From positions 124,001-188,000 of the forward strand of contig CP021220.1 in assembly GCA_003999685.1 (NCBI GenBank): a stretch of DNA of 64,000 bases, read 5' to 3'. Both the position numbers and the translations under genes were made by a program. Shown in pieces: positions 1 through 64,000 of this stretch (its first letter is position 1; the number at the start of each line of letters is the position of its first letter). A model generated the notes under the pieces. That model was not told where the DNA came from. It ran no database searches and saw nothing but the letters and a program-made list of their open reading frames with translations. Source of the DNA: Taiwanofungus camphoratus (Eukaryota; Basidiomycota; Agaricomycetes; Polyporales; Taiwanofungaceae).

Positions 1-600
1 TCACCGACACCACTCCCATCACAAACTCGGCTGAACTTGTCGCTTGGAGACCGGAACAGGAACAACGGGTGATTACGAACTCAATCGTAAATGGAATTGT
101 CATTCGCCCTTCCCTCCTCTATGGCCGTTCAGCGTCGATCCTTGCACCGCTGTTCAAAAGCGCATATGAAGGCAAAGTAGCGTGGTACGGTACCCCGGGT
201 GGGCGGTATGCACTGATCCACTGCGATGATCTCGCTGAGCTGTATCTGCTCGCGGCCGAGAAGTCTTCCATCGTGGGCGGCAAGATCTTCGATGCTGCCA
301 ATGACTTCACGGAGAGTGTGGACGACTTGTTACAGAAGCTGGTAGAAGTATCAAAAGCTAAGGGACCGTACGAGTATATCAAGCCAAGTAACCGTAAGTT
401 CCCACAATCGTTTATTTGAATCTCGTCTTACTGGAGCTCATCTTTCCTCTTCTGTAGTGTTCGAAGCTGCAATCTCCTCAACAAGCCTCCTTAGACCCTA
501 CCTTGCACGCGCCCTGCTTGGGTGGCGGCCGCGTAAGGCAGGCTTGGTCGAACACCTCGAAATCTATTATGCGGCGTGGAAAGCCAGTGAAGGCTTGTGA
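1..600 (+). CDS. NAD(P)-dependent epimerase/dehydratase-like (SDR) protein, 3' part
   Basis: The C-terminal part of an extended short-chain dehydrogenase/epimerase-like protein; the gene begins left of the window. The frame is open from base 3 and runs through VIRPSLLYGR, YALIHCDDLAELY and GGKIFDAAN, which are typical of the substrate side of NAD-dependent epimerase-like proteins. A 64-nt intron (394-457) joins YIKPSN to LFEAAISSTS, and the protein ends at the TGA at 598-600. The Gly-rich NAD motif and the YxxxK catalytic pair would lie upstream and are not visible, so activity and substrate cannot be judged. The stretch VAWYGTPGGRYALIHCDDLA fits fungal relatives of unknown substrate. Confidence 0.75.
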
Positions 601-1069
601 GCGTTGTACGTCAATTTCGTAGTGATGAGAATGCAGTAGACTAGATAGGACAGAGACAACGCTCGAACCTGATAGGCCATGTTGTCATTGCTGTTAGGGA
701 AAATGGAATACATCTCAAATTTCTATCCGCGAGTTTTCATATTTATTAGTTGATGTATGAAGATGGGATTCACCGAAATCGATGAAAGTTATCCCTTCCG
801 CAATGGTGCCATGCGAAACACTTGCTACTGGCACTTATGTGCTTTATTTTAAGGCACTGGCACTATCTGCCGTATAACTATGCATTACTTACGCGCGGCA
901 ACTCGAGATGTATCGCGACTCATCATCTATACGTATACGTTACATCCTGAACAAGGTCCGCCACGGATCGTTCCCGAAACGACGAGATTGTCCTCTATAA
1001 GAACCTACGCACGCTGTCGGATGGTGTATAGAGCATGAGTCTCTTACTTCCAGCCCTACTGCACATACC
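601..1069. other. intergenic region with probable promoter
   Basis: No convincing reading frame. A TATA-like CTATAAG lies at about 995-1001, some 70 nt before the ATG at 1070, and is a plausible core promoter for the next gene. Confidence 0.4.
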
Positions 1070-2229
1070 ATGAACTCGTACACGCGAAGGCCTGGAAGCC
1101 ATTATTACACACTGGCATCGGTGAGCTCGAGGGAAGGACCGGGTCAGTTCATTCCAGGCTCTGCTGTCCAGGCAAGCTCTGAGCTTGAGGACGATGCGGG
1201 AAAGAGCCAGGATATGGATAGACGAGAGACTCAGTCAATTCAGCTCTACCCAGGGTTAGGGCGCATATTCGTACGTCATTCATTCAAGATTCATCCTATC
1301 AATGCGCCGCGTTCTCACCAACTATCGGCTCAGCATGAAGACGACAAGCATATCTGGCTCCCACTTTTTGGGTGGGGAGGATTCATCTTAGCAGGGAGCC
1401 TTTGCAGTCGGTTCACGGGAATCCGCCTTCGCAGCATAGCCAAGTTTTCTGCTGTCCTGGGCCCTTCGACCTTCCTCTCCTGCAGATTACATAGAACAGT
1501 GGAGAACGTTAATCATGATCCAGCTCTGGCAGTGATATGGACAGTCGCGCTGGCATTCCAAGAAGTAGACAGGAGTGCCTTTCTCGAGGCCTGGTCTCCA
1601 AGTCCAAATGTCCACTCCCATTTTGACATGGCTAGCCCAAGGTTTTCGGAAGGTAAGTAATGTTATGGGCAAGAAAGCAATTAATTCATTCGTAGGTGCG
1701 TGCTTATGATGTCGCAGATATGAGGTTCACCCAATGGCTTTGGAAGCAAGTCAAATGGCGTACTGATCATACTTGGTCGAGCTCTGCCACTCGGGCGAGT
1801 ATAAGGGCAATGTTACAACACGATCTGGAGACAAGCAATCTGTCTCCGCATGACATAGACGTTTGTGTGACATATCTGGCGAACTCGATCGACAGTCCAC
1901 GATGGTTTGTGAGTGTCACTTGCACCTGTGTGCTATAATTGCTCTCTGATCCTGTTATGATTCTTCCGATGCATGTGCAGCACGTTGCCCAAGGTTCCAT
2001 CGTAACTGGTCTGGCTGCGTTGTCCTTGAAATACTTTGTAAGGCCGACACCGTGGCGCACACGTCTGCTGAGCTTCACAACTGTATCCAGCTGGGGGATC
2101 TGGATGATCACAGATTGCTTACGGGGCTATCAGCACATGGCGTATCCAGAAAGAATCCAAGATAAGCACGGGGTGGTCATGGCACTCGGCCGCAAGTTTC
2201 AGACAATGACTTCACTGACCTCCAGGTGA
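1070..2229 (+). CDS. hypothetical protein, three exons
   Basis: I do not recognise this family. Three exons join in frame: 1070-1652, 1718-1908 and 1981-2229, with introns of 65 and 72 nt, giving about 340 residues. The first acceptor was set at 1717 rather than 1695 because only the former keeps the frame (SPRFSE joined to MRFTQWLW). The N-terminal 70 residues are polar and probably disordered. Hydrophobic stretches follow (LPLFGWGGFILAGSLC, and LAALSLKY near the third exon), but none is a clear membrane span. The TGA at 2227-2229 overlaps a possible donor, so further 3' exons, for example around 2326-2544, cannot be excluded. A TATA-like element 70 nt upstream supports the start. Confidence 0.45.
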
Positions 2230-2599
2230 CTGCTGCTGGGGAGACGATGTCCAGCTGGCGAGATGTTGCAACCGGTCGTTGTCACTGTTCTGAACTTGAT
2301 GATGTATTCTAGCCGGGAATAGGATTTGAACTCGGGCACCTTCGTGACTCCACTCGCAGCAGATGGCGGTATGTCATGGTGTAGTGTGTACAAGAGCAAT
2401 ATGATTACCTTGACAATAGGCACTTATATCCTACTATTATTTGCGCAGATATATACATGCACTGAGGTCCCTCTGGCGCTCCTCATTTCCTTCCCGCTTA
2501 TCTCGATGGAACTCTGGATTCGTATAGTACAACAGGTTGCATAAGATACATGGAAATGTGTCAGTATCATGAGGATGCAGGAGGTCTAAGTAGTAAGTA
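2230..2599. other. short uncharacterised gap
   Basis: It holds an open frame at 2326-2544 with a hydrophobic segment (TIGTYILLLFA) that could be a 3' exon of the preceding gene, but no family match supports it. Confidence 0.25.
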
Positions 2600-2743
2600 C
2601 TATGCCTACTGGTGGAGTCGGTACCCGACTCAGTCGGCAATTGCTTCTGATTGGTCAAAAGCTTTCGCAAATACCGAAAACTTTATTGGTCGAGACCTTA
2701 AGTGCCGACTGAGGGAGTGCGCCGACTCTACCAGTAGGCATAG
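2600..2743. mobile_element. 144-bp MITE-like element with inverted terminal repeats
   Basis: The left end, CTATGCCTACTGGTGGAGTC, is mirrored at the right end as the reverse complement with one mismatch (CTATGCCTACTGGTAGAGTC). The similarity continues imperfectly inward for about 44 nt, down to CAGTCGGCA. A TA dinucleotide flanks both ends (2598-2599 and 2744-2745), the target duplication expected of Tc1/mariner-type elements. There is no coding capacity. It lies between the hypothetical gene and the 3' end of the carotenoid oxygenase gene. Confidence 0.75.
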
Positions 2744-2814
2744 TACTGTACTGTACACAACCTGGCAAACCAGCCAATCGTCGAAGCTGACACAGCATCG
2801 ATACGAAAGCAAGA

Positions 2815-4663
2815 TCACAACGAAGGCACAGGGACAAACGTGCCATGAAAACTGAAAGGAAAATGACTGTCCATCTCCGCCCTCGCTTCCTCCTTCATCT
2901 CCTTTGCGTCGAGTATAACCAGCATGCTCTTTTGCTTCTCGGCGTCCAGAACGACGCTGAGCAACACGCCGTCATCCTCCGCATCCTCAACTGGTGTCTC
3001 TGAACTGGAACGGGGACGGGGAACAAAAATAGGCTCTCCGGGCGTATAGCCAGGAGCTCCCCAGGTCTTAGGCTTAGCTTCGGGATTGGACAAATCAAGT
3101 TTGATCAGCCCGTCAGCGAACGTAGCCGTCTTGGTATCGGATTTATTGATCCCGTAGCTGAACAGACGGTCAGCGAATTCCGAGAACCTGTTGAACGAAG
3201 GACAGCCTACGCAAAGCGGTACGGCTTGTGGTAACGACCCGGATGCACAGTGGGAAGCTCGATCGAATACGTTTCTGGTATGGTGTACATCACTTTTGCC
3301 TGTCGAGTTGTTCCGTGACCTCCGCGGACGTCTTCCAGCACGAAGCGCCGGGCACAGCCCGCTTTCATGTGGTGGTGATCGTCGAGATTCCGCAGATTGT
3401 CGAGGTAGAACAAGTCGATGACTGAGTGATCGTCATAGACTGAGAGATCGAGGACGATGTCATCCGTCCCGGAATCATATGAATTGATCTGGTGAAAGGC
3501 GAAGAACGGCGGGGTCTGCAAGGAAAAGAGAATGTCGGTCATACTCGATTCAGACTGTTAAGCACGCCAGTGTTCACCTCGTACTTAGCCACTACGCCGC
3601 CATTGTGCCGATCAATGACATAAAACAATGCATTCCGCTTGGGATTCCACTTTTTATTTATAGAGCCTGCGATATTGCGATTGAAGACAATGCTCGCTCC
3701 AGAGCTGACCGTAAGTGGGTCAAATGACTTCTTATAACGAGGGACAAACTCGGCTCACTAGGTGAAGTCAGCTTGCCATACACATAACACAACATACTTC
3801 TGCGTCATCGCGAAGGAATGAAGATAGGCAGCTGGAGCATCCACGATTTCAGCTAGGACATCCACAGCGTGGTCCGTCCTGTCCGGTTCTGGACCATCCT
3901 TCTCCCCAGGTTTGATCCTAAACACTTTGTAAACTGGGCGCCTGCCGAGCTTCAGGGAAAAGTTGAAGAATTCGCCCGTTGTGTTGTCTCGACAGGAGTG
4001 TGCAGCACTAATTTGCCCGTCGAGGACGCGGTCGAACTCAGCGTACGTGGTAGCACGAATGGGCTGTAGGGTGTCAGGATTGAGAATCTGGAGAATGTTG
4101 TTGTCACTCTTTGCCACTAGATTACGAAGGGAAGATGAAGAGTGATGCGACGGGATACCATCCATATTGGTAGACAAAGTGACTGAGATGTTCTGGTCGT
4201 CTGGGGCACCTTGAGAAGGCGAGGGAAGCTGAGGCCTGAAGACGGTAAAGAATTTGGAGAAGATGGTCTCGCATGGATCCTGCGTCCCAAAGGTAAATCC
4301 TGGCACGGTACCAGATTGAGCAATACGAGTGTGGAGGCCCATAGCCGAGGAATGACTGCGATATAAGACCGAGCCATCTGGCATGATTTGGAACCGGTGG
4401 TTCATTCCAAGGCCGTCGAACCAATGTGCGATGTTAACCGCGGGCTTGGCTGGTGACGCCGATGGTACCCTGAATGTTCCAGGGCCTGTTCGATACAGTG
4501 AGCCAGTTAGCCATGTAGGGATCTGGCCTTGAACTCGAAGTGGGACGGGTTCTCGCTGTTCAATGGCGTTCTCAAACCCGATAGCGTAGCCTATATTAGC
4601 AGGGGCAGAAGGAGTTGGAGAGGGGGCGAGGACGGCCATCATGCGACGATACAACACAGACAT
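2815..4663 (-). CDS. carotenoid cleavage oxygenase (RPE65/CCO family)
   Basis: A non-haem Fe(II) oxygenase of the family that cuts conjugated double bonds of carotenoids and related polyenes. Four exons (3759-4663, 3578-3704, 3211-3515, 2815-3157) join in frame into about 559 residues, the usual family length. The four iron-binding histidines are present: about H222 (SAAHSCRD), H282 (AYLHSFAMT), H352 (FFAFHQINSY) and H550 (FSFHGTF). Other family blocks seen are GSLYRTGPG near the N terminus, HWFDGLGMNHRF and YGINKSDT. No signal peptide is visible. It is transcribed away from the P450 gene across a 1-kb gap and sits at the edge of the polyketide cluster, so a role on the polyene product is possible; that is inference. 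A second in-frame ATG lies 21 nt downstream. Confidence 0.9.
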
Positions 4664-5692
4664 TGGCTTCGCAGTGCGATGCGGGTTCGTAGGTGTTGCT
4701 CTTCAGACAGGCGCCAGCAACGTCTGGCGTCTGTTCGCCGAAACGGCCTGGGGAGGGCAGGTGTTGCAGCAGGTGACATCCCGGGAAGAGCTCCCAGGCA
4801 TGTCCGTCTCTTGTTCGCATGGCACAGGTGGGATGTGTCTTCCCAGATGAGAGCCGGATTGTCGAACTTCAGCATAGCCAAACCGCCGTAGTTCGCATCG
4901 TGAAAACGCAGGGCACGTGTTTTCTGCAACGAAGCACTGAAGCATTTCGTATGTCACGGTACTATGCACACCCCTCGAATCGCTTCTCCAGTATCTATTT
5001 TTTTACTTTTATCATCAGGTCTATCTATCATATCAAGGTTCAGAATCTAGCACACTTCGATGCCTCTGGCATGTTACTGTGTGTACTTACTAGCGCGCCA
5101 TGCGTAAAAAGGAGAATTCATTTCGGTCGCGAGGAAGATCATGGGACAAAGTCAAGGGCAGTACCCTAAGGCAGTTCACAAATACCACGCAAAGTGGAGT
5201 TTCTCCCCAAAAGGCCTCTGTCAACGATCGACCATCGACTCTTCCGTATTGATGGGATATCCTTTTGGCATTCCATCATTTTGACTCTACGGCGTCGTCT
5301 ATCCTGTGGTGACATATCAGACAGTGGATATATCCCACTCCTCGGGACATGCACTAGCAGCCGACGTGTCCAGGGTTTCCTTCTTATCGCAACCTTCCGC
5401 AAGACAATAAGAATCCGTCATCACTATTCGGAAGCTGTGTGCATTGCCCAATCGGCGGTCTGTTTGGTTCCATTTCTCCTCGTCTTTACGACAGCTCACG
5501 CCAACATAGTACGGGAGGATTTTTTTGACATTTTTTCGATTGGGGTATTACTTTCATTCTCGATATGGGCGATGTGCGAGATTTAGTCAGTAAACCTATT
5601 CTGCCCTTCCATCTCTATAATAGTCAGAACTCTCCAGTGCGAATACGGTCTGTGTCTAACGTGTAGGCCGGCTGGTTTGCTCTTTCATTACA
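4664..5692. other. divergent intergenic region between carotenoid oxygenase and P450 genes
   Basis: About 1 kb between two divergently transcribed cluster genes, so it should hold both promoters. Open frames here (for example 5194-5586 on the + strand) have no recognisable motif and are probably chance. Confidence 0.4.
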
Positions 5693-7799
5693 ATGGTTGT
5701 CCTTCTGCGAGCAGATGTTGTTGCCATCCTCACGATTTTCGTGGGGGGCTATATTGTTAGGCAAATTGCTCTGTTACGCAGAAGATCAGCGTTCGCTCGT
5801 GGTCCGCGTCGCTGGCCAATCCTCGGTAACGCCTTGGAAATGCCGCGGACATACGCATGGCTGACTTATTCACACTGGGCAAAGATATATGGTATGTTTT
5901 GGTACAGTGACCATTTCAACCTGATGTTACAGTATACTTCGATCGTAGGTGAAATCGTCCAGCTCGATGTCTTTGGTCAACCAATCGTCATCCTCAATTC
6001 GACGAAAGTCGCAAAGGATCTGCTGGATAAACGCTCCTTGATTTACTCTAACAGGCCCCGCATGGTGATGCTCCCGCATACTTAGGGTTCTGACGTACTC
6101 ACCATCTATACGGGCATACAGGTAATGGCAGGCGAATTGTGAGCGTCATTGTTCATATCAACATTGAACACGCTGACACAGATTCGTATCCGAGTAGGGC
6201 AGGTTATGGCGAGGTCTTCGTCGCGCAGCCCTATGGTGACAAGTGGCGCAAGCAACGCAAGCTAGTTAGCCAGCACTTTGGCCAAGCCATTATATCCCAA
6301 TATTCCCAGGTACAAGAGATGGAAACTCGAAAACTGATATACAGTCTTGTGCAAGATCCAAGCTCACTAGTGCATCAAGCTAGGCTGTGAGTCCTCGACA
6401 CATGATCGGGGACGATGTGCGTACTGATGCCTCCCCATAGGAGGATAGGGAACATTATTTTGCGCCTGACTTACGGATACTATGCATCATCCGAATCTGA
6501 TCCTAATCTCATGAAAGCGTTCCGTGCACAGGAGAATTTCGAGAAAGCTATTACTCCTGGCGCCTGGCTTGTCGATGTCATCCCTCAACGTAAGGAAATA
6601 TGGTCTTGATATCTTTGATTGACCACCCAGCATGTATTCAGTCAAGTACATGCCGATCTGGATGCCTGGTTCTGGATTTATCCGGATGGCTGCAAAGTGG
6701 CGACAATTACTCTGGGATGCATCTTGGAGCGCGTATTTGTTCGCTAAAGACGGCATCGTATGTCTCGATCTCCGTAAATACTGCTTATCCATGCGTTGAC
6801 GAGCTGGTGTTCCACAGGAGTCGGGTACGGCTCTCATGCCCAGTTTGTGTGCAACAGCTCTTTTAGAGATGGATGGGAAAATAACCAAGGACGCGGAGGA
6901 GACCCTGGTTTGGGCTGCATCCACTGTAATAGGAGCAGGGCTAGACTCGGTGAGGCCTATCCTGCTGCGACATGAGCCGCCGTTTTGAACGCTCTCGCAT
7001 TTTTCAGAATTTGTCGACCACGTTGACGTTCTTCCTCGCCATGGTTCTGCATCCAGACATTCAGGCGAAAGCAAGGGCAGAAATAGATGCTGTCGTAGGC
7101 CAAGACAGGCTGCCTACCATTGCCGACAAAGCGTCCTTGCCTTACGTCCGGAGCCTAATAACAGAAGTCTTCCGATGGCATCCCGCTGTACCTCTAGGTA
7201 ACTCTTGAACAACGTCAAGTGGGATGGTTGGTAGCTAAATGTTAACAGGCATTCCACACGCGTTGAGCAAGGAGGACGTTTACGAGGGTATCTATCTGCC
7301 GAAAGGTTCCTTGATGATACCGAATGTTTGGTCAGCATCTGCTTCCATACTTCACTCTTGCTACGGAACTTCTTATAGGCTCCTGCAGGCACATGCTACA
7401 TGACCCAGAGGTCTATCCAAATCCCATGGCTTTCGACCCTGATCGATACCAGAAGCTTGATTCCGAGATGCAGAAAGTGACTGATCTAGCATTCGGATTT
7501 GGCAGACGCGCTTGCCCTGGGCTTCACCTCGCTGAGGCCACCGTCTTTTCTATTGTTGCGACAGTACTCGCCACCTGTGAGATCCTGCCTGAGGTCGATA
7601 CAAACGGGAAGGACATTATCCCGGAAATCGCTTACACGTCTGGAACGATCACGTAAGTCGTCATCGCGCTGCTCGTAGTTCCTGTTGTTGAATTTCGGTG
7701 CGGGCTGCTAGATTCCCGAAGCCATTCAAGTACAACTTGAAATGCCGTTCGGCCCAAGCGATGTCAATGCTCTCTCAAGCTGTGGCCGCCTCCGCTTGA
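5693..7799 (+). CDS. cytochrome P450 monooxygenase (microsomal, CYP64-like)
   Basis: A haem monooxygenase, probably ER-anchored by the N-terminal span VVAILTIFVGGYIV followed by a basic, Pro-containing hinge (RGPRRWPILGN). Family marks are the I-helix region TVIGAGLDS..LSTT, the K-helix ExxR (LITEVFRWHP), the PERF-like FDPDRY and the haem-binding FGFGRRACPG with its Cys thiolate. The gene has about ten exons. One is a 17-nt micro-exon (6122-6138), needed to rebuild MAGEL between NRPRM and AGYGEVFVAQPYGDKW. The last intron precedes FPKPFKYNLKC and the TGA at 7797-7799. The sequence resembles the O-methylsterigmatocystin oxidoreductase-like P450s common in agaricomycetes. Its position between the oxygenase and the polyketide synthase points to tailoring of the polyketide. 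Confidence 0.92.
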
Positions 7800-9557
7800 T
7801 ATAATTTCACTCGCTATTCCAACACAGCTGTATTGTGCCTTGTCGCAAGCGAAAAGCGAAGCGGCATTGAGAAGCATTGGCTCATTCTATGATTCTAGTT
7901 TACTTGTATAGCGTTGAACCTTCTTACCAACTTTTTGTTTTCGCTGTCAACATTACCGCTCAAAATTCAGATAAGGGATGAATGAAGCTGTTGGACCGAT
8001 TAGAGGACAGGATGTCTGACAGTACTATTGGAGATATGGTGGCAGACAAGCCGTAACTCGATGGTCTTCGCACTTTTGTGATAGTTCAGCGAAAAACGTT
8101 TATATATAATTCACCTAGAATGGATCGTTTGCGTCGAGAGTGGCAAAACAGGATGACCATATTTGACCCAACTTTGGCTCTAGAGTCAAAAACCACTGGA
8201 AAACGCACTCGTGCCGTACATTAATGAAAGTTCGAGAGCGAGTACGTAAGTGTCAGGGGATCTGAGAATTTAGATGTCTCCAACTTATAAGGACCGTACT
8301 CGGGATCCAAGCAAGTGCGATCTAACGGAGCCGAGAAGAACAGGGGTGTAAAAAAAAGTCGGAATCGCCGGCCTTTCTCGTGTTGGAAGAGATTCCCGAA
8401 GTTAAATTGGCCTACCGGGCTCAGTGCAGCGGAATTACGTCCTGTGACGAACACAAAACACGAATGAGATATTATGACTTGCCGTCAATATTCCGCGCCA
8501 TTGCCGTGCTTGAACAAGCAGAAGAGAGTTGGAGACTCATAACCTTGCGCGTTCTACACCCTTATATGATGTCATATTGTACCTCTCAGTACTTACGCAC
8601 GCTCAGCATGAGAATAAGAAGCTCAGACGAATCCGCAAGCAAAGGATTGCATTATATACATACGCTACAACTCATCTCCAAATGGGAATATACTCCAAAC
8701 TGTTCCAGACAATCAAGGCAATTAAGTTAAATTTGAGTTTTGCTGATGTTCATAATCAAAGCTCCGGTTGGATAACGGCCGCGGTTATTGAATTTAGTAG
8801 ATAAGTGTCTAGAGCAAATGTATCTCCGGCTGGTGAGTTCTCACGGTAGTCACTGCAATGGCCAGCCCTTGAAGCTTGAATGCCCTCACATCACTTCCAA
8901 CTGTCTTGAAGGCTATTGCGCGCTCACGAGCAGAAGTCATGGTTTCGCGCTGGTCGATCTATTTGATGTCACGCTGGCTTGTGTATTGATTTTCGCCTCG
9001 AAGAACGTTTTGGCATCATGTCAATGACAGTGGATTGGAACATGCAGTCAAACGGCTCAAGTACATAAATCTTTATGAATGTTTACTCACAAATCCGTTC
9101 GGCGTTCATGCTGAATCATCTTATGCAGTCGAACCGGCGCCCGCAACAGTTACAGCTACTGAATTTGTTCTAGTGCGTGATTTGGGCGCTACATGTACCG
9201 ACATTGTCATTATGGCACTCTGCTGAAGGTGAGGTGACCTTTGAAAATGGGGTTTCCATGATATCCCATTCTTTTGGCTCACTTGATTGCTGTCATTTCA
9301 CTGAGATGAGATTGCTCATGGATCTTTTCCGAGGAATACTGTCCTATCAGAGTCCCTGCACAGATTGTCAGTTCTGCCGTATATCATTCGGATAAGATGC
9401 CATCGCATGTAGAGACATTGGCTCTAACCGGGCTAGTCTTAACGTCATGTACCGAATAAGTGCCAAATTGCCGCAAGCTGAACTCGTGGAGATTGTGAAC
9501 GAGTTTGCGAATATAAGGAGTTCATGTAGACATGATTACATCCTGTCACCAAGAACA
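7800..9557. other. 1.76-kb region without a supported gene
   Basis: Separates the P450 from the polyketide synthase. Several frames of 60-116 codons exist on both strands but none carries a family motif or a convincing splice pattern. The 3' UTR of the P450 and the promoter of the synthase must lie here. Confidence 0.4.
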
Positions 9558-12500
9558 ATGCGCTCTTCTGTGAAACAAGCACCATCTTACACCAATCCCG
9601 ATCCCAAGGCGATAGCCATCGTCGGTATGTCCATGACGCGTCACTGTCCCACTTTAAACCCCAGCTACGTCGAGTCACAGCGTATTCTGAGCGTTTCAAT
9701 TAACAGGGATGTCAATCTCCGCGCCTGGAGGCGATGGCATCGACCACGGCCTGGACGTGGCTGAATTCTTTGAATTTCTTTCCCGTCGCGGTTCAGGGAT
9801 TACCAAGGTACCACTCGATAGGTGGAATGCTGAAGCATATTATGGAAATGGCCCAGGACAGATATGTACTGTATGTACACCGCTTGTTTCAGATTATTCT
9901 ATACTATATAGACTGATATTTGTACAAGACTAAAGGAGGGTTTATCCCAGATGTATTCAATCATGATGTTCTTGAGTTTGGGATCACACCCAACGAGGTA
10001 TGTGGTTCTTAATCACGCGGAGCCCCCCCTCAATGTTCAGCTATTCTGTCGCTTCGTTCAGGCTAGTCAGATGCATCCGACCCAAACGAGTGCTCTGCAC
10101 CAAGTTTTCAACGCACTCCAACGCTCAGGTATTGATTTTCGAGGCAGTTCAACCGGCGTATACGTTGGATGTGCCGGAGGCTCCCCTTCTTTTGAACTGG
10201 ATATGACCGAATGCCGTGAATACTATATGACAGGATCTTCGCTTAGCATCGTCGCCAACAGGGTCTCCTTCATATTTGACATGATGGGACCTTCTCTTCC
10301 CGTTGATACGGCATGTTCGTCCTCCCTGACAGCCATGCATTTAGCTTCTCAGGCAATTCGAAACGGTGAATGCGACCAGGCGGTCGTAGTTGGCGTGAAT
10401 TTAATCATAGGTCGGTCTGCATTTTGAGCGTCGCTACCATATTTGAGATTATGTGTTCCAGATGTCCTTCAATCGTCCAGTTTCTCTCAGTTGGGAGTGC
10501 TAAGTCCCGATGGCATATCTAAATCGTTTGATGATGGTGCAAACGGATATGCTCGCGGCGACATCAGTGAGTCTGAGGTTTCAAGAGGTCGTCTTACTTA
10601 TGATGATCTCTGTTCATGTAGTCTCTGCCGTTGTTATTAAGAGGCACGACCTGGCTGTCGCCGATGCCAATCACATCCATGCTGTCCTTGTCGGCACAGC
10701 CTTGACTTCCTGTGGATCCAGCATGGGTTCAATCACGACGCCGAGTGGTGAAGCTCAAAGTCTGGTTATCCGTAACGCCTACGCCGATGCCGGCTTGTTG
10801 CCTTTCCAGGCTGATTTTGCCGAGCTCCACGGAACTGGTACCGCAGTAGGCGATTCAATTGAGGCCAATGCTGCTGGCGCCGTGTTCAGCGAAGGACGCA
10901 ATGGGGACGAGATTCTCATTGGGTCAGTCAAGAGCAACATAGGACACGGTGAAATGGGGTCAGTGATGCAAACATTTGTTAACATTCACACAAGGCTGAC
11001 AGTCATTTTTGCAGTGCATATATGGCATCGTTGGTTAAAGTACGTTGTGTCTCATTCTGTCCATCTTCGATAATTGAATGTTTCGAAACATGTGGGCAAT
11101 TGCAGGCTGTGATGATGTTGGAGAACAATGTGATTCTTCCAAATGGTTATTTCCAGAAGCCTTCGTCCAAAATCCTGTTTGCTCAATACAATCTTCGCGT
11201 CCCTACTCTGGTGGAGAAGCTCATACCTAGGGACCCAAAGCTGGGTGCTATCATTTCAATCTCCAGCTTTGGTTTCGGGGGTAAGTTGCGAAGTTTCGTG
11301 ATGTTAAATTATGTACTGATTGGTTCCTGCAGGTTCTTGTGGTCATACTGTTCTTCGTGCGCATGAGCCGAGGCCTACGCTTCCTGATTACCGTAATGGC
11401 GCTGCGCAACAAGGACCTTATTTGTTTTCTGCAGGCGGTTGGTCTCCGCGGGCTGTAAAGTCTCTCGTCGAAGCATACCGAACCGAATGTGACGATGTAC
11501 CCTGTGGGGCGCTGTCCGAGCATCTGGGGTCCCGTGCCCGTCAAGCTCTTTTTAGGACCTTTGTAGTTGCTGACTCAATTGAAAATGCAAAATTTCCTGA
11601 CCCTGTCGTTGTTCCTAAGCGCCCACCTCCTTTACTTTTCTGCTTTTCCGGTCAGGGTCCGCAACATTGGGCGATGGGACGAGGTGAATCTAAAATGGAC
11701 ATTTGATTGAAGGGATCGTGCTAAGAGTCCGACTTGTTTAGATCTCACGGCTCGTTTTGACGTCTTCAAGCAAAGCATCCTTGCGTCAGATGCCATCCAC
11801 ACGCAGTATACCGGAGAATCGTTCGTTGAACAGACAGGGTTATTTGTTTCCGGACCTTGCAAGAACTCAGATTTGCAGGAGAGTTTCATATGGCCGGCCG
11901 AAATCATCTCTATCAGCATCACATTCTTTCAGATTGCACTCTTTGATTTGATGCTCGATCTTGGTTTGAAACCGACGGCTGTCGTGGGACACTCCATCGG
12001 AGAGACTGCGGTTTTGTACGCTTCGGGTGCCATGCCCAGAGAGGTACGAGAGGTTGAAACCTGTCGCTAAACTTGCAATGTTTAACTAACATGGGCATAC
12101 TTCTGCACTCCAGATGGTAATCAAGATCGCGATTGCTCGTGGACGTGCGCTTAAGCTCGTCGATTCTCGTGGGGGCACCATGGTTGCTATATCGGGCTGT
12201 GACTCTGCGACTGTTCGCGACCTTATTGAATCCTCCCTAATCATGTCGCAAACTGAAGTCAAAGCTGGAGATTCATTACATATTGCAACATACAATAGCG
12301 CAACGGACATTGGAGTCTCCGGTCCTGACTATCTTGTGGACCTATTGATTAACTTCATTGATCGATGGGTGGAAGGCGTCAAAGCAACCAAGCTTCGAGT
12401 CAATACTGCCGTTCATTCTCCATATGTCGAGCCATGTCAGTGGCAGTATCGTGAGGAGTTGAGCAAAATTTTCTCCGAGCACCCTGGTCCTCATACCCCT

Positions 12501-15500
12501 ACCATACCCACTATGTCCACTGTTTCTGCCAAATTTGTTTTCGGAGAGTATACAGTCGAGTATTTGTGGGAAAACCTTCGCCAACCAGTCCAGTTCTATC
12601 CTGCTATCTCATCTTTGATGGATAAGTACGGCAAGGACACCACATTTGTGGAGATCTCTTCTCATCCAGTATTGAGTGGTGTAAGTTCTTTCATTCAGTT
12701 TCTTTTCATGTCTCCATTGTTGGGCGACGCTCACGCATATCTCTGTGCAACTGATAGTATTTGAAGGTGATAGGGGCTAAGGAAGCTGTAGCGTGTAGCA
12801 AACGGCCAGTCTTAGCTCGTCACCTTAAGCATGGCAGCAAGCCCGTTACCGAGGTGCATACACTTTTGACGTCCCTTGGACAGCTCCTACTCGTTGGCGT
12901 CAACTCGGTTTGTTAGCTTGTAGGTCGTGCTTTGTTTCCTTCTTGATGTATCTGCACCTAGATCAACTTCGCCAAACTCAACGGATGTGCACCCGTTTTC
13001 GAGGGGGAGCCGTCTTACCCATTCCAAAAGAAGTATTGGCATCAAGCTTACAACACTCCTAGTCACGCGATGAGGCGACTTCCACGTACTCGACCACTGA
13101 ACAACGAACGGCTGCGTGTCAGTGCGGTGTTGCCTGAATCTTGGATGGGTGATCATGTGCGAATGTTTTGCTGTATCACCACATACCTAGACTGATTTGA
13201 TTGATTGAAGGTCATCAACTTTACTAATCTTATTCCTGCAGCAGCTTACATCGAAATGCTACTGGAATTCCCCGATGTCACGATGGTATGGGATTGTCGT
13301 TTTGAGAATGCTTGCATCCTAGATCCCAAGGTGCCAGCAGTCACTCTTGAAGTGAAGAAAGATGGCAATTTCGTAACAGTCAAGTCATCAACCGGTCTCG
13401 AAACCATGGCAGGTGACCTTGCTTGGACTCGCAGCTCACCAATATTTGATGTTCAGCATGCAAGTGGTAAATTGGGGTATGGCAAGCCGGACCTTAGTGC
13501 AGATTGTCTTCAGTTTGTCGACGTAGATGCCCTTCAAGCTCGCTGTTCGAACTCGTATACTCGTGAAGAGTTCTACAACTTTTACTCTGATATTGCTCAA
13601 TTTGGGCCAGAGTGAGTGCTACTCTCTCAACTGATATATAAGCTTCTCTCTGATATCATTGTAGATTCAAGCGTGTCAATCGTGCAATTGCCAATGAAAC
13701 AGAGGGCATGATTTGGGTACGTTATAAATGCTCTCATTCAAATACCAGAGTCTTGACGTGCTTCACTCCAAAAAGATTAAAGGATCGGCACAATTAAATC
13801 AGACGGACTATCACCTTCATCCTGCAATTATTGGTAAGCTTCATCTGACATGCTAATTTGGAGTTAGATCAACCCTCACGTGTCAATCTTTACAATAGAT
13901 GCCTGTTTGCAGTCCGTCGTCGTCTGGAGTCTTCAGTCGGACAAAATTCACACAAATGATGGTCGACCCGACTACTCGCTTCCTCATAGCCTCAAGCGGG
14001 GTTTCCGGAATGACGGATCGACCTCTCCATTGAACCCTTCCGACGAATGCAGGGTCTATGTCACGTTGAACGGATGGACTCCTGATTCGTGGGAGATCAG
14101 CGCTTACCTTCTTGACGATTATGGACGGGTCCTGTTTACCTTGGAAGGTGAGGCCAGTTCTATTGCTACCATTCTTTGCTGAATCAGCCTTACCTCCTTC
14201 CTCAAGGTGTACGTTTTGAGAAAGTCCAACAAGGTATTCCCTGGCCTGAAAGTCGCTTCACGGTTGAGTGGCAGCCTCACGTGTTACCTGAACATATGAT
14301 CGCCCGGACAACGTGGTTGAAAAGGGTCTGTCCAGAGCCAGAAGATATACAATTGTTGCGGATATTGGACCGTTTGGCGATCAGCTATACCCAAGACTTT
14401 ATGTCTTCATCCCCACCTGATATCTCCTCTTGTTCGTCAGATCGTCAACGATATCGGGAATGGTGCCACTACCAGGCTGGGAAACCTTCCGTAGGAAATC
14501 CGTCTTCGATTCATATCCCAGAGGGTCTTCGCAACAAGTTTGCTCCACTGTTTGAGTTATCGGAAAGGGTAGCCAATGCTCAGCAAGGTCTTTCCTGACA
14601 CTACGTTTATTTTGATCTAATATTGATAACAATTTACTTAAACGCAGATATATCTTCCAGTTCCACTGCAGCTGTTGATGCACTCTTTTCTGACAATATT
14701 ATGTCACGTATATATGAATATCCGCCATTCTGCGGTCCCGTATTTTCTCAGGTCGCGGCAGAATTTGTGACTCTAGTGCGGCAAATTGTGGCAGCGGGGA
14801 AACGGGTGGTCAGGGTCTTGGAGGTTGGTGCCGGAACTGGTCGACTGACAACTCTACTTGGCCAAGCTCTCGTAGACGCCAATTTGAGCGATATTCATAT
14901 CGACTACGTCTGCACGGATGTTTCGATATCACTCGCTCAAGAAGCAACTTCACGCACGCCGTGGATGACCGTAACCCCCCTCGCACTTGACATCACTGTT
15001 CCAGTAGCTTCTCAAAACGTCGATCCAGCTAGCTTTGATATTATCACAGCGTTCGACGTCATACATGCTGCACCACGTGTTGACGAAGCTTTGAAATTCC
15101 TCCGTAGTCTTCTTGTTCCTGGGGGCTACCTTGTTGTCATCGAACTGGACGGTGAAATATTCAAGTCGGGCGCAGATGGAAGTACTTGTACGCGATCTTT
15201 CCCATCGTATAATCTCTCCTGGCGTCTAACTCCCAGCTTCTTTTCCGCTTGATACCTTAGGGCTCGATTGGGTATTTGGGAGCTTCCGCGAGTGGTTTGA
15301 TCTGGGTATGCGGCCCTCAGGGACAAAACATTGCACTCTGAATCAAGCCGACTGGGAGGACGTGCTAACATCATGCGATTTTACCTCGTCGTTTTGGCTT
15401 CCCGATAATCACATCAATATTGCAGATCATCTTTTGTTCGTCTCCCAAGCACGCATCCCAAGTGTGACCACAGAAGGACTCTCTTCAGCTTCTGCTCTCC

Positions 15501-18500
15501 CTAATTCCACCGTGATCCGACATTTCCGTGCAGGCGATGAGCTTGATCTTGTGTCTTTCTTTGCACAACTCGATTCCGAGGCCACATATTCCATCTGGCT
15601 TCATACATCTGAGGAGGCAGAAAATACCACGCTTACCGGGATCGTTCGGACATTGCGTCAGGAATTTGCTCTGTTCAAGATTCACCTTGTCCTCTTCGAC
15701 CTCACATGGTCTTCCTCTCGTCAAGTGCACTTCATCCAAACCAGTTTAATTCCTCTGCCTTGGATTGATGCGGACATTTCGGTTAATAAAGCTGGCATCT
15801 ACCAAGTCCCTCGAGTTGTCGTGGCACCTCCCCCTGTGATGACAGAGCAAGCCAAGTCAAAGGCTCTCAATTTTGAGCTCCAAGGGCACGATGTCGAGAT
15901 TTGGCGGGGTTTTCCGCCTCCCATAAGAGACAACGAGGTCGAAGTTGATGTGGCTATAGTTTCCACATCACCTGCATTTACAGGATTTTCTGAATTCTCG
16001 GGAGTCATTTCGATGATGGGACAAGAAGTAGATGCACGGAGATTGTCTATTGGTCAAAAGTAAGGTTTTACTTGTCACAATAGTTTCGATCCCAAACTCA
16101 ACTACGTTCCTTGTTTTCTCTTCGGAGTGTTCGGGTTGGTTCCCCATACTCCTGGAAATATAATTGTTTGCTGTGCATCATGCGTCGCTCCTGTGCCGAC
16201 GGGATGGAGCTTACCATTTGCTGCTGCTATCGTTGGCCGTTTACTTTTCTCAAGGTTTACAAACGTATTGGTGGACAATCCTCATCCAGTGACAGCGGGT
16301 ATCATTCTGCACGCTGGCCATGGTTCCTCGGCTGCCTTGTCCGTGTATAAGACCTTAGCTAGCAGATTCCAGAAAGTTATGGTTACTGTGAACACCTTTG
16401 ATGCTAGCGCTTCATTCCCATTGAAGCTATCGGGAGATGCTGGTCCCTTCGATTCTGCCAGTGTGTCGACTTGGGCTATGGCAGCTCGAAGGCTCTACGG
16501 TCAAGGAGTTCAGTATGCTTTTGTTTTTGACCCTTCCCCAGATGTCTTGCACGAGACTATCTCTTTGCTCGGTCCTCGAGGAACTCTTGTGTATCTTGCG
16601 TATCCCGGAAAAGCACTTACGATTCAGTTGAAATGGTCGCAAAAGTTCATCTCGGTATCTCCTCAACAGCTTGTAGATGAATTATCCATTGAAGAATCTG
16701 TTGCAACAATCACTCCTGACCTCCTCTCATCTCTCGCGCCGCACTGCCGTGTTGTGGATTTGCACCTACTCCGATCCGGCCTCGATGATACCACCCATCA
16801 GTCTTCAGCCGATGAAGTTTTGCTCACTGACCTCCGGACATTGTCCCCAGATCTTGCCGTTTTGAGGGGAGGTATTCGTCCGGATACAAAGGTTTTCGAT
16901 CCTCGAAAATCGTATATTCTGATTGGTGGTATTGGCGGTATAGGCTTTGCGATTGTTCAAGTCATGGTCCAGTTTGGCGCGCGTCACATCATTCTTACTT
17001 CTCGATCTGGTGAAAAGGTGCATTCCTCATTGCCTGGCTGGTCGTCCGATATTACTAACAATGGTGATACCTCAGGCCTTCTCTGGTGGGAAGCTGGCAA
17101 AGGAAAAGAGAATTCTCACTTGGCTAAGAAGCCTCCCTGGTGTTCAGATCGATCTAGTTGCTCTAGACTGCGTTGATTTTCAAGGGATGAAAGCGATGCT
17201 GCGGTCGCTCTGCAACCCAGTCGGTGGTATCTTTCATCTTGCTGTGGCTCTCGCGGATGCAATGGTAAGCGCACATTGGCTTACTGCCGACTACACATTC
17301 TCATTGCGTTTGTGCTGGCAGTTCACCACGATGACATGCAGAGACGACTGGGACAAAGGTAAGATTTATATAGCGCCCGTAATCCCAGCGTCTTACCCCT
17401 GTTGTAGTATATGATGTCAAAGTGAAAGGTCTTCAGGTTATATTAGATGCCGTAGATCCAAAGTCACTAGACTTCCTTGTCTTGATGTCGAGTATGGCAT
17501 CAGTGACTGGTTCCCCGGGACAGGTTGGTTTCACGGCTCTGATCTGATGCAATCACTCCTGCTTACTTTCTTCTCGTCCACCACAGGCAAATTATACTGC
17601 GTGAGTGTGCCCTTGATCTGGAAGAAGCTATATTGTGATGATAATCAAATTACGTACTGAAAGCGCTCAGACTTGGATGGAAAGTCTTGCTACCAAGATA
17701 CCGAACACCACCACCGTTGCTGTTCCACCCGTGGTATGCATTCTGAATGTTGATAAAAATGGTTCATCGATATTGCTCACACTACGGATTCATGTTCTCA
17801 GACGGACTGCGGTATATTCGCGCGTGCTCTTTCAAAGGTCCAAGGCAGAAATGCCGCATTAGACAAGGTCACCACATTCAGACAATAGTCCATATTGTTG
17901 ACCTGATCTGTCTTCTAGTATACGAAACTCGGTGTGACTGGCATCGAGTTAGCTTACCATTGTATCGAAGCCATTCGGTCCATCGGTACTGACAAGCCGG
18001 TCACCTTCTACATTCCTCCGATGAACTGGAGACAAGTTATCGAAAGTAGACATAGCCCTCCTTCGAAGTTGCCTTTTCACGTTACTTACATCATGATTTA
18101 CAGCTAACGTCGTTCCCTACACCCTATCGTTGTTGCGTCACTTAGTCAAGAAAGAGAGTAACGACAGGACTGAAGACGGGACGGGGAGACACACGATCCG
18201 CGCGGAATGTGCTAAGGTTTTGTCGCTTGACACTGATCAAGTCGAAGTCAATGTGCCTTTATCAACCTACGGCTTAGACTCCCTCACGTCTGGTTAGCAG
18301 TAGCTCACGCTGTCTTATAATTAAGACTTACTTTTTGACTCTCTCTAGTTCGTCTTTCCAATAGTCTCAAAGCCAATTTCGGCGTGATCGTCACACAGCT
18401 TCAGTTACTGGGAGGGAACATGACAGGTCAATATACTTGCGGTTTCGCCGATGTCTTTCGCTGACACAGTCTCATAGTATCTCGATTGGAAAGCATGCAA

Positions 18501-19608
18501 GAAGAGCAGCTACTGGAGGCATCAGCTTCAAGATCCAGAAACACAGCCATCAATGGTTCTGCACATTCTGAACAAAACCAGATGGTGGATCTGAGCAATA
18601 CCCTGGTTCCGCTCAATAATGCAGAAGATGGGAAACCTCTGTTCATCATACAGTCAGTCCCTAGTTTGAATTTTAGCTTCTGTGAGCACTCATTGTGGCA
18701 TCGCATAGCGGCGCCGGAGGTGGTGTTCTGGTGCTGCAGAAGATGGCAGAACGCCTGCCTTTCCCCGTTTATGGCGTTCAGGATACAGTGGAAGCTCCAT
18801 TGATGGGCACTCTTCGACGCCTCTCCGCATTCTATGCTCAGAAAATCCGAGAGAAGCAACCTAATGGATCATATCGCCTAGCTGGCTTCAGTTTCGGTAC
18901 GTCCCAGCCTATTCACTGGTCCTTGATTAACGTTGTGGTGCATCCCTCTAGGCACCGCTGTAGCTCTGGAGATCGCGATACTCTTCCAGGCCGAAGGGCA
19001 GACTGTAGAGTCGCTCATCATGCTAGATGGATCTCCGACGTTGTACGATGATTCTCAATTCAGAGACCATACAATGTCCCAGATTGCGTCTGGTTCTCTT
19101 CGTGAAGATGTGAGTGGCCTGTTGCTTCCATAGCAGTGGTACGGTTGCTTATTGTTATCGTGATGCTATGTTCTGCATTCAGATCATGAGGATCATCCGT
19201 GATATGGTCGCTTCTGAGACCCTCGATGGAACAAATGGGATACTGGATCAGTTTACCAAACACTTCGATCAGAGCGAAGGCTCTGGCTCCCACTGGGTTC
19301 GACGATTCTGCGCTGCCTACGCCGCACACATCATGATGGGTCTGCGTGCCGCCATTGAATGGGAGAAGGTCGTCGGCACCTCCCACTCCCGCGCCTTCTC
19401 TCAGGTTATGTGGCCGACCAAACGAACCGTCTTGATCAAGGCGAGCAAGGGAGTCGCGTCTCTGTCGCATGCATCGAGCGTGTCGCCTATGTTCAGCTTG
19501 GAGAAGCACACGAGTGCGGTGGAGGTGCACGAGCTCCAGGGCACGCACTTTGGCATCTTGCATCCCGAGTCTGGGATCGTCGACGTCATGACCAAGATCC
19601 TTGCGTGA
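9558..19608 (+). CDS. reducing iterative type I polyketide synthase, KS-AT-DH-MT-(ER defective)-KR-ACP-TE
   Basis: Builds a reduced polyketide chain from malonyl units. Reading is interrupted by roughly twenty short introns; the start is the ATG at 9558 (first intron between KAIAIVG and MSISAPGG). Domains in order: KS (about 9.6-11.4 kb) with DTACSSSL, ELHGTGTAVGD and KSNIGHGEMG, so the Cys-His-His set is complete; AT (11.6-12.7 kb) with GHSIGE; DH (13.0-14.2 kb) with its His in WMGDHV; C-methyltransferase (14.7-15.2 kb) with EVGAGTGRLT; an enoyl-reductase-like block (15.8-16.6 kb) whose NADPH loop reads HAGHGSSAA instead of a GGVG-type motif; KR (16.9-17.9 kb) with IGGIGGIG and SSMASVTGSPGQANYTA; ACP (18.2-18.5 kb) with GLDSL; TE (18.6-19.6 kb) with GFSFGT and LDGSP. 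A polyene with methyl branches is the expected product type (inference). I recall basidiomycete polyene synthases (BY1, Laetiporus) with similar layouts but cannot confirm this here. Confidence 0.93.
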
Positions 19609-20115
19609 GATACGTGTTACATGACATTTTCTTGCACTTTCATTACCATGCAATATGAGAAATAGCTTCATTTGGTTTCGATGATATGCCGCATACTTTT
19701 GTACAACTACATAGAGAAAAATCGAGATTCTGCTCTGATTGCGCCTGGGCGCGCGATCTGAACACTTGGAATTTGCCGGGCAAGTTGTAAGATCTTCCTA
19801 GGTATACTTACCTGCCTGAAGAACAACAATTATAATGTCTTTACAAACCCATGTGCGCATCTATACTGATTATTCCAGCTTTCACGGAGTCACACATCCA
19901 TTTGCTCGTCAACTGTGAGCAGGTACCTGAGGCTGCCTGTCAGTGGGGATGCGCATCAAACAATTGGGAACAACTCGCTCCAAGGCCTTCAGCGTGCGTT
20001 AGGAAAAGAAGATGAATGTATGATGTACATATGCGCTCAGACGACGAAGGAGGAGGCCAAACGTCGAGCGCTCGGTAACCTATGTGCTCGATGTTACACA
20101 ATACAATATCCCGGA
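19609..20115. other. convergent intergenic region
   Basis: About 500 nt between the converging 3' ends of the polyketide synthase and the methyltransferase. Nothing beyond UTR sequence is seen. Confidence 0.4.
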
Positions 20116-21060
20116 CTAGGACATGAGCATCGGAAATCCAAGAAACGTACAAGAAAACGGGGGTGGCCACCGGGCGAAGAGCAGAAAAGCATTCAGGGAC
20201 GGATGGACTAGATGGATATGTTCGACGACAGGTTCAACACTTGTGTACGTAGAAGCGCAGTTGTATCGAAACTGCGGGTGCAGAGGTGCATCACGCAATC
20301 GCTGCAGACGACTAATCGTGCATGGCTGTAAGCAAGAATTAAAAGCAACCGGATAAGATGCAGCACTCACCATGGCCTTGCCTAATTTCGCGAACGGCTT
20401 GCGTGCTGTGAATAATGCTACAACTCCCACCACTTGCACCTCTACGTCTTCAAATTGACTCTTGAGAGCCTTCTCGAGATCATCCACGCTGTCCTCTCGG
20501 TTTCCAAAAATGCCCTTGTCGTTGTAGATCCACATCAGGCACCTGCCTGGCCAGTTGTGACGCACGTCCCGGCCAAGTATGGTCGCGCCGTAGACCACTC
20601 CACCGGGCGCAAGCGCAGTGGCAAGGTTCGCAAAAACACAGCTCGCTTTCTCGGGAAAGGCGCCCGGGAGGCAGTGGAGCACGTAGCAGAGCGAGATGGA
20701 GTCAAACTTGGCGCGCAGTGACTCGGGAAGCGGGAGGAATATGCTCTGTTGCACTTTGTCGACGGGCCCGGGATATCCGGCGTGGCGGAGGCGACGCTCG
20801 GCGGTAGCGAGTGTGTTGGGATTGAGATCAAATAGTGTGACGTTCTTCGTCTTGGCGAGGTGGGACGCAGCGGCGGCGGGATAGTAGCCTGTGCCAACAC
20901 CAACGTCAAGGTGGGCATTCTCACCAATATGCCTCTTCCAGAAGGGAACGAGAACGGAACGCGTGGGGCAGCGCCAAATCAAGTAGTTTGAGACGAACAA
21001 GACGAAAAAATCGTACGTCCACAGGATGAAGCCCGCGTAGTAACTGGCAGAGGCATCCAT
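20116..21060 (-). CDS. SAM-dependent class I methyltransferase
   Basis: A small methyltransferase of the kind often found beside fungal polyketide synthases. The N-terminal region (SYYAGFILWTYDFFVLFVSN) is followed by motif I HLDVGVGTGYY, the acidic VTLFDLNPNTL and the post-I region SISLCYVLHCLP. It is open as one 314-codon frame. A 45-nt segment (20326-20370) begins GTGAGT and ends TTACAG after LGKAM and is divisible by three, so it may be spliced out or retained; relatives usually end soon after ALFTARKP, so the last 70-80 codons are the least certain. It converges on the polyketide synthase, suggesting O- or C-methylation of the product or of an intermediate; the substrate is unknown. Confidence 0.85.
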   Translation of the reverse strand: MDASASYYAGFILWTYDFFVLFVSNYLIWRCPTRSVLVPFWKRHIGENAHLDVGVGTGYYPAAAASHLAKTKNVTLFDLNPNTLATAERRLRHAGYPGPVDKVQQSIFLPLPESLRAKFDSISLCYVLHCLPGAFPEKASCVFANLATALAPGGVVYGATILGRDVRHNWPGRCLMWIYNDKGIFGNREDSVDDLEKALKSQFEDVEVQVVGVVALFTARKPFAKLGKAMVSAASYPVAFNSCLQPCTISRLQRLRDAPLHPQFRYNCASTYTSVEPVVEHIHLVHPSLNAFLLFARWPPPFSCTFLGFPMLMS

Positions 21061-22281
21061 TGCGCGTATGTGATGAGGGCGAACAGCCCAACACCTGATT
21101 TATGCAAGATCTGCCAACGACACGTTCACCTCTCTTCTGCTTATGTACTTGAAATCGATATGTAGACAAATCAAGGGAATGGCAGGGACAGATGCGATAC
21201 GCCAATGACTGCATGATACCACCTTGATCAGTGCAATTCGGACCTTCCGACCACGACAATCAGCGCAGGAAAGCAAATATCGATCGAACTGAACTGATGA
21301 AATTGGTTGTAAAAGTCTTGCCGAATTTCAACTGCGATGAATGACATCTTTACAGCAAAGTGCAGGCGCCTCCGAATAGACATAGATCCCCACACTTGAC
21401 AGACGTGTGGGCATCTGAAAATCGTGTTCCCAGCCTCGATGTCTGCCTCTTCGGGTCTGGCCACGTCTACATCAACGATGAGCATCGTGAACTGCCCGTA
21501 TGTTGCTGCCGGTAGGTAGTCGAAGTTGGACTCAATGCGCTGTAGATGTCATCTTCAAATCTTGACAAAAGATCCATCCAAGGCCTGTAACAAACGGTCG
21601 AGGTGCCTAGCAGGATCAATTAAAACAGTCAGTCCGAGAGGGGAAAGCACCTGCCGATGCTAGCGAGTAGCACTACTGCTAGTTGCCGCTGCTTGTTCGG
21701 ATTCCTTGACAGAGCTGCATCGGAATAGAAAAAGACGATTCCGAATAGATGATACCGCTATTACCTGCCAGTGAAACTGCGGAACGGCATAGCATAGTCA
21801 CCTCAGTCACCGTCTTGGCCGCGAATTACAACCACACTGCGCGTGCGAGTAACGATACGTTCTGAGTCGCTCAGAGCCATTGCCACGACCTCCTTCAAAT
21901 ACTGCGATTGTCGTGGCTCACTCGAGCCGCCGTGTCTTAACGCCATGCAAAGTGCATGTTATATTATCACATTTCCCGCTATTCCGCGTACGTCCTGCTC
22001 CCATACAGTTATTTCGCGCTAGATCTCTGGACTCTTGATTTCTCCTCTGACGGCCAATCACAATCCACTCATCCTCTCTGGCTATAGGGCAGTGGTGTAT
22101 TCTAAGCGCAGGTCAAATAAAGTCTATGAATCATGCAGCTGTGCAGTCTATATATTATGTAGATCCGTATAAAATCGTAGTGAATATGCTATGAACAGAG
22201 CAGAAGATATTGCGTAGATGATAGAGAGATATGCAAACCGAGTATGACACCGCAGGACCCCACGAATAAAGCAGAACGTCT
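21061..22281. other. 1.2-kb intergenic region
   Basis: Upstream of the methyltransferase and downstream of the membrane-protein gene. A minus-strand frame at 21228-21485 (85 codons) has no recognisable motif or splice partners, and I see no supported gene. Confidence 0.4.
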
Positions 22282-25200
22282 TCATGCATCTTTAGCTGGT
22301 CGCAGTAGACTGGCCCTCTCGCTTCCGTCGAACCGAAAGTCTGGCACGCCAATGCCATGGATGTGATACTGCTCGCCGACCAGCTCCTTCGTCGCTACCA
22401 TCAACTTGTCCAGTCGCATAACGATCCCGAACGCAGTCGTCACACCGACGGAAAAACATCTGTTGATTCGCAGCGGTCAGAAAGTTGACTCGTGGCATAC
22501 GAATATCACACGCGACTTACAAATATTGCTCGTTCTCTAACGTGTCTATAGTCATGGTCCGAGGAAGCCCATAATCATCGTCAGCCTCTTGCCGGATGAC
22601 GTTCAGCCCGTGCGTGTAAACCATGAAGCGGTCGAGTAATGGACATGGTGTGATCTGAGGGAGGGGATTGCCCGTCCGCAGCGCTGTGGAAATCATGCCT
22701 AGAGGCGGAGAAACCTAGGTCAAACCCGGAAAAATGCGTATCAGTGCACGTACTGATGACAGCCAAGACGTCGCCTTGGAAATCCGAGTCCAAGAAACGC
22801 GTTCTGCGGAGAAAAGCGCGAGACCAGGCTGGTTCCAGGTGCTCAACGACAGACATGAGGTGGGAGAGCAGATAAGCGATTTGACTGACAATCGCACATT
22901 CAGCAACTGGGACGGGGGATGCAGCTATTGGTATGGAAGCTTACATCTGCAGTTCTAAAATTTTCTGATATCTCTCCGCAGGCCACTTTCCCCTCAAGGA
23001 GAACTAGCAAGATACACGATTTCAGTTCAACACCCGGGCCCGACAGTATGGACAAACAAGACAAACCTCATACACTATATTGGTCTTCAAGACGACTGAT
23101 CGTTTCAGTTTCATCCGAATAGCTACCAGGCTTTGGATGATCTCTCCCCTTTTGACTTCTTGGCGGCCACGCGTATTCGCAAAAGAAACAATGGAGCAGT
23201 ACACAGATCCGAGCTCTGCCACAGTTGTGGACAACATGGTTCTCTGGTAGCGACGCAGAGTGGTCGAAGGCGGCAGGAACGAGAAAACGCTACACCCAGA
23301 TGCGTGAGCTCACAAGTCACCATAAGCCTGTGCAAACGCCAAGTCATACTCACAACGCCGCCGTGACACCCGCGGCAACGAGCACGAATCTCCGCTGACG
23401 AGCAAATTGGTAAATGACAGAGCTTGCAGTCATGGACGACAAGGACGACGCTCACCCATGCAAGATCGAAGCCATAGTATTTGAATGCGACAGGATAATG
23501 GGTGTTCTGCCAGGAGTAGCCAATTACCTAGCTCCGCAGGGAGGATGCGTTTACCAGTTTCAACACCTCACAAATAAGTAAACGGAACATGGCGCAGAGA
23601 CCCACCAAGGCAGCCGTAACAAAGAAGATGACATTGGTCATGGGAGGCCCAGGCCAGTATAAACGCCCAAAATAAAAGAACGGGAACACTACTCCACACG
23701 CGGCAGCCAGCCCGTATGGATTGCCTGTACCGTTACCCGCAGAGATGTACCTGAATATAACAAAAAATTTTCACGTGAGTATGCGATGACGCAGAGGAAT
23801 ACCTTACTGACCAAATTACCATACCAACAAGACCACCCAGAAAAGTACTGACCAGACGGGCAACCAGCGCAAAGGTGGTATCACCACGGAATCGAGCAAG
23901 CGTCAACTGTCCCATGAAGCTATAAAAATAGTCAAGCAAGCCTGTAATGATATTATCAGCATAGAACGCTCACATTCCCCAAACAAATCTTTCGCCTGGT
24001 TTCCGGGCAGTGAGTGAGCTGCACGTCTTCAGCATCACGAAAAGACTCACCGTACGCAAATTGTGCAGAACTCTTCAGGAAACTAGGAAGACATAGAATG
24101 ACTACCGATCATCGAGTCAATGGGATTAGTCATCGGCGACCATAAAATTTAGCTCAACTTGTCAAGACACCTGCTTTGAGTGCGAACAACGCGTTGCCGC
24201 CCGACAGTCCCACCAAAGCTCGATGCAGGAGATTCATGGCCTTCTGGAACGTGTTTTGAGCAGGCAGAGCATCAGGATCCCGACGTGACGCCATCCCCAA
24301 GTCGTCCTCCATTTCTTGGTCTATGCCCGGTATCATGTCTATGCTTGAACAGTCAGACAGACAGCGCGACAAAACAAGGACTAGACGGCCTGAGCTCACC
24401 GGGATCCTCGTCGTCGTCTTGGTCCACGTCGTCCGATGAACTATAGTGAGTCCAGTCGAGCAATCTGCTGATTGGCAGGCTCGGCGTCCATAGTCTTGCT
24501 TTCTTGTAGTTCTTCTCCAGCCGGATCACCTCGTCGAGCTGCGCCAAACAACGTGACCAGCTAGAACATGGAGGAGGACGCAGTGAATCTTACAATATCC
24601 ACCAGCAGAATCGCAAACTGCATGAGATGGTACTCGTACACGTAGCAGTGGAACAAATATCGGTGCGGAGGCGGTTCGATGACCCCTTCGGGCGTACCGA
24701 CATGCTTGGGATCGAACGCCGAGCGGTAAGGATCTAACACGCGGTGTCTGCACCGGGCAACAATCATTAGACACGCGTTTCTGCTTGGCCACTCGTCCGA
24801 GCCCTTACCTCTTTTCACTTCTGAACCGCTCCAGCACCGCATTCATGCTTTCCCTCATATTGCCCAGACTCGCCAGCCGCTCTGCCCTTTCGCGCTCTAC
24901 CTTGGTCTTCGTGTTGAAGCTCCCCTTGCGGACATTGGCGATCCACGACTGCACCCCCTTCAGCGTGGCTGCGCAGGCCCCAAGCAGCTCGTCGCAGCTC
25001 TCACCGAGCAGCGCCGTGAACTTTTCCGTCGCGTCCGGCGAATCCGGGCGCGACAGCCGCGTCGCCTCGAGCGTGAGGTAGCGCTGGCTCTCGAAGACGC
25101 CGACGGCCGTCTCCTGCGACGACACCGTCGCGACGCGCGGGAGCGACAGCGTGTGCGCGAGGTTGAGCAGCGAGAAGTGCAGGCGCTCGTGCTGCGTGTC

Positions 25201-27019
25201 CTCCTCGTGCCGCCGCAGGCCGATGTGCAGGTGCCGCGAGAGCGACAGGCGCAGCGACGACGGGCGGCGGCGGTCCTGCAGGTTCACGTTGCGCCGCCGC
25301 CGCTGCGTCTGCGTCTGCGTCGACTCCATCGTCAGGGTGCGGGGCACGCCGTTGCCCGTGCCCCGCGGCGGGGTGGGCGCCTTCTCCCGCGCGCGCTCCC
25401 CGTCCGGCGACGGCGGGCGCGAGGGGACGGGCGTGGTCCCCCACGGCGTGCCGGCGCGCGACGCGACGGGGGTGACGGGGCGCGAGCCGAACGGCGTGCC
25501 GGGGCGCGAGGGGAGCGGCGTGACGGGGAAGCGCTCGCGCGTGGGCTCGATGAGCGTGAAGAAGATGCCCATGCCGTTGGCGCGCGTGACGAGGCGCCGC
25601 GCGTAGAACTGCAGCGCGCCGATGTCCGTCGGCGCGAAGCGCCCCCAGACGATGTCGTGCTTCACGAGGCGAAGCGCGGCGCCGGCCGGGGCGAGCGCGC
25701 CCTCGGACTTGGAGACGAGGCCGGAGATCTTCGACACCGCGGAGGGGAAGGAGGCCGAGCTCGACGGGATCTTGAGGATGGCACGGTGCTCGGCTAGGAC
25801 GGAATGTAAGGGATCGAGCACACGGACCAGAGCCTGAGTGTACTGTGCAGAGATTGTGGAAGGGAAGATAGAGACGGATGCCAATATACACAACGCAGAG
25901 TGGAATGCAATTGGCAGCACAATTGCTCGACCGATCTGGTAGTAGGGATAGGGGAACAGGATCGCTGTAGTCATGGAAATGTCGATACAAATACAACTGA
26001 AGACTGTGGCGAATAGGAAGGGTCCTGGACCTTGCCTTGCCTTGATGTACAGATATGTTGCAATACCGATGAATATGAAGATGGCCATGATGATCGTAGG
26101 CGCCGCTTCAATGTACTGCCCGGTAAGGACAGTCGCGAACGTCGCTGTGTAGTCGTAACGTTTGCGTGCCAGATTTCCTAGGAAGATACCTAAGCAGCTC
26201 CACCTAACGACCTTTGATCAGCTCAACATCTGGCACGTCGGTCGCGAAACTTACGCCCAAGCTATGGTGACAAATGTGAGAAAGACAAGCTCTCGTTCGA
26301 GCACACCGATGAATGGGTCGCTCGGGGGATCAAGGAGCGCAGCTAGAATGCTATTGTATTAATAAAGGGTTACGCAATGAAATACTTGCAGTCTGACTAG
26401 CCTATGAGGATGAGAAAGCTTGCCTGGAAATAAGGATGTCAGTCGGTGAATCGAATACAAGCAGTCGAAAGTACGGTAAGACAAAAAACTGGGTTTACGT
26501 CGGGGAAACGCCAAAGAAAGGCTCATGAAGGAGGTTTCCCGCCGGCGGCATGAATGCAGGTCAAAACAGCGCATACAGACACACGGAGTGGGACTCGTAG
26601 CAGGTACAGGAATTGGCCGGAGCACAACACGAGGTATATCGGATGCTCACTTGTCCTAGCATCCGTTCCGTGCGGGGGATGATCATGAACAATACGGACA
26701 CCCAGCCCATGGCAGCACTCCGGATGACAGGCTTGATCTTTGACCAAGTCCAGTTATTTGGTACCCACTGGAGGTTTATCGGGAACTTGTGTACGAGTAA
26801 TCTGCCTAGCTTGCGCAGTCGGCTTGGCTGCTGCTGCTCGGGTGCCTTCTTCTCGCCACTCGCTGGGGCTGAGTTGGGCCCGACGCCATCCGAAGGTGCT
26901 TCGAGCCGTACATGTTTCTCTGTGTGAGGGTGTTCTTGCTGTGCATGGGGCCGGTGTTCGTCGGCAGGCCCCTCGTCGCCCATGCGAGGGTCATGGTATC
27001 GTTGTCGAGCAGGATGCAT
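22282..27019 (-). CDS. multi-pass membrane protein of the BRE4/DUF2421 (ArAE-like, FUSC-type) family
   Basis: A very large membrane protein related to yeast BRE4 (brefeldin A sensitivity) and the fungal putative ER transporter family. The N-terminal exon (from the ATG at 27019) is polar, then NNWTWSKIKPVIRSAAMGWVSV opens the first membrane half. The long exon at about 24805-26088 continues it (MAIFIFIGIATYLYI, ATVFSCICIDISMTTAILF) and is followed by a soluble Pro/Ser/Arg-rich insert with repeated SRPGTP/SRPVTP/SRAGTP units. Further spans (ATFALVARLVSTFLGGLVGM on a downstream exon) form the second half. The last exon ends YHIHGIGVPDFRF..PAKDA, with the TGA at 22282-22284. At least ten introns. 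The insert is strikingly GC-rich. The transported substrate is unknown. It is divergent from LSM6 with a shared 290-nt promoter gap. Confidence 0.82.
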
Positions 27020-27309
27020 GTCGGGAACAAGACGCTCAGCCCCTAGGTTCGCCGGCGAACTCGTTCTTTGTCCGCAGGACCGAGGTGAGCGTTTGATTGA
27101 AGATCAAAGGCGCGCGAGACGTCATTGACTGCGACAGCACCTCGAGACCGTTGCGAGTCGAGTCGAGAAATAATCACGTTCACGACCGTCAGCTGCCGCA
27201 TTTGCCGCCCGCTCCGGCAGTCTCCGCACCGCATTCGCACGTTCCTCGACGTCGACTGCGACGGCGAGCCCGACATTCGACGGTAACGACGCCGCACGCA
27301 CACAGCGCC
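27020..27309. promoter_or_regulatory. bidirectional promoter region between the BRE4-like gene and LSM6
   Basis: 290 nt separate the two divergent ATGs. The sequence is GC-rich and I see no clear TATA element, as is common for fungal housekeeping promoters. Confidence 0.5.
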
Positions 27310-27789
27310 ATGGACGAGTCCACCCCTCCACCGCCCCCCGCACCCCCGTCTGACCCATCGCCGCCTCCGCCTCCACCAACAACAACAGGATCCCCCACCG
27401 ATTTCCTCAAGGGCGTGGTGGGCAAGCGGGTCGTCGTCCGCCTGACTTCCGGCGTCGACTACCGAGGCGAGTGTCTCGCCTACCTGGAGCGGAGACGGGG
27501 CCGAGCACGCCTTCGCTCTCCGCCCACCCAAGCCGCAGCGGGCGACGACTGACCGATCCGCACCAGGTGTCCTCTCGTGTCTCGACGGCTACATGAACAT
27601 CGCGCTGGAGCAGACCGAGGAGCACGTCAACGGCGCCGTGACGAACCGCTACGGGGACGCGTTCATCCGCGGCAACAATGGTACGTCGGCCGTGCCTGTC
27701 TGCGCTGCATGCTGCCGCGGGTCTTGCTCGGGCGCACAATGACTTTTCTCCGCGCAGTGCTCTACATCTCCGCTGCCGAACCGCTGTGA
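27310..27789 (+). CDS. LSM6: U6 snRNA-associated Sm-like protein LSm6
   Basis: A subunit of the LSm1-7 (cytoplasmic mRNA decay) and LSm2-8 (U6 snRNP) rings. Three exons (27310-27466, 27567-27680, 27758-27789) give 100 residues. The Sm fold is nearly identical to the eukaryotic family: DFLKGVVGKRVVVRL, SGVDYRG, VLSCLDGYMNIALEQTEE, YGDAFIRGNN, VLYISAAE. The first intron must start GCGAGT at 27467, because only cga-g joined to gt-gtc restores RGVLSCLDG; it is a GC-AG intron of 100 nt. The N terminus carries a roughly 25-residue Pro-rich extension (runs of P and T) not found in the roughly 80-residue human protein. Alternative starts downstream are not available in frame before the Sm core. Confidence 0.95.
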
Positions 27790-28249
27790 CTCACTTGATC
27801 GTATATCCTTCGTGCGTACTGCACGGCCAGTGGCCTTGACCTTCACACACGAGGAGCCTGGCGATGGCAAGGAGAAACACAGGTGGTAAACGCCGGTGTT
27901 CAATGCAGGCCCGTCTCAGGCATGTCTTTCGGGAGCGCCCGACAAAAAAGGACTAGGGTTGGTAGCTCATCTTGTGTATTCCTGACTGCGGAACTACAGC
28001 GTAACATTGAGCAATATCATTAGCTCTTGCATAGCCCAACACTGAAATGTATTAGTGCACAGCGCTTTACGCAATGTGGTAGGTGGGCCGACTTGTGCTA
28101 GCAAGTACGACACCGCAGAGCATGTGAGCGATCCTTGAACTTTCATATAACGCTTCAGGATGCCAGGACCACCTCGACCCGAAAACTTCTAGAGTGCTAT
28201 GACCACTCGTTCATTGTGACGAAGCCACGGAGGACACGATACTACCTGT
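27790..28249. other. intergenic region
   Basis: Downstream of LSM6; no supported gene or RNA seen. Frames on both strands are short and without motifs. Confidence 0.35.
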
Positions 28250-29300
28250 TACGTATGAAATCGCCCCCCAAATGTGTATATGAAGCGCCACCACAACACG
28301 TCCTCGACCTGGTCCGTCCAGGACGACAACAAAGCCTCCGTGACTGAGTACTGAGAGTTTATTACAGGTTGTATCCGAATAAATACATATTGTGCATAAT
28401 AGACTACAGTCATGGAACGTATATTTCCGTGGTTTGGATGCAGCACTCGTCCATTCTGGCCAAAGACAAGCATGACGTCGTTTGCAGGATCCATTGCATG
28501 CGCAAGTGGAACAGAGGTCGCATACGTTCCTTCCGAGCATTGGTCCGCACCTTCAAAGTTCACAAACCTGCAAAAAATACCAACGTTAAAGATACTTGAG
28601 GGTCAAGAACGCTCGGAGCTGTGAGGCAAACCATGACTGACCATTGTTCATTAGCCGGCGTTTGCTCGAGTGAAGAATGTCGCGAAAATGACACCGCGTC
28701 AAAGGCATGTCGAAACGCCTGAGAAGATCATCAGTCTCTTGACTCTTTGATACGAGGGGGAAACCACTGAATGGACGTACCCGCGGCGAACCAATTGTAG
28801 CCTGCTGAGCGCTCGATCATGTTCACTTCCTTACGCCGATCTATAACGGAGAAGGTATAGATAAACACTGCGACACGAAGAAACGACCAGATTCTGAAGT
28901 CCACGACGTACTCCCATCGCATGCGATCGTCACTGGGAACTCACCGACCGCGAACCTGCCCTCCGTAATCCCGTCCATCGTCCATTCGCGCGTGCCAGTG
29001 CCCTCCCCGTCGTCATCTAGCGTGGTCTGCTGTCTTTGCCAAGTCCCTCGGTTCGCGAAGACAGTGACCCAGAGGCGGTGCGAATTCCAGTCGAGAGCGG
29101 GTACAGGTCCATGACTTCCGAACGTAATGCAGCCTGGGTGTACGCGTTGGTCTGAGCACCGACGAGTGCACTCGTGACTCGTGGACAGGATGCGTGTGTG
29201 ATGAAATTGAAAACTTACGTAGTGGGAGTAATCAGGCCTGCGTCAAGTAGCTCGGAGAGGTTTGGCTCTGCGTTGAGAGGGTAATTTTTTTTTCGTTAGG
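28250..29300 (-). CDS. hypothetical multi-exon protein
   Basis: I do not recognise the family, but several minus-strand segments read like exons. One (about 28940-29150) encodes ITFGSHGPVPALDWNSHRLW and VTVFANRGTWQRQQTTLDDD. A GTGAGT-type donor after GRFAV joins to ESDRRKEVNMIERSAGYNWF (about 28800-28860, if a 47-nt intron is removed). A later exon (about 28390-28560) reads FVNFEGADQCSEGTYATSVP and DVMLVFGQNGRVLHPN. An upstream piece, NAEPNLSELLDAG, lies near 29230-29270. The joins between these pieces are not all solved, so the extent is approximate. Composition is that of a soluble protein; no signal peptide or membrane span is seen. A pseudogene is possible. Confidence 0.4.
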
Positions 29301-29469
29301 CGTAGAAGGCGCGACGAACGAGGGATCCGAGAGCCTGGTGTCGCCCTAGATTATTCATCAGCGCTAAATTCGTCAGGACCCACTACAACTTTAGTCGCGG
29401 GCGTGACCCAAACCCACTGATCGTCAATGCTAATTCTACTTTCTAGTTGGTCCTCAGCATCGTCACCTA

Positions 29470-30162
29470 AGAGCTTCAGTGGCCCGTGCGCTTTTCCGTC
29501 TCGTCGAGCAGAGCGGAGAGAAAGCGGTTCTTTTCAGCTGCCTCTTACGCATCAGCTTTTTCATCTGGGTTTTGATTCCGAGAATCGACTTTCCGGTTGC
29601 TATTTCCATCTTTCCCTTTCCATCTTTCCCTTTCTCAGCGTCGGTATGATCCTCATCGACCTTCTTGTCATCCTGCTTGGCACCTTGCCGCGGGTTGCCT
29701 TCAGAGTTTTCGTCTTTTGGGTGTTTTTTTACCAGGCCATTCCTGTGATTTTATCGCTGCCTCCGAGATTGAGAGAACGAAACGGGCGAAAGCGTGATGC
29801 TGATCAGGACAATTAGTCATCCGTGCGCTCTGTGTGCCTACACATGTGCACTAACCCTCGGATCAAGCAACTTGAAACTGTACACGTCTGAAGAAGTAAA
29901 ACATACGAAGTGAGGATGGAGCTCACTTAGGGATGGCGTTCTTTACGTCTCTTACAGTCAACACATTCGAACCATCCTTCAGGAAAATATCCAAGCCACC
30001 CTTCTGCTCTACCTCCTCCTTCGTGCGCTCCCATGTCTTCACCGTCGTCGGGATAATGACCGCTGCCACAAACGCCGTGTGGCCCTGACATCCTTCCGCC
30101 GTCCCATCCGGCATACCCAAGCGGACAGTGCCGAGAGATGTTATTTGCATTGGGTGGTTCAC
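29470..30162 (-). CDS. uncertain minus-strand hypothetical gene
   Basis: A clean 79-codon frame (29923-30162) reads TEGCQG..HTAFVAAVIIPTTV and FLKDGSNVLTVRDVKNAIPK-like sequence, and ends at a possible GTGAGC donor. Downstream on the same strand (about 29470-29730) a highly charged stretch (DDKKVDEDHTDAEKGKDGKG, later MKKLMRKRQLKR) could be a later exon. The opposite strand carries an alternative: a 56-codon frame from an ATG at 29646, after a CT-rich stretch, with a hydrophobic N terminus (ILIDLLVILLGTLP) and a basic C terminus. Only one strand is likely to be real and I cannot decide which. Confidence 0.3.
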
Positions 30163-31379
30163 CTGAGAAGGCCCTGTATTCTTCGGAGGGCTTCAGGGGG
30201 ACAGTGTGTGGGCAGAATCATCTAGGCGGGAAGGGGGCATCCGAAAGAGTAGACCATAACAAGGGAGAAGGAGGAGTGATTGTCTGGAAGCAGCGCTTTT
30301 TATGTGCATCATATGAGGCGGGGTGTTGGCTCGGACGTGGACTGGACCAGCGTGCCAATGAGGAAGGTTGCCATATACGGCATTGACATCTACAAATCGG
30401 GAAACATTCTGCGACTCGCCCGTTCCTCAGTTTTTGCGCAGACGTCGAGACAGAGAGTAGTTAGTCTGCCTCCTTATCATGATACGACAACTTTTGGAAA
30501 GACAATCAACTGGACTTATCGTCTCGTTGACGATGCTCCCGAACATTGAGACGAGTTCTGACAAGTTGATGATGATGATGAAATCAGCATTTATATACCT
30601 TACAAGCAGGCTGGTGCTTAGACGCGGTGTTTCCTGGTACAAATAGTAGGCATTAGAATGCGCCACTGATCTATACTATGCCGGAATAACGTTCTAGTGG
30701 GATGGACGACTGCGGGTTCGGTCAGGAATTTTGTATAGTAGATGGAAAGAAGGTTTCTTTCTGTCGGTGTACGAGGAGTTGTTGTTGCGGCAAGAAACGT
30801 GTTTGAACTTCTTTTTTTTTATTTATTTAAATTCACCGGGTTTATACTCCATACGGCGTACATGTAGAGTAATAATGATAGTAAGTGGGCATCCGCGCCC
30901 GCATAAGCGGCACACCTACAGGTTTCGGTGGCCTCGTTATATGGCGTGGGCAGACAATCCAACAAGGCCTGCAAAAGGAAGGGTACAGTCATCCAAAGGA
31001 AGCCGTACCCAACCCCCGCCCGACCTGCTTTTCACGCTCTGTGTGTTTACCCGGCTCGGTGATCCCGTTCCGTCAGTAATTCACCCTAGGAACTGAGTTG
31101 AGCCTTACAGGTTTCAGGCCTCAGTTATCGTTCGGGTAGACAGGGGGGTCATCGCGGATACCGTGTTTGAACTTCGACGCGCGTACGTCGTGTCCTTTCC
31201 TTTTCTGTCGGAATTCCGCATGCAGGCAGAGGCGTGTTTGCCTGGCGCACAGTGAAGCCCCTCATACGGCACCCATATGTTCATCCATCCACTACCTACG
31301 TACTGCCCAGTATCGATACGATTCTCATCCCAACATACTAGAAGGACATGAATGATCCAACGTTGGTGGGTATGGTAAA
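30163..31379. other. 1.2-kb intergenic region
   Basis: No supported gene. It contains one copy of a dispersed repeat (30568-30626) and A/T-rich runs near 30805-30835. The promoter of the CHAT gene should lie at its right end. Confidence 0.4.
30568..30626 (+). repeat. dispersed repeat, copy A, with (GAT)n end
   Basis: Starts with four GAT units, then AATCAGCATTTATATACC and on to GGTGCTTAGACGCG. A second copy lies in reverse orientation at 40935-40994, about 80% identical outside the GAT run by eye. Confidence 0.6.
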
Positions 31380-34300
31380 ATGATGTTTAAATTGTTGTGC
31401 AACACTGTAACTGATGCAAACGGCGTGTACAAGTTCTCTGCAGACCTCACAGACACTGTTGGGTCTCAAGTACGTTCGTCAGTTGAGGCTTCATAAGCAC
31501 GAATTCAAAACTCCTCCGTAGAATGCTTTGGCGTCGCTAGACCGTGCAAATTTTGTCTTCACTAGTTGTATGCACGGTTTGCAGCTTTCACCCCTCGAAA
31601 ATTCCATTTCTTTGCTCCATGAGGCGCTCGGTCAACAATATGCTGTATCGAGCCATCTCTCGGGGGCTCTTCTAGCCAGGTTCCTTCAGACTTTTCAATT
31701 CGATGATTTCCAACAGAGCCTTAAACTACAACTTGAAGCTGGCGCAATTGCCAGCGTCCCTGAAAGTAGCGCAGACGATGTGCCTGCTATACCTGTACGT
31801 CAATTAGTGTAAGGCATCATCCGAAACTCACATTCAATCTATATACCATCAATAAAATACTCGTTCACAAAGGCTGCCGATGCCCTTCTGCGTGATTTTC
31901 GTCGTTCAGTGGATTCTTCCGGCCTTGATAGAAGCGTTCAATTGTATCGTGATGCCGTTCGCCTCCAGGTTCGTCCAGATCTCCGTCAATATGCCTCTCT
32001 CAATGGCTTGGCTGCCGCCCTTGTTACCCGATTTCTGTTCTCGGCTCATCTTCCTGATCTGGACGAAAGCATCGTCCTTTACCGTCGACTGCTAGAGGTT
32101 CTGTCTTCCTCACTTCGCCTGTTTCCCTTATTAAGTCTTGCGGCGGCTCTCTTGATGCGATTCGCTACATCTTCAGACAAACAAGACCTGAGGGATGCAG
32201 GGTCTCTAATTTCTGAGTTCTCCAAAGCATCAGAGGATCGGAGTACGCTCTTGCGTCGAGCTCGAGCCTGCTTTCTGCACTGTGATCAGCCTGATCAACT
32301 CGACGAGGCGATTTCCCTTTATCGGGAAGTAGTAACGTTCCTGCCTGTCCGTCATCCAGATCGGCCATCCCTACTCAACAACCTTGCCATGGCCCTTTCC
32401 TCCCGATTTTCAGACAATCGTCAACCCTCTGACTTGGAGGATGCTGTAAAGCTCTATCAGGAAGCGCTCAGACATTATCCCACCTTTCACCGGTCTTACG
32501 CAAATATTTCGGAAAATCTGGCAGTAGATCTCATGAAGATGTATCGCACCACTCGTATGCCAGATCATTTAGATTCCGCAATGGATGCTTTCCGATCAGC
32601 AGTGAATTGCGAGTCAGCATTCGTTTCGTTTCGTTTCAATTCCGCCCGTGAATGGGCTCAGAATGCCCATACATATCACCATTCTTCGGCACTGGAGGCT
32701 TATCGGTTCGCTATCAATCTTCTGCCTCGATTCTCCCTCCTCGGTGCCGAAAGCTTCCGATCGCGCCGGTCGCATATGGCATCGATTACTGCTAGTGGAT
32801 TGTTTTGCAGTGCCGCGAGCTGTGCTATTCAAGAAGGTCAGTTTAATGAGGCAGTTGAGATGCTTGAAAGTCGTGGGACTTTTTGGACACAGGCACTCCA
32901 ACTCCGGACCCCTCTGGACGATCTCATGTCTGAGTCACCAGTCTTAGGTGAAAGACTTCGAGATATTTTTGGAAAGCTACAGCAGAGTTCACTGTTCGAG
33001 ACTCCTGGGTCTCAGAAGGGGACGCTAGGTGAAAAGGAGAGAGCTGGTTTCCAGAGCCTTCATGATGACTACCTCAGTACGCTTGAGAAAATCCGGCGGT
33101 TGGATGGTTTTCATGACTTCCTGCTTCCAAAATCCGTAACGGCATTACGATCAGCTGCATCCAATGGACCAATCGTCCTGCTCACGGCTGCCGTGGAGGC
33201 TGGATGCGATGCCTTGGTCTTGACGCTCAATGGAGTTGAGCATGTACCACTTCCTGGCATCACTCCCATACAGGTAGACACTCTGCGTAGCTTGCTACAA
33301 ATCGCTCTAGCACCGAATGGTGCTCGTTCTGCTTTCAAAGATCACATTGATGCGACTCTAGAAAATGTGGTCCTGCCAAACAGTGAGCAACGACTTCACG
33401 CCAAGCGTGTTCCCGAAGTGGGCCAAAGTTCGGAAGATCGGTTTCGTGTGCTATTACTGACTTTGTGGTACCACATAGCACGACCTGTACTTCAGGCCTT
33501 GAATTTGCAGGTGACCTGTCCCTTACAGCGTGTCCAGTCTGTCTGAAATTCAATTTGAAATGTAGAGAACCTCATCACCGCCCCGGCTTTGGTGGTGTGC
33601 CACAGGACCGTTTGCATTCTTACCAATCCATGCAGCTGGTATATATAACCCTGAGGATGGCGAGCTCGAATGTGTTTCTGATTATGTCATATCATCGTAT
33701 ACACCGACGTTGAGCACCCTTCTTTTGCCTCCAGCTGCTTCTGCCAATGTGTTCAAGATGCTTGTGGCGATACAGCCCGAAATACCTAACGAACCTAGGC
33801 TCGGGCTTCCTTATACTCGTGAAGAGCTGACTGCTATCCGGGGGTGCGTCCCAACCGAAGGCCTGGTTACGTTAGGCACACCTGACGCACCAACTTCTGT
33901 ACAAGCTGTACTGGACCAGATCTCAAACGCCTCCATCGTGCATCTTGCTTGTCATGGTCGCCAATTTCCGAATGATCCTCTCAAGAGTTCGCTTCTTCTT
34001 ACAGACGGTGCTTTGGAGGTCTCTCAAATCATTAAACAGCCTACACCTCACGCACTGCTAGCCTTCCTGAGCGCATGCGAGACTGCAATGGGTGATGAGG
34101 AACTTCCCGATGAGGTCATTCATATTGCTGCAACTATGCTCTTTGCGGGGTTCCGCGGCGTTGTGGCAACAATGTGGTGAGTGTCATTCGGAATATCCAA
34201 TGGCAGCAGGTATCTAACCAACATCAAACTTAGGACAATTCACGATCAAGATGGACCCAAGGTCGCTAAGAGCTTCTATCACCATCTTTTCCATAATGAT

Positions 34301-34534
34301 ACCACCAACACTTTCTCGACAAAGACAGACAGGAAATCTCTTAAATTGAGGAAATGGCCTCGTAGTCTTTTCAAGTGCACATCGGATACCGCAATCAAAC
34401 ATGAGAAAATATCTGCATTGTGCCCTGATACAAGGGAGGCGGCTCATGCCTTACATCTTGCTGTGGCGGAATTGCGTTCGGAGAAGAATTGTCGGTTCCA
34501 GCGTTGGGTTCCATTCATCCATCTGGGACTCTGA
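31380..34534 (+). CDS. TPR-like repeat protein with C-terminal CHAT (caspase-fold) domain
   Basis: A member of the large mushroom family in which helical repeats are followed by a CHAT protease-fold domain (clan CD, related to separase and caspases). Five exons (31380-31469, 31522-31794, 31873-33510, 33566-34176, 34234-34534) join in frame to 970 residues. Repeats such as DLEDAVKLYQEALRHYP and QLDEAISLYREVV fill the first two thirds. The CHAT domain starts with RLWWCATGPFAFLPIHAAG and keeps its His-Cys dyad, H797 (VHLACHG) and C838 (LSACETA), then FRGVVATMW and the end RWVPFIHLGL, as in the family. The start at 31380 follows an in-frame stop 27 nt upstream, but an earlier 5' exon is possible. 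The dyad suggests an active cysteine protease; the substrate is unknown. Confidence 0.88.
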
Positions 34535-35063
34535 AGCTTCAGGCAGATGCTCGACTATTACAATTATTCTACTTGCAGCATTTTGTTCTAGTTATGTGGT
34601 GATAGTTCCAAAACTATTTTATCTCGTTACTAGCTACGATTTTCTGGGTCCAATAACCAGCGGTTCCGGAACATCTGCTACTGCACTACCTTTCCGCTTC
34701 CTCCCCGAGCTCCCATCTTTAGGTTGTGCTGTTGACGGCGGCGGCATATAGGTAACTGGTCGCCATTATCCCCCGTCCCCGCGTCCCCGCCGGCGAGTCG
34801 GCGTTGTCTGATGCACTCACGGTCACGTGGAGGGTCTGTCGCCGACCCCGTGGAAACCTAGTAGCAGAGTGACTGGCCTCATAGCGGTTTTCACGCAGAC
34901 ATGCCATAATTATTTAGGTTCAAGCTCAGGCTGCAACCATCGCCCTCTGAGCGGCTGAAGCTGCACCCAGGGGCTACGCGTGATTTGACTTCCACCTCGT
35001 ATTCACTGTGAAGTTTCCTATCTACGGTGCAAACTTGGTGTCGCACCGACATTCTTTGCTCAG
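34535..35063. other. intergenic region
   Basis: About 530 nt between the CHAT gene and C2-like exons; nothing recognised. Confidence 0.35.
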
Positions 35064-35700
35064 ATGGCGGACAAGCAAGAGACGTCCTGGCAGTTAACCA
35101 CTTCTAGCCCCATTGGGAGTTCAGTCAACTTGAAAAAAGATCATACCACTGCTCTCGAGCAGCGATTTGAGATCACCAGGAAGTAAAACTTTGATGTTTT
35201 TATGCTATTTATTTTCCGATCTCTTTTGACAGTCATGAGCTCAAATCTCGGAAGAATTAAAATGCGCTATCCTAAATGCTTTGTTGTTGTTCGGTGCTGG
35301 TCCAATAGCTACAGAACTACGATTTCCTCCAGAGCGAAGGTAATCGAATGGAACCAGACCTTTTGTTTGTGAGCTAGTAGCTCTTGCAATACAGAGCCAT
35401 CGTCTCTGATCTTTTCGGGAAATTCAAGCGTAGCACAAGTCGCACAAGTCCAAGACATTGTTGAGATCAGCCTTTATCGCAAGACCAAGAAGACGGAGTA
35501 TCTAATTGGACAAGTCATTGAAAACTTGCTACACCTTCCCAGGAACGAAGGTAATGCATTCATTAAGCATTCATGGAGTTTCCAACATTATTCATCTATC
35601 TGCCTTTATCTCAGTGCTGACCAGGGTATGTTCAAATCCTCATAAGTCTTCTAATCATACCATCTCCTTTCGCATTGGAGATACTGCCATCAGGTGAGTA
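35064..35700 (+). CDS. C2-like N-terminal exons, probably of the caspase gene or of a decayed gene
   Basis: The frame from 35064 (MADKQETSWQLTTSS..) and the frame around 35220-35560 encode LTVMSSNLGRIKMRYPKCF, VVVRCWSNSYRTT, KVIEWNQTF and, further on, IVEISLYRKTKKTEYLIGQV. This is the order of strands of a C2 domain (a Ca2+/lipid-binding fold that often opens mushroom CHAT and caspase proteins). I could not find fully convincing introns between the pieces: the stop after NQTFCL needs an intron of under 35 nt. So either the exon layout is unusual or the segment is degraded. It lies just upstream of, and on the same strand as, the caspase core. Confidence 0.45.
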
Positions 35701-35736
35701 TTGGAACTGTTCCATATATCAGCACTGCCTCACCCG

Positions 35737-37905
35737 ATGGGCATCAGCGATCCTCACAGCCGCATATACGCGGTCATCATTGGGATTAACATAGTGCGTT
35801 CCAGGCCGTACATTGAAATGGGAAATACCGAAGATCAGATTGTTTCTTAGTACAAGTCTCCAAGAGTTCCCAACTTGAACGGTTGCTTGAACGATGCCAA
35901 GGCGATGAAGCTATTTCTTTCAGACCACCTTCACGTGCCAGATTCACACATAGTTTTCCTCTCTAATGAGACTGCTACCCGAGCCGCTATTCTTTCCACG
36001 ATACAAACCCACCTGATAGAAAATCCGAATGTCAAGCAAGACGATCCCATCATTGTTTTCTACGCTGGTCATGGTAGCCGCGTCGATGCTCCACCCGGAT
36101 GGGCCTCCGCCGATGGTAAAATAGAAACTATATGTCCTTACGACGAGTGGGCCCAGGACATTCAGGGTCACTATATCTCGGGTATTCCTGATAGGACAAT
36201 CAATGAGCTTTTTCGGAAGTTGGCGAGCGAGAAGGGCAATAACATTGTGCGCACCTTCACGTCCTGGATGTCTTCTTGCTCAAACATGAATGGCTTCAGA
36301 CTCTTATCTTTGATAGCTGTCATTCTGGAGGAATTACACGTAAGGATCGGTCCAGAGATGAATTATACGCTCGCTTGCTTACGGATCCTTGTCCGATCAC
36401 AAGACACCTCGATGAGGCTATCTGGGATGACGATTCCTCGAGATCTGCCCATCTCGTGATACCTCCTGGGTTCCGACACAGAGCCATGTCCACCCATGTC
36501 CTCCTTGCTGCCTGTGAAGAAAACCAAGTCGCATATGAGACTCGGTCACCAGAGCATGAACCTTGTGGTCTGTTTAGCTATGCTCTGATCAATCAGCTAC
36601 GCCAGACCACACTCCATAGCACGACATACTCCCATCTAATCGACTCCTTGCCACCGTTGAGTCATCAAAGGCCACAATGTGAAGGTTTAGGCAAAGATTA
36701 TATCCTCTTCAAGGGGATGGCTGCAGATACACAGGCCGCTTCATCAAAGAGGTTGTTCAGAATGAAGACTGTAGACGGAAAGTTTGAGGTTGAAGCCGGA
36801 GAAATTCACGGAGTCGCATGCGGAACGGAGTTCTTGATACAGGATCCTGACAAATACAAGTATCTTGGCATTTTGGTGGCAGAGGCAGTTCGAGTAAACT
36901 CCTCCATTCTAGTGCATCGAAAGGATGATACTGGTTTCACGGTACCCGCGCAGGCAAAGGCCCAGGTGTTGGATTGGAAGAGCTCGCAATCTATTCTGAA
37001 AGTGTTCGTCGACCCTAGATCTAACTATAGTCCCCTTATCAGTCCCTGGGCGGAGACTGGAGCTACGAATGCCGACAATTGGAAACCACCTCAGTATTTC
37101 GTCCTGGTAGACTCACCGTCAAAAGCACACCTTGCTCTCTCTGTGACAGACGATGGACAGGTGCAGATAGAGAGACTCGGAGGCTTCATTTCCACTCCTG
37201 CGAACAGGGCAGTCACCTTCGAACCGAAAGAAGAGATGCCATCTATTCTTAATGCAATATCCCATTTTGAATATCATCTCGATCGGCGGTTGAATGATGA
37301 TCTGTTTGTACAATCCCCCGAACATTTTGGTACCGTTGTCTCAGGTACGGTTCACATACGGCTATACCGCTTGAAGAGAGCAGAAGCAGGCTTCCTAGAG
37401 CCAGACAAAGACGCAGGAGATTGTTTTCGCAACAATGCAGCAAAAATCAGGAATGAAAAGGGTGCTAAGTATGGCATCGAAATTACAAACCACTCTGATC
37501 TTGATCTGTTTCCCTACCTCTTTTACTTTGATCCATCTGATTACAGTATTCAGGTAGGTTTCCAAGCTTGAATATAGCCTTGTGATCATACATCTCAGAA
37601 CTAAGGTCTAGGACTGGTATCTCCCTCCTGCTCGCATGATGGCACCACCACTGAAACGCATGCAAGCAGTGACGGTTGGATATGGGGCCGGGGGTGGCGA
37701 CCCAATCGAGTTTGAGCTCAACCAGCACGATGAATCAGACACAGGCTTCCTGAAACTATTTGTGTCGACTTTTTACGTTGACATGGACCATATCGCACAA
37801 CCATCTGTATTTGAGGGATTGTGGACACGCAAGGCTACAAGGAAGGCAGAAGAATTTAGCATGTGTGGCTCGTGGGTCATGACTATCACAGTAACGGCAA
37901 TTTAG
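35737..37905 (+). CDS. caspase-domain (peptidase C14, metacaspase-like) protein
   Basis: A cysteine protease-fold protein of a family multiplied in agaricomycetes. Exons 35737-35793, 35851-36246, 36300-37553 and 37612-37905 join in frame into 666 residues. The caspase core begins RIYAVIIGIN and NLNGCLNDA, keeps the catalytic His at about residue 93 (VFYAGHGS) and the Cys at about 158 (LIFDSCHSGG), and includes FSYALINQL. The C-terminal 400 residues (from about FEVEAGEIHGVACGTEF) form a second, unnamed domain typical of these mushroom proteins, ending in DWYLPPARM and MTITVTAI. The ATG at 35737 gives a minimal model; C2-like exons upstream may belong to it. It lies 1.2 kb downstream of the CHAT gene on the same strand. 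An arginine/lysine-type metacaspase specificity is plausible but not shown. Confidence 0.85.
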
Positions 37906-38126
37906 TTTGGGTTCATTGCGCACCAATGTATGCCAGGGTCCCTTAATGCATATCCGTCAAAGGGCCTGTTCGCCGGCGAGTCGAGCTCAGATTTCAAGGC
38001 GTACAACTTCTCTCTCACTGTCGACATCATCTCCGGTTTGACACCGACATAAACCCGTTTGAATATGTCCTTCCCTAATAATTATGTGTACATGCGGAGG
38101 TACTGTCGTCTGATTTTGGCAGCATA

Positions 38127-40260
38127 TTATCTCGTCTTTTGCAGCCAGCCCATCAGGGTATTCTTCTGGACCAGCGCATCATCAATCTTTCTTTTCTTCC
38201 TAGAGGAACCTGTTGTCCAAAGAAGTTGTATCCTCAGGGTGATCAGAGTCGGGAATTCACGGGACCATACCTGATCTTCCTCTTGCCCCTTCTGGCTCTG
38301 AATCCAACATGGCATTCCATAGACGCTGAAAGACCTCTGTCCGCACAATCCCTCCGCTAGCCTGACGAAAATGGAACCCTGCTTGTTACTATTGCTCTCC
38401 ACTTGTATAGGCTTCACTCCGAGGTGGATGGCCTCGATGAACGCTTTCTCACCTGCGTGTGCCCCCTAGCAAAGTCGTCTCCCAACAATTCGCGTAGGCC
38501 TGGCACTCTTTCTGCATATGCCTTGAGCATCGCAATGATATTCACACCACCGTCGTCTCCTCCGTTGCACTCCCCTTTGACTGTATCTCCGTCTAAGCTG
38601 GGCTTCTGCTTGCCTTCGCCCCGGGAGACCGCACACCGTGCGACACGGCAGGAAAAGTTCGTCATACACTGTCCCTCCAGATAGCCGTTGTTCGCGCACA
38701 TGACAACCTCTAAGCGAGAGGACTTGAGCGTGGCTGCCCAGCGTGTTGCTATCAGCTAGTGGGTCATATCAAAAGTGGAAGGGACTGTCAGTAATAGAAC
38801 TTTGAGATGTGGGTGGATGAAAATGCAAGACGAGAAGACCATAGGGCTGGTAATCTTTGTGTGCCTCTGTCATCACCAGCTTCCTGTGTAAAGGGCTTAT
38901 TACGTGCAACGGCAGATATGCCGGGGCAGTCACGATTATCATCGCACGCTTTGGAACGACGTACCAGAACATAACCATTGGCGGACGAAGTGATCATTAC
39001 AAAGGCAAGCCAAACGCTCGACTCACCGGATGTACCTGTGCGGCGCTCGTGATCCTGATGAGTGCGACCTTTCCATCACCCGAGAACACCGGTGCCGCGC
39101 GTGTGCACCTCTCCACTTCTTTCCGGACCTCATTACGCGCTTCCTGGAGGCGTGTGATTTGAACAAGCGGAGGCGGAGGGCCCATAATTGATTTTGCAGG
39201 TGAAACGAGATCGCGCGGAGAGCAGGTGCCAATGAGAGCAAGCCACGCAGTTTGGACATCGTACCGCGCTGTGCGACGTGCTTTGGGTTTTAAAGCAGTG
39301 GAGCAAATTCAGCTTGGACCGATTCAAGAGAAACCGATCCTGACGGCTGCCTCGGAAGTCCGCAGGGTACCAACCGCTTGGCAGCAATCCAATTACACAG
39401 GAAATAAGGCGGGCTAGGACTCACGGGCATTAATGAGGCTCACTGCTTCACCTAAGACTTTCTTGCTCCATCGCTTTATGCAGCTGCTCATGTCAGGAAA
39501 AGGTGGCTCCCAGCGAAAAGTGGTGCCAAGATCACCCATTGTACCCATGACACAGAGATACTCGAGCTTGATCTTCGTCTCCGAGACAAGATCAGACCCA
39601 CACATGAGGCCAGAGGAGCTGTTGATGAGGGGGAGGGTTAACAGGTATGCTAGGGTTGACGAAGTTGCGACGGGAGGGTGGTGTGCCGCGGAAAGGATTA
39701 ATGCGTCTTTCGGGAACTCCTCACTCCAGTGGTGGTCTATGACAAGGGTCTTGACATCTTTTCCCTCGATGATGCTGGGCCCACCACGGCTGCCCTGGTC
39801 GACTATAATGGCATATTTCGGGTCTTTACACTTCAAAGCTATCTTCTTGCGCTCATGTTCGCTGTGGACATTTGAGCCCTTGTCCACAAAATGAACTTTT
39901 AAGCAGTCAGCCTCAAGTCCAAGACAGCGGAGGGTCTGGTGGATAACGAGCCCGGCACACAAACCGTCTGCATCTTTATCTGGAAGCAGGATGGTGCAGA
40001 GCTGTGCACTTGCACTTCAATCCGGCCAGACGCATCAGATTGGAGTCAAGATGTAGACATACGGGGAAATGCGGTGCTGACCATTCGCGGAGAAACTGCC
40101 TAGCAGCATGCATTGCCTGGCGACTTGCAGGCCATTCCCTCGTGACAGCTACCTCCTCGTTAGATGATGTCGAGTCTGGCTGAATTGAAAATTGAGGTTC
40201 CTGCACTCCCGTTTTCGACGCCGATGCTGGCGCGGGAATCATCAGCGGGGTGTTGTGCAT
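38127..40260 (-). CDS. DHH-family phosphoesterase (RecJ-like fold), nuclear-type tail
   Basis: A putative metal-dependent phosphoesterase or nuclease. Six exons (40063-40260, 39425-40001, 39027-39280, 38453-38755, 38271-38361, 38127-38209) join in frame into 501 residues. DHH motifs: LLPDKDADGLCAG (motif I), KYAIIVDQGSRGG, and LVIDHHWSEEF (the name-giving DHH), followed by HHPPVATSSTLAYLL. The C-terminal DHHA1-like half is rebuilt across splice sites: SLINA joined to PRRTARYDVQTAW, and GHTQ joined to ASGGIVRTEVFQ, matching the usual GHxxAxG element. The last exon adds a basic stretch SSRKKRKIDD, like a nuclear localisation signal, and the tail QKNTLMGWLQ. It converges on the caspase gene. Whether it acts on nucleic acid or small phosphodiesters cannot be told from sequence. 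Confidence 0.85.
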
Positions 40261-40934
40261 TTCGTAACCGGGTCAAAGTGCTGAGCGTACAAGCAAATAC
40301 ACGAAGTAACGTCGCAGTTTTCCAGTCAGCCTCACATTCATTTCGACATTATACCAGTCTTGGGCATAAATTCAATTGCATTGACTAACCGAACTACTCC
40401 TAACCTGAACCTAGGGTCACGTTCAGCCGGGGGGTTAAGTCTCAAACATTTACGAAAGGCACCACAGGACAGTGGACACTGAACCTCAGGCTGCAGGACG
40501 ACCTAACCCTACTCTAAGGTTTCTATCAATCCAGCGGGTCTAGCTGGGCTCGTTGAACGTCAATGACAAATATCGACAGGTTGCAATAAGTCCTACCTCA
40601 TTGCTGACTTGGACGCATCTTGGTTATTCGTCCTTCTTGTCCAGACTGTCGACACTAGTGCATCTGACCAGTCACCCCTTCATGACGGTGGCCTTGGAAG
40701 AATTGTCATTTGTGAGAGAGATTATGTCTAATTATATGAGTGATCAGGAGCGAACCCAAGGGCAGGAAACAAAGGCCCAGCATTGACTTACTGCTCTGGT
40801 AGTTGTCACGCATTACCTCCATCAGAGGCTCAGTGATTTCGGTAATGCTCAAGGCGCCTATTTGGCGCCTGCTCAGGACCACCTACTCCGAACCTTCTTC
40901 ATAGTTGAAACGTTTATCCTAGCGTGGTATAGTT

Positions 40935-40994
40935 CGCGTCTTAGCACCCGTTTGCTTGTGGCAGTATACAAATGCTGATTCCATCATCATCATC
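40935..40994 (-). repeat. dispersed repeat, copy B, flanked by a 15-bp direct repeat
   Basis: Reverse-strand copy of the repeat at 30568-30626, again ending in four GAT units. The 15-mer CATAGTTGAAACGTT occurs on both sides (40900-40914 and 40994-41008), so the segment looks like an insertion between duplicated flanks. Confidence 0.6.
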
Positions 40995-41222
40995 ATAGTT
41001 GAAACGTTGTAGAGGTGGTCAAAAGCATCAGAATGTCGTTACTCTTTGATCTTCTCCATGACTGCACTCGGCACCTCATCATATGTCATCCTTTCTGACT
41101 CAAGCAGTCGATTCATGTGTCGGGCTGCGCGGTTGCAGTCTGCATGACGACATGGCTGTGAACAATCACAGCTCGGGTTTCATGTTTCATGTCTCAGCTA
41201 AACCAATATAGGTTTCAGTCGA

Positions 41223-41229
41223 TATAAAA
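41223..41229 (+). promoter_or_regulatory. TATA box
   Basis: TATAAAA about 230 nt before the ATG of the small secreted protein gene, so a 5' UTR of roughly 200 nt (possibly spliced) is expected. Confidence 0.45.
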
Positions 41230-41453
41230 CATGCTCAAGCATCAATTGTCTTTCCCAGCTCCTCTGTTCCCTTTCGAGCCAACTCTCCAAGTACTGGTAC
41301 TGGCTAGTGAGTACTTCATCTCCAACCTTTAGTGTCATTTTGATTGATATTTCAATAATAGCCTGACTTGTTTTATTCTATTCTACGTTTCGTTGAGCTT
41401 ATTGTCATTTGATAATCTACGTCTCACGACCACTCTTTCATTCAACCTTGGTT

Positions 41454-41843
41454 ATGCGTTTCGCTACTTTTGCTGCTGTCTTTCTCAGTATAGCCGCTGT
41501 CCCAGCACTTGGGTTTGGCAGCTATGGTGCTCGTATGCCCCAGTGAGTCTAGCATCTCTCAGATCTACGTTCGCTCCATCTAATGCTTTCCCCTCCTTAG
41601 ATATCAGCGATCGCTTGACGAGATTGACACTATACTTGCAAGGTTCGTTCTTTCAATGCATATATCTGATACTTTTCTGTCCGGTCTCTGACACTCTTCT
41701 CTTAGATCGTTTGGTAACTCCGCAAATAAGGGTCTTTATTCGGGAATACAGTACGTTTTTAGGACGCCTCTTGTTCTAATACGTTCCGATTGAATCGACA
41801 TATCTCTAATGAAGCAAAATCAACAAGCTCCCGTCAAAACTGA
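41454..41843 (+). CDS. small secreted protein, 63 residues
   Basis: Four exons (41454-41542, 41601-41642, 41706-41750, 41828-41843) with good GT-AG borders join in frame. The first about 20 residues are a textbook signal peptide (MRFATFAAVFL..AVPALG). The mature part of about 43 residues contains FGSYGARMPQ, YQRSLDEIDTILA and RSFGNSANKGLYSG. It has no cysteine and no CAAX end, so it is neither a disulphide-rich effector nor a typical basidiomycete pheromone precursor. I do not recognise the family. A TATA box upstream supports expression. Too short for ordinary gene finders. Confidence 0.55.
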
Positions 41844-44299
41844 TGGCTCGATCCACTGGCCTTGTTGGCACAACATATAAAGTGTGTTGCACGGACTCGA
41901 GGTAAGTGTTACAAGCGTGATATGCTTGATGGTACTAACCTCGTCGTCGCGTTCGATATCCTAGCACGAACCCACCCAGACAATAGTAGGTGTTCTTTCC
42001 GAATAATGTATCGCCGTTACCTGATCGACTTTTCTCCAGCTCCTACTCTTGGAATGAGCAGCTGATGGGACACGGGCCAGAGTTGCCATCCACAACGCAG
42101 TGCAACAAGTGCTGATCAGATCTAGGGCCCGGTATGTACTTCTAAAGTGACCATTGATTCGCCGAAATGTTAATGGTTCCGGATCATACTTCAGTCGACA
42201 ACACCCCATTACTTCGTTTAGCTAAAGTGAAACGGTACCGAGCACTGTCGGCATCGATTCGCTCCTGCTTTCTGCAGTGTTCGGGAAGACGTGGAGGAGG
42301 ACTCTAAGCTAGAGTTTACCTGCGTAGATACTTATGACTTTTACGAAATATGATAGATTGAGGAGTTCATAATTGGATTATGTGCGCCTTGATCCGGTAC
42401 AAAGCAAATGTTCGTCGATTTGAAACTGTTGAGAAAGCCTGGGATAGTCACATCCTGGTATATCGGTCAGCAAATAGTCGGGAAACCCATTCTTATTGGA
42501 GAGGACCGTTGACTGTTCTTTAAACTGTATTGAAATAGATTTCGGCAAGAAGGTTTCTGCGCTCACAGTGTTTGTTTTGTCAATCTAAAGCGAGGTTGTC
42601 TTCCAGTAGTACAATCCGCCTTCGCCGACGGGAACCAAGGATCTTGAAAACAAATTTGTTCTGATGACAGTCGGATTTGATGATTTGAATTGATGAGGGG
42701 AGAAGACGAATTTCGGAAACGCCCAAGAAATAGCCCGACCAATATTCTTTCTGCATAGCTTGGTCAAATGGAAATACAGCCCGACTCAGCAAGGTATCCG
42801 AGACCTGGGACCATCTCCCGCAAAGACCGATGCGGGGAGTTAGGGCTTCGCCTCTGTACAGATCCTACATACCTGTACCCTATACGTAACCCAGCCAATG
42901 ACTGTTGCGACACCGCGCATCATCCAGCAATACGTCAAAAATGACATATGCGCCGGTATTGTCGCGTACTACTAGTACAGAAGGGATGCGCACGACTATC
43001 ACAACGCCTTAACTCGTACACGTTCGACTCAGAGATTCCAAGATTAAGGTTGACCTTCTATGAGGCGGCACTACCATGATATGAAGCGTCCTGCCTGTGT
43101 TGGCGAGGGAAATCCATTCAACTTGTGGTTCCGAATCCATATATCACCTGCTATTACAGCGTCGTTTGCGCACGACGTGCGCAGCGGCACCAGATTGGGC
43201 GAAGATAGAATCAGCTGTACTGGCAGCCCATAAGTGCATGAGTCCCAACTTCAAATTTTGAAGATAATCGCGTCTCGTAGGAGGTAAAGGCGAGATGACA
43301 ATCCATAGCTGGGAGGAACAAAAATGCAGACTACTGGCACTAAATTGAAGAAGTCTAATCAGCCCGATGATACGACTGTAACTCCAACCCTAGCCACAAG
43401 CTGTTACTCAGCGCGATCCACCTTGAGGTCGGGCTGCGGGAAAAAGCAGCTATTCAGGCAAACAACAGTGTCTCCCATTGGTCATCTACGTTTCAACGCC
43501 CAGTTCAAATCAGAGTACCTCAAATGTTAATCGTAAGCTGCTGAAAGACGGTTGCTTATGAGGTCCATCCTGGTCCATCAACCTTCGGCATGAAGCGGAG
43601 TGGATTCTTGCTTGTCCTCTTTGATTTCCCCAAGGGTGACTATTGAGAATCCTCAAAATACACTGGAGGCTGTTAGTGTCTGTGCCATAATCCTTCATGC
43701 ACTGCCTCTGGTAGGAATGCACGAGGAATCTCTATGTAAACCGAGCAACACCTCGGATTGAGCAGATAATATCATTGAGCATACAGCTTTTGCTCTCTGT
43801 CTTTAGAGTCGAAAGCCGGGTCAGACCATGCATCTTCGACATGACGCGTGCGTTCCTCCCTAATTTCAGATATGTGAGAGTGGTGTATGAGCAAGACTTA
43901 CAGAGGCGCGCCTGCTTAGGGGAGTATCTACAAGTTAGATGGCCCGTATTTTCGTCTTGATACTGCCAATAAAGATTCCATGCTTTCGGAAAGGCAGGAG
44001 ATAGCGAGGACCTCGAATCATGTACAGATCTTCAGGAAGACGAGATGGAGCTTTCTTTGAGAAGACAAATTTGAAGCGAGTACGCTATTCATGAAACCGA
44101 TGTGGCCAATTCAGCTACAGCTATGGTAGATTTAGCCCGGACCGCAGAAGAAGGCCCGGTGTCCCTTGACGACACTTCGACGTAAGTATGGGTTATGCGA
44201 ACGGACGTCCAGCGTATACTACGAAAGCGCTAAGCCGCAAGTCATGATGTAGACGCCCACAAACGCCCGCAGTGAAAGCAACAGCCTGGGTCCATAGTA
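41844..44299. other. 2.4-kb gene-poor region
   Basis: Only short frames without motifs. Two minus frames (42378-42566 and 42580-42792) could be adjacent pieces of a decayed gene (SKNGFPDYLL-like and VFKILGSRRRRRIVLLEDN). A short plus frame near 44130-44180 (MVDLARTAEEGPVSLDDTS) ends at a perfect GTAAGTAT donor but has no visible continuation before the transposon at 44300. Confidence 0.35.
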
Positions 44300-44987
44300 C
44301 TGTACTGGCACGACCATAGGTTCAGCCGGTGTGACGTGTGACACCCTTGAACCACATTTTTTCTAGTTCAAGGGCCCGTGTGACGCAGGACAGAGCCCTT
44401 AGTTCAGTTCAAGTGTGGGTGTGACACAATTGTGACTGAACTAAGGACCTAAGGACCATCCTAAGCTGGTGTGACACCTGCTTTTGCAATTGAGCTAGCA
44501 ACCTACTTAGTGCGATGTCTGCAGGTCACTTAGCAAAATGTGGAGAAAAACAGCATAAACCATGAGACCCAACTTATGTATATAGTAATTTACAAACCAC
44601 ACTTGAACAGTACAGACTTACTCTCTGCCACTGAGCATGACTTTGGTACCTGAAATGCAACCATAGATCAAGATGAGTGAGCAGCTTTCTCAATATATCT
44701 GTGTAATGTCATTAAGGAGCTGGAAGCCTTTGCAAAACTGTTTGCAAACAGGCTCCAAAAGACATTCAAGCCACCTGCAAAAAGACAAAAAATTACAGTG
44801 GTTTTCATTGCAATTGTCTTATTTGTTACTTCTATAGGACACCACTAGAGTTTACAAGCTGTTTTGAGTCTCAACTGAAGGCTGAACAGCCAGGAAACAG
44901 TGTTTTTCGCCTGTGTGACCAATGGTTCGGACCCCAGTTCAAGGGGCCCTGTGACGCGTGACTGAACCTATGGTCGTGCCAGTACAG
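44300..44987. mobile_element. 688-bp non-autonomous DNA transposon with terminal inverted repeats
   Basis: Both ends begin CTGTACTGGCACGACC and stay identical for 26 nt, then diverge but keep GTGAC-type and CCCTTGAAC blocks, so the full inverted repeat is about 55 nt. TA dinucleotides flank both ends (44298-44299 and 44988-44989), as for Tc1/mariner superfamily insertions. The interior has no long frame, so a transposase must come from elsewhere. Inside the left end there are repeated GTGTGAC units. Confidence 0.8.
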
Positions 44988-45429
44988 TATTTCCGAGCGG
45001 TCGACGTCAAAGCATAAGTTCAAGTTCACAAACTCAGAAGTGCTCGACCCAACAAGTGCTTTGAAACATGGTTGTGAAATCGTGAAATATGCACCGACTG
45101 GCCCAAGAGGCTAGGCAGTGATGCATACCGAGTGGCCGATCTTCGCCACCACGTGGCAGTGATCGCCGAGCTTTTGTTCCTCCTTCCTGGATCTTGCGCG
45201 GGATCGTTCCGTGAGGGCTAAAGCGCTAAAACGCCTTTGTCTCTTATAGTGCGGAGTCTGGACATGCAGGCCACCGTCCCACCCTCATCTATCTTGGTGG
45301 CCACCGCTGGTAGGCGGCACCTTATAAATTTCACATATCTACTCTCCTTACCTTGGGTCTTTCTCCGGACTCGGTCTCTCTTTCAGTCTCGGTCTCTCCT
45401 TCAGTCTTCTCTTCTTGTGGTATCTCGCC
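44988..45429 (+). promoter_or_regulatory. promoter region with TATA box and CT-rich tandem repeat
   Basis: TATAAA at 45323-45328 lies about 100 nt before the ATG at 45430. An 18-nt unit, CTCGGTCTCTCTTTCAGT, is repeated directly (45370-45387 and 45388-45405, one mismatch) within a pyrimidine-rich stretch, a common fungal core-promoter feature. Confidence 0.5.
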
Positions 45430-47026
45430 ATGGACTCTCCTTTATCTGCCTCGCGCAAAAGCGTGATGAAAGGGAAGCTACGAAATATATTCAGCCCAAA
45501 GCCTAAGCTTCCCCCTGCACCCCCCGTTATTTCACTTCCGAGTCGCATGCCTGTCCGCCGCAAGAGAGAATTTCGTGAGGTCACCCCAGACGAGAACGAC
45601 TCCGCAACCGCTGCGGATACTCGCGCTCAAAGTCGGCAGCGTCTGGCTTCCGAGTCTACAGCGTCCATTGATACTATCCGCTCACCGACCCCGCCGGATG
45701 CCCCTCGTCCCCGGACCATGAGCAACGAGACTATCAAGTCTGTTAGCGCTATTCCAGCGAAGAAAGTCGGCGACAAGAAACCGCCTGGTGCTCCCCGAAC
45801 TGTCCCCTCTTCCAAGCTGACTAAAGCAGCACCCATTCAGGCTGCCTTGAGTTGTACTACCGCTCACAATCACACAAATACCACGCGCCCGAAAATTGAG
45901 ACGAACGTCGCTCCCTTTCCTTCCATCGATGAAGCGGAATACGAGTTTGACGACGAGCCCCATACAAACGCGAACGGAAACCTGTGTCATTCCTCTGTCG
46001 GGTCCCCTCCAAATCGCAGGCGAAGTCTGACGCGGACCGTGTCTTTCCGTGATTACGCCTTGGAGCCGGATGAAGATGAATTCCAGATGCCACCTGTCGC
46101 GATTAAGGTTCTCGAGGCCAGTGACGAGGAGCCTTCCGACGAATTGTCACCAGAAGATGAGGCTGTGGTTCGCGAGATAATCTCGTCCATTGTTCACGGT
46201 GATTCTGACTCGGACGCGGAGGATAAAGCCCGGTTCTGCAAATTAGTGAGGGAGTCTTCTCCTCTGAGGCGTCGTTCGCCTTCGGATTCTGGATTCTCGT
46301 CCGTATTGGACAGCGACGACGATGCGCCTGGCTTGCCAACTTCGCCGTCAAGGTATCACGAGTCAGGGGCAACTGCTGTCAGCTTCACTAACGAATTCTA
46401 CGACAAGACAGTTCTAGGCCGATTTGACGTAGATATCAAGCCAAAGTACAGGAATTCCGTAATGTGGGATGTTTCGCTGCAGTCAGTGACCTTCAGATTT
46501 ACCTCTTTGCTGTCCGAGTCTCATTTTACTTTCCAGTGATGTATACGCGTGGCCAGGTCTACTCTACATCACAGACTCCAAGCCCTCCGCTATGCTTCTC
46601 CCCCGCAATCCGGTTCAATTGATCGAAATCGAATGGCGCACCGTCGACCGTAGCCACTGGCCCGGAGAGATTTCCACGGACGACGACCCCGACTATACCA
46701 CCAGTTACCAGGGCAAGGCGCTCAAGCGCTCGCATATTGTCAAGCACATGAATCCCCTCCTTGGCATTTACACCGAGCCGTCCTGGTCGTACCTTTCGCC
46801 AGACCGCCCGAACACGGGCCCCGGGGGCGCGTGGGCGCTTCGTTTCTGGGTCCCCGTCCCGATGAGCCTGTTCAAGGGGCGCGAGAGCAGGACGTTCCGC
46901 TTGCGTGCGCGAGTGACCTTTGGAGACTGGGACCTGCCGCGAGTGGTGGGTCACTCCGGTGCTATTGACGTGAGCATCGAGCACTTGCATCGGGCCAGGG
47001 AAATGGGAGGTGCGCCGAAAGCTTAA
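45430..47026 (+). CDS. hypothetical 513-residue protein with disordered N terminus
   Basis: Not recognised. Two exons (45430-46481 and 46537-47026) joined by a 55-nt intron at SLQ/H-DVYAWPGLLY. The first 300 residues are Ser/Pro/Arg/Asp-rich and look disordered: basic at the start (KGKLRNIFSPKPK), with acidic runs later (EASDEEPSDELSPEDE). A folded C-terminal part of about 170 residues begins at VSFTNEFYDKTVLG and includes VYAWPGLLYITDSKPSAMLL, WRTVDRSHWPGEIS, WALRFWVPVPMSLF and FRLRARVTFGDWD, which read like beta strands. No signal peptide or membrane span. A conserved basidiomycete-specific domain is likely, but its function is unknown. The start is supported by the TATA box and CT block upstream. 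Confidence 0.75.
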
Positions 47027-47447
47027 CGAGGTTAATGAATTGGAAGACTTTAATGAATGAGGAATGGCATGGGATGCCAGTGTAGTGGCATGAGTATTGC
47101 TTTGTTCGCTGGTGTAGCATTATGCTGTCCTGTTATCGGCTTGCTGTCTCGTTATCAATTGACTGTAGCTTATATGAAGTGTAGCAGCTGGATATCTGAA
47201 TACATCTAGCTTATGATACTGTGTTTTTCACTTTCAGGATTGCTCACAGCTCATATCGGGTGATGCCTCACGTGCGGCATATGCCGCGACGCGACGGTCA
47301 CGCGGAAGCACGCCCACGCGTCAAAGGCTTGTAGCCGTCTCACGACCTCGTCCTTGCTCGTCCATCGATATCCGCCTTCCTGTACTTCCTGCTGCTCTGT
47401 AGCGTGCAGTCTTTCACGACTGCTTCCAGCAGAGCTGCTGGTATATC
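47027..47447. other. intergenic region
   Basis: 421 nt between two genes on the same strand; nothing seen beyond UTR and promoter sequence. Confidence 0.35.
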
Positions 47448-50400
47448 ATGGACGCAAAGGTCTTCACCAGTGTCCGCTATCACATTTCATTGGCCGTAGG
47501 CGCTGAACAACGCAGACAACTGACAGACGTGCTGAATGCAGAAGGGGCAGAAGCTGTTCTCCTGACCGACTCTGCCCTGACTCATTTTGTCACAACATCA
47601 CTTCCAGCAGATGATGTTATTGAGGCTCTTCCTCCAGACTCTACCGCGCATCTCGTCACGCCCGTCTGGGTCGAGCGCTCTCGTATCCTTGGCTCCCAAC
47701 AGCCGCCAGAGTTTTATTCCCCGGATCCAGCACTACTCTTCTCTGGAATAGTTGCAGCCGCAACTGATCTCTCCAAGGCCGACCTCGAGCTTCTCTCCGC
47801 TGCGATCACCGCGCTCGGCGGCCAATGGCGTACTGCTCTCACGCGCGACGTCACGCATCTCTTTGCGCTCTCCTCTGGAAGCGTGAAGTACGAGACGGCT
47901 ATGCATTTCCGCGACCAGACCGGCATGTGTGTCCTTGTTCCCCATTGGTTCGATGATTCTGTCCGTCTCGGAATCAGGGGTTTGCCTACTGAAGAATACG
48001 AATGGCCCGAGCCCAGGGTATTCAGGGCTGGGTCCAATAGCGTTCAAGAGGATGGTGTTGCGGATGCGGCGGGGGCGAATGTGCAGAAGACGTACAAGCT
48101 TTCCAGCGAGAAGAAACTGTTCTACGAGACGGCCCTTTCTTCGAATAACGACTTCCCTTTCACTCGTGCACCAACGCGCAATCTATGGAATGGTCTCCGC
48201 ATCCTGCTGAGTGCATCCTTGGGACTTTCAGAAAGCCAGAGAGATGCACATGAGGCGGATATTCGCCGCGGAGGCGGAGAAGTTGTCACACTTCAGTCTG
48301 GGAAATCCGGTTCTCTGAAAGAGATCGCAGAAGAAGAGACGAAGAAAGTTGAGGAAACGGACGTTTTGGTAACTAGATACAGGACTGGTGCAGCCTATGT
48401 AAAGGTAATTGAGAGGTTGCTGCCATCGACCTAGAATCATTTGATCATCTGATCATTCTTCCGAAAATCCGCGCAGGCTTATAAACAAGATAAGACAATT
48501 GGCAGTCTCTCTTGGCTTTGGTATGTCCGCTCTTCAGGTACGCTCTCCCGGCCTACCGACCAACTGCTGCATTATCCTATCCCGATGAAACCCATCGAGG
48601 GTTTTTCGTCACATGTGCGTAAGTTTGTCATAATCTCTGTCTATCGAATTGTGTGGAGACCTCGTAGTCTTGATTCTTTTTCGAGATCAATTCGTATACA
48701 GTCTCATAACTAAGCGCGAGTCCATTGTAGATTATCACCATCACGAACTACACGGGCAAGGATCGTGAGTATCTGAAGAAACTCATCACAACCATGGGCG
48801 CCGAGTTTACCCCGAGTATGTCCGGCAAGAACACAGTCGTTATCGCAGCATAGTACGTTCATCCTTGCCCTTGTACTCTTATATCGTATTCATCATGCAC
48901 TATCTTGATCGTGTGGGTATCTGACCGCCAATTCCGTTGTCGCTGCACCTGCACATGCCTACAGCATCGAGGGTACAAAGACAAGCAAGGCAATTTCGTG
49001 GTCGATTCCGGTCGTAAATCACACATGGCTGGAAGACTGCTTTGTGCAGTGGCGCACACTTACACCCGCCCACGAAAAATACATATGCTTCCCACCTGGC
49101 GTTGACTTTAGCAAGCTCCTCGCCGAGAGGAAGATGGGTCGGATAGGATTCAGCCCGGGCGAGCTTGAGGCGCTCGAGGAACAAGGGGATGCTCAAGACC
49201 AAATGGACACAGTCGAAGGCTTGGAGGACGGGAAAAGACAGCTGGCTGCGCCATTGGGCACTAGCAACAGTGCACGCGATGCACGAGAGGTCGAAGATGT
49301 GGTCACTCTAGATGAAGCGGGTGATGTAAGTATCGGTGCTCATCTGGATTTTGACATGGATATAGATGGAGAGGGGATGGATGTGGATGGTGAGAGCCCT
49401 CGAGGAAAACGTCGGGAAGTGAAATCGGGCCCGATTTTGCCAACAGCGAGGAAAGGAAAGGCGTACGAACGTGCTCAGCGCAACGGCGAGGAGCAAGTTC
49501 AGGCGTCTTCATCTGTGTCACCTACGAAGTCCGATCGCAAGAACCTTGTCACGCGTTATGGTCGGTCGGGCACTAAAGGTCATCCCCCATCAGGATCGTC
49601 GACTGGGTCTGAAGAGGAAGTAACACAGACACGAAATCAGCCGCCAACCCGTGCGTCTTACAAACCAAAACCGAAACACAACCAACGACACCAAGAACAA
49701 CTGGTAGATGAGGATACCGAAGGGTCCGATATTGATGTATCTGTACCACCTCCCAAGAAAAAGCAAACGGCATTGCACAAATATAAGTCCACTGGACAAG
49801 TCGGATTCAATGAACAAGATAACCGAGATGTACACATGGATGTAGACGAGAATGTCAGAGGTCAGGCCGGGAACCCATCGAAAGGGAAGACTACTCAAAG
49901 CAAGGGCCGGAAGCAAGTAGGAAAGTCCAAACTTGCTCCGGCAGAGAGCGAAACGGAAGTCGGGCAGGAGGAGGAAGAAATTGACGACCCCAATGCTCGA
50001 CGATGCTCTAGAACAACCGCAACAGCCTCGCGTGTAATGGTTCCTGCATCAGTCGAACCGGCCACACCTTCCCGTACTGTTGCTTCTCCAGCTAAATCGT
50101 CACGCACGCCAAGGCGGCAGGTTTCTGTTCTTCTGCCTACCGTAGCGGCTGTGTACTCCTCTCCTTCCCAAGCTGTTCCTGAGAGTGGGCGTACTTCTTC
50201 GCCGGCGAAGCCAGTCAACAGAATGAATTCCATCCGTGTTGAGGCAGCCGAAGAAGCTCTGCATTCGCCCAGTAAACGTGGGCGTCCGTCGATCTCGTCT
50301 TCTACTAACCGCACAAAGGTTGGTCCCACCTCGGCCGTGTCTTCCCTTCCAGACAATGCTCGTCGAAGCAGCGTAGTATCAACCACTAAACCTCGGGCTG

Positions 50401-51751
50401 GACCAAGCCGGACTGGTTCAAGTCCCATGACGCTGATCAGATCACCATCTAAGCGTTCTGCAGCGAGCAAGGCCACGCAGAAGTTGCGAGATGTGGTCAT
50501 GCCCGACGTTGTGAATTTCCAGAAGGAAATGAAACGAGGTGCTGTTCGGTCTACATGGGAAAGTCAACAAACAGCACTTAGAACAAAGACAAAGGGCCAG
50601 GAGTCGGAAATTGATGAAGAATTGAACTCTACGAAGGAAAAGTTGCAAGGCAAGAAAAGAGTGTTCACGGTAGAGGTTGATGCGGACACTTCAGATGACG
50701 GGCCAGAAACAGAGGGGCAGCGTAGGAAATCTGTGAGTACGAAGAAGGGCGGGGCGAAAACTCAAGGTAATGATCAACAGCGGCCCTCCAAGCGTAGGAA
50801 GAGCGGAGCCTTTTCGGATGAGGAAAGTGAAGGCTCCAAGTCGAGGCGCACGTCCGGCGGTAAAACGGATAAGGGTTCAGGTGTAAGTGGGACGAAAGCT
50901 AGGTACGTTGGCATGTTATATAGTTGGACGACCTTCATTACACTTCAACAGCTCAAATCGAACAAATCCGAAGAATGTGCGAATCATGACAACTCAAGTC
51001 AGCATCTCGGACGACGTGACGCGAGTATGTGTTCGTTTGATCTCAAGTTGTACTATTTATTGATGCTGCCGCTAGATTCTGACAAGAATGGGAGTGAAGA
51101 TGACAACCAAGCCGTCTGAATGCACTCACCTTATTGCGAGAAGCTTAGTGAGAACCGAGAAATTTCTTTGTGCAATGGCTGTAGCTCCGTACGTCGTCAG
51201 TGAGAAATGGCTCCTGTCCTCCGCAGCGACGAAACAACTGCTGCGTGAGTGTCAGATTTGTCAACACTTTTCCTTCGCTTGACTCACCATTGTACCGTTC
51301 AGCGGAAGAGGACTACCTTCTCAGAGATCCAGAAAATGAACAGAAATATGGTTTCAAGTTGTCGGAGGCCCTTCAACGGGCAAAAGCCAGTGGAGGCAAA
51401 CTTTTTGCGGGCAAAGCTTTCTATGTCACCCCTAAGGTCCCTACTGATGCTAAATTATTGAAAAATGTTGTGACTGCTGGAGGTGGACAGGTGCGTCTTC
51501 AAATAAATTAGTCGCTCCTGCTGACTTCATAATATTCGTAGCTTCTCGTGCAAACACCCACAGTGCGGATTCTCAACGGCCACGACAACCGGTTTGTCAT
51601 TTCGTCAGCCTCGGACGTGTCGATATGGAGACCATTAGCAGAGCATGGCCATCCAATCTACAGTCAAGAATTAATACTAACGGGTGCATTGAAACAAGAA
51701 ATTGACTGGGTCAATCCAAATAACAGAGTCCCGGGTTCTTTCGGGTCTTAG
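47448..51751 (+). CDS. multi-BRCT DNA-damage scaffold, Rtt107/Brc1-like
   Basis: A nuclear scaffold that binds phosphorylated proteins, including damage-marked H2A, during replication stress in yeast relatives. The first exon (47448 to about 48402) encodes two tandem BRCT repeats (MDAKVFTSVRYHIS..FVTTSL..HLVTPVWVERS; FSGIVAAATDLSKADLE..LVPHWFDDSV) and the start of a third. Short exons at about 48.5-49.1 kb add IITITNYTGKDREYLKKLI, GKNTVVIAA and NHTWLEDCFVQW (BRCT 3-4). A long disordered linker (49.1-50.9 kb) rich in Ser, Lys and SP/TP sites follows. The C-terminal pair reads CTHLIARSLVRTEKFLCAM, PYVVSEKWLLSSA and LLVQTP..YSQELILTGALKQE, ending at the TAG before 51751. BRCT pairs at both ends around a linker is the Rtt107/Brc1 layout; PTIP-like is the alternative name for the same design. 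Confidence 0.85.
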
Positions 51752-51997
51752 CAGACTTTAGATCACCTGGACATCTACACTGCACGTCATATAGTGAATT
51801 CCTGTATACCAAAAGACATTGTACAATAAGTTATTGCAGGACGGCGAGAGAGGGCGGTAAGGGTCAAGAAAGTTCCATGCGACTATTGCAAAAGATCTGT
51901 ACCATGAAAAAAGAATCACAAACGTTCAAGTCAAGTTAAGATTAGTTGAGATACGATACCGGTGGAAATTTTTCAAAAACCGTGCGGGAGGTTATAA

Positions 51998-54900
51998 CTA
52001 AGTTCTAGGCAGTGAGATAGGAGCAGAACTAAGGGGCACTGTGGATGGTGTGCGGGATTGCGTCTGGCGCTTCACTTGCGCTTCTATTTTACTGCGCTGT
52101 TTACGGAAGTCTTCATCCTTTAGCTTCGTTGATAGAGCAACTTCGATGAAAGCGTCTGGGTTTGCCGGCAAGGCGGCAAGAGGTGGTCGGGACAGAATTG
52201 AAAGACACGTGTCCTGTCCGGTGCATTGAAGCAGCATCTGCCGACAGCATGTGAAGATAGCTAGTCCAACGCGAAGTAAAAAGGGGACACCTTCAAGTAA
52301 CAATTCAATTGTTGAGTTGAACGATCGTAAACAGGGCACACACCTTCGAACAGAAATACATCCCAAACACGATGGAGATGTTCAGGTGGTAGACTATCCG
52401 CGAAAATCGAGGTGAACCTGTGAAGACCGCAATTCTTAACATCTACTTTGCAGTCAATGGCCAGACGTGCTTACCATGGCCGACAGATCGACATGGGAGA
52501 AATTGCCATGTCAACAAATATTTTCTTGGCTAAGATAGCGTCATTGGACTCCGCTGCCTTGGCGAAGAGAGATGCATCCACTTCCAGTTGGACACCGTTT
52601 AGAGAGAAGTAGGGACGAATATGTGTGTCCATGAGGGAAATAAAAGTCCAAAATGCATCTTCTTCCGGGGATTGTATTAATAGTTGACTTGCAATGACGG
52701 TGAGACCTAGCGATCACATTCCATTAGGACACATGATCAACCACTATATGTAATTACTACACCTCTGTGGTATGGAATATCCGGAACCATCGATAGATAA
52801 GCTTGCAGAAGATTGACCAGTGACTGGTCCTGTAGAGGTTGGTCATTGAAAATTTGCTGTGAATCATGCTCAATGTTCTCAATAGCAGCGACCTTTTCTC
52901 TTTGCCCTAAGCGAGTATACAGACCATCCATTCGTTTTGCTTTACTATCTGTCAAATGTGCCCAGACAAGGTAACGTACGGATGCGGGTACGCCTTCGAG
53001 AATCAGTTTCCGGACCTTTTTGCTCTTCCGTGCTTGCGACGGCGGAGTAGACGACATTGCAGAGATCCATCTTAGTTCTCTCTGTCGATGAGCTTCTATA
53101 TTTGATACGTCCAGAGGCTTCTCGACTTTGGATTCCACGGCTGGGCGTTCTGAGGACGATTTTCGTGTCGGGAAAATAAGGTCGTCGGATGGAGCGAGAC
53201 TAGCACCTTCGCGCACTGGACTTGGTGGAGAGAGGGATAATGAGTCTACACTATTTGCTGTTATAGGGGATTGAGGAATTGTTGGCCTGACCAACTCAAA
53301 ATCCATGTCTTGTACTTGCACTGTCTTAAAATCGTGCTCAATGGAGAAAATAGTCGAAGTAGGACTACGATTGCCACTTCGCGAAGATGAGTCACCGTTA
53401 TGAGTTCGCAGAGTAGGTAGCAATAACCCTGAGCGCGACGATCCTGCCCGCATGAATGGAGATCCAGGTTCGGGAGATTCTACAGCTGGAGATGGGGAAG
53501 CAACGTTTACACGTAGGTCATTGCGAGCTTTGCCCTCGGTTTCGCCGGATTTGCGTCCTTGTGACGACGCACGTGGACGAGACAAGTCAGCCAAAGTACC
53601 TTTGGATCCAGACGTGGCGAATGAACGACTGTGACGAAGGGCAGAAAGTGACCCTGACGCTGCCGAGGGTGATCTTGGAGTTGATAATGAAACACGCTCT
53701 GAGCTATCGGGTTCAGTGACACCTGTAGCCTTCAATGGGTGGGTTCCTGATGGAGCGACACCAAAACGGTCATCAGTTGAAGATGATCCTAGCCTTGACG
53801 TCTGGTCTAAAGGCGATACTCCAAGATCGGATGTCATATTGGGTACCGGTGATGTGACAGTAGATCTGGATGACGGACGAATGGGGGACGATGGTAAAGG
53901 CGGCGAGGGAGGCGCAGCAACAATGTTGTTCCGGGACAAGGAAAGGGGAGAAGGCGCATGGAAATTACGTACGACAGAGGAAGCATGAGAAACCGTCGCA
54001 CGCTGAGGAGAAGGCACTGAGACAGGCGCTATGGGCGTTGCAGTTGCAGATTTCGATCTCTTGGTCAATGACACAATAGAGGGAATCCGCAATGGCTGAT
54101 TACCTTCCTCGTGGCTGAATACTTGCTCAGTCACCGAATTCTGAATACCAACGAGGGTACTTACCTATGCTCTTTAGGTAATGGCACCTCTGTGAAAGGC
54201 GTGTCAAAACCAGAGAATGACCTTGACCTTGGCCGCATAGCTGGCGCCTTCGGAAAGAAGTTCGCGCGAGGAATGACTCTGTTCACGGAATCAAGTTTGT
54301 CAGCATCAGTAGCCTGGTTCTCGGGCCTGGAAGCCTTTATTCGCTCTATTTCGGCAGCAGTGTTTCCATCGCTCACTGACGTGGATGACCCGAGAGACGG
54401 GGACGCCATGAGTGATTGAGAAACACTTGGTCTATTCGCAGGAATGCTCATTTGTGGTTCAAGACTGAAAGAGATAGGAACAGGCCCAATTGAACTCGCA
54501 AGATCATGCTCGAATCGGCCATAGATTGTCGTCTGCCTGTGGCGACCTGAAGTGAGAGCCACATTGAGTGTGTGGATGGCAGAACCAGGGACCGGGCCGT
54601 AATGCAGAGGGACTGGACCAGAAGTGGCTAGAGGTTGCCTACCATACATAGGACCAGCGGGTGATTCTGCAGGTTTGGGCGCATGAGGATGCGGCATAAA
54701 CAGACTCCTGCGAGCGCCAGGGCTCGCAGGTGGGCGATTAATATTCAAAGGACGGGTCGTCGGAAGTGGGAAGTTGAGTGGCTGTCCTTGATGCGATAAT
54801 GTTAAAGGGGGTGGTGAGGGCGAAGCTGGAGAAGACGAGGACGATGACACTATAGTAGGAGGTACAGCTGTGTAAGGCGGGGGTGCCGGCTCTGCTGCTG

Positions 54901-57061
54901 CAAGGGTGGGCGACATCGTCCGCTTCTCCGAAATGGAGACTGTTGAATTTGACGTTGACGGCTGTGGAAGTCTGGAGTCAGCTGATCTGTTCGTGGTTTG
55001 CAGGTGATGTTCCTCCCCGTTGTCATCGACAACAATAACTTGCCCAGGTAGCCGCTCGCCTTGCGTGACACGCACGTAAGACTCGCTACCCTGCCGAACA
55101 GCAGGATTCTCGAGTACAAATTCACGCTCCTGTTCCAACCTTTGCCTCAACGCCGATGCTGCACCGATAGGATTCGGAGTATGGCTAGCATCACCAGGAG
55201 GCAAGAACGAGTCCATGGATAATGGTATGAGGGACCCTTGTGGTGAACCAAAAGAACCGTGCAGTAGGGGAGACGGCGTTCCATCACTGAAGGAGTTCAG
55301 AGGCGATGGCTTTCCTTTGGCTATTTGAGTGAAAGCTTTGCCTTTTTCTGACTGCGTCGCCGTAATAACCGGATCAACAGGATCGACGTCTACACCGCCC
55401 AAACGAGCTTCTACTAGCTTTGGACTAGGGAGGTCACAGGAAGATACCGATCCTAATCTATCTCGGCTAGGACGTGAGTTTTTGAGCTCAGAACTCATCC
55501 TAGGACTCTCGTGCTCAACCGGTACGGGAGGAACTTCGATGCCTAAGCCCGAGCCCTTTGAATAGCGTGACATCTTGGATGCCATAGAAAATCGAGAGTA
55601 TCGGTAATTGTCGTAGATGTCAGACGCGCCCTCCCATTCCGAGCCACCAAAGTCAGAGTCAGTCATGGAGGGATGCATGGAGTTACGCGATAGCACGTCG
55701 CTCTCACGTGCGTATGCCGGTGTGGGAGGCTGGAATTCAGCCAGGGACTGATTAGCACTCTTCGGAGAAGTAGAATACTGAGACTCGGATAGGACTGCGG
55801 AGCGAACAGAAGGCGAGGGGTGTCCTATAGTTGAATCCGGCGAGCTTGATCTCGCGATACCAGTCACGTTCTCGGAGGGGGGGGAAGTGTCACCGTACCG
55901 ACTAGTTATTGACGCAGCGTCGTCACCGTCTCCACCACCCACAAAATCTTGCAGAAGAGAGAGTCCGATACCAACTTCACCATCGGAGAGAGCAACCGAA
56001 ATGCGCGTACTTGGTTCCGAGCTATACGAAAACGACTCCTGGGTAGGAATTTGCGAAGTGGAGTGATAATCGGACTCTTCGTCCACGACAAGTTGCCCAT
56101 TTTGAGAGTTATCTCTCACAAAGGAAGATTTTTGGTCTGCCTGATTCTGTGTATAGAGCGCAGGGGTCCCGATATTGGCTTCTGACTCCACACTGGCCTG
56201 CCTCGACCGATTAAGAATTCGAATATTATTCTCTTCGATATCATGAGAAAAATCGGCAGGAGTCGATGGCACAGACTCCAAAGCCGTTGAAACCGAGGAA
56301 TAGCTAGTCGAACGATCACGATATCCTTCGTCCCGCGGCTGCTCAGGCAGAGGGATCGAAGAACTTTTGGACGAAGAAGATGAATCTGCCAACCGACTCA
56401 AGCTGGAAGACTCTGTCATCAAAGAAGAATTTGAGTTGTTATATGGCATCCCCGCGTTTGAACTGGACCAGGGTGCAGGGGACGCACGCGCAGGCACAGA
56501 TGGAGAAATGGAGTCCCGGGCGGCCACAGTCAATGCGCTTTGAGAAGAAGAAGGGCGGGAGAATGATGATGAGGAATTGGATGCAGACGGGTTCATAGAG
56601 GAACGTTTGGTCATGACGGGTTTCTTGAGGCGTCCATGGAAGCGGACATGGTTTCCACGAAACTGACCAACAACTCCCTCACAGAAGCCCTGTATGTAGA
56701 ATGGTCTAGCTTTAAATGGTCTCGCGAAAATAAGAGAGCACAAACAAGATATAGGTCTTCCTGCTCCGTTAACTGCATCAGAACTGTGATCTCGTCGTCC
56801 TGCAGTCGACAAATTGCCCCTTAGCACAGCAACCTGGTGTATAGTAGAGGTGCATTACTCACCTTCATAAACATGAGATCTTCCGGCTCTTCCGCTACGC
56901 AATCTTGCAAAGCGGTGCACCTTCCAATGCCTCCCTTGGAAGCAAAGCGAGTCCAACGCCCAAGCTCACTGGCGTCCATCGCAATATCATAGAAGAGTGA
57001 GAATGTTTGAAACGCGCACGCAAGATATGGGCTTGAGCTGGTAAGGTCCCGAGCAGAACAC
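51998..57061 (-). CDS. SH3-TBC domain protein, probable pseudo-RabGAP
   Basis: About 1,550 residues. The 5' exon (to about 56861) has MDASELGRWTRF from an ATG at 56979, or earlier if the open frame up to the acceptor at 57061 belongs. An SH3 domain is assembled over three exons: EDLMFMK, DDEITVLMQLTEQEDLYL, GFCEGVVGQFRGNHVRF. A long Ser/Pro-rich region follows, with one 50-nt intron (54115-54164). A C-terminal TBC fold begins LILEGVPASVRYLVWAHL and continues VPDIPYHRGLTVIASQLL, DAFWTFISLMD and WDVFLFEGVPFLLRVGLAIF, ending at 51998. The arginine finger site (IxxDxxR) reads IEHDSQQ and the glutamine finger site (YxQ) reads YHR, so both catalytic residues are absent. It should bind rather than switch off its GTPase. 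Divergent from uS17m. Confidence 0.85.
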
Positions 57062-57410
57062 CTGAAAGACCATGCGATTAAGAGGAACTAGAGGTGTTAA
57101 TATGACAGCGAGCCGCTACAACTCGGTCTAGAGGTAAGGATCGTGCGAGCGGTGAGCTCAGCGGAGCAACAGCGAGGCGAAAAAGGAAGGACAGGCAGCG
57201 TAGCCGTACGCGCTTCTGGAACGAAGGGTGAGGTTAAAGACGACGGCCTCGGAGCCGGTCAGCCCTGCAAACCATTCCAATTTTCAACATAACATGTAGA
57301 GCATCCATTTAGGAAACCCTAACCCCAAAAATGCGGAACATAGCATTTCGGGCCATGCTGCAGCTTGGTCCATTCCGTCTTGCCCGTCAGCGAATCTTAC
57401 AAGTTACAAA

Positions 57411-57900
57411 ATGCCTCCAATGGCTTTCGCAGGACTCGTCACCAAAGCTGGGTTCATGAACAAAACGGCAACGGTGACAATCTCCAGATGGGTGGTACAC
57501 CCGAAAACAGGGAAGGTGTGCAATCGAAATATCATTTACTGCCTGACCGTGAACAGGACTAATTACTCTTTCCATGTCATTCAGCGGTTGGAGAGGAGCA
57601 AAAAATTCCTTACACACGATGAAAATAATCGTACGTTCTTTCGAGACATCGTTCACCTTTCTTTATGCTATCCTGGAGGTTCTCATACTGTCGCATTCAG
57701 AACTTCGAGAGGGCGACACGGTCCTTATTCGGAATTGCCCACCTGTCTCAGCTCGCAAGCGTTTCAAGCTTGAGAAGATTCTCAAGAGCCCTGAGACAGA
57801 GCGTGACGAGATGCATGCACGTATGGCGCAGATGGCACAGATAGGCGGGGGTGGGCCAAGCAGACAGTCAATGGACACTCAGTCGACGACCGCTTCATGA
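57411..57900 (+). CDS. mitochondrial small-subunit ribosomal protein uS17m
   Basis: A mitoribosome component of the S17 family. Three exons: 57411 to about 57515 (FAGLVTKAGFMNKTATVTIS, HPKTGK), a short middle exon (RLERSKKFLTHDENN) and a last exon to the TGA at 57898 (LREGDTVLIRNCPPVSARKR, FKLEKILKSPE). Introns are roughly 70-75 nt. These are the conserved beta-barrel blocks of S17; the C-terminal tail (AQMAQIGGGG..) is extra. An N-terminal targeting signal is not obvious; the first strand starts within six residues, as in other fungal mitochondrial S17 proteins. Housekeeping gene, head-to-head with the TBC gene across about 350 nt. Confidence 0.92.
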
Positions 57901-58033
57901 TAGTTGACACTATTCCATTTATTTGGGATAAAGAATGCATGACCTTCGACCCAAGAGTATACCTATTAAGATACTATTATAATCCTATTTTTCCTCTGGT
58001 ATAGATACAGAAGCGAGCCTCTATTATACAACA

Positions 58034-58655
58034 TCAGGCTACCACCGTAGTTGCTGGCGCGGTTTGTGAGTTAGGTTGTTGTTGCTGGAGTGCCGCTTGA
58101 ATTTCGACGAGCTAGAGTATACGATCAATAGAACACCAACGAGACCGTCGTATCCAGAAAAGAATCTATTGGTGGACCTGCTCTGAACAGAAGACTGAAG
58201 TCGGGCAGCTTACCTCGGTTTTCTTTTTCTCGGACTTCTCGTCCAGGTCTTTCAATTGCCCTTCGACGCGCTTACTTAAAGGATGTGCAAGCTCTTAACC
58301 CCAATAGTAAATGTAGAGTTGATAAGGAAGAAAGACGTACATCTCCCCTCGTATAAATTCCAATCGCTTCTCAACATTACTCTTCGCCTCCGCTTGGTCC
58401 TGCTTCACAAGCACAGGTCCGATTAATTTATAGACTGTGTTCGCCTCGGTCAACTGTGCGAATTCCTATCCTCTTTTCTCAATTGAAGCGAAAATGACCA
58501 GACATTAAGACACTTCACACCTTCTTCACCAGCTCGTTCTCGGAGAGTTGTGCATCCAAACGCTGACGCGCTTCCACAGAAACAGAGATATCATTCTGTA
58601 TTTTCTGATAGTCAGTCGACGTTGCATGCAATCGATCTTCTAAAGTAGTGGACAT
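58034..58655 (-). CDS. prefoldin subunit 6 (beta-type)
   Basis: A subunit of the hexameric prefoldin chaperone that hands unfolded actin and tubulin to CCT. Four minus-strand exons: the first 58521-58655 (MSTTLEDRLHATSTDYQKIQ, QRLDAQLSENELVKK), the second from 58465 (EFAQLTEANTVYKLIGPVLV, RLEFIRGE), a third (IKRVEGQLKDLDEKSEKKKT) and a last (LVEIQAALQQQQ) ending at the TGA at 58034-58036. Two long coiled-coil helices flank the short beta hairpin, as usual in the beta class. About 130 residues, the normal length. None of its exons is long enough to stand out as a single open frame. It starts 134 nt from the divergent VTI1 gene. Confidence 0.9.
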
Positions 58656-58789
58656 GCTCGTCCGCAATGGCAGGGCTACTTATCCTCAGATGTTGCAAAG
58701 TAATTAGTGAGTTCGTGAGCAAATATGCACAAATAGAGCCCCTTCTCTCCTCGGCCGCCCGCAGCAGGCGCACTGTGCGCTGGTCGACC

Positions 58790-59733
58790 ATGGATAACTC
58801 TCCAACAGCATTGTTTGACTCTTACGAGCAGGACTTCCAGCAAATTGTTCAAAGCATCCGGGACAAACTTGATGGAGATGCGAAAGACCAGCAGGCTGGT
58901 AAGTTGTCCGTGTTACAACACAAAGTCGGTGGAACTAAGTCGCCAAGTAGAGCAGCGCAAAGCCGCGCTGAGAAGAGTGGAGATGGAGCTAGATGAAGCG
59001 GATGAGATGGTGCGTTTTGAATACTGACTTATCAGAACAATACATATTGACCTCTGTATATCTTCGCATTTCTTTTCATTAGATTTCTCAAATGGAAATA
59101 GAGATACAGGGCATCCCCCAGTCTCTAAAGTCATCCTACCAGGCACGCATCAAATCCTCCAAGTCTGAACTCCAGCGGTACAAGAAGGTCTCTAAGGATC
59201 TTCACGCGCAATTCTCTCGCGCCGATCTGCTTGGCTCTGCATCTCACCCAGGAATGAACGGGTCCATGTCTGATGATCCCTATGGTCCCTCTAGCGATAG
59301 AACTCGGCTACTTTCGGGGACAACCCTCTTAGAAGACGGATCACGTCGGTTACTGGAGAGTCAGCGTATTGCATTGGAGACGGAGGAGCAAGGGACCGAT
59401 ATCTTGCGTAGCTTGAGGGGGCAGCGAGAGCAGATTCAGAACGCACGCGACACAGTGAGCCTATGTAGATATATCATGATATGAACATCTAAAGAAATGT
59501 GTTTTACAGTTGCAACGGGCGGACACGTCTATTGACAGAGCCTCAGGTACTTTGAAGAGGATGATTAGACGGTGCGTAATCCTTGTACCTATGACGAGGT
59601 CTCAAGGCTGTCCTGACAGATGGATCTGATACGGAATTCCAGGATGTACCAGCAGCGTGTAGTAATTGCTGCTATTGTTGTCGTTCTGGTCCTCTTGATT
59701 GGCATTATTCTTTGGGTCAAGCTGTGGCGATGA
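58790..59733 (+). CDS. VTI1: vesicle SNARE Vti1
   Basis: A Qb-SNARE for Golgi-endosome-vacuole fusion. It begins MDNSPTALFDSYEQDFQQIV with the N-terminal three-helix bundle. Further exons add EQRKAALRRVEMELDEADEM, then ISQMEIEIQGIPQSLKSSYQ and the SNARE motif (TLLEDGSRRLLESQRIAL..ETEEQGTDILRSLRGQREQI; LQRADTSIDRASGTLKRMIR). The final exon carries the C-terminal membrane anchor VVIAAIVVVLVLLIGIILWV followed by KLWR. Four or five introns of about 50-70 nt. The TGA is at 59731-59733. All family marks are present and the length fits. An ATG slightly upstream of 58790 is in another frame. Confidence 0.93.
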
Positions 59734-60243
59734 CTTTTTCTTTTCGAGATCTGACCTGAGGGTTTTGTTTCCTCGACGGGTGAGCTGTAGCGAGTGTCTC
59801 GTTGTGGCTATTATTTATATATATTCTTTTGTTCCCTGTACGATGCATCTGGGTGCGGTTACATAATAAGTACAGCCGTTCTTCACGAAATGAAACGTGA
59901 CCGAATCGTGGTGGGTGCCTAGCTTACATTGATCTGTTACTGTGTGCGTCGGCATACGGGCCGGCAGTCAGGTTACCCCACATGAATGACCCGATCACGT
60001 TAGGCGAAACCGAATATCTTTCATACTCTCTCACACTTACTTGCAGTATATTGCATATAGCATTTTATATACTGTAAAATGATCCGCCCGTCTTCTGCAG
60101 GGATCTCTGGCGCTCGTCTATATAATTTCGGTTGACCACATCCTACTTCTGACTGTCCTTTCCCCACCCCCTTGCTTGCTCGGTCACATCTCGTCTTGTT
60201 AGACGCTTCTCTTAAACATTTTCTCTCCCACCATTTTCAGATC
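59734..60243. other. intergenic region
   Basis: 510 nt between VTI1 and the Mpv17-like gene; CT-rich toward the right end (60130-60230), as expected of a fungal promoter and 5' UTR. No other gene seen. Confidence 0.4.
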
Positions 60244-61391
60244 ATGGCGTCCTTTATGAAAGCGTTCAAGTAAGTCCCCTTCGCCATTTTTTTTGTTTTA
60301 TCTGGCAGACGATGGAGGGATGGATGCAGCTGATGAATATCTGCTATATAGTGCATCACTTGTTCGTAGGCCTATGGCAACTCAGTGCGGTGCCTCGGGC
60401 TTCATGTTTGGAGTCGGGGACATCATCACTCAGCAAGCCTTTGAGAAGAAGGGAAAGGACCACGATGTGCGTGTGTTTGCCATATTCTATGATTTGTCAT
60501 GAAGACCGATCCACAATTGTGCAGTTCGTGCGTACTGCGCGCGCAACGTTCTACGGAGGCATGTAGCATCGTGCTTCTAGAGCGATGACCATGCTCTGAT
60601 TATACTCTACCTGAACAGGTGCCCTCTTTGGACCCCTTTTAGCGAAGTGGCTTCAAGTCCTTGACCGCATCAAGTTCTCAACACCACTCAAGGCTATTGT
60701 GTACAAAGTGCGTCTATCAATGGAGCGTTTGCTACGCGGACACTCATCATGTCCTTTGTCGATAGGTTTATCTCGACCAGACTGTCTTTACTCCGGGTAA
60801 AAAACCATAAATGTACCTTCTTCGAGAGTGTCTGGGCTGACGAAAGCGATGCGGTGTTCACAGTTATCGTTGGATTCTTCTTCGGTTCGATGACGCTTTT
60901 AGAAGGAAAGGGAATCTCGGAAGCCCGGGAACGCATTAGCCAGGTGCGTGTCTTTCAGGTTGTGTGTTCTTTGTTCTGACTTCACAATTCTTTATGACTG
61001 CCCAATGTGACAGTCGTACGTCCCGACTTTACTGCGCAACTGGTGAGTCGCATCGGGTCGAGCTTTACGCGTCTTGATATATGTTTCTATATTCATGATC
61101 TTTGCAGGTGTGTATTTGTGCCGGCACAAGCCATCAACTTTGCATTTGTACCACCGCACATGCGGTTCTTCGCTGTTGGCATCGTATCTTTGTTTTGGAG
61201 TGAGTCGTACTTTGCTATATCGACATGAGCTACGTTCCACAAGAGCGCTCATGTCCCTAGGGTTGTTTACTTATGGCCTAATTACAGATTCGTACCTTAG
61301 CGCGGTCAATGCACGAGATGCACGCATGGCCGAGTCTATCGTTACTAAGGTGAACGATACTGTAGTCACCTCCGAACTGGCTGTGGCGTAG
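60244..61391 (+). CDS. Mpv17/PMP22-family integral membrane protein (Sym1-like)
   Basis: A small four-span protein of the inner mitochondrial or peroxisomal membrane. The first exon (MASFMKAFK) is followed by several exons: LVRRPMATQCGASGFMFGVG, DIITQQAFEKKG, FVRTARATFYGG, ALFGPLLAKWLQVLDRIKFS, VYLDQTVFTPG, ESDAVFTVIVGFFFGSMTLL, QAINFAFVPPHMRFFAVGIV and SYLSAVNARDA near the TAG at 61389-61391. The RP..TQ, GP..W and D(Q)x(V)F..P signatures and the C-terminal Q..NF.FVP..R..F block define the family. Exon edges in the middle were not all solved. The C-terminal 25 residues after the last block are hydrophilic. Confidence 0.88.
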
Positions 61392-62138
61392 TGGCCGTAG
61401 AGTTTGGACTCTTCTGTGTCCTCATCGGTCTGCTCTCTCTTGGAGATTGATATACCCTGCTAGATATAGAGCGCTTGTCGCACAAGGCATAGATTTTACT
61501 CTTGTACACTCGACTATTCTCTAGCGATAACTGGAGCTAATGAAATCCCATCAAACGTATGACACACGTTGACCAATGTGTTTTGTTATTCCTTAGACCT
61601 CGAGACCTGATGCATCGCCCAAAAAGATAGTTCCGAAGAGCCAAAGGAATGGTTTCTGCTGAGTATTGGCTATGACTTCTGAGTCAGACTGAACGCGTGG
61701 TCTAAACTAAGTATCTATACTGCAACAAAGCATCCTAGTCGGGGATCTGTTGGACACGGCGGCGCCCTTGTGGGCTGAAACTTCGACTGATTCGGGGGCT
61801 GCGATTCGCCTTGTCCGAGTACAAGATGGCAGATGTCTGATTCCTGGCCTAGCCGGAGAGGTGTTGCCTCACCAAGGCCGCTAGGACACTCAGCAGTTGC
61901 TCAGCGGCAGTCAGCTGGAAGCGGCCATCGCGGTCGTCGAAGGATGATAGTAAGACTCACGTGGTCAATGTTACCGTCGAGCGCGCGCCTGAAGCGGTCA
62001 TGACCAAGATCTCTCACTGGCAAGCGCGTTTCTGGGTATTCCGGATATTTATACCGCCGTTGAACGTTGAGCGTTGATACCCTTGGGTATCCTTTAGAAA
62101 ATCACATCCAACTCCTTTCCGCTACCGTTCTACCGAGC
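61392..62138. other. intergenic region
   Basis: About 750 nt; no reading frame, RNA or repeat recognised. It should hold the promoter of the GH15-like gene. Confidence 0.35.
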
Positions 62139-64000
62139 ATGATGAATGTCAACGAACCCAAATCCGATAGAGATTACATTCCTATCGCTGACCACGGCCT
62201 GTAAGCCTTCACTCTTAGTACCAATTGATCTCTGTTACAATACCCTCGGTACAGTATCGGTAATTTGAGAACTGCTGCCCTGGTACGTGTTTTTTTTCAC
62301 ATTACTACATCGGTGTTAACAATTATATGCAGGTCAGCATTGACGGTTCAAGTAAGTATGCGGTCTTATAATACGCCCCCCCAGTTACTGCAGTGACATA
62401 CTAGGATACATCGCACCCGTTTACAACGTGCTATATTTCGTCTTATAAACTAGACTGTCATAAATACCCCCCTCTCCCCCACATGAAACCCTGTGCTGAC
62501 GTTCTGCAGTTGAAAGCTACTGCGTTCCGGATTTCGACTCTCCATCCATATTTGCGCGTATCTTAGATAAAGACAAGGTCCGTGTTGCTTAGCGTATTTG
62601 TTAGGCTCAGCGCCGTTCTGACGCTTTTTCTAGGGCGGTCATTTTTCCATCACTCCAACAAGCCTGTATACGACGAAACAGAGCTACTTGCCGAGCTCTA
62701 ATGTACGTAATCGTCGCTTCGTTATTCATATTTACGCATATTCATGGGTATATCAGGTTCTTCAAACCAAGTACGATCTTCCTTGACTTCTGTCCCGCTG
62801 ACTACTGAGAGATTTGTAGGTTTCTCAATGACTATGGTGTAGCAACAGTGACGGGTGAATGGTCTTGACGTCCTGTGACGCATAACTTTTGTGCTGACTT
62901 TGGCTTAGATTTCCTGCCGCGCCAACCGACGAATTTGACCGCTCGCCCTCTTCTTGCATGGTTGATTCGCCGTGTCGAGGTAAGTACATCCTGCGCAGGA
63001 TGAGCTTTACTTCAAGATGGGTAACAACAACCCATTCGCAAACGCACAGGTCATTCGCGGCTCATTTACTCTCCGAGTCGAATGTGCCCCCGCATTCAAC
63101 TATGCGCGGGCCTCACATACCACGGTCATCATTCCGGACGACTCAGTTCCTGCCATCATTCCGCCTTCTAGCGACGTACCCTCACATGAGAAGGTATTAT
63201 TCACTGCAGCAGACATGTCCTTGGATTTGCGTTACGTTGCGGAGTCTGCACTCGACAATGTCCCTGTGCCGAAAGTGGAGCTCAAGCTCCTGGACCTTAC
63301 CGCGAAGGGTCACCTTGGCCCAAGTGCATGCTGTGACTTAGTTCTTGAAGAAGGTCAAACGGTCACATTTGTTTTGAGGACTCCCCCTCGAAAGGAGGTT
63401 TCCGCTGGGACGAACCCGACTCCCCAGAGAGCGCACGAACTTGGTGTGCCTTATGAAAGTGAGCGATCCACAAAGACGTCGTGCTCGGTTTGTTGACAAG
63501 TAATATTTTTTGTGTGCTGGGATGCAGACCTTATTATGGGAGCGTCGCAATTACGACCTCAGGAGGATCCCTTCTTGACCAAGGTAAGCAAAAGCGATGT
63601 GTATCGTTCGACAGCCGTTCCAAAAAGTTGAATTTTCAAGCTTCTATTGCGAGAGCTACTTGATGTAGGCCTTATTGTTTCTTTCGTATGACAGGCCACT
63701 GATCCTTATCTGTATCTCCGCTGTTGCTTGATTGTTGGTACATGTCTGGTCCTAGGGAACGAACCACTACTGGAACGCCTGGATCCGTCGTTCTACCTAT
63801 GATGGGTCATGGAAAGAAGCGGTTCATCGCAGTGCCCTTGCCCTCAAGCTCCTCATTTATGAGCCAACTGGTATGTTCCACTGCGCATGTATACCTATCA
63901 GAATCTTTCTGATCAGAGAAATATAAACGATTAATTTGACGCACACGATACGTCCACCGTATATCCTGCGATGTTTCACACTGTATACAGGTGCTGTTGT
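62139..64000 (+). CDS. glycoside hydrolase family 15 (glucoamylase/trehalase-like), 5' part
   Basis: The N-terminal part of a GH15-type alpha-glucosidase-fold enzyme; the gene runs past the right edge. From the ATG at 62139 the exons read [60 protein letters not shown] and HFSITP, then [20 protein letters not shown] and [20 protein letters not shown], and near the edge [20 protein letters not shown] with [14 protein letters not shown]. These are the N-terminal beta sandwich and first (alpha/alpha)6 helices of the intracellular GH15 type shared with bacteria; no signal peptide is present. The 5' region has tiny exons of 28 nt (62255-62282) and 19 nt (62333-62351). Catalytic glutamates lie beyond the window, so substrate (starch, trehalose or other glucan) is open. 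Confidence 0.85.

What the first reader, a model, noticed from the sequence alone, without database searches (positions are those of the whole stretch)
2815..21060. Polyketide cluster with a carotenoid-type cleavage oxygenase
A carotenoid cleavage oxygenase with all four iron histidines lies next to a P450, a reducing polyketide synthase that should make a polyene, and a methyltransferase. Such oxygenases cut conjugated chains, so the enzyme may cleave or shorten the polyketide polyene rather than a carotenoid, yielding an apo-polyenal-type product. No carotenoid-synthesis gene is in the window. The gene set is seen in sequence; the substrate idea is inference.
Basis: partly seen in the sequence, partly recalled or inferred. 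Interest (0 to 1): 0.75.

Follow-up and report, generated by a model that had tools for sequence, protein, structure and literature searches.

The report
Orphan carotenoid-cleaver beside polyene synthase
A wood-rot mushroom in whose genome no carotenoid-making genes were found keeps one carotenoid-cutting type of enzyme, and its gene sits next to genes that probably build a different coloured chain molecule, so the enzyme may cut that molecule instead; this fits the gene map but has not been tested.

Summary
Confirmed: four neighbouring genes encode a carotenoid cleavage oxygenase (CCO, 563 aa, four iron histidines), a divergent P450, a KS-AT-DH-MT-ER0-KR-ACP-TE polyketide synthase (PKS, 2691 aa) and a small methyltransferase. 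Two contig lengths equal published chromosomes, so the genome is Taiwanofungus camphoratus W1 and the CCO is almost certainly the published orphan AcW1_0042. It is the only CCO found in the genome. No lycopene-cyclase domain, CrtI-type desaturase or convincing phytoene synthase was found, and four opsin-family loci lack the retinal lysine. The PKS has the architecture of the mushroom polyene synthases LpaA/PPS1; residues of stilbene-type CCOs are absent. Best reading, by inference: the CCO cuts the PKS polyene to an omega-oxo polyene acid. Weak points: the PKS needs an intron with poor splice signals (16053-16127) and could be broken; no shared promoter motif; the methyltransferase has two paralogues elsewhere; expression and synteny were not testable. 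My paper searches found no report linking this CCO with a PKS; supplements could not be read.

The parts
2815..4663 (-). Carotenoid cleavage oxygenase (CCO), 4 exons (4663-3759, 3704-3566, 3515-3211, 3157-2815), 563 aa; iron ligands H222, H282, H356, H554; second-shell D187, E434, E491
   Evidence: (RPE65, E 6.2e-106); only CCO found in the genome
4664..5692 (.). 1029-bp region between the divergent CCO and P450 start codons, a possible shared promoter
   Evidence: no gene model scoring above 6.8 there (my threshold elsewhere was 18-22)
5693..7801 (+). Cytochrome P450, 11 exons, 513 aa, heme motif FGFGRRACPG at residue 432
   Evidence: (p450, E 3.4e-66); best solved match CYP1B1, E 5.6e-46, uninformative on function
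9558..19608 (+). Highly reducing-type polyketide synthase KS-AT-DH-MT-ER0-KR-ACP-TE, 34 exons, 2691 aa
   Evidence: enoylreductase-like stretch degenerate (HAGHGSSAAL; ADH_zinc_N 23.1 bits against a cut-off of 31.8)
16053..16127 (+). Doubtful PKS intron (75 nt, donor GTCAAA, acceptor ending TCGGAG) that must be removed to skip an in-frame TAA at 16061
   Evidence: Second weakest donor of 46 introns; lowest combined score of nine in-frame alternatives
20371..21060 (-). Class I SAM-dependent methyltransferase, 230-aa core (open frame runs on to 20116; 3' end uncertain)
   Evidence: paralogues 69% (C14) and 64% (C3) identical

Best explanation
A three- or four-gene polyene locus with a recruited carotenoid-type cleavage oxygenase. 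The PKS builds a C-methylated conjugated linear polyene acid (its enoylreductase is degenerate, so double bonds stay) and its thioesterase releases it. The CCO, a non-heme Fe(II) enzyme held by four histidines, binds this chain and splits one C=C bond with O2, giving an omega-oxo polyene acid (an apo-polyenal) and a short carbonyl fragment. The P450, divergent from the CCO, oxidises precursor or product, and the methyltransferase may O-methylate it. Shown: gene content, order, strands, domain order, active-site residues, a single CCO, no carotenoid pathway found. Inferred: joint function, substrate, cleavage site, order of steps, product.
For: Only CCO found in the genome; lycopene-cyclase domain 0 matches, CrtI model only 31- to 41-residue N-terminal pieces below cut-off, of two SQS_PSY genes one is squalene synthase and the other scores poorly against phytoene synthase models; the four opsin-family loci found lack the retinal lysine; the published analysis agrees that al-1 and al-2 are missing. 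PKS domain order equals that given for LpaA, ER degenerate. CCO aligns over nearly its whole length with a carotenoid cleavage dioxygenase (6vcf, E 1.2e-58) and keeps the iron site. CCO and P450 diverge over 1029 bp and no other convincing gene lies between the four. Chance adjacency about 0.2%. Mushroom polyenes with aldehyde or acid at the far end exist, and their genes were not found by the limocrocin authors.
Against: No expression, chemistry or synteny evidence. PKS may be broken or mis-spliced at 16053-16127. No 8-mer common to the three upstream regions. No aldehyde dehydrogenase among the genes of the locus (the 19 Aldedh rows lie elsewhere; only 11 of 58 candidates were scored). The carotene-cleaving CAO-2 is named as the closest N. 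crassa relative. The first-shell Glu is Asp (D187). Methyltransferase has paralogues in other surroundings. The passages I read report no such product from T. camphoratus.
Confidence: 0.5

Rival explanations
1. The CCO cleaves carotenoids, apocarotenoids or other polyenes taken up from outside, and its place beside the PKS is a coincidence or a remnant.
For: Its solved relatives are carotenoid or retinoid enzymes; closest N. crassa relative is the torulene cleaver CAO-2, and CCO expression does not differ between mycelium and fruiting body (PMC8865532); no shared promoter motif.
Against: No carotenoid source in the genome was found and no retinal-type opsin to use a product; adjacency to a PKS by chance is about 0.2%.
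Confidence: 0.2
2. The locus is decaying or the PKS is inactive: the stop at 16061 truncates it before KR, ACP and TE, and the CCO is a leftover.
For: The required intron has the second weakest of 46 donors and a poor acceptor and scores lowest of nine alternatives; DH motif reads HVINFTNLIP with Phe at the usual Gly, and KR reads YTAAQ for the usual YxxxN (consensus motifs recalled).
Against: No other stop in 2691 codons, all 33 PKS introns GT-AG, codon bias kept on both sides of the junction; all 15 active-site or cofactor motifs that I looked for are recognisable except in the ER.
Confidence: 0.17
3. The CCO acts on the polyene but does not cut it: isomerisation, hydration or other chemistry, as RPE65 isomerises.
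For: RPE65, a non-cleaving member (recalled), is among the better solved matches (E 7e-37).
Against: A cleavage dioxygenase (6vcf) matches much better (E 1.2e-58); the second-shell acids resemble both classes.
Confidence: 0.08
4. A stilbene or lignin-fragment cleaving CCO, used in wood decay.
For: The organism is a heart-rot fungus (abstract of PMC8865532); NCBIfam lignostilbene models match weakly (52.1 bits, cut-off 800; 36.8 bits, cut-off 650).
Against: The Tyr/Lys pair of that class (recalled) reads F125/S186 by alignment; none of the 19 solved sequences up to E 10 is a stilbene cleaver; a carotenoid-type model scores higher, also below cut-off (97.3 bits, cut-off 675).
Confidence: 0.05

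Closest known systems
AcW1_0042, the T. camphoratus-specific dioxygenase (PMC8865532, section 14 read)
   Same: Same strain by two chromosome lengths and the only CCO found there; no al-1/al-2 orthologues in either account
   Different: The published main text that I read compares it with N. crassa CAO-2 and does not mention the neighbouring PKS and P450; locus number not verified here
LpaA and PPS1, mushroom polyene synthases (PMC7473843, discussion and passages read)
   Same: Domain order KS-AT-DH-MT-ER0-KR-ACP-TE; 2691 against 2729 aa for LpaA; inactive-looking enoylreductase
   Different: LpaA is described as sole enzyme needed for its product; here a CCO, a P450 and perhaps a methyltransferase are adjacent; sequence identity could not be measured
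CAO-2/CarT and CarX, fungal carotenoid cleavers
   Same: CCO family; CAO-2 named as closest N. crassa relative in PMC8865532
   Different: They act with phytoene synthase and desaturase genes (passages), none of which was found here
PDB 6vcf, carotenoid cleavage dioxygenase (archaeal NdCCD, recalled)
   Same: Closest solved relative, E 1.2e-58, same four histidines
   Different: Prokaryotic carotenoid enzyme; no PKS context known to me
Fma-ABM of fumagillin; SimC4/SmcC4 of simocyclinone (PMC11727611, passages read)
   Same: Fma-ABM oxidatively cleaves a polyketide polyene; SmcC4, placed by those authors in a family of carotenoid oxygenases, is proposed to help make a decatetraene dicarboxylic chain
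   Different: Fma-ABM is an ABM monooxygenase; for SmcC4 the authors propose terminal oxidation, and whether it is an RPE65-type CCO was not tested here

Membership tests
Carotenoid cleavage oxygenase (RPE65, PF03055) | Full-length profile match above the curated cut-off | tested here: met
   355.7 bits against 27, profile 2-469 of 469
Carotenoid cleavage oxygenase (RPE65, PF03055) | Four iron-binding histidines | tested here: met
   H222, H282, H356, H554 opposite the ligands of 6vcf (ligand identity in RPE65 recalled)
Carotenoid cleavage oxygenase (RPE65, PF03055) | Three second-shell glutamates | tested here: inconclusive
   E434 and E491 kept, the first is D187 (feature recalled)
Carotenoid cleavage oxygenase (RPE65, PF03055) | Oxidative C=C cleavage activity | not testable with these tools
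   Needs an assay
Stilbene/lignostilbene-cleaving CCO (CAO-1, NOV1) | Active-site Tyr and Lys for the phenolic hydroxyl (recalled) | tested here: not met
   F125 and S186 at these places through the RPE65 alignment
Fungal carotenoid/retinal or neurosporaxanthin pathway | Phytoene synthase/lycopene cyclase and phytoene desaturase in the genome | tested here: not met
   TIGR03462 0 matches, TIGR02734 4 short matches below cut-off, PF00494 two genes, neither a convincing phytoene synthase; the built-in controls were prokaryotic
Fungal carotenoid/retinal or neurosporaxanthin pathway | Opsin with the retinal-binding lysine | tested here: not met
   Four of four opsin-family loci read AGPV/IF at that place (consensus recalled)
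Mushroom polyene synthase (LpaA/PPS1 kind) | Domain order KS-AT-DH-MT-ER0-KR-ACP-TE | tested here: met
   order; LpaA order
Mushroom polyene synthase (LpaA/PPS1 kind) | Catalytic lysine of the enoylreductase lost (Gly in LpaA and PPS1) | tested here: inconclusive
   Ungapped reading against a recalled FAS motif puts Tyr there (YLAYPGK, motif at residue 1940), but a Lys follows shortly after; the glycine motif is degenerate
Mushroom polyene synthase (LpaA/PPS1 kind) | Sequence identity (LpaA and PPS1 share 68%) and polyene product | not testable with these tools
   Neither sequence is in the collections on hand
Mushroom polyene synthase (LpaA/PPS1 kind) | Intact reading frame | tested here: inconclusive
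   Depends on the intron 16053-16127
Co-regulated biosynthetic gene cluster | Contiguous genes, shared regulation | tested here: inconclusive
   Contiguous and partly divergent; no shared 8-mer in the three upstream regions; no RNA-seq on hand
Co-regulated biosynthetic gene cluster | Conserved neighbourhood in related fungi | not testable with these tools
   No fungal relatives held; one scan of prokaryote genomes with the CCO gave 0 confirmed relatives of 19 pattern matches

The most novel reading that the evidence does not exclude
A carotenoid cleavage oxygenase recruited to cut a polyketide polyene: the mushroom builds the chain with a PKS and turns it into an apo-polyenal the way other organisms turn carotenoids into apocarotenoids. 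The same logic could underlie mushroom omega-oxo and dicarboxylic polyenes such as calostomal, boletocrocin and corticrocin, for which the authors of PMC11727611 found no homologues of the bacterial genes in basidiomycetes.
Probability: 0.42. Interest if true: 0.8.

Novelty: new variant of a known kind. Interest (0 to 1): 0.56.

Why it matters
The orphan CCO is in print (PMC8865532) but, in the text I read, without a substrate. Placing it inside a polyene-PKS locus gives it a concrete one that can be tested cheaply. If right, it would extend the CCO family from isoprenoid and stilbenoid substrates to polyketide polyenes, offer a route to oxo-polyene acids whose biosynthesis in mushrooms is unknown, and warn against reading every fungal CCO gene as a carotenoid gene.

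Tried and rejected
Stilbene-type CCO: rejected on residues and solved matches. Retinal supply for an opsin: rejected, four of four opsin-family loci lack the lysine. A second CCO: none found. A carotenoid pathway elsewhere: none found. Shared promoter motif: 14 shared 7-mers, no shared 8-mer in the three upstream regions; its random control is inflated because random windows could overlap, so only the bare counts are used. Repeats in 4664-9557: five two-copy direct families and two inverted pairs, all short. Surroundings of the two methyltransferase paralogues: the models printed show no PKS or CCO to my eye; not scanned against Pfam. Identifying AcW1_0042 by counting genes from the contig start: my simple gene finder merges genes (the CCO came out as number 27), so this neither confirms nor refutes. 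Paper searches with no hits.
Full report
What is there. The window is C1:124001-188000 of a 33,194,378-base, 15-contig fungal assembly. Contigs C2 (3,401,759 bp) and C10 (1,738,909 bp) equal W1-ChII and W1-ChX of Taiwanofungus camphoratus W1 to the base (PMC8865532, section 9), so I take the genome to be that strain. Two figures do not match: the paper gives 33,373,109 bp and 16 superscaffolds for W1. The locus lies about 127-145 kb from the start of C1, which begins with telomere-like repeats.

Genes. Spliced models were made with a small codon- and splice-scoring script and corrected by eye against domain expectations. CCO: 563 aa, four exons, minus, 4663-2815. P450: 513 aa, 11 exons, plus, 5693-7801. 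PKS: 2691 aa, 34 exons, plus, 9558-19608. Methyltransferase: 230-aa core, minus, 21060-20371, 3' end uncertain. Pfam supports the four: RPE65 355.7 bits; p450 224.4 bits; ketoacyl-synt, Acyl_transf_1, PS-DH, Methyltransf_12, KR, PP-binding and Thioesterase in this order along the PKS; Methyltransf_12 46.7 bits for the last. CCO and P450 diverge over 1029 bp, P450 and PKS are 1756 bp apart on one strand, PKS and methyltransferase converge over 507 bp (the last distance is to the end of the open frame at 20116). No gene model above 6.8 was found in the gaps, against thresholds of 18-22 used elsewhere. Outside lie an NAD-dependent epimerase, a GDT1 antiporter and a short-chain dehydrogenase on one side, and an ArAE_2_N/BRE4 membrane protein, a caspase-domain protein and a DHH-domain protein on the other (models, Pfam on seven models or trimmed pieces); a 339-aa model at 1070-2544 has no Pfam match.

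The CCO. Aligned with its best solved relative (6vcf, E 1.2e-58), the iron ligands are H222, H282, H356 and H554. The second shell reads D187, E434, E491, with Asp for Glu at the first (RPE65 E148, E417 and E469, recalled). The places that carry Tyr and Lys in stilbene cleavers (recalled) read F125 and S186. Of 19 solved sequences up to E 10, 18 are carotenoid or retinoid enzymes and one is an unrelated designed protein; no stilbene cleaver appears. In NCBIfam an apocarotenoid model scores 97.3 bits and two lignostilbene models 52.1 and 36.8, all far below their cut-offs. It is the only CCO found in the genome: three matches that are exon pieces of one gene by profile and by its own sequence.

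No carotenoid context found. Lycopene-cyclase (CarR) domain: 0 matches. CrtI model: four matches of 31 to 41 profile positions at the N-terminus, all below cut-off. SQS_PSY: two genes. One is squalene synthase (PDB E 4e-56; TIGR01559 247.7 bits on a partial piece, cut-off 286.75). The other scores 37 bits against HpnD (cut-off 278.6) and 22.8 against a phytoene synthase model (cut-off 500) and shows no second Asp-rich motif in the piece read; from recall it resembles NDUFAF6. Built-in controls were prokaryotes, not fungi. Four opsin-family loci all read AGPV/IF where the retinal lysine would be (consensus recalled). PMC8865532 (section 14) reports a dioxygenase gene AcW1_0042, closest in N. 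crassa to CAO-2, in genomes lacking al-1 and al-2, with no significant difference between mycelium and fruiting body. With one CCO in the same strain this is almost certainly our gene, though the locus number was not verified. In what I read of that paper (abstract; sections 6, 8, 9, 14, 25; passages) it is not connected with a PKS; the supplementary cluster lists were not readable here and may contain the locus.

The PKS. Its domain order equals that given for LpaA (2729 aa, 68% identical to PPS1; PMC7473843, passages, discussion). Fifteen active-site or cofactor motifs picked by eye were located; the ER ones are degenerate (HAGHGSSAAL, and ADH_zinc_N at 23.1 bits against a cut-off of 31.8). 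The DH motif reads HVINFTNLIP, with Phe at the usual Gly, and the KR reads YTAAQ (consensus recalled). Using the first 837 residues, the nearest other PKS of the genome, on C12 and C7, are 34-43% identical piece by piece. A polyene product is likely, not shown; identity to LpaA could not be measured.

The weak point. To stay in frame the PKS must lose 16053-16127, which holds a TAA at 16061. Of 46 introns in CCO, P450 and PKS its donor is second weakest, and its acceptor score (-4.72) is the lowest among the 15 rows printed. Within the range searched nine single in-frame introns exist: the best-scoring has 24 nt, shorter than any intron modelled here (49-82 nt); the next has 195 nt and deletes part of ER0; the 75-nt one that preserves the domain scores lowest. 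Codon bias continues on both sides. Real damage, an assembly error and unusual splicing all remain possible.

Function. The parsimonious reading is a polyene pathway in which the CCO cuts the PKS chain to an omega-oxo polyene acid, with the P450 and perhaps the methyltransferase as tailoring enzymes. PMC11727611 (passages) lists mushroom polyenes with such ends (calostomal with an aldehyde, boletocrocins, corticrocin), reports that a BLASTP search of basidiomycete genomes with limocrocin proteins returned nothing similar, cites Fma-ABM of fumagillin as an enzyme that cleaves a polyketide polyene, and places SmcC4 of the simocyclinone pathway in a family of carotenoid oxygenases with a proposed role in making a decatetraene diacid. 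That is a possible bacterial forerunner of the idea; whether SmcC4 is an RPE65-type CCO was not tested. Against: no co-expression evidence, no 8-mer common to the three upstream regions, no aldehyde dehydrogenase at the locus, methyltransferase paralogues of 69% and 64% identity elsewhere.

Literature. Searches: (1 paper; 0; 758, 12 listed; 0; 0; 2; 5; 3; 12), 57 (2). Of the 12 papers I read passages of five: four concern carotenoid or retinal clusters of ascomycetes, one limocrocin; the other seven were seen as listings. I also read passages of PMC9602373 (L. sulphureus genome; four PKS close to LpaA; no CCO in the passages shown) and PMC3814326 (a Fusarium carotenoid cluster). The library is open-access only, so absence is weak evidence.

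Verdict.

Noticed in passing
L039 and L053-L065, first 1000 bases (starts of C1 to C14): All 14 chromosome contigs start with or close to arrays of the pentamer CCTAA (ACCTAA counted 9-22 times, CCCTAA only 0-3 times), while the paper states TTAGGG/CCCTAA telomeres. Either homopolymer collapse in long-read consensus or a real TTAGG telomere.
   Followed up: partly
L052 (start of C15, 150,773 bp): The one contig start without such repeats; its length differs from the 115,207-bp mitogenome reported for W1.
   Followed up: no
L020-L023 (C3, C11, C3, C7): Four opsin-family loci, all without the retinal-binding lysine (AGPV/IF instead); the piece in L023 also shows an in-frame stop in the frame read, perhaps an intron.
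   Followed up: partly
L035 (C14) and L036 (C3): Two close paralogues (69% and 64%) of the locus methyltransferase, in other surroundings; a three-member family of unknown substrate.
   Followed up: partly
window 1070-2544, +: Gene model of 339 aa with hydrophobic stretches and no Pfam match, between the epimerase and the CCO; could be an unrecognised locus member.
   Followed up: no
window 31380-37170, +: Gene model with a caspase (Peptidase_C14) domain behind a stretch that by eye resembles TPR/CHAT repeats; the model may fuse two genes.
   Followed up: no
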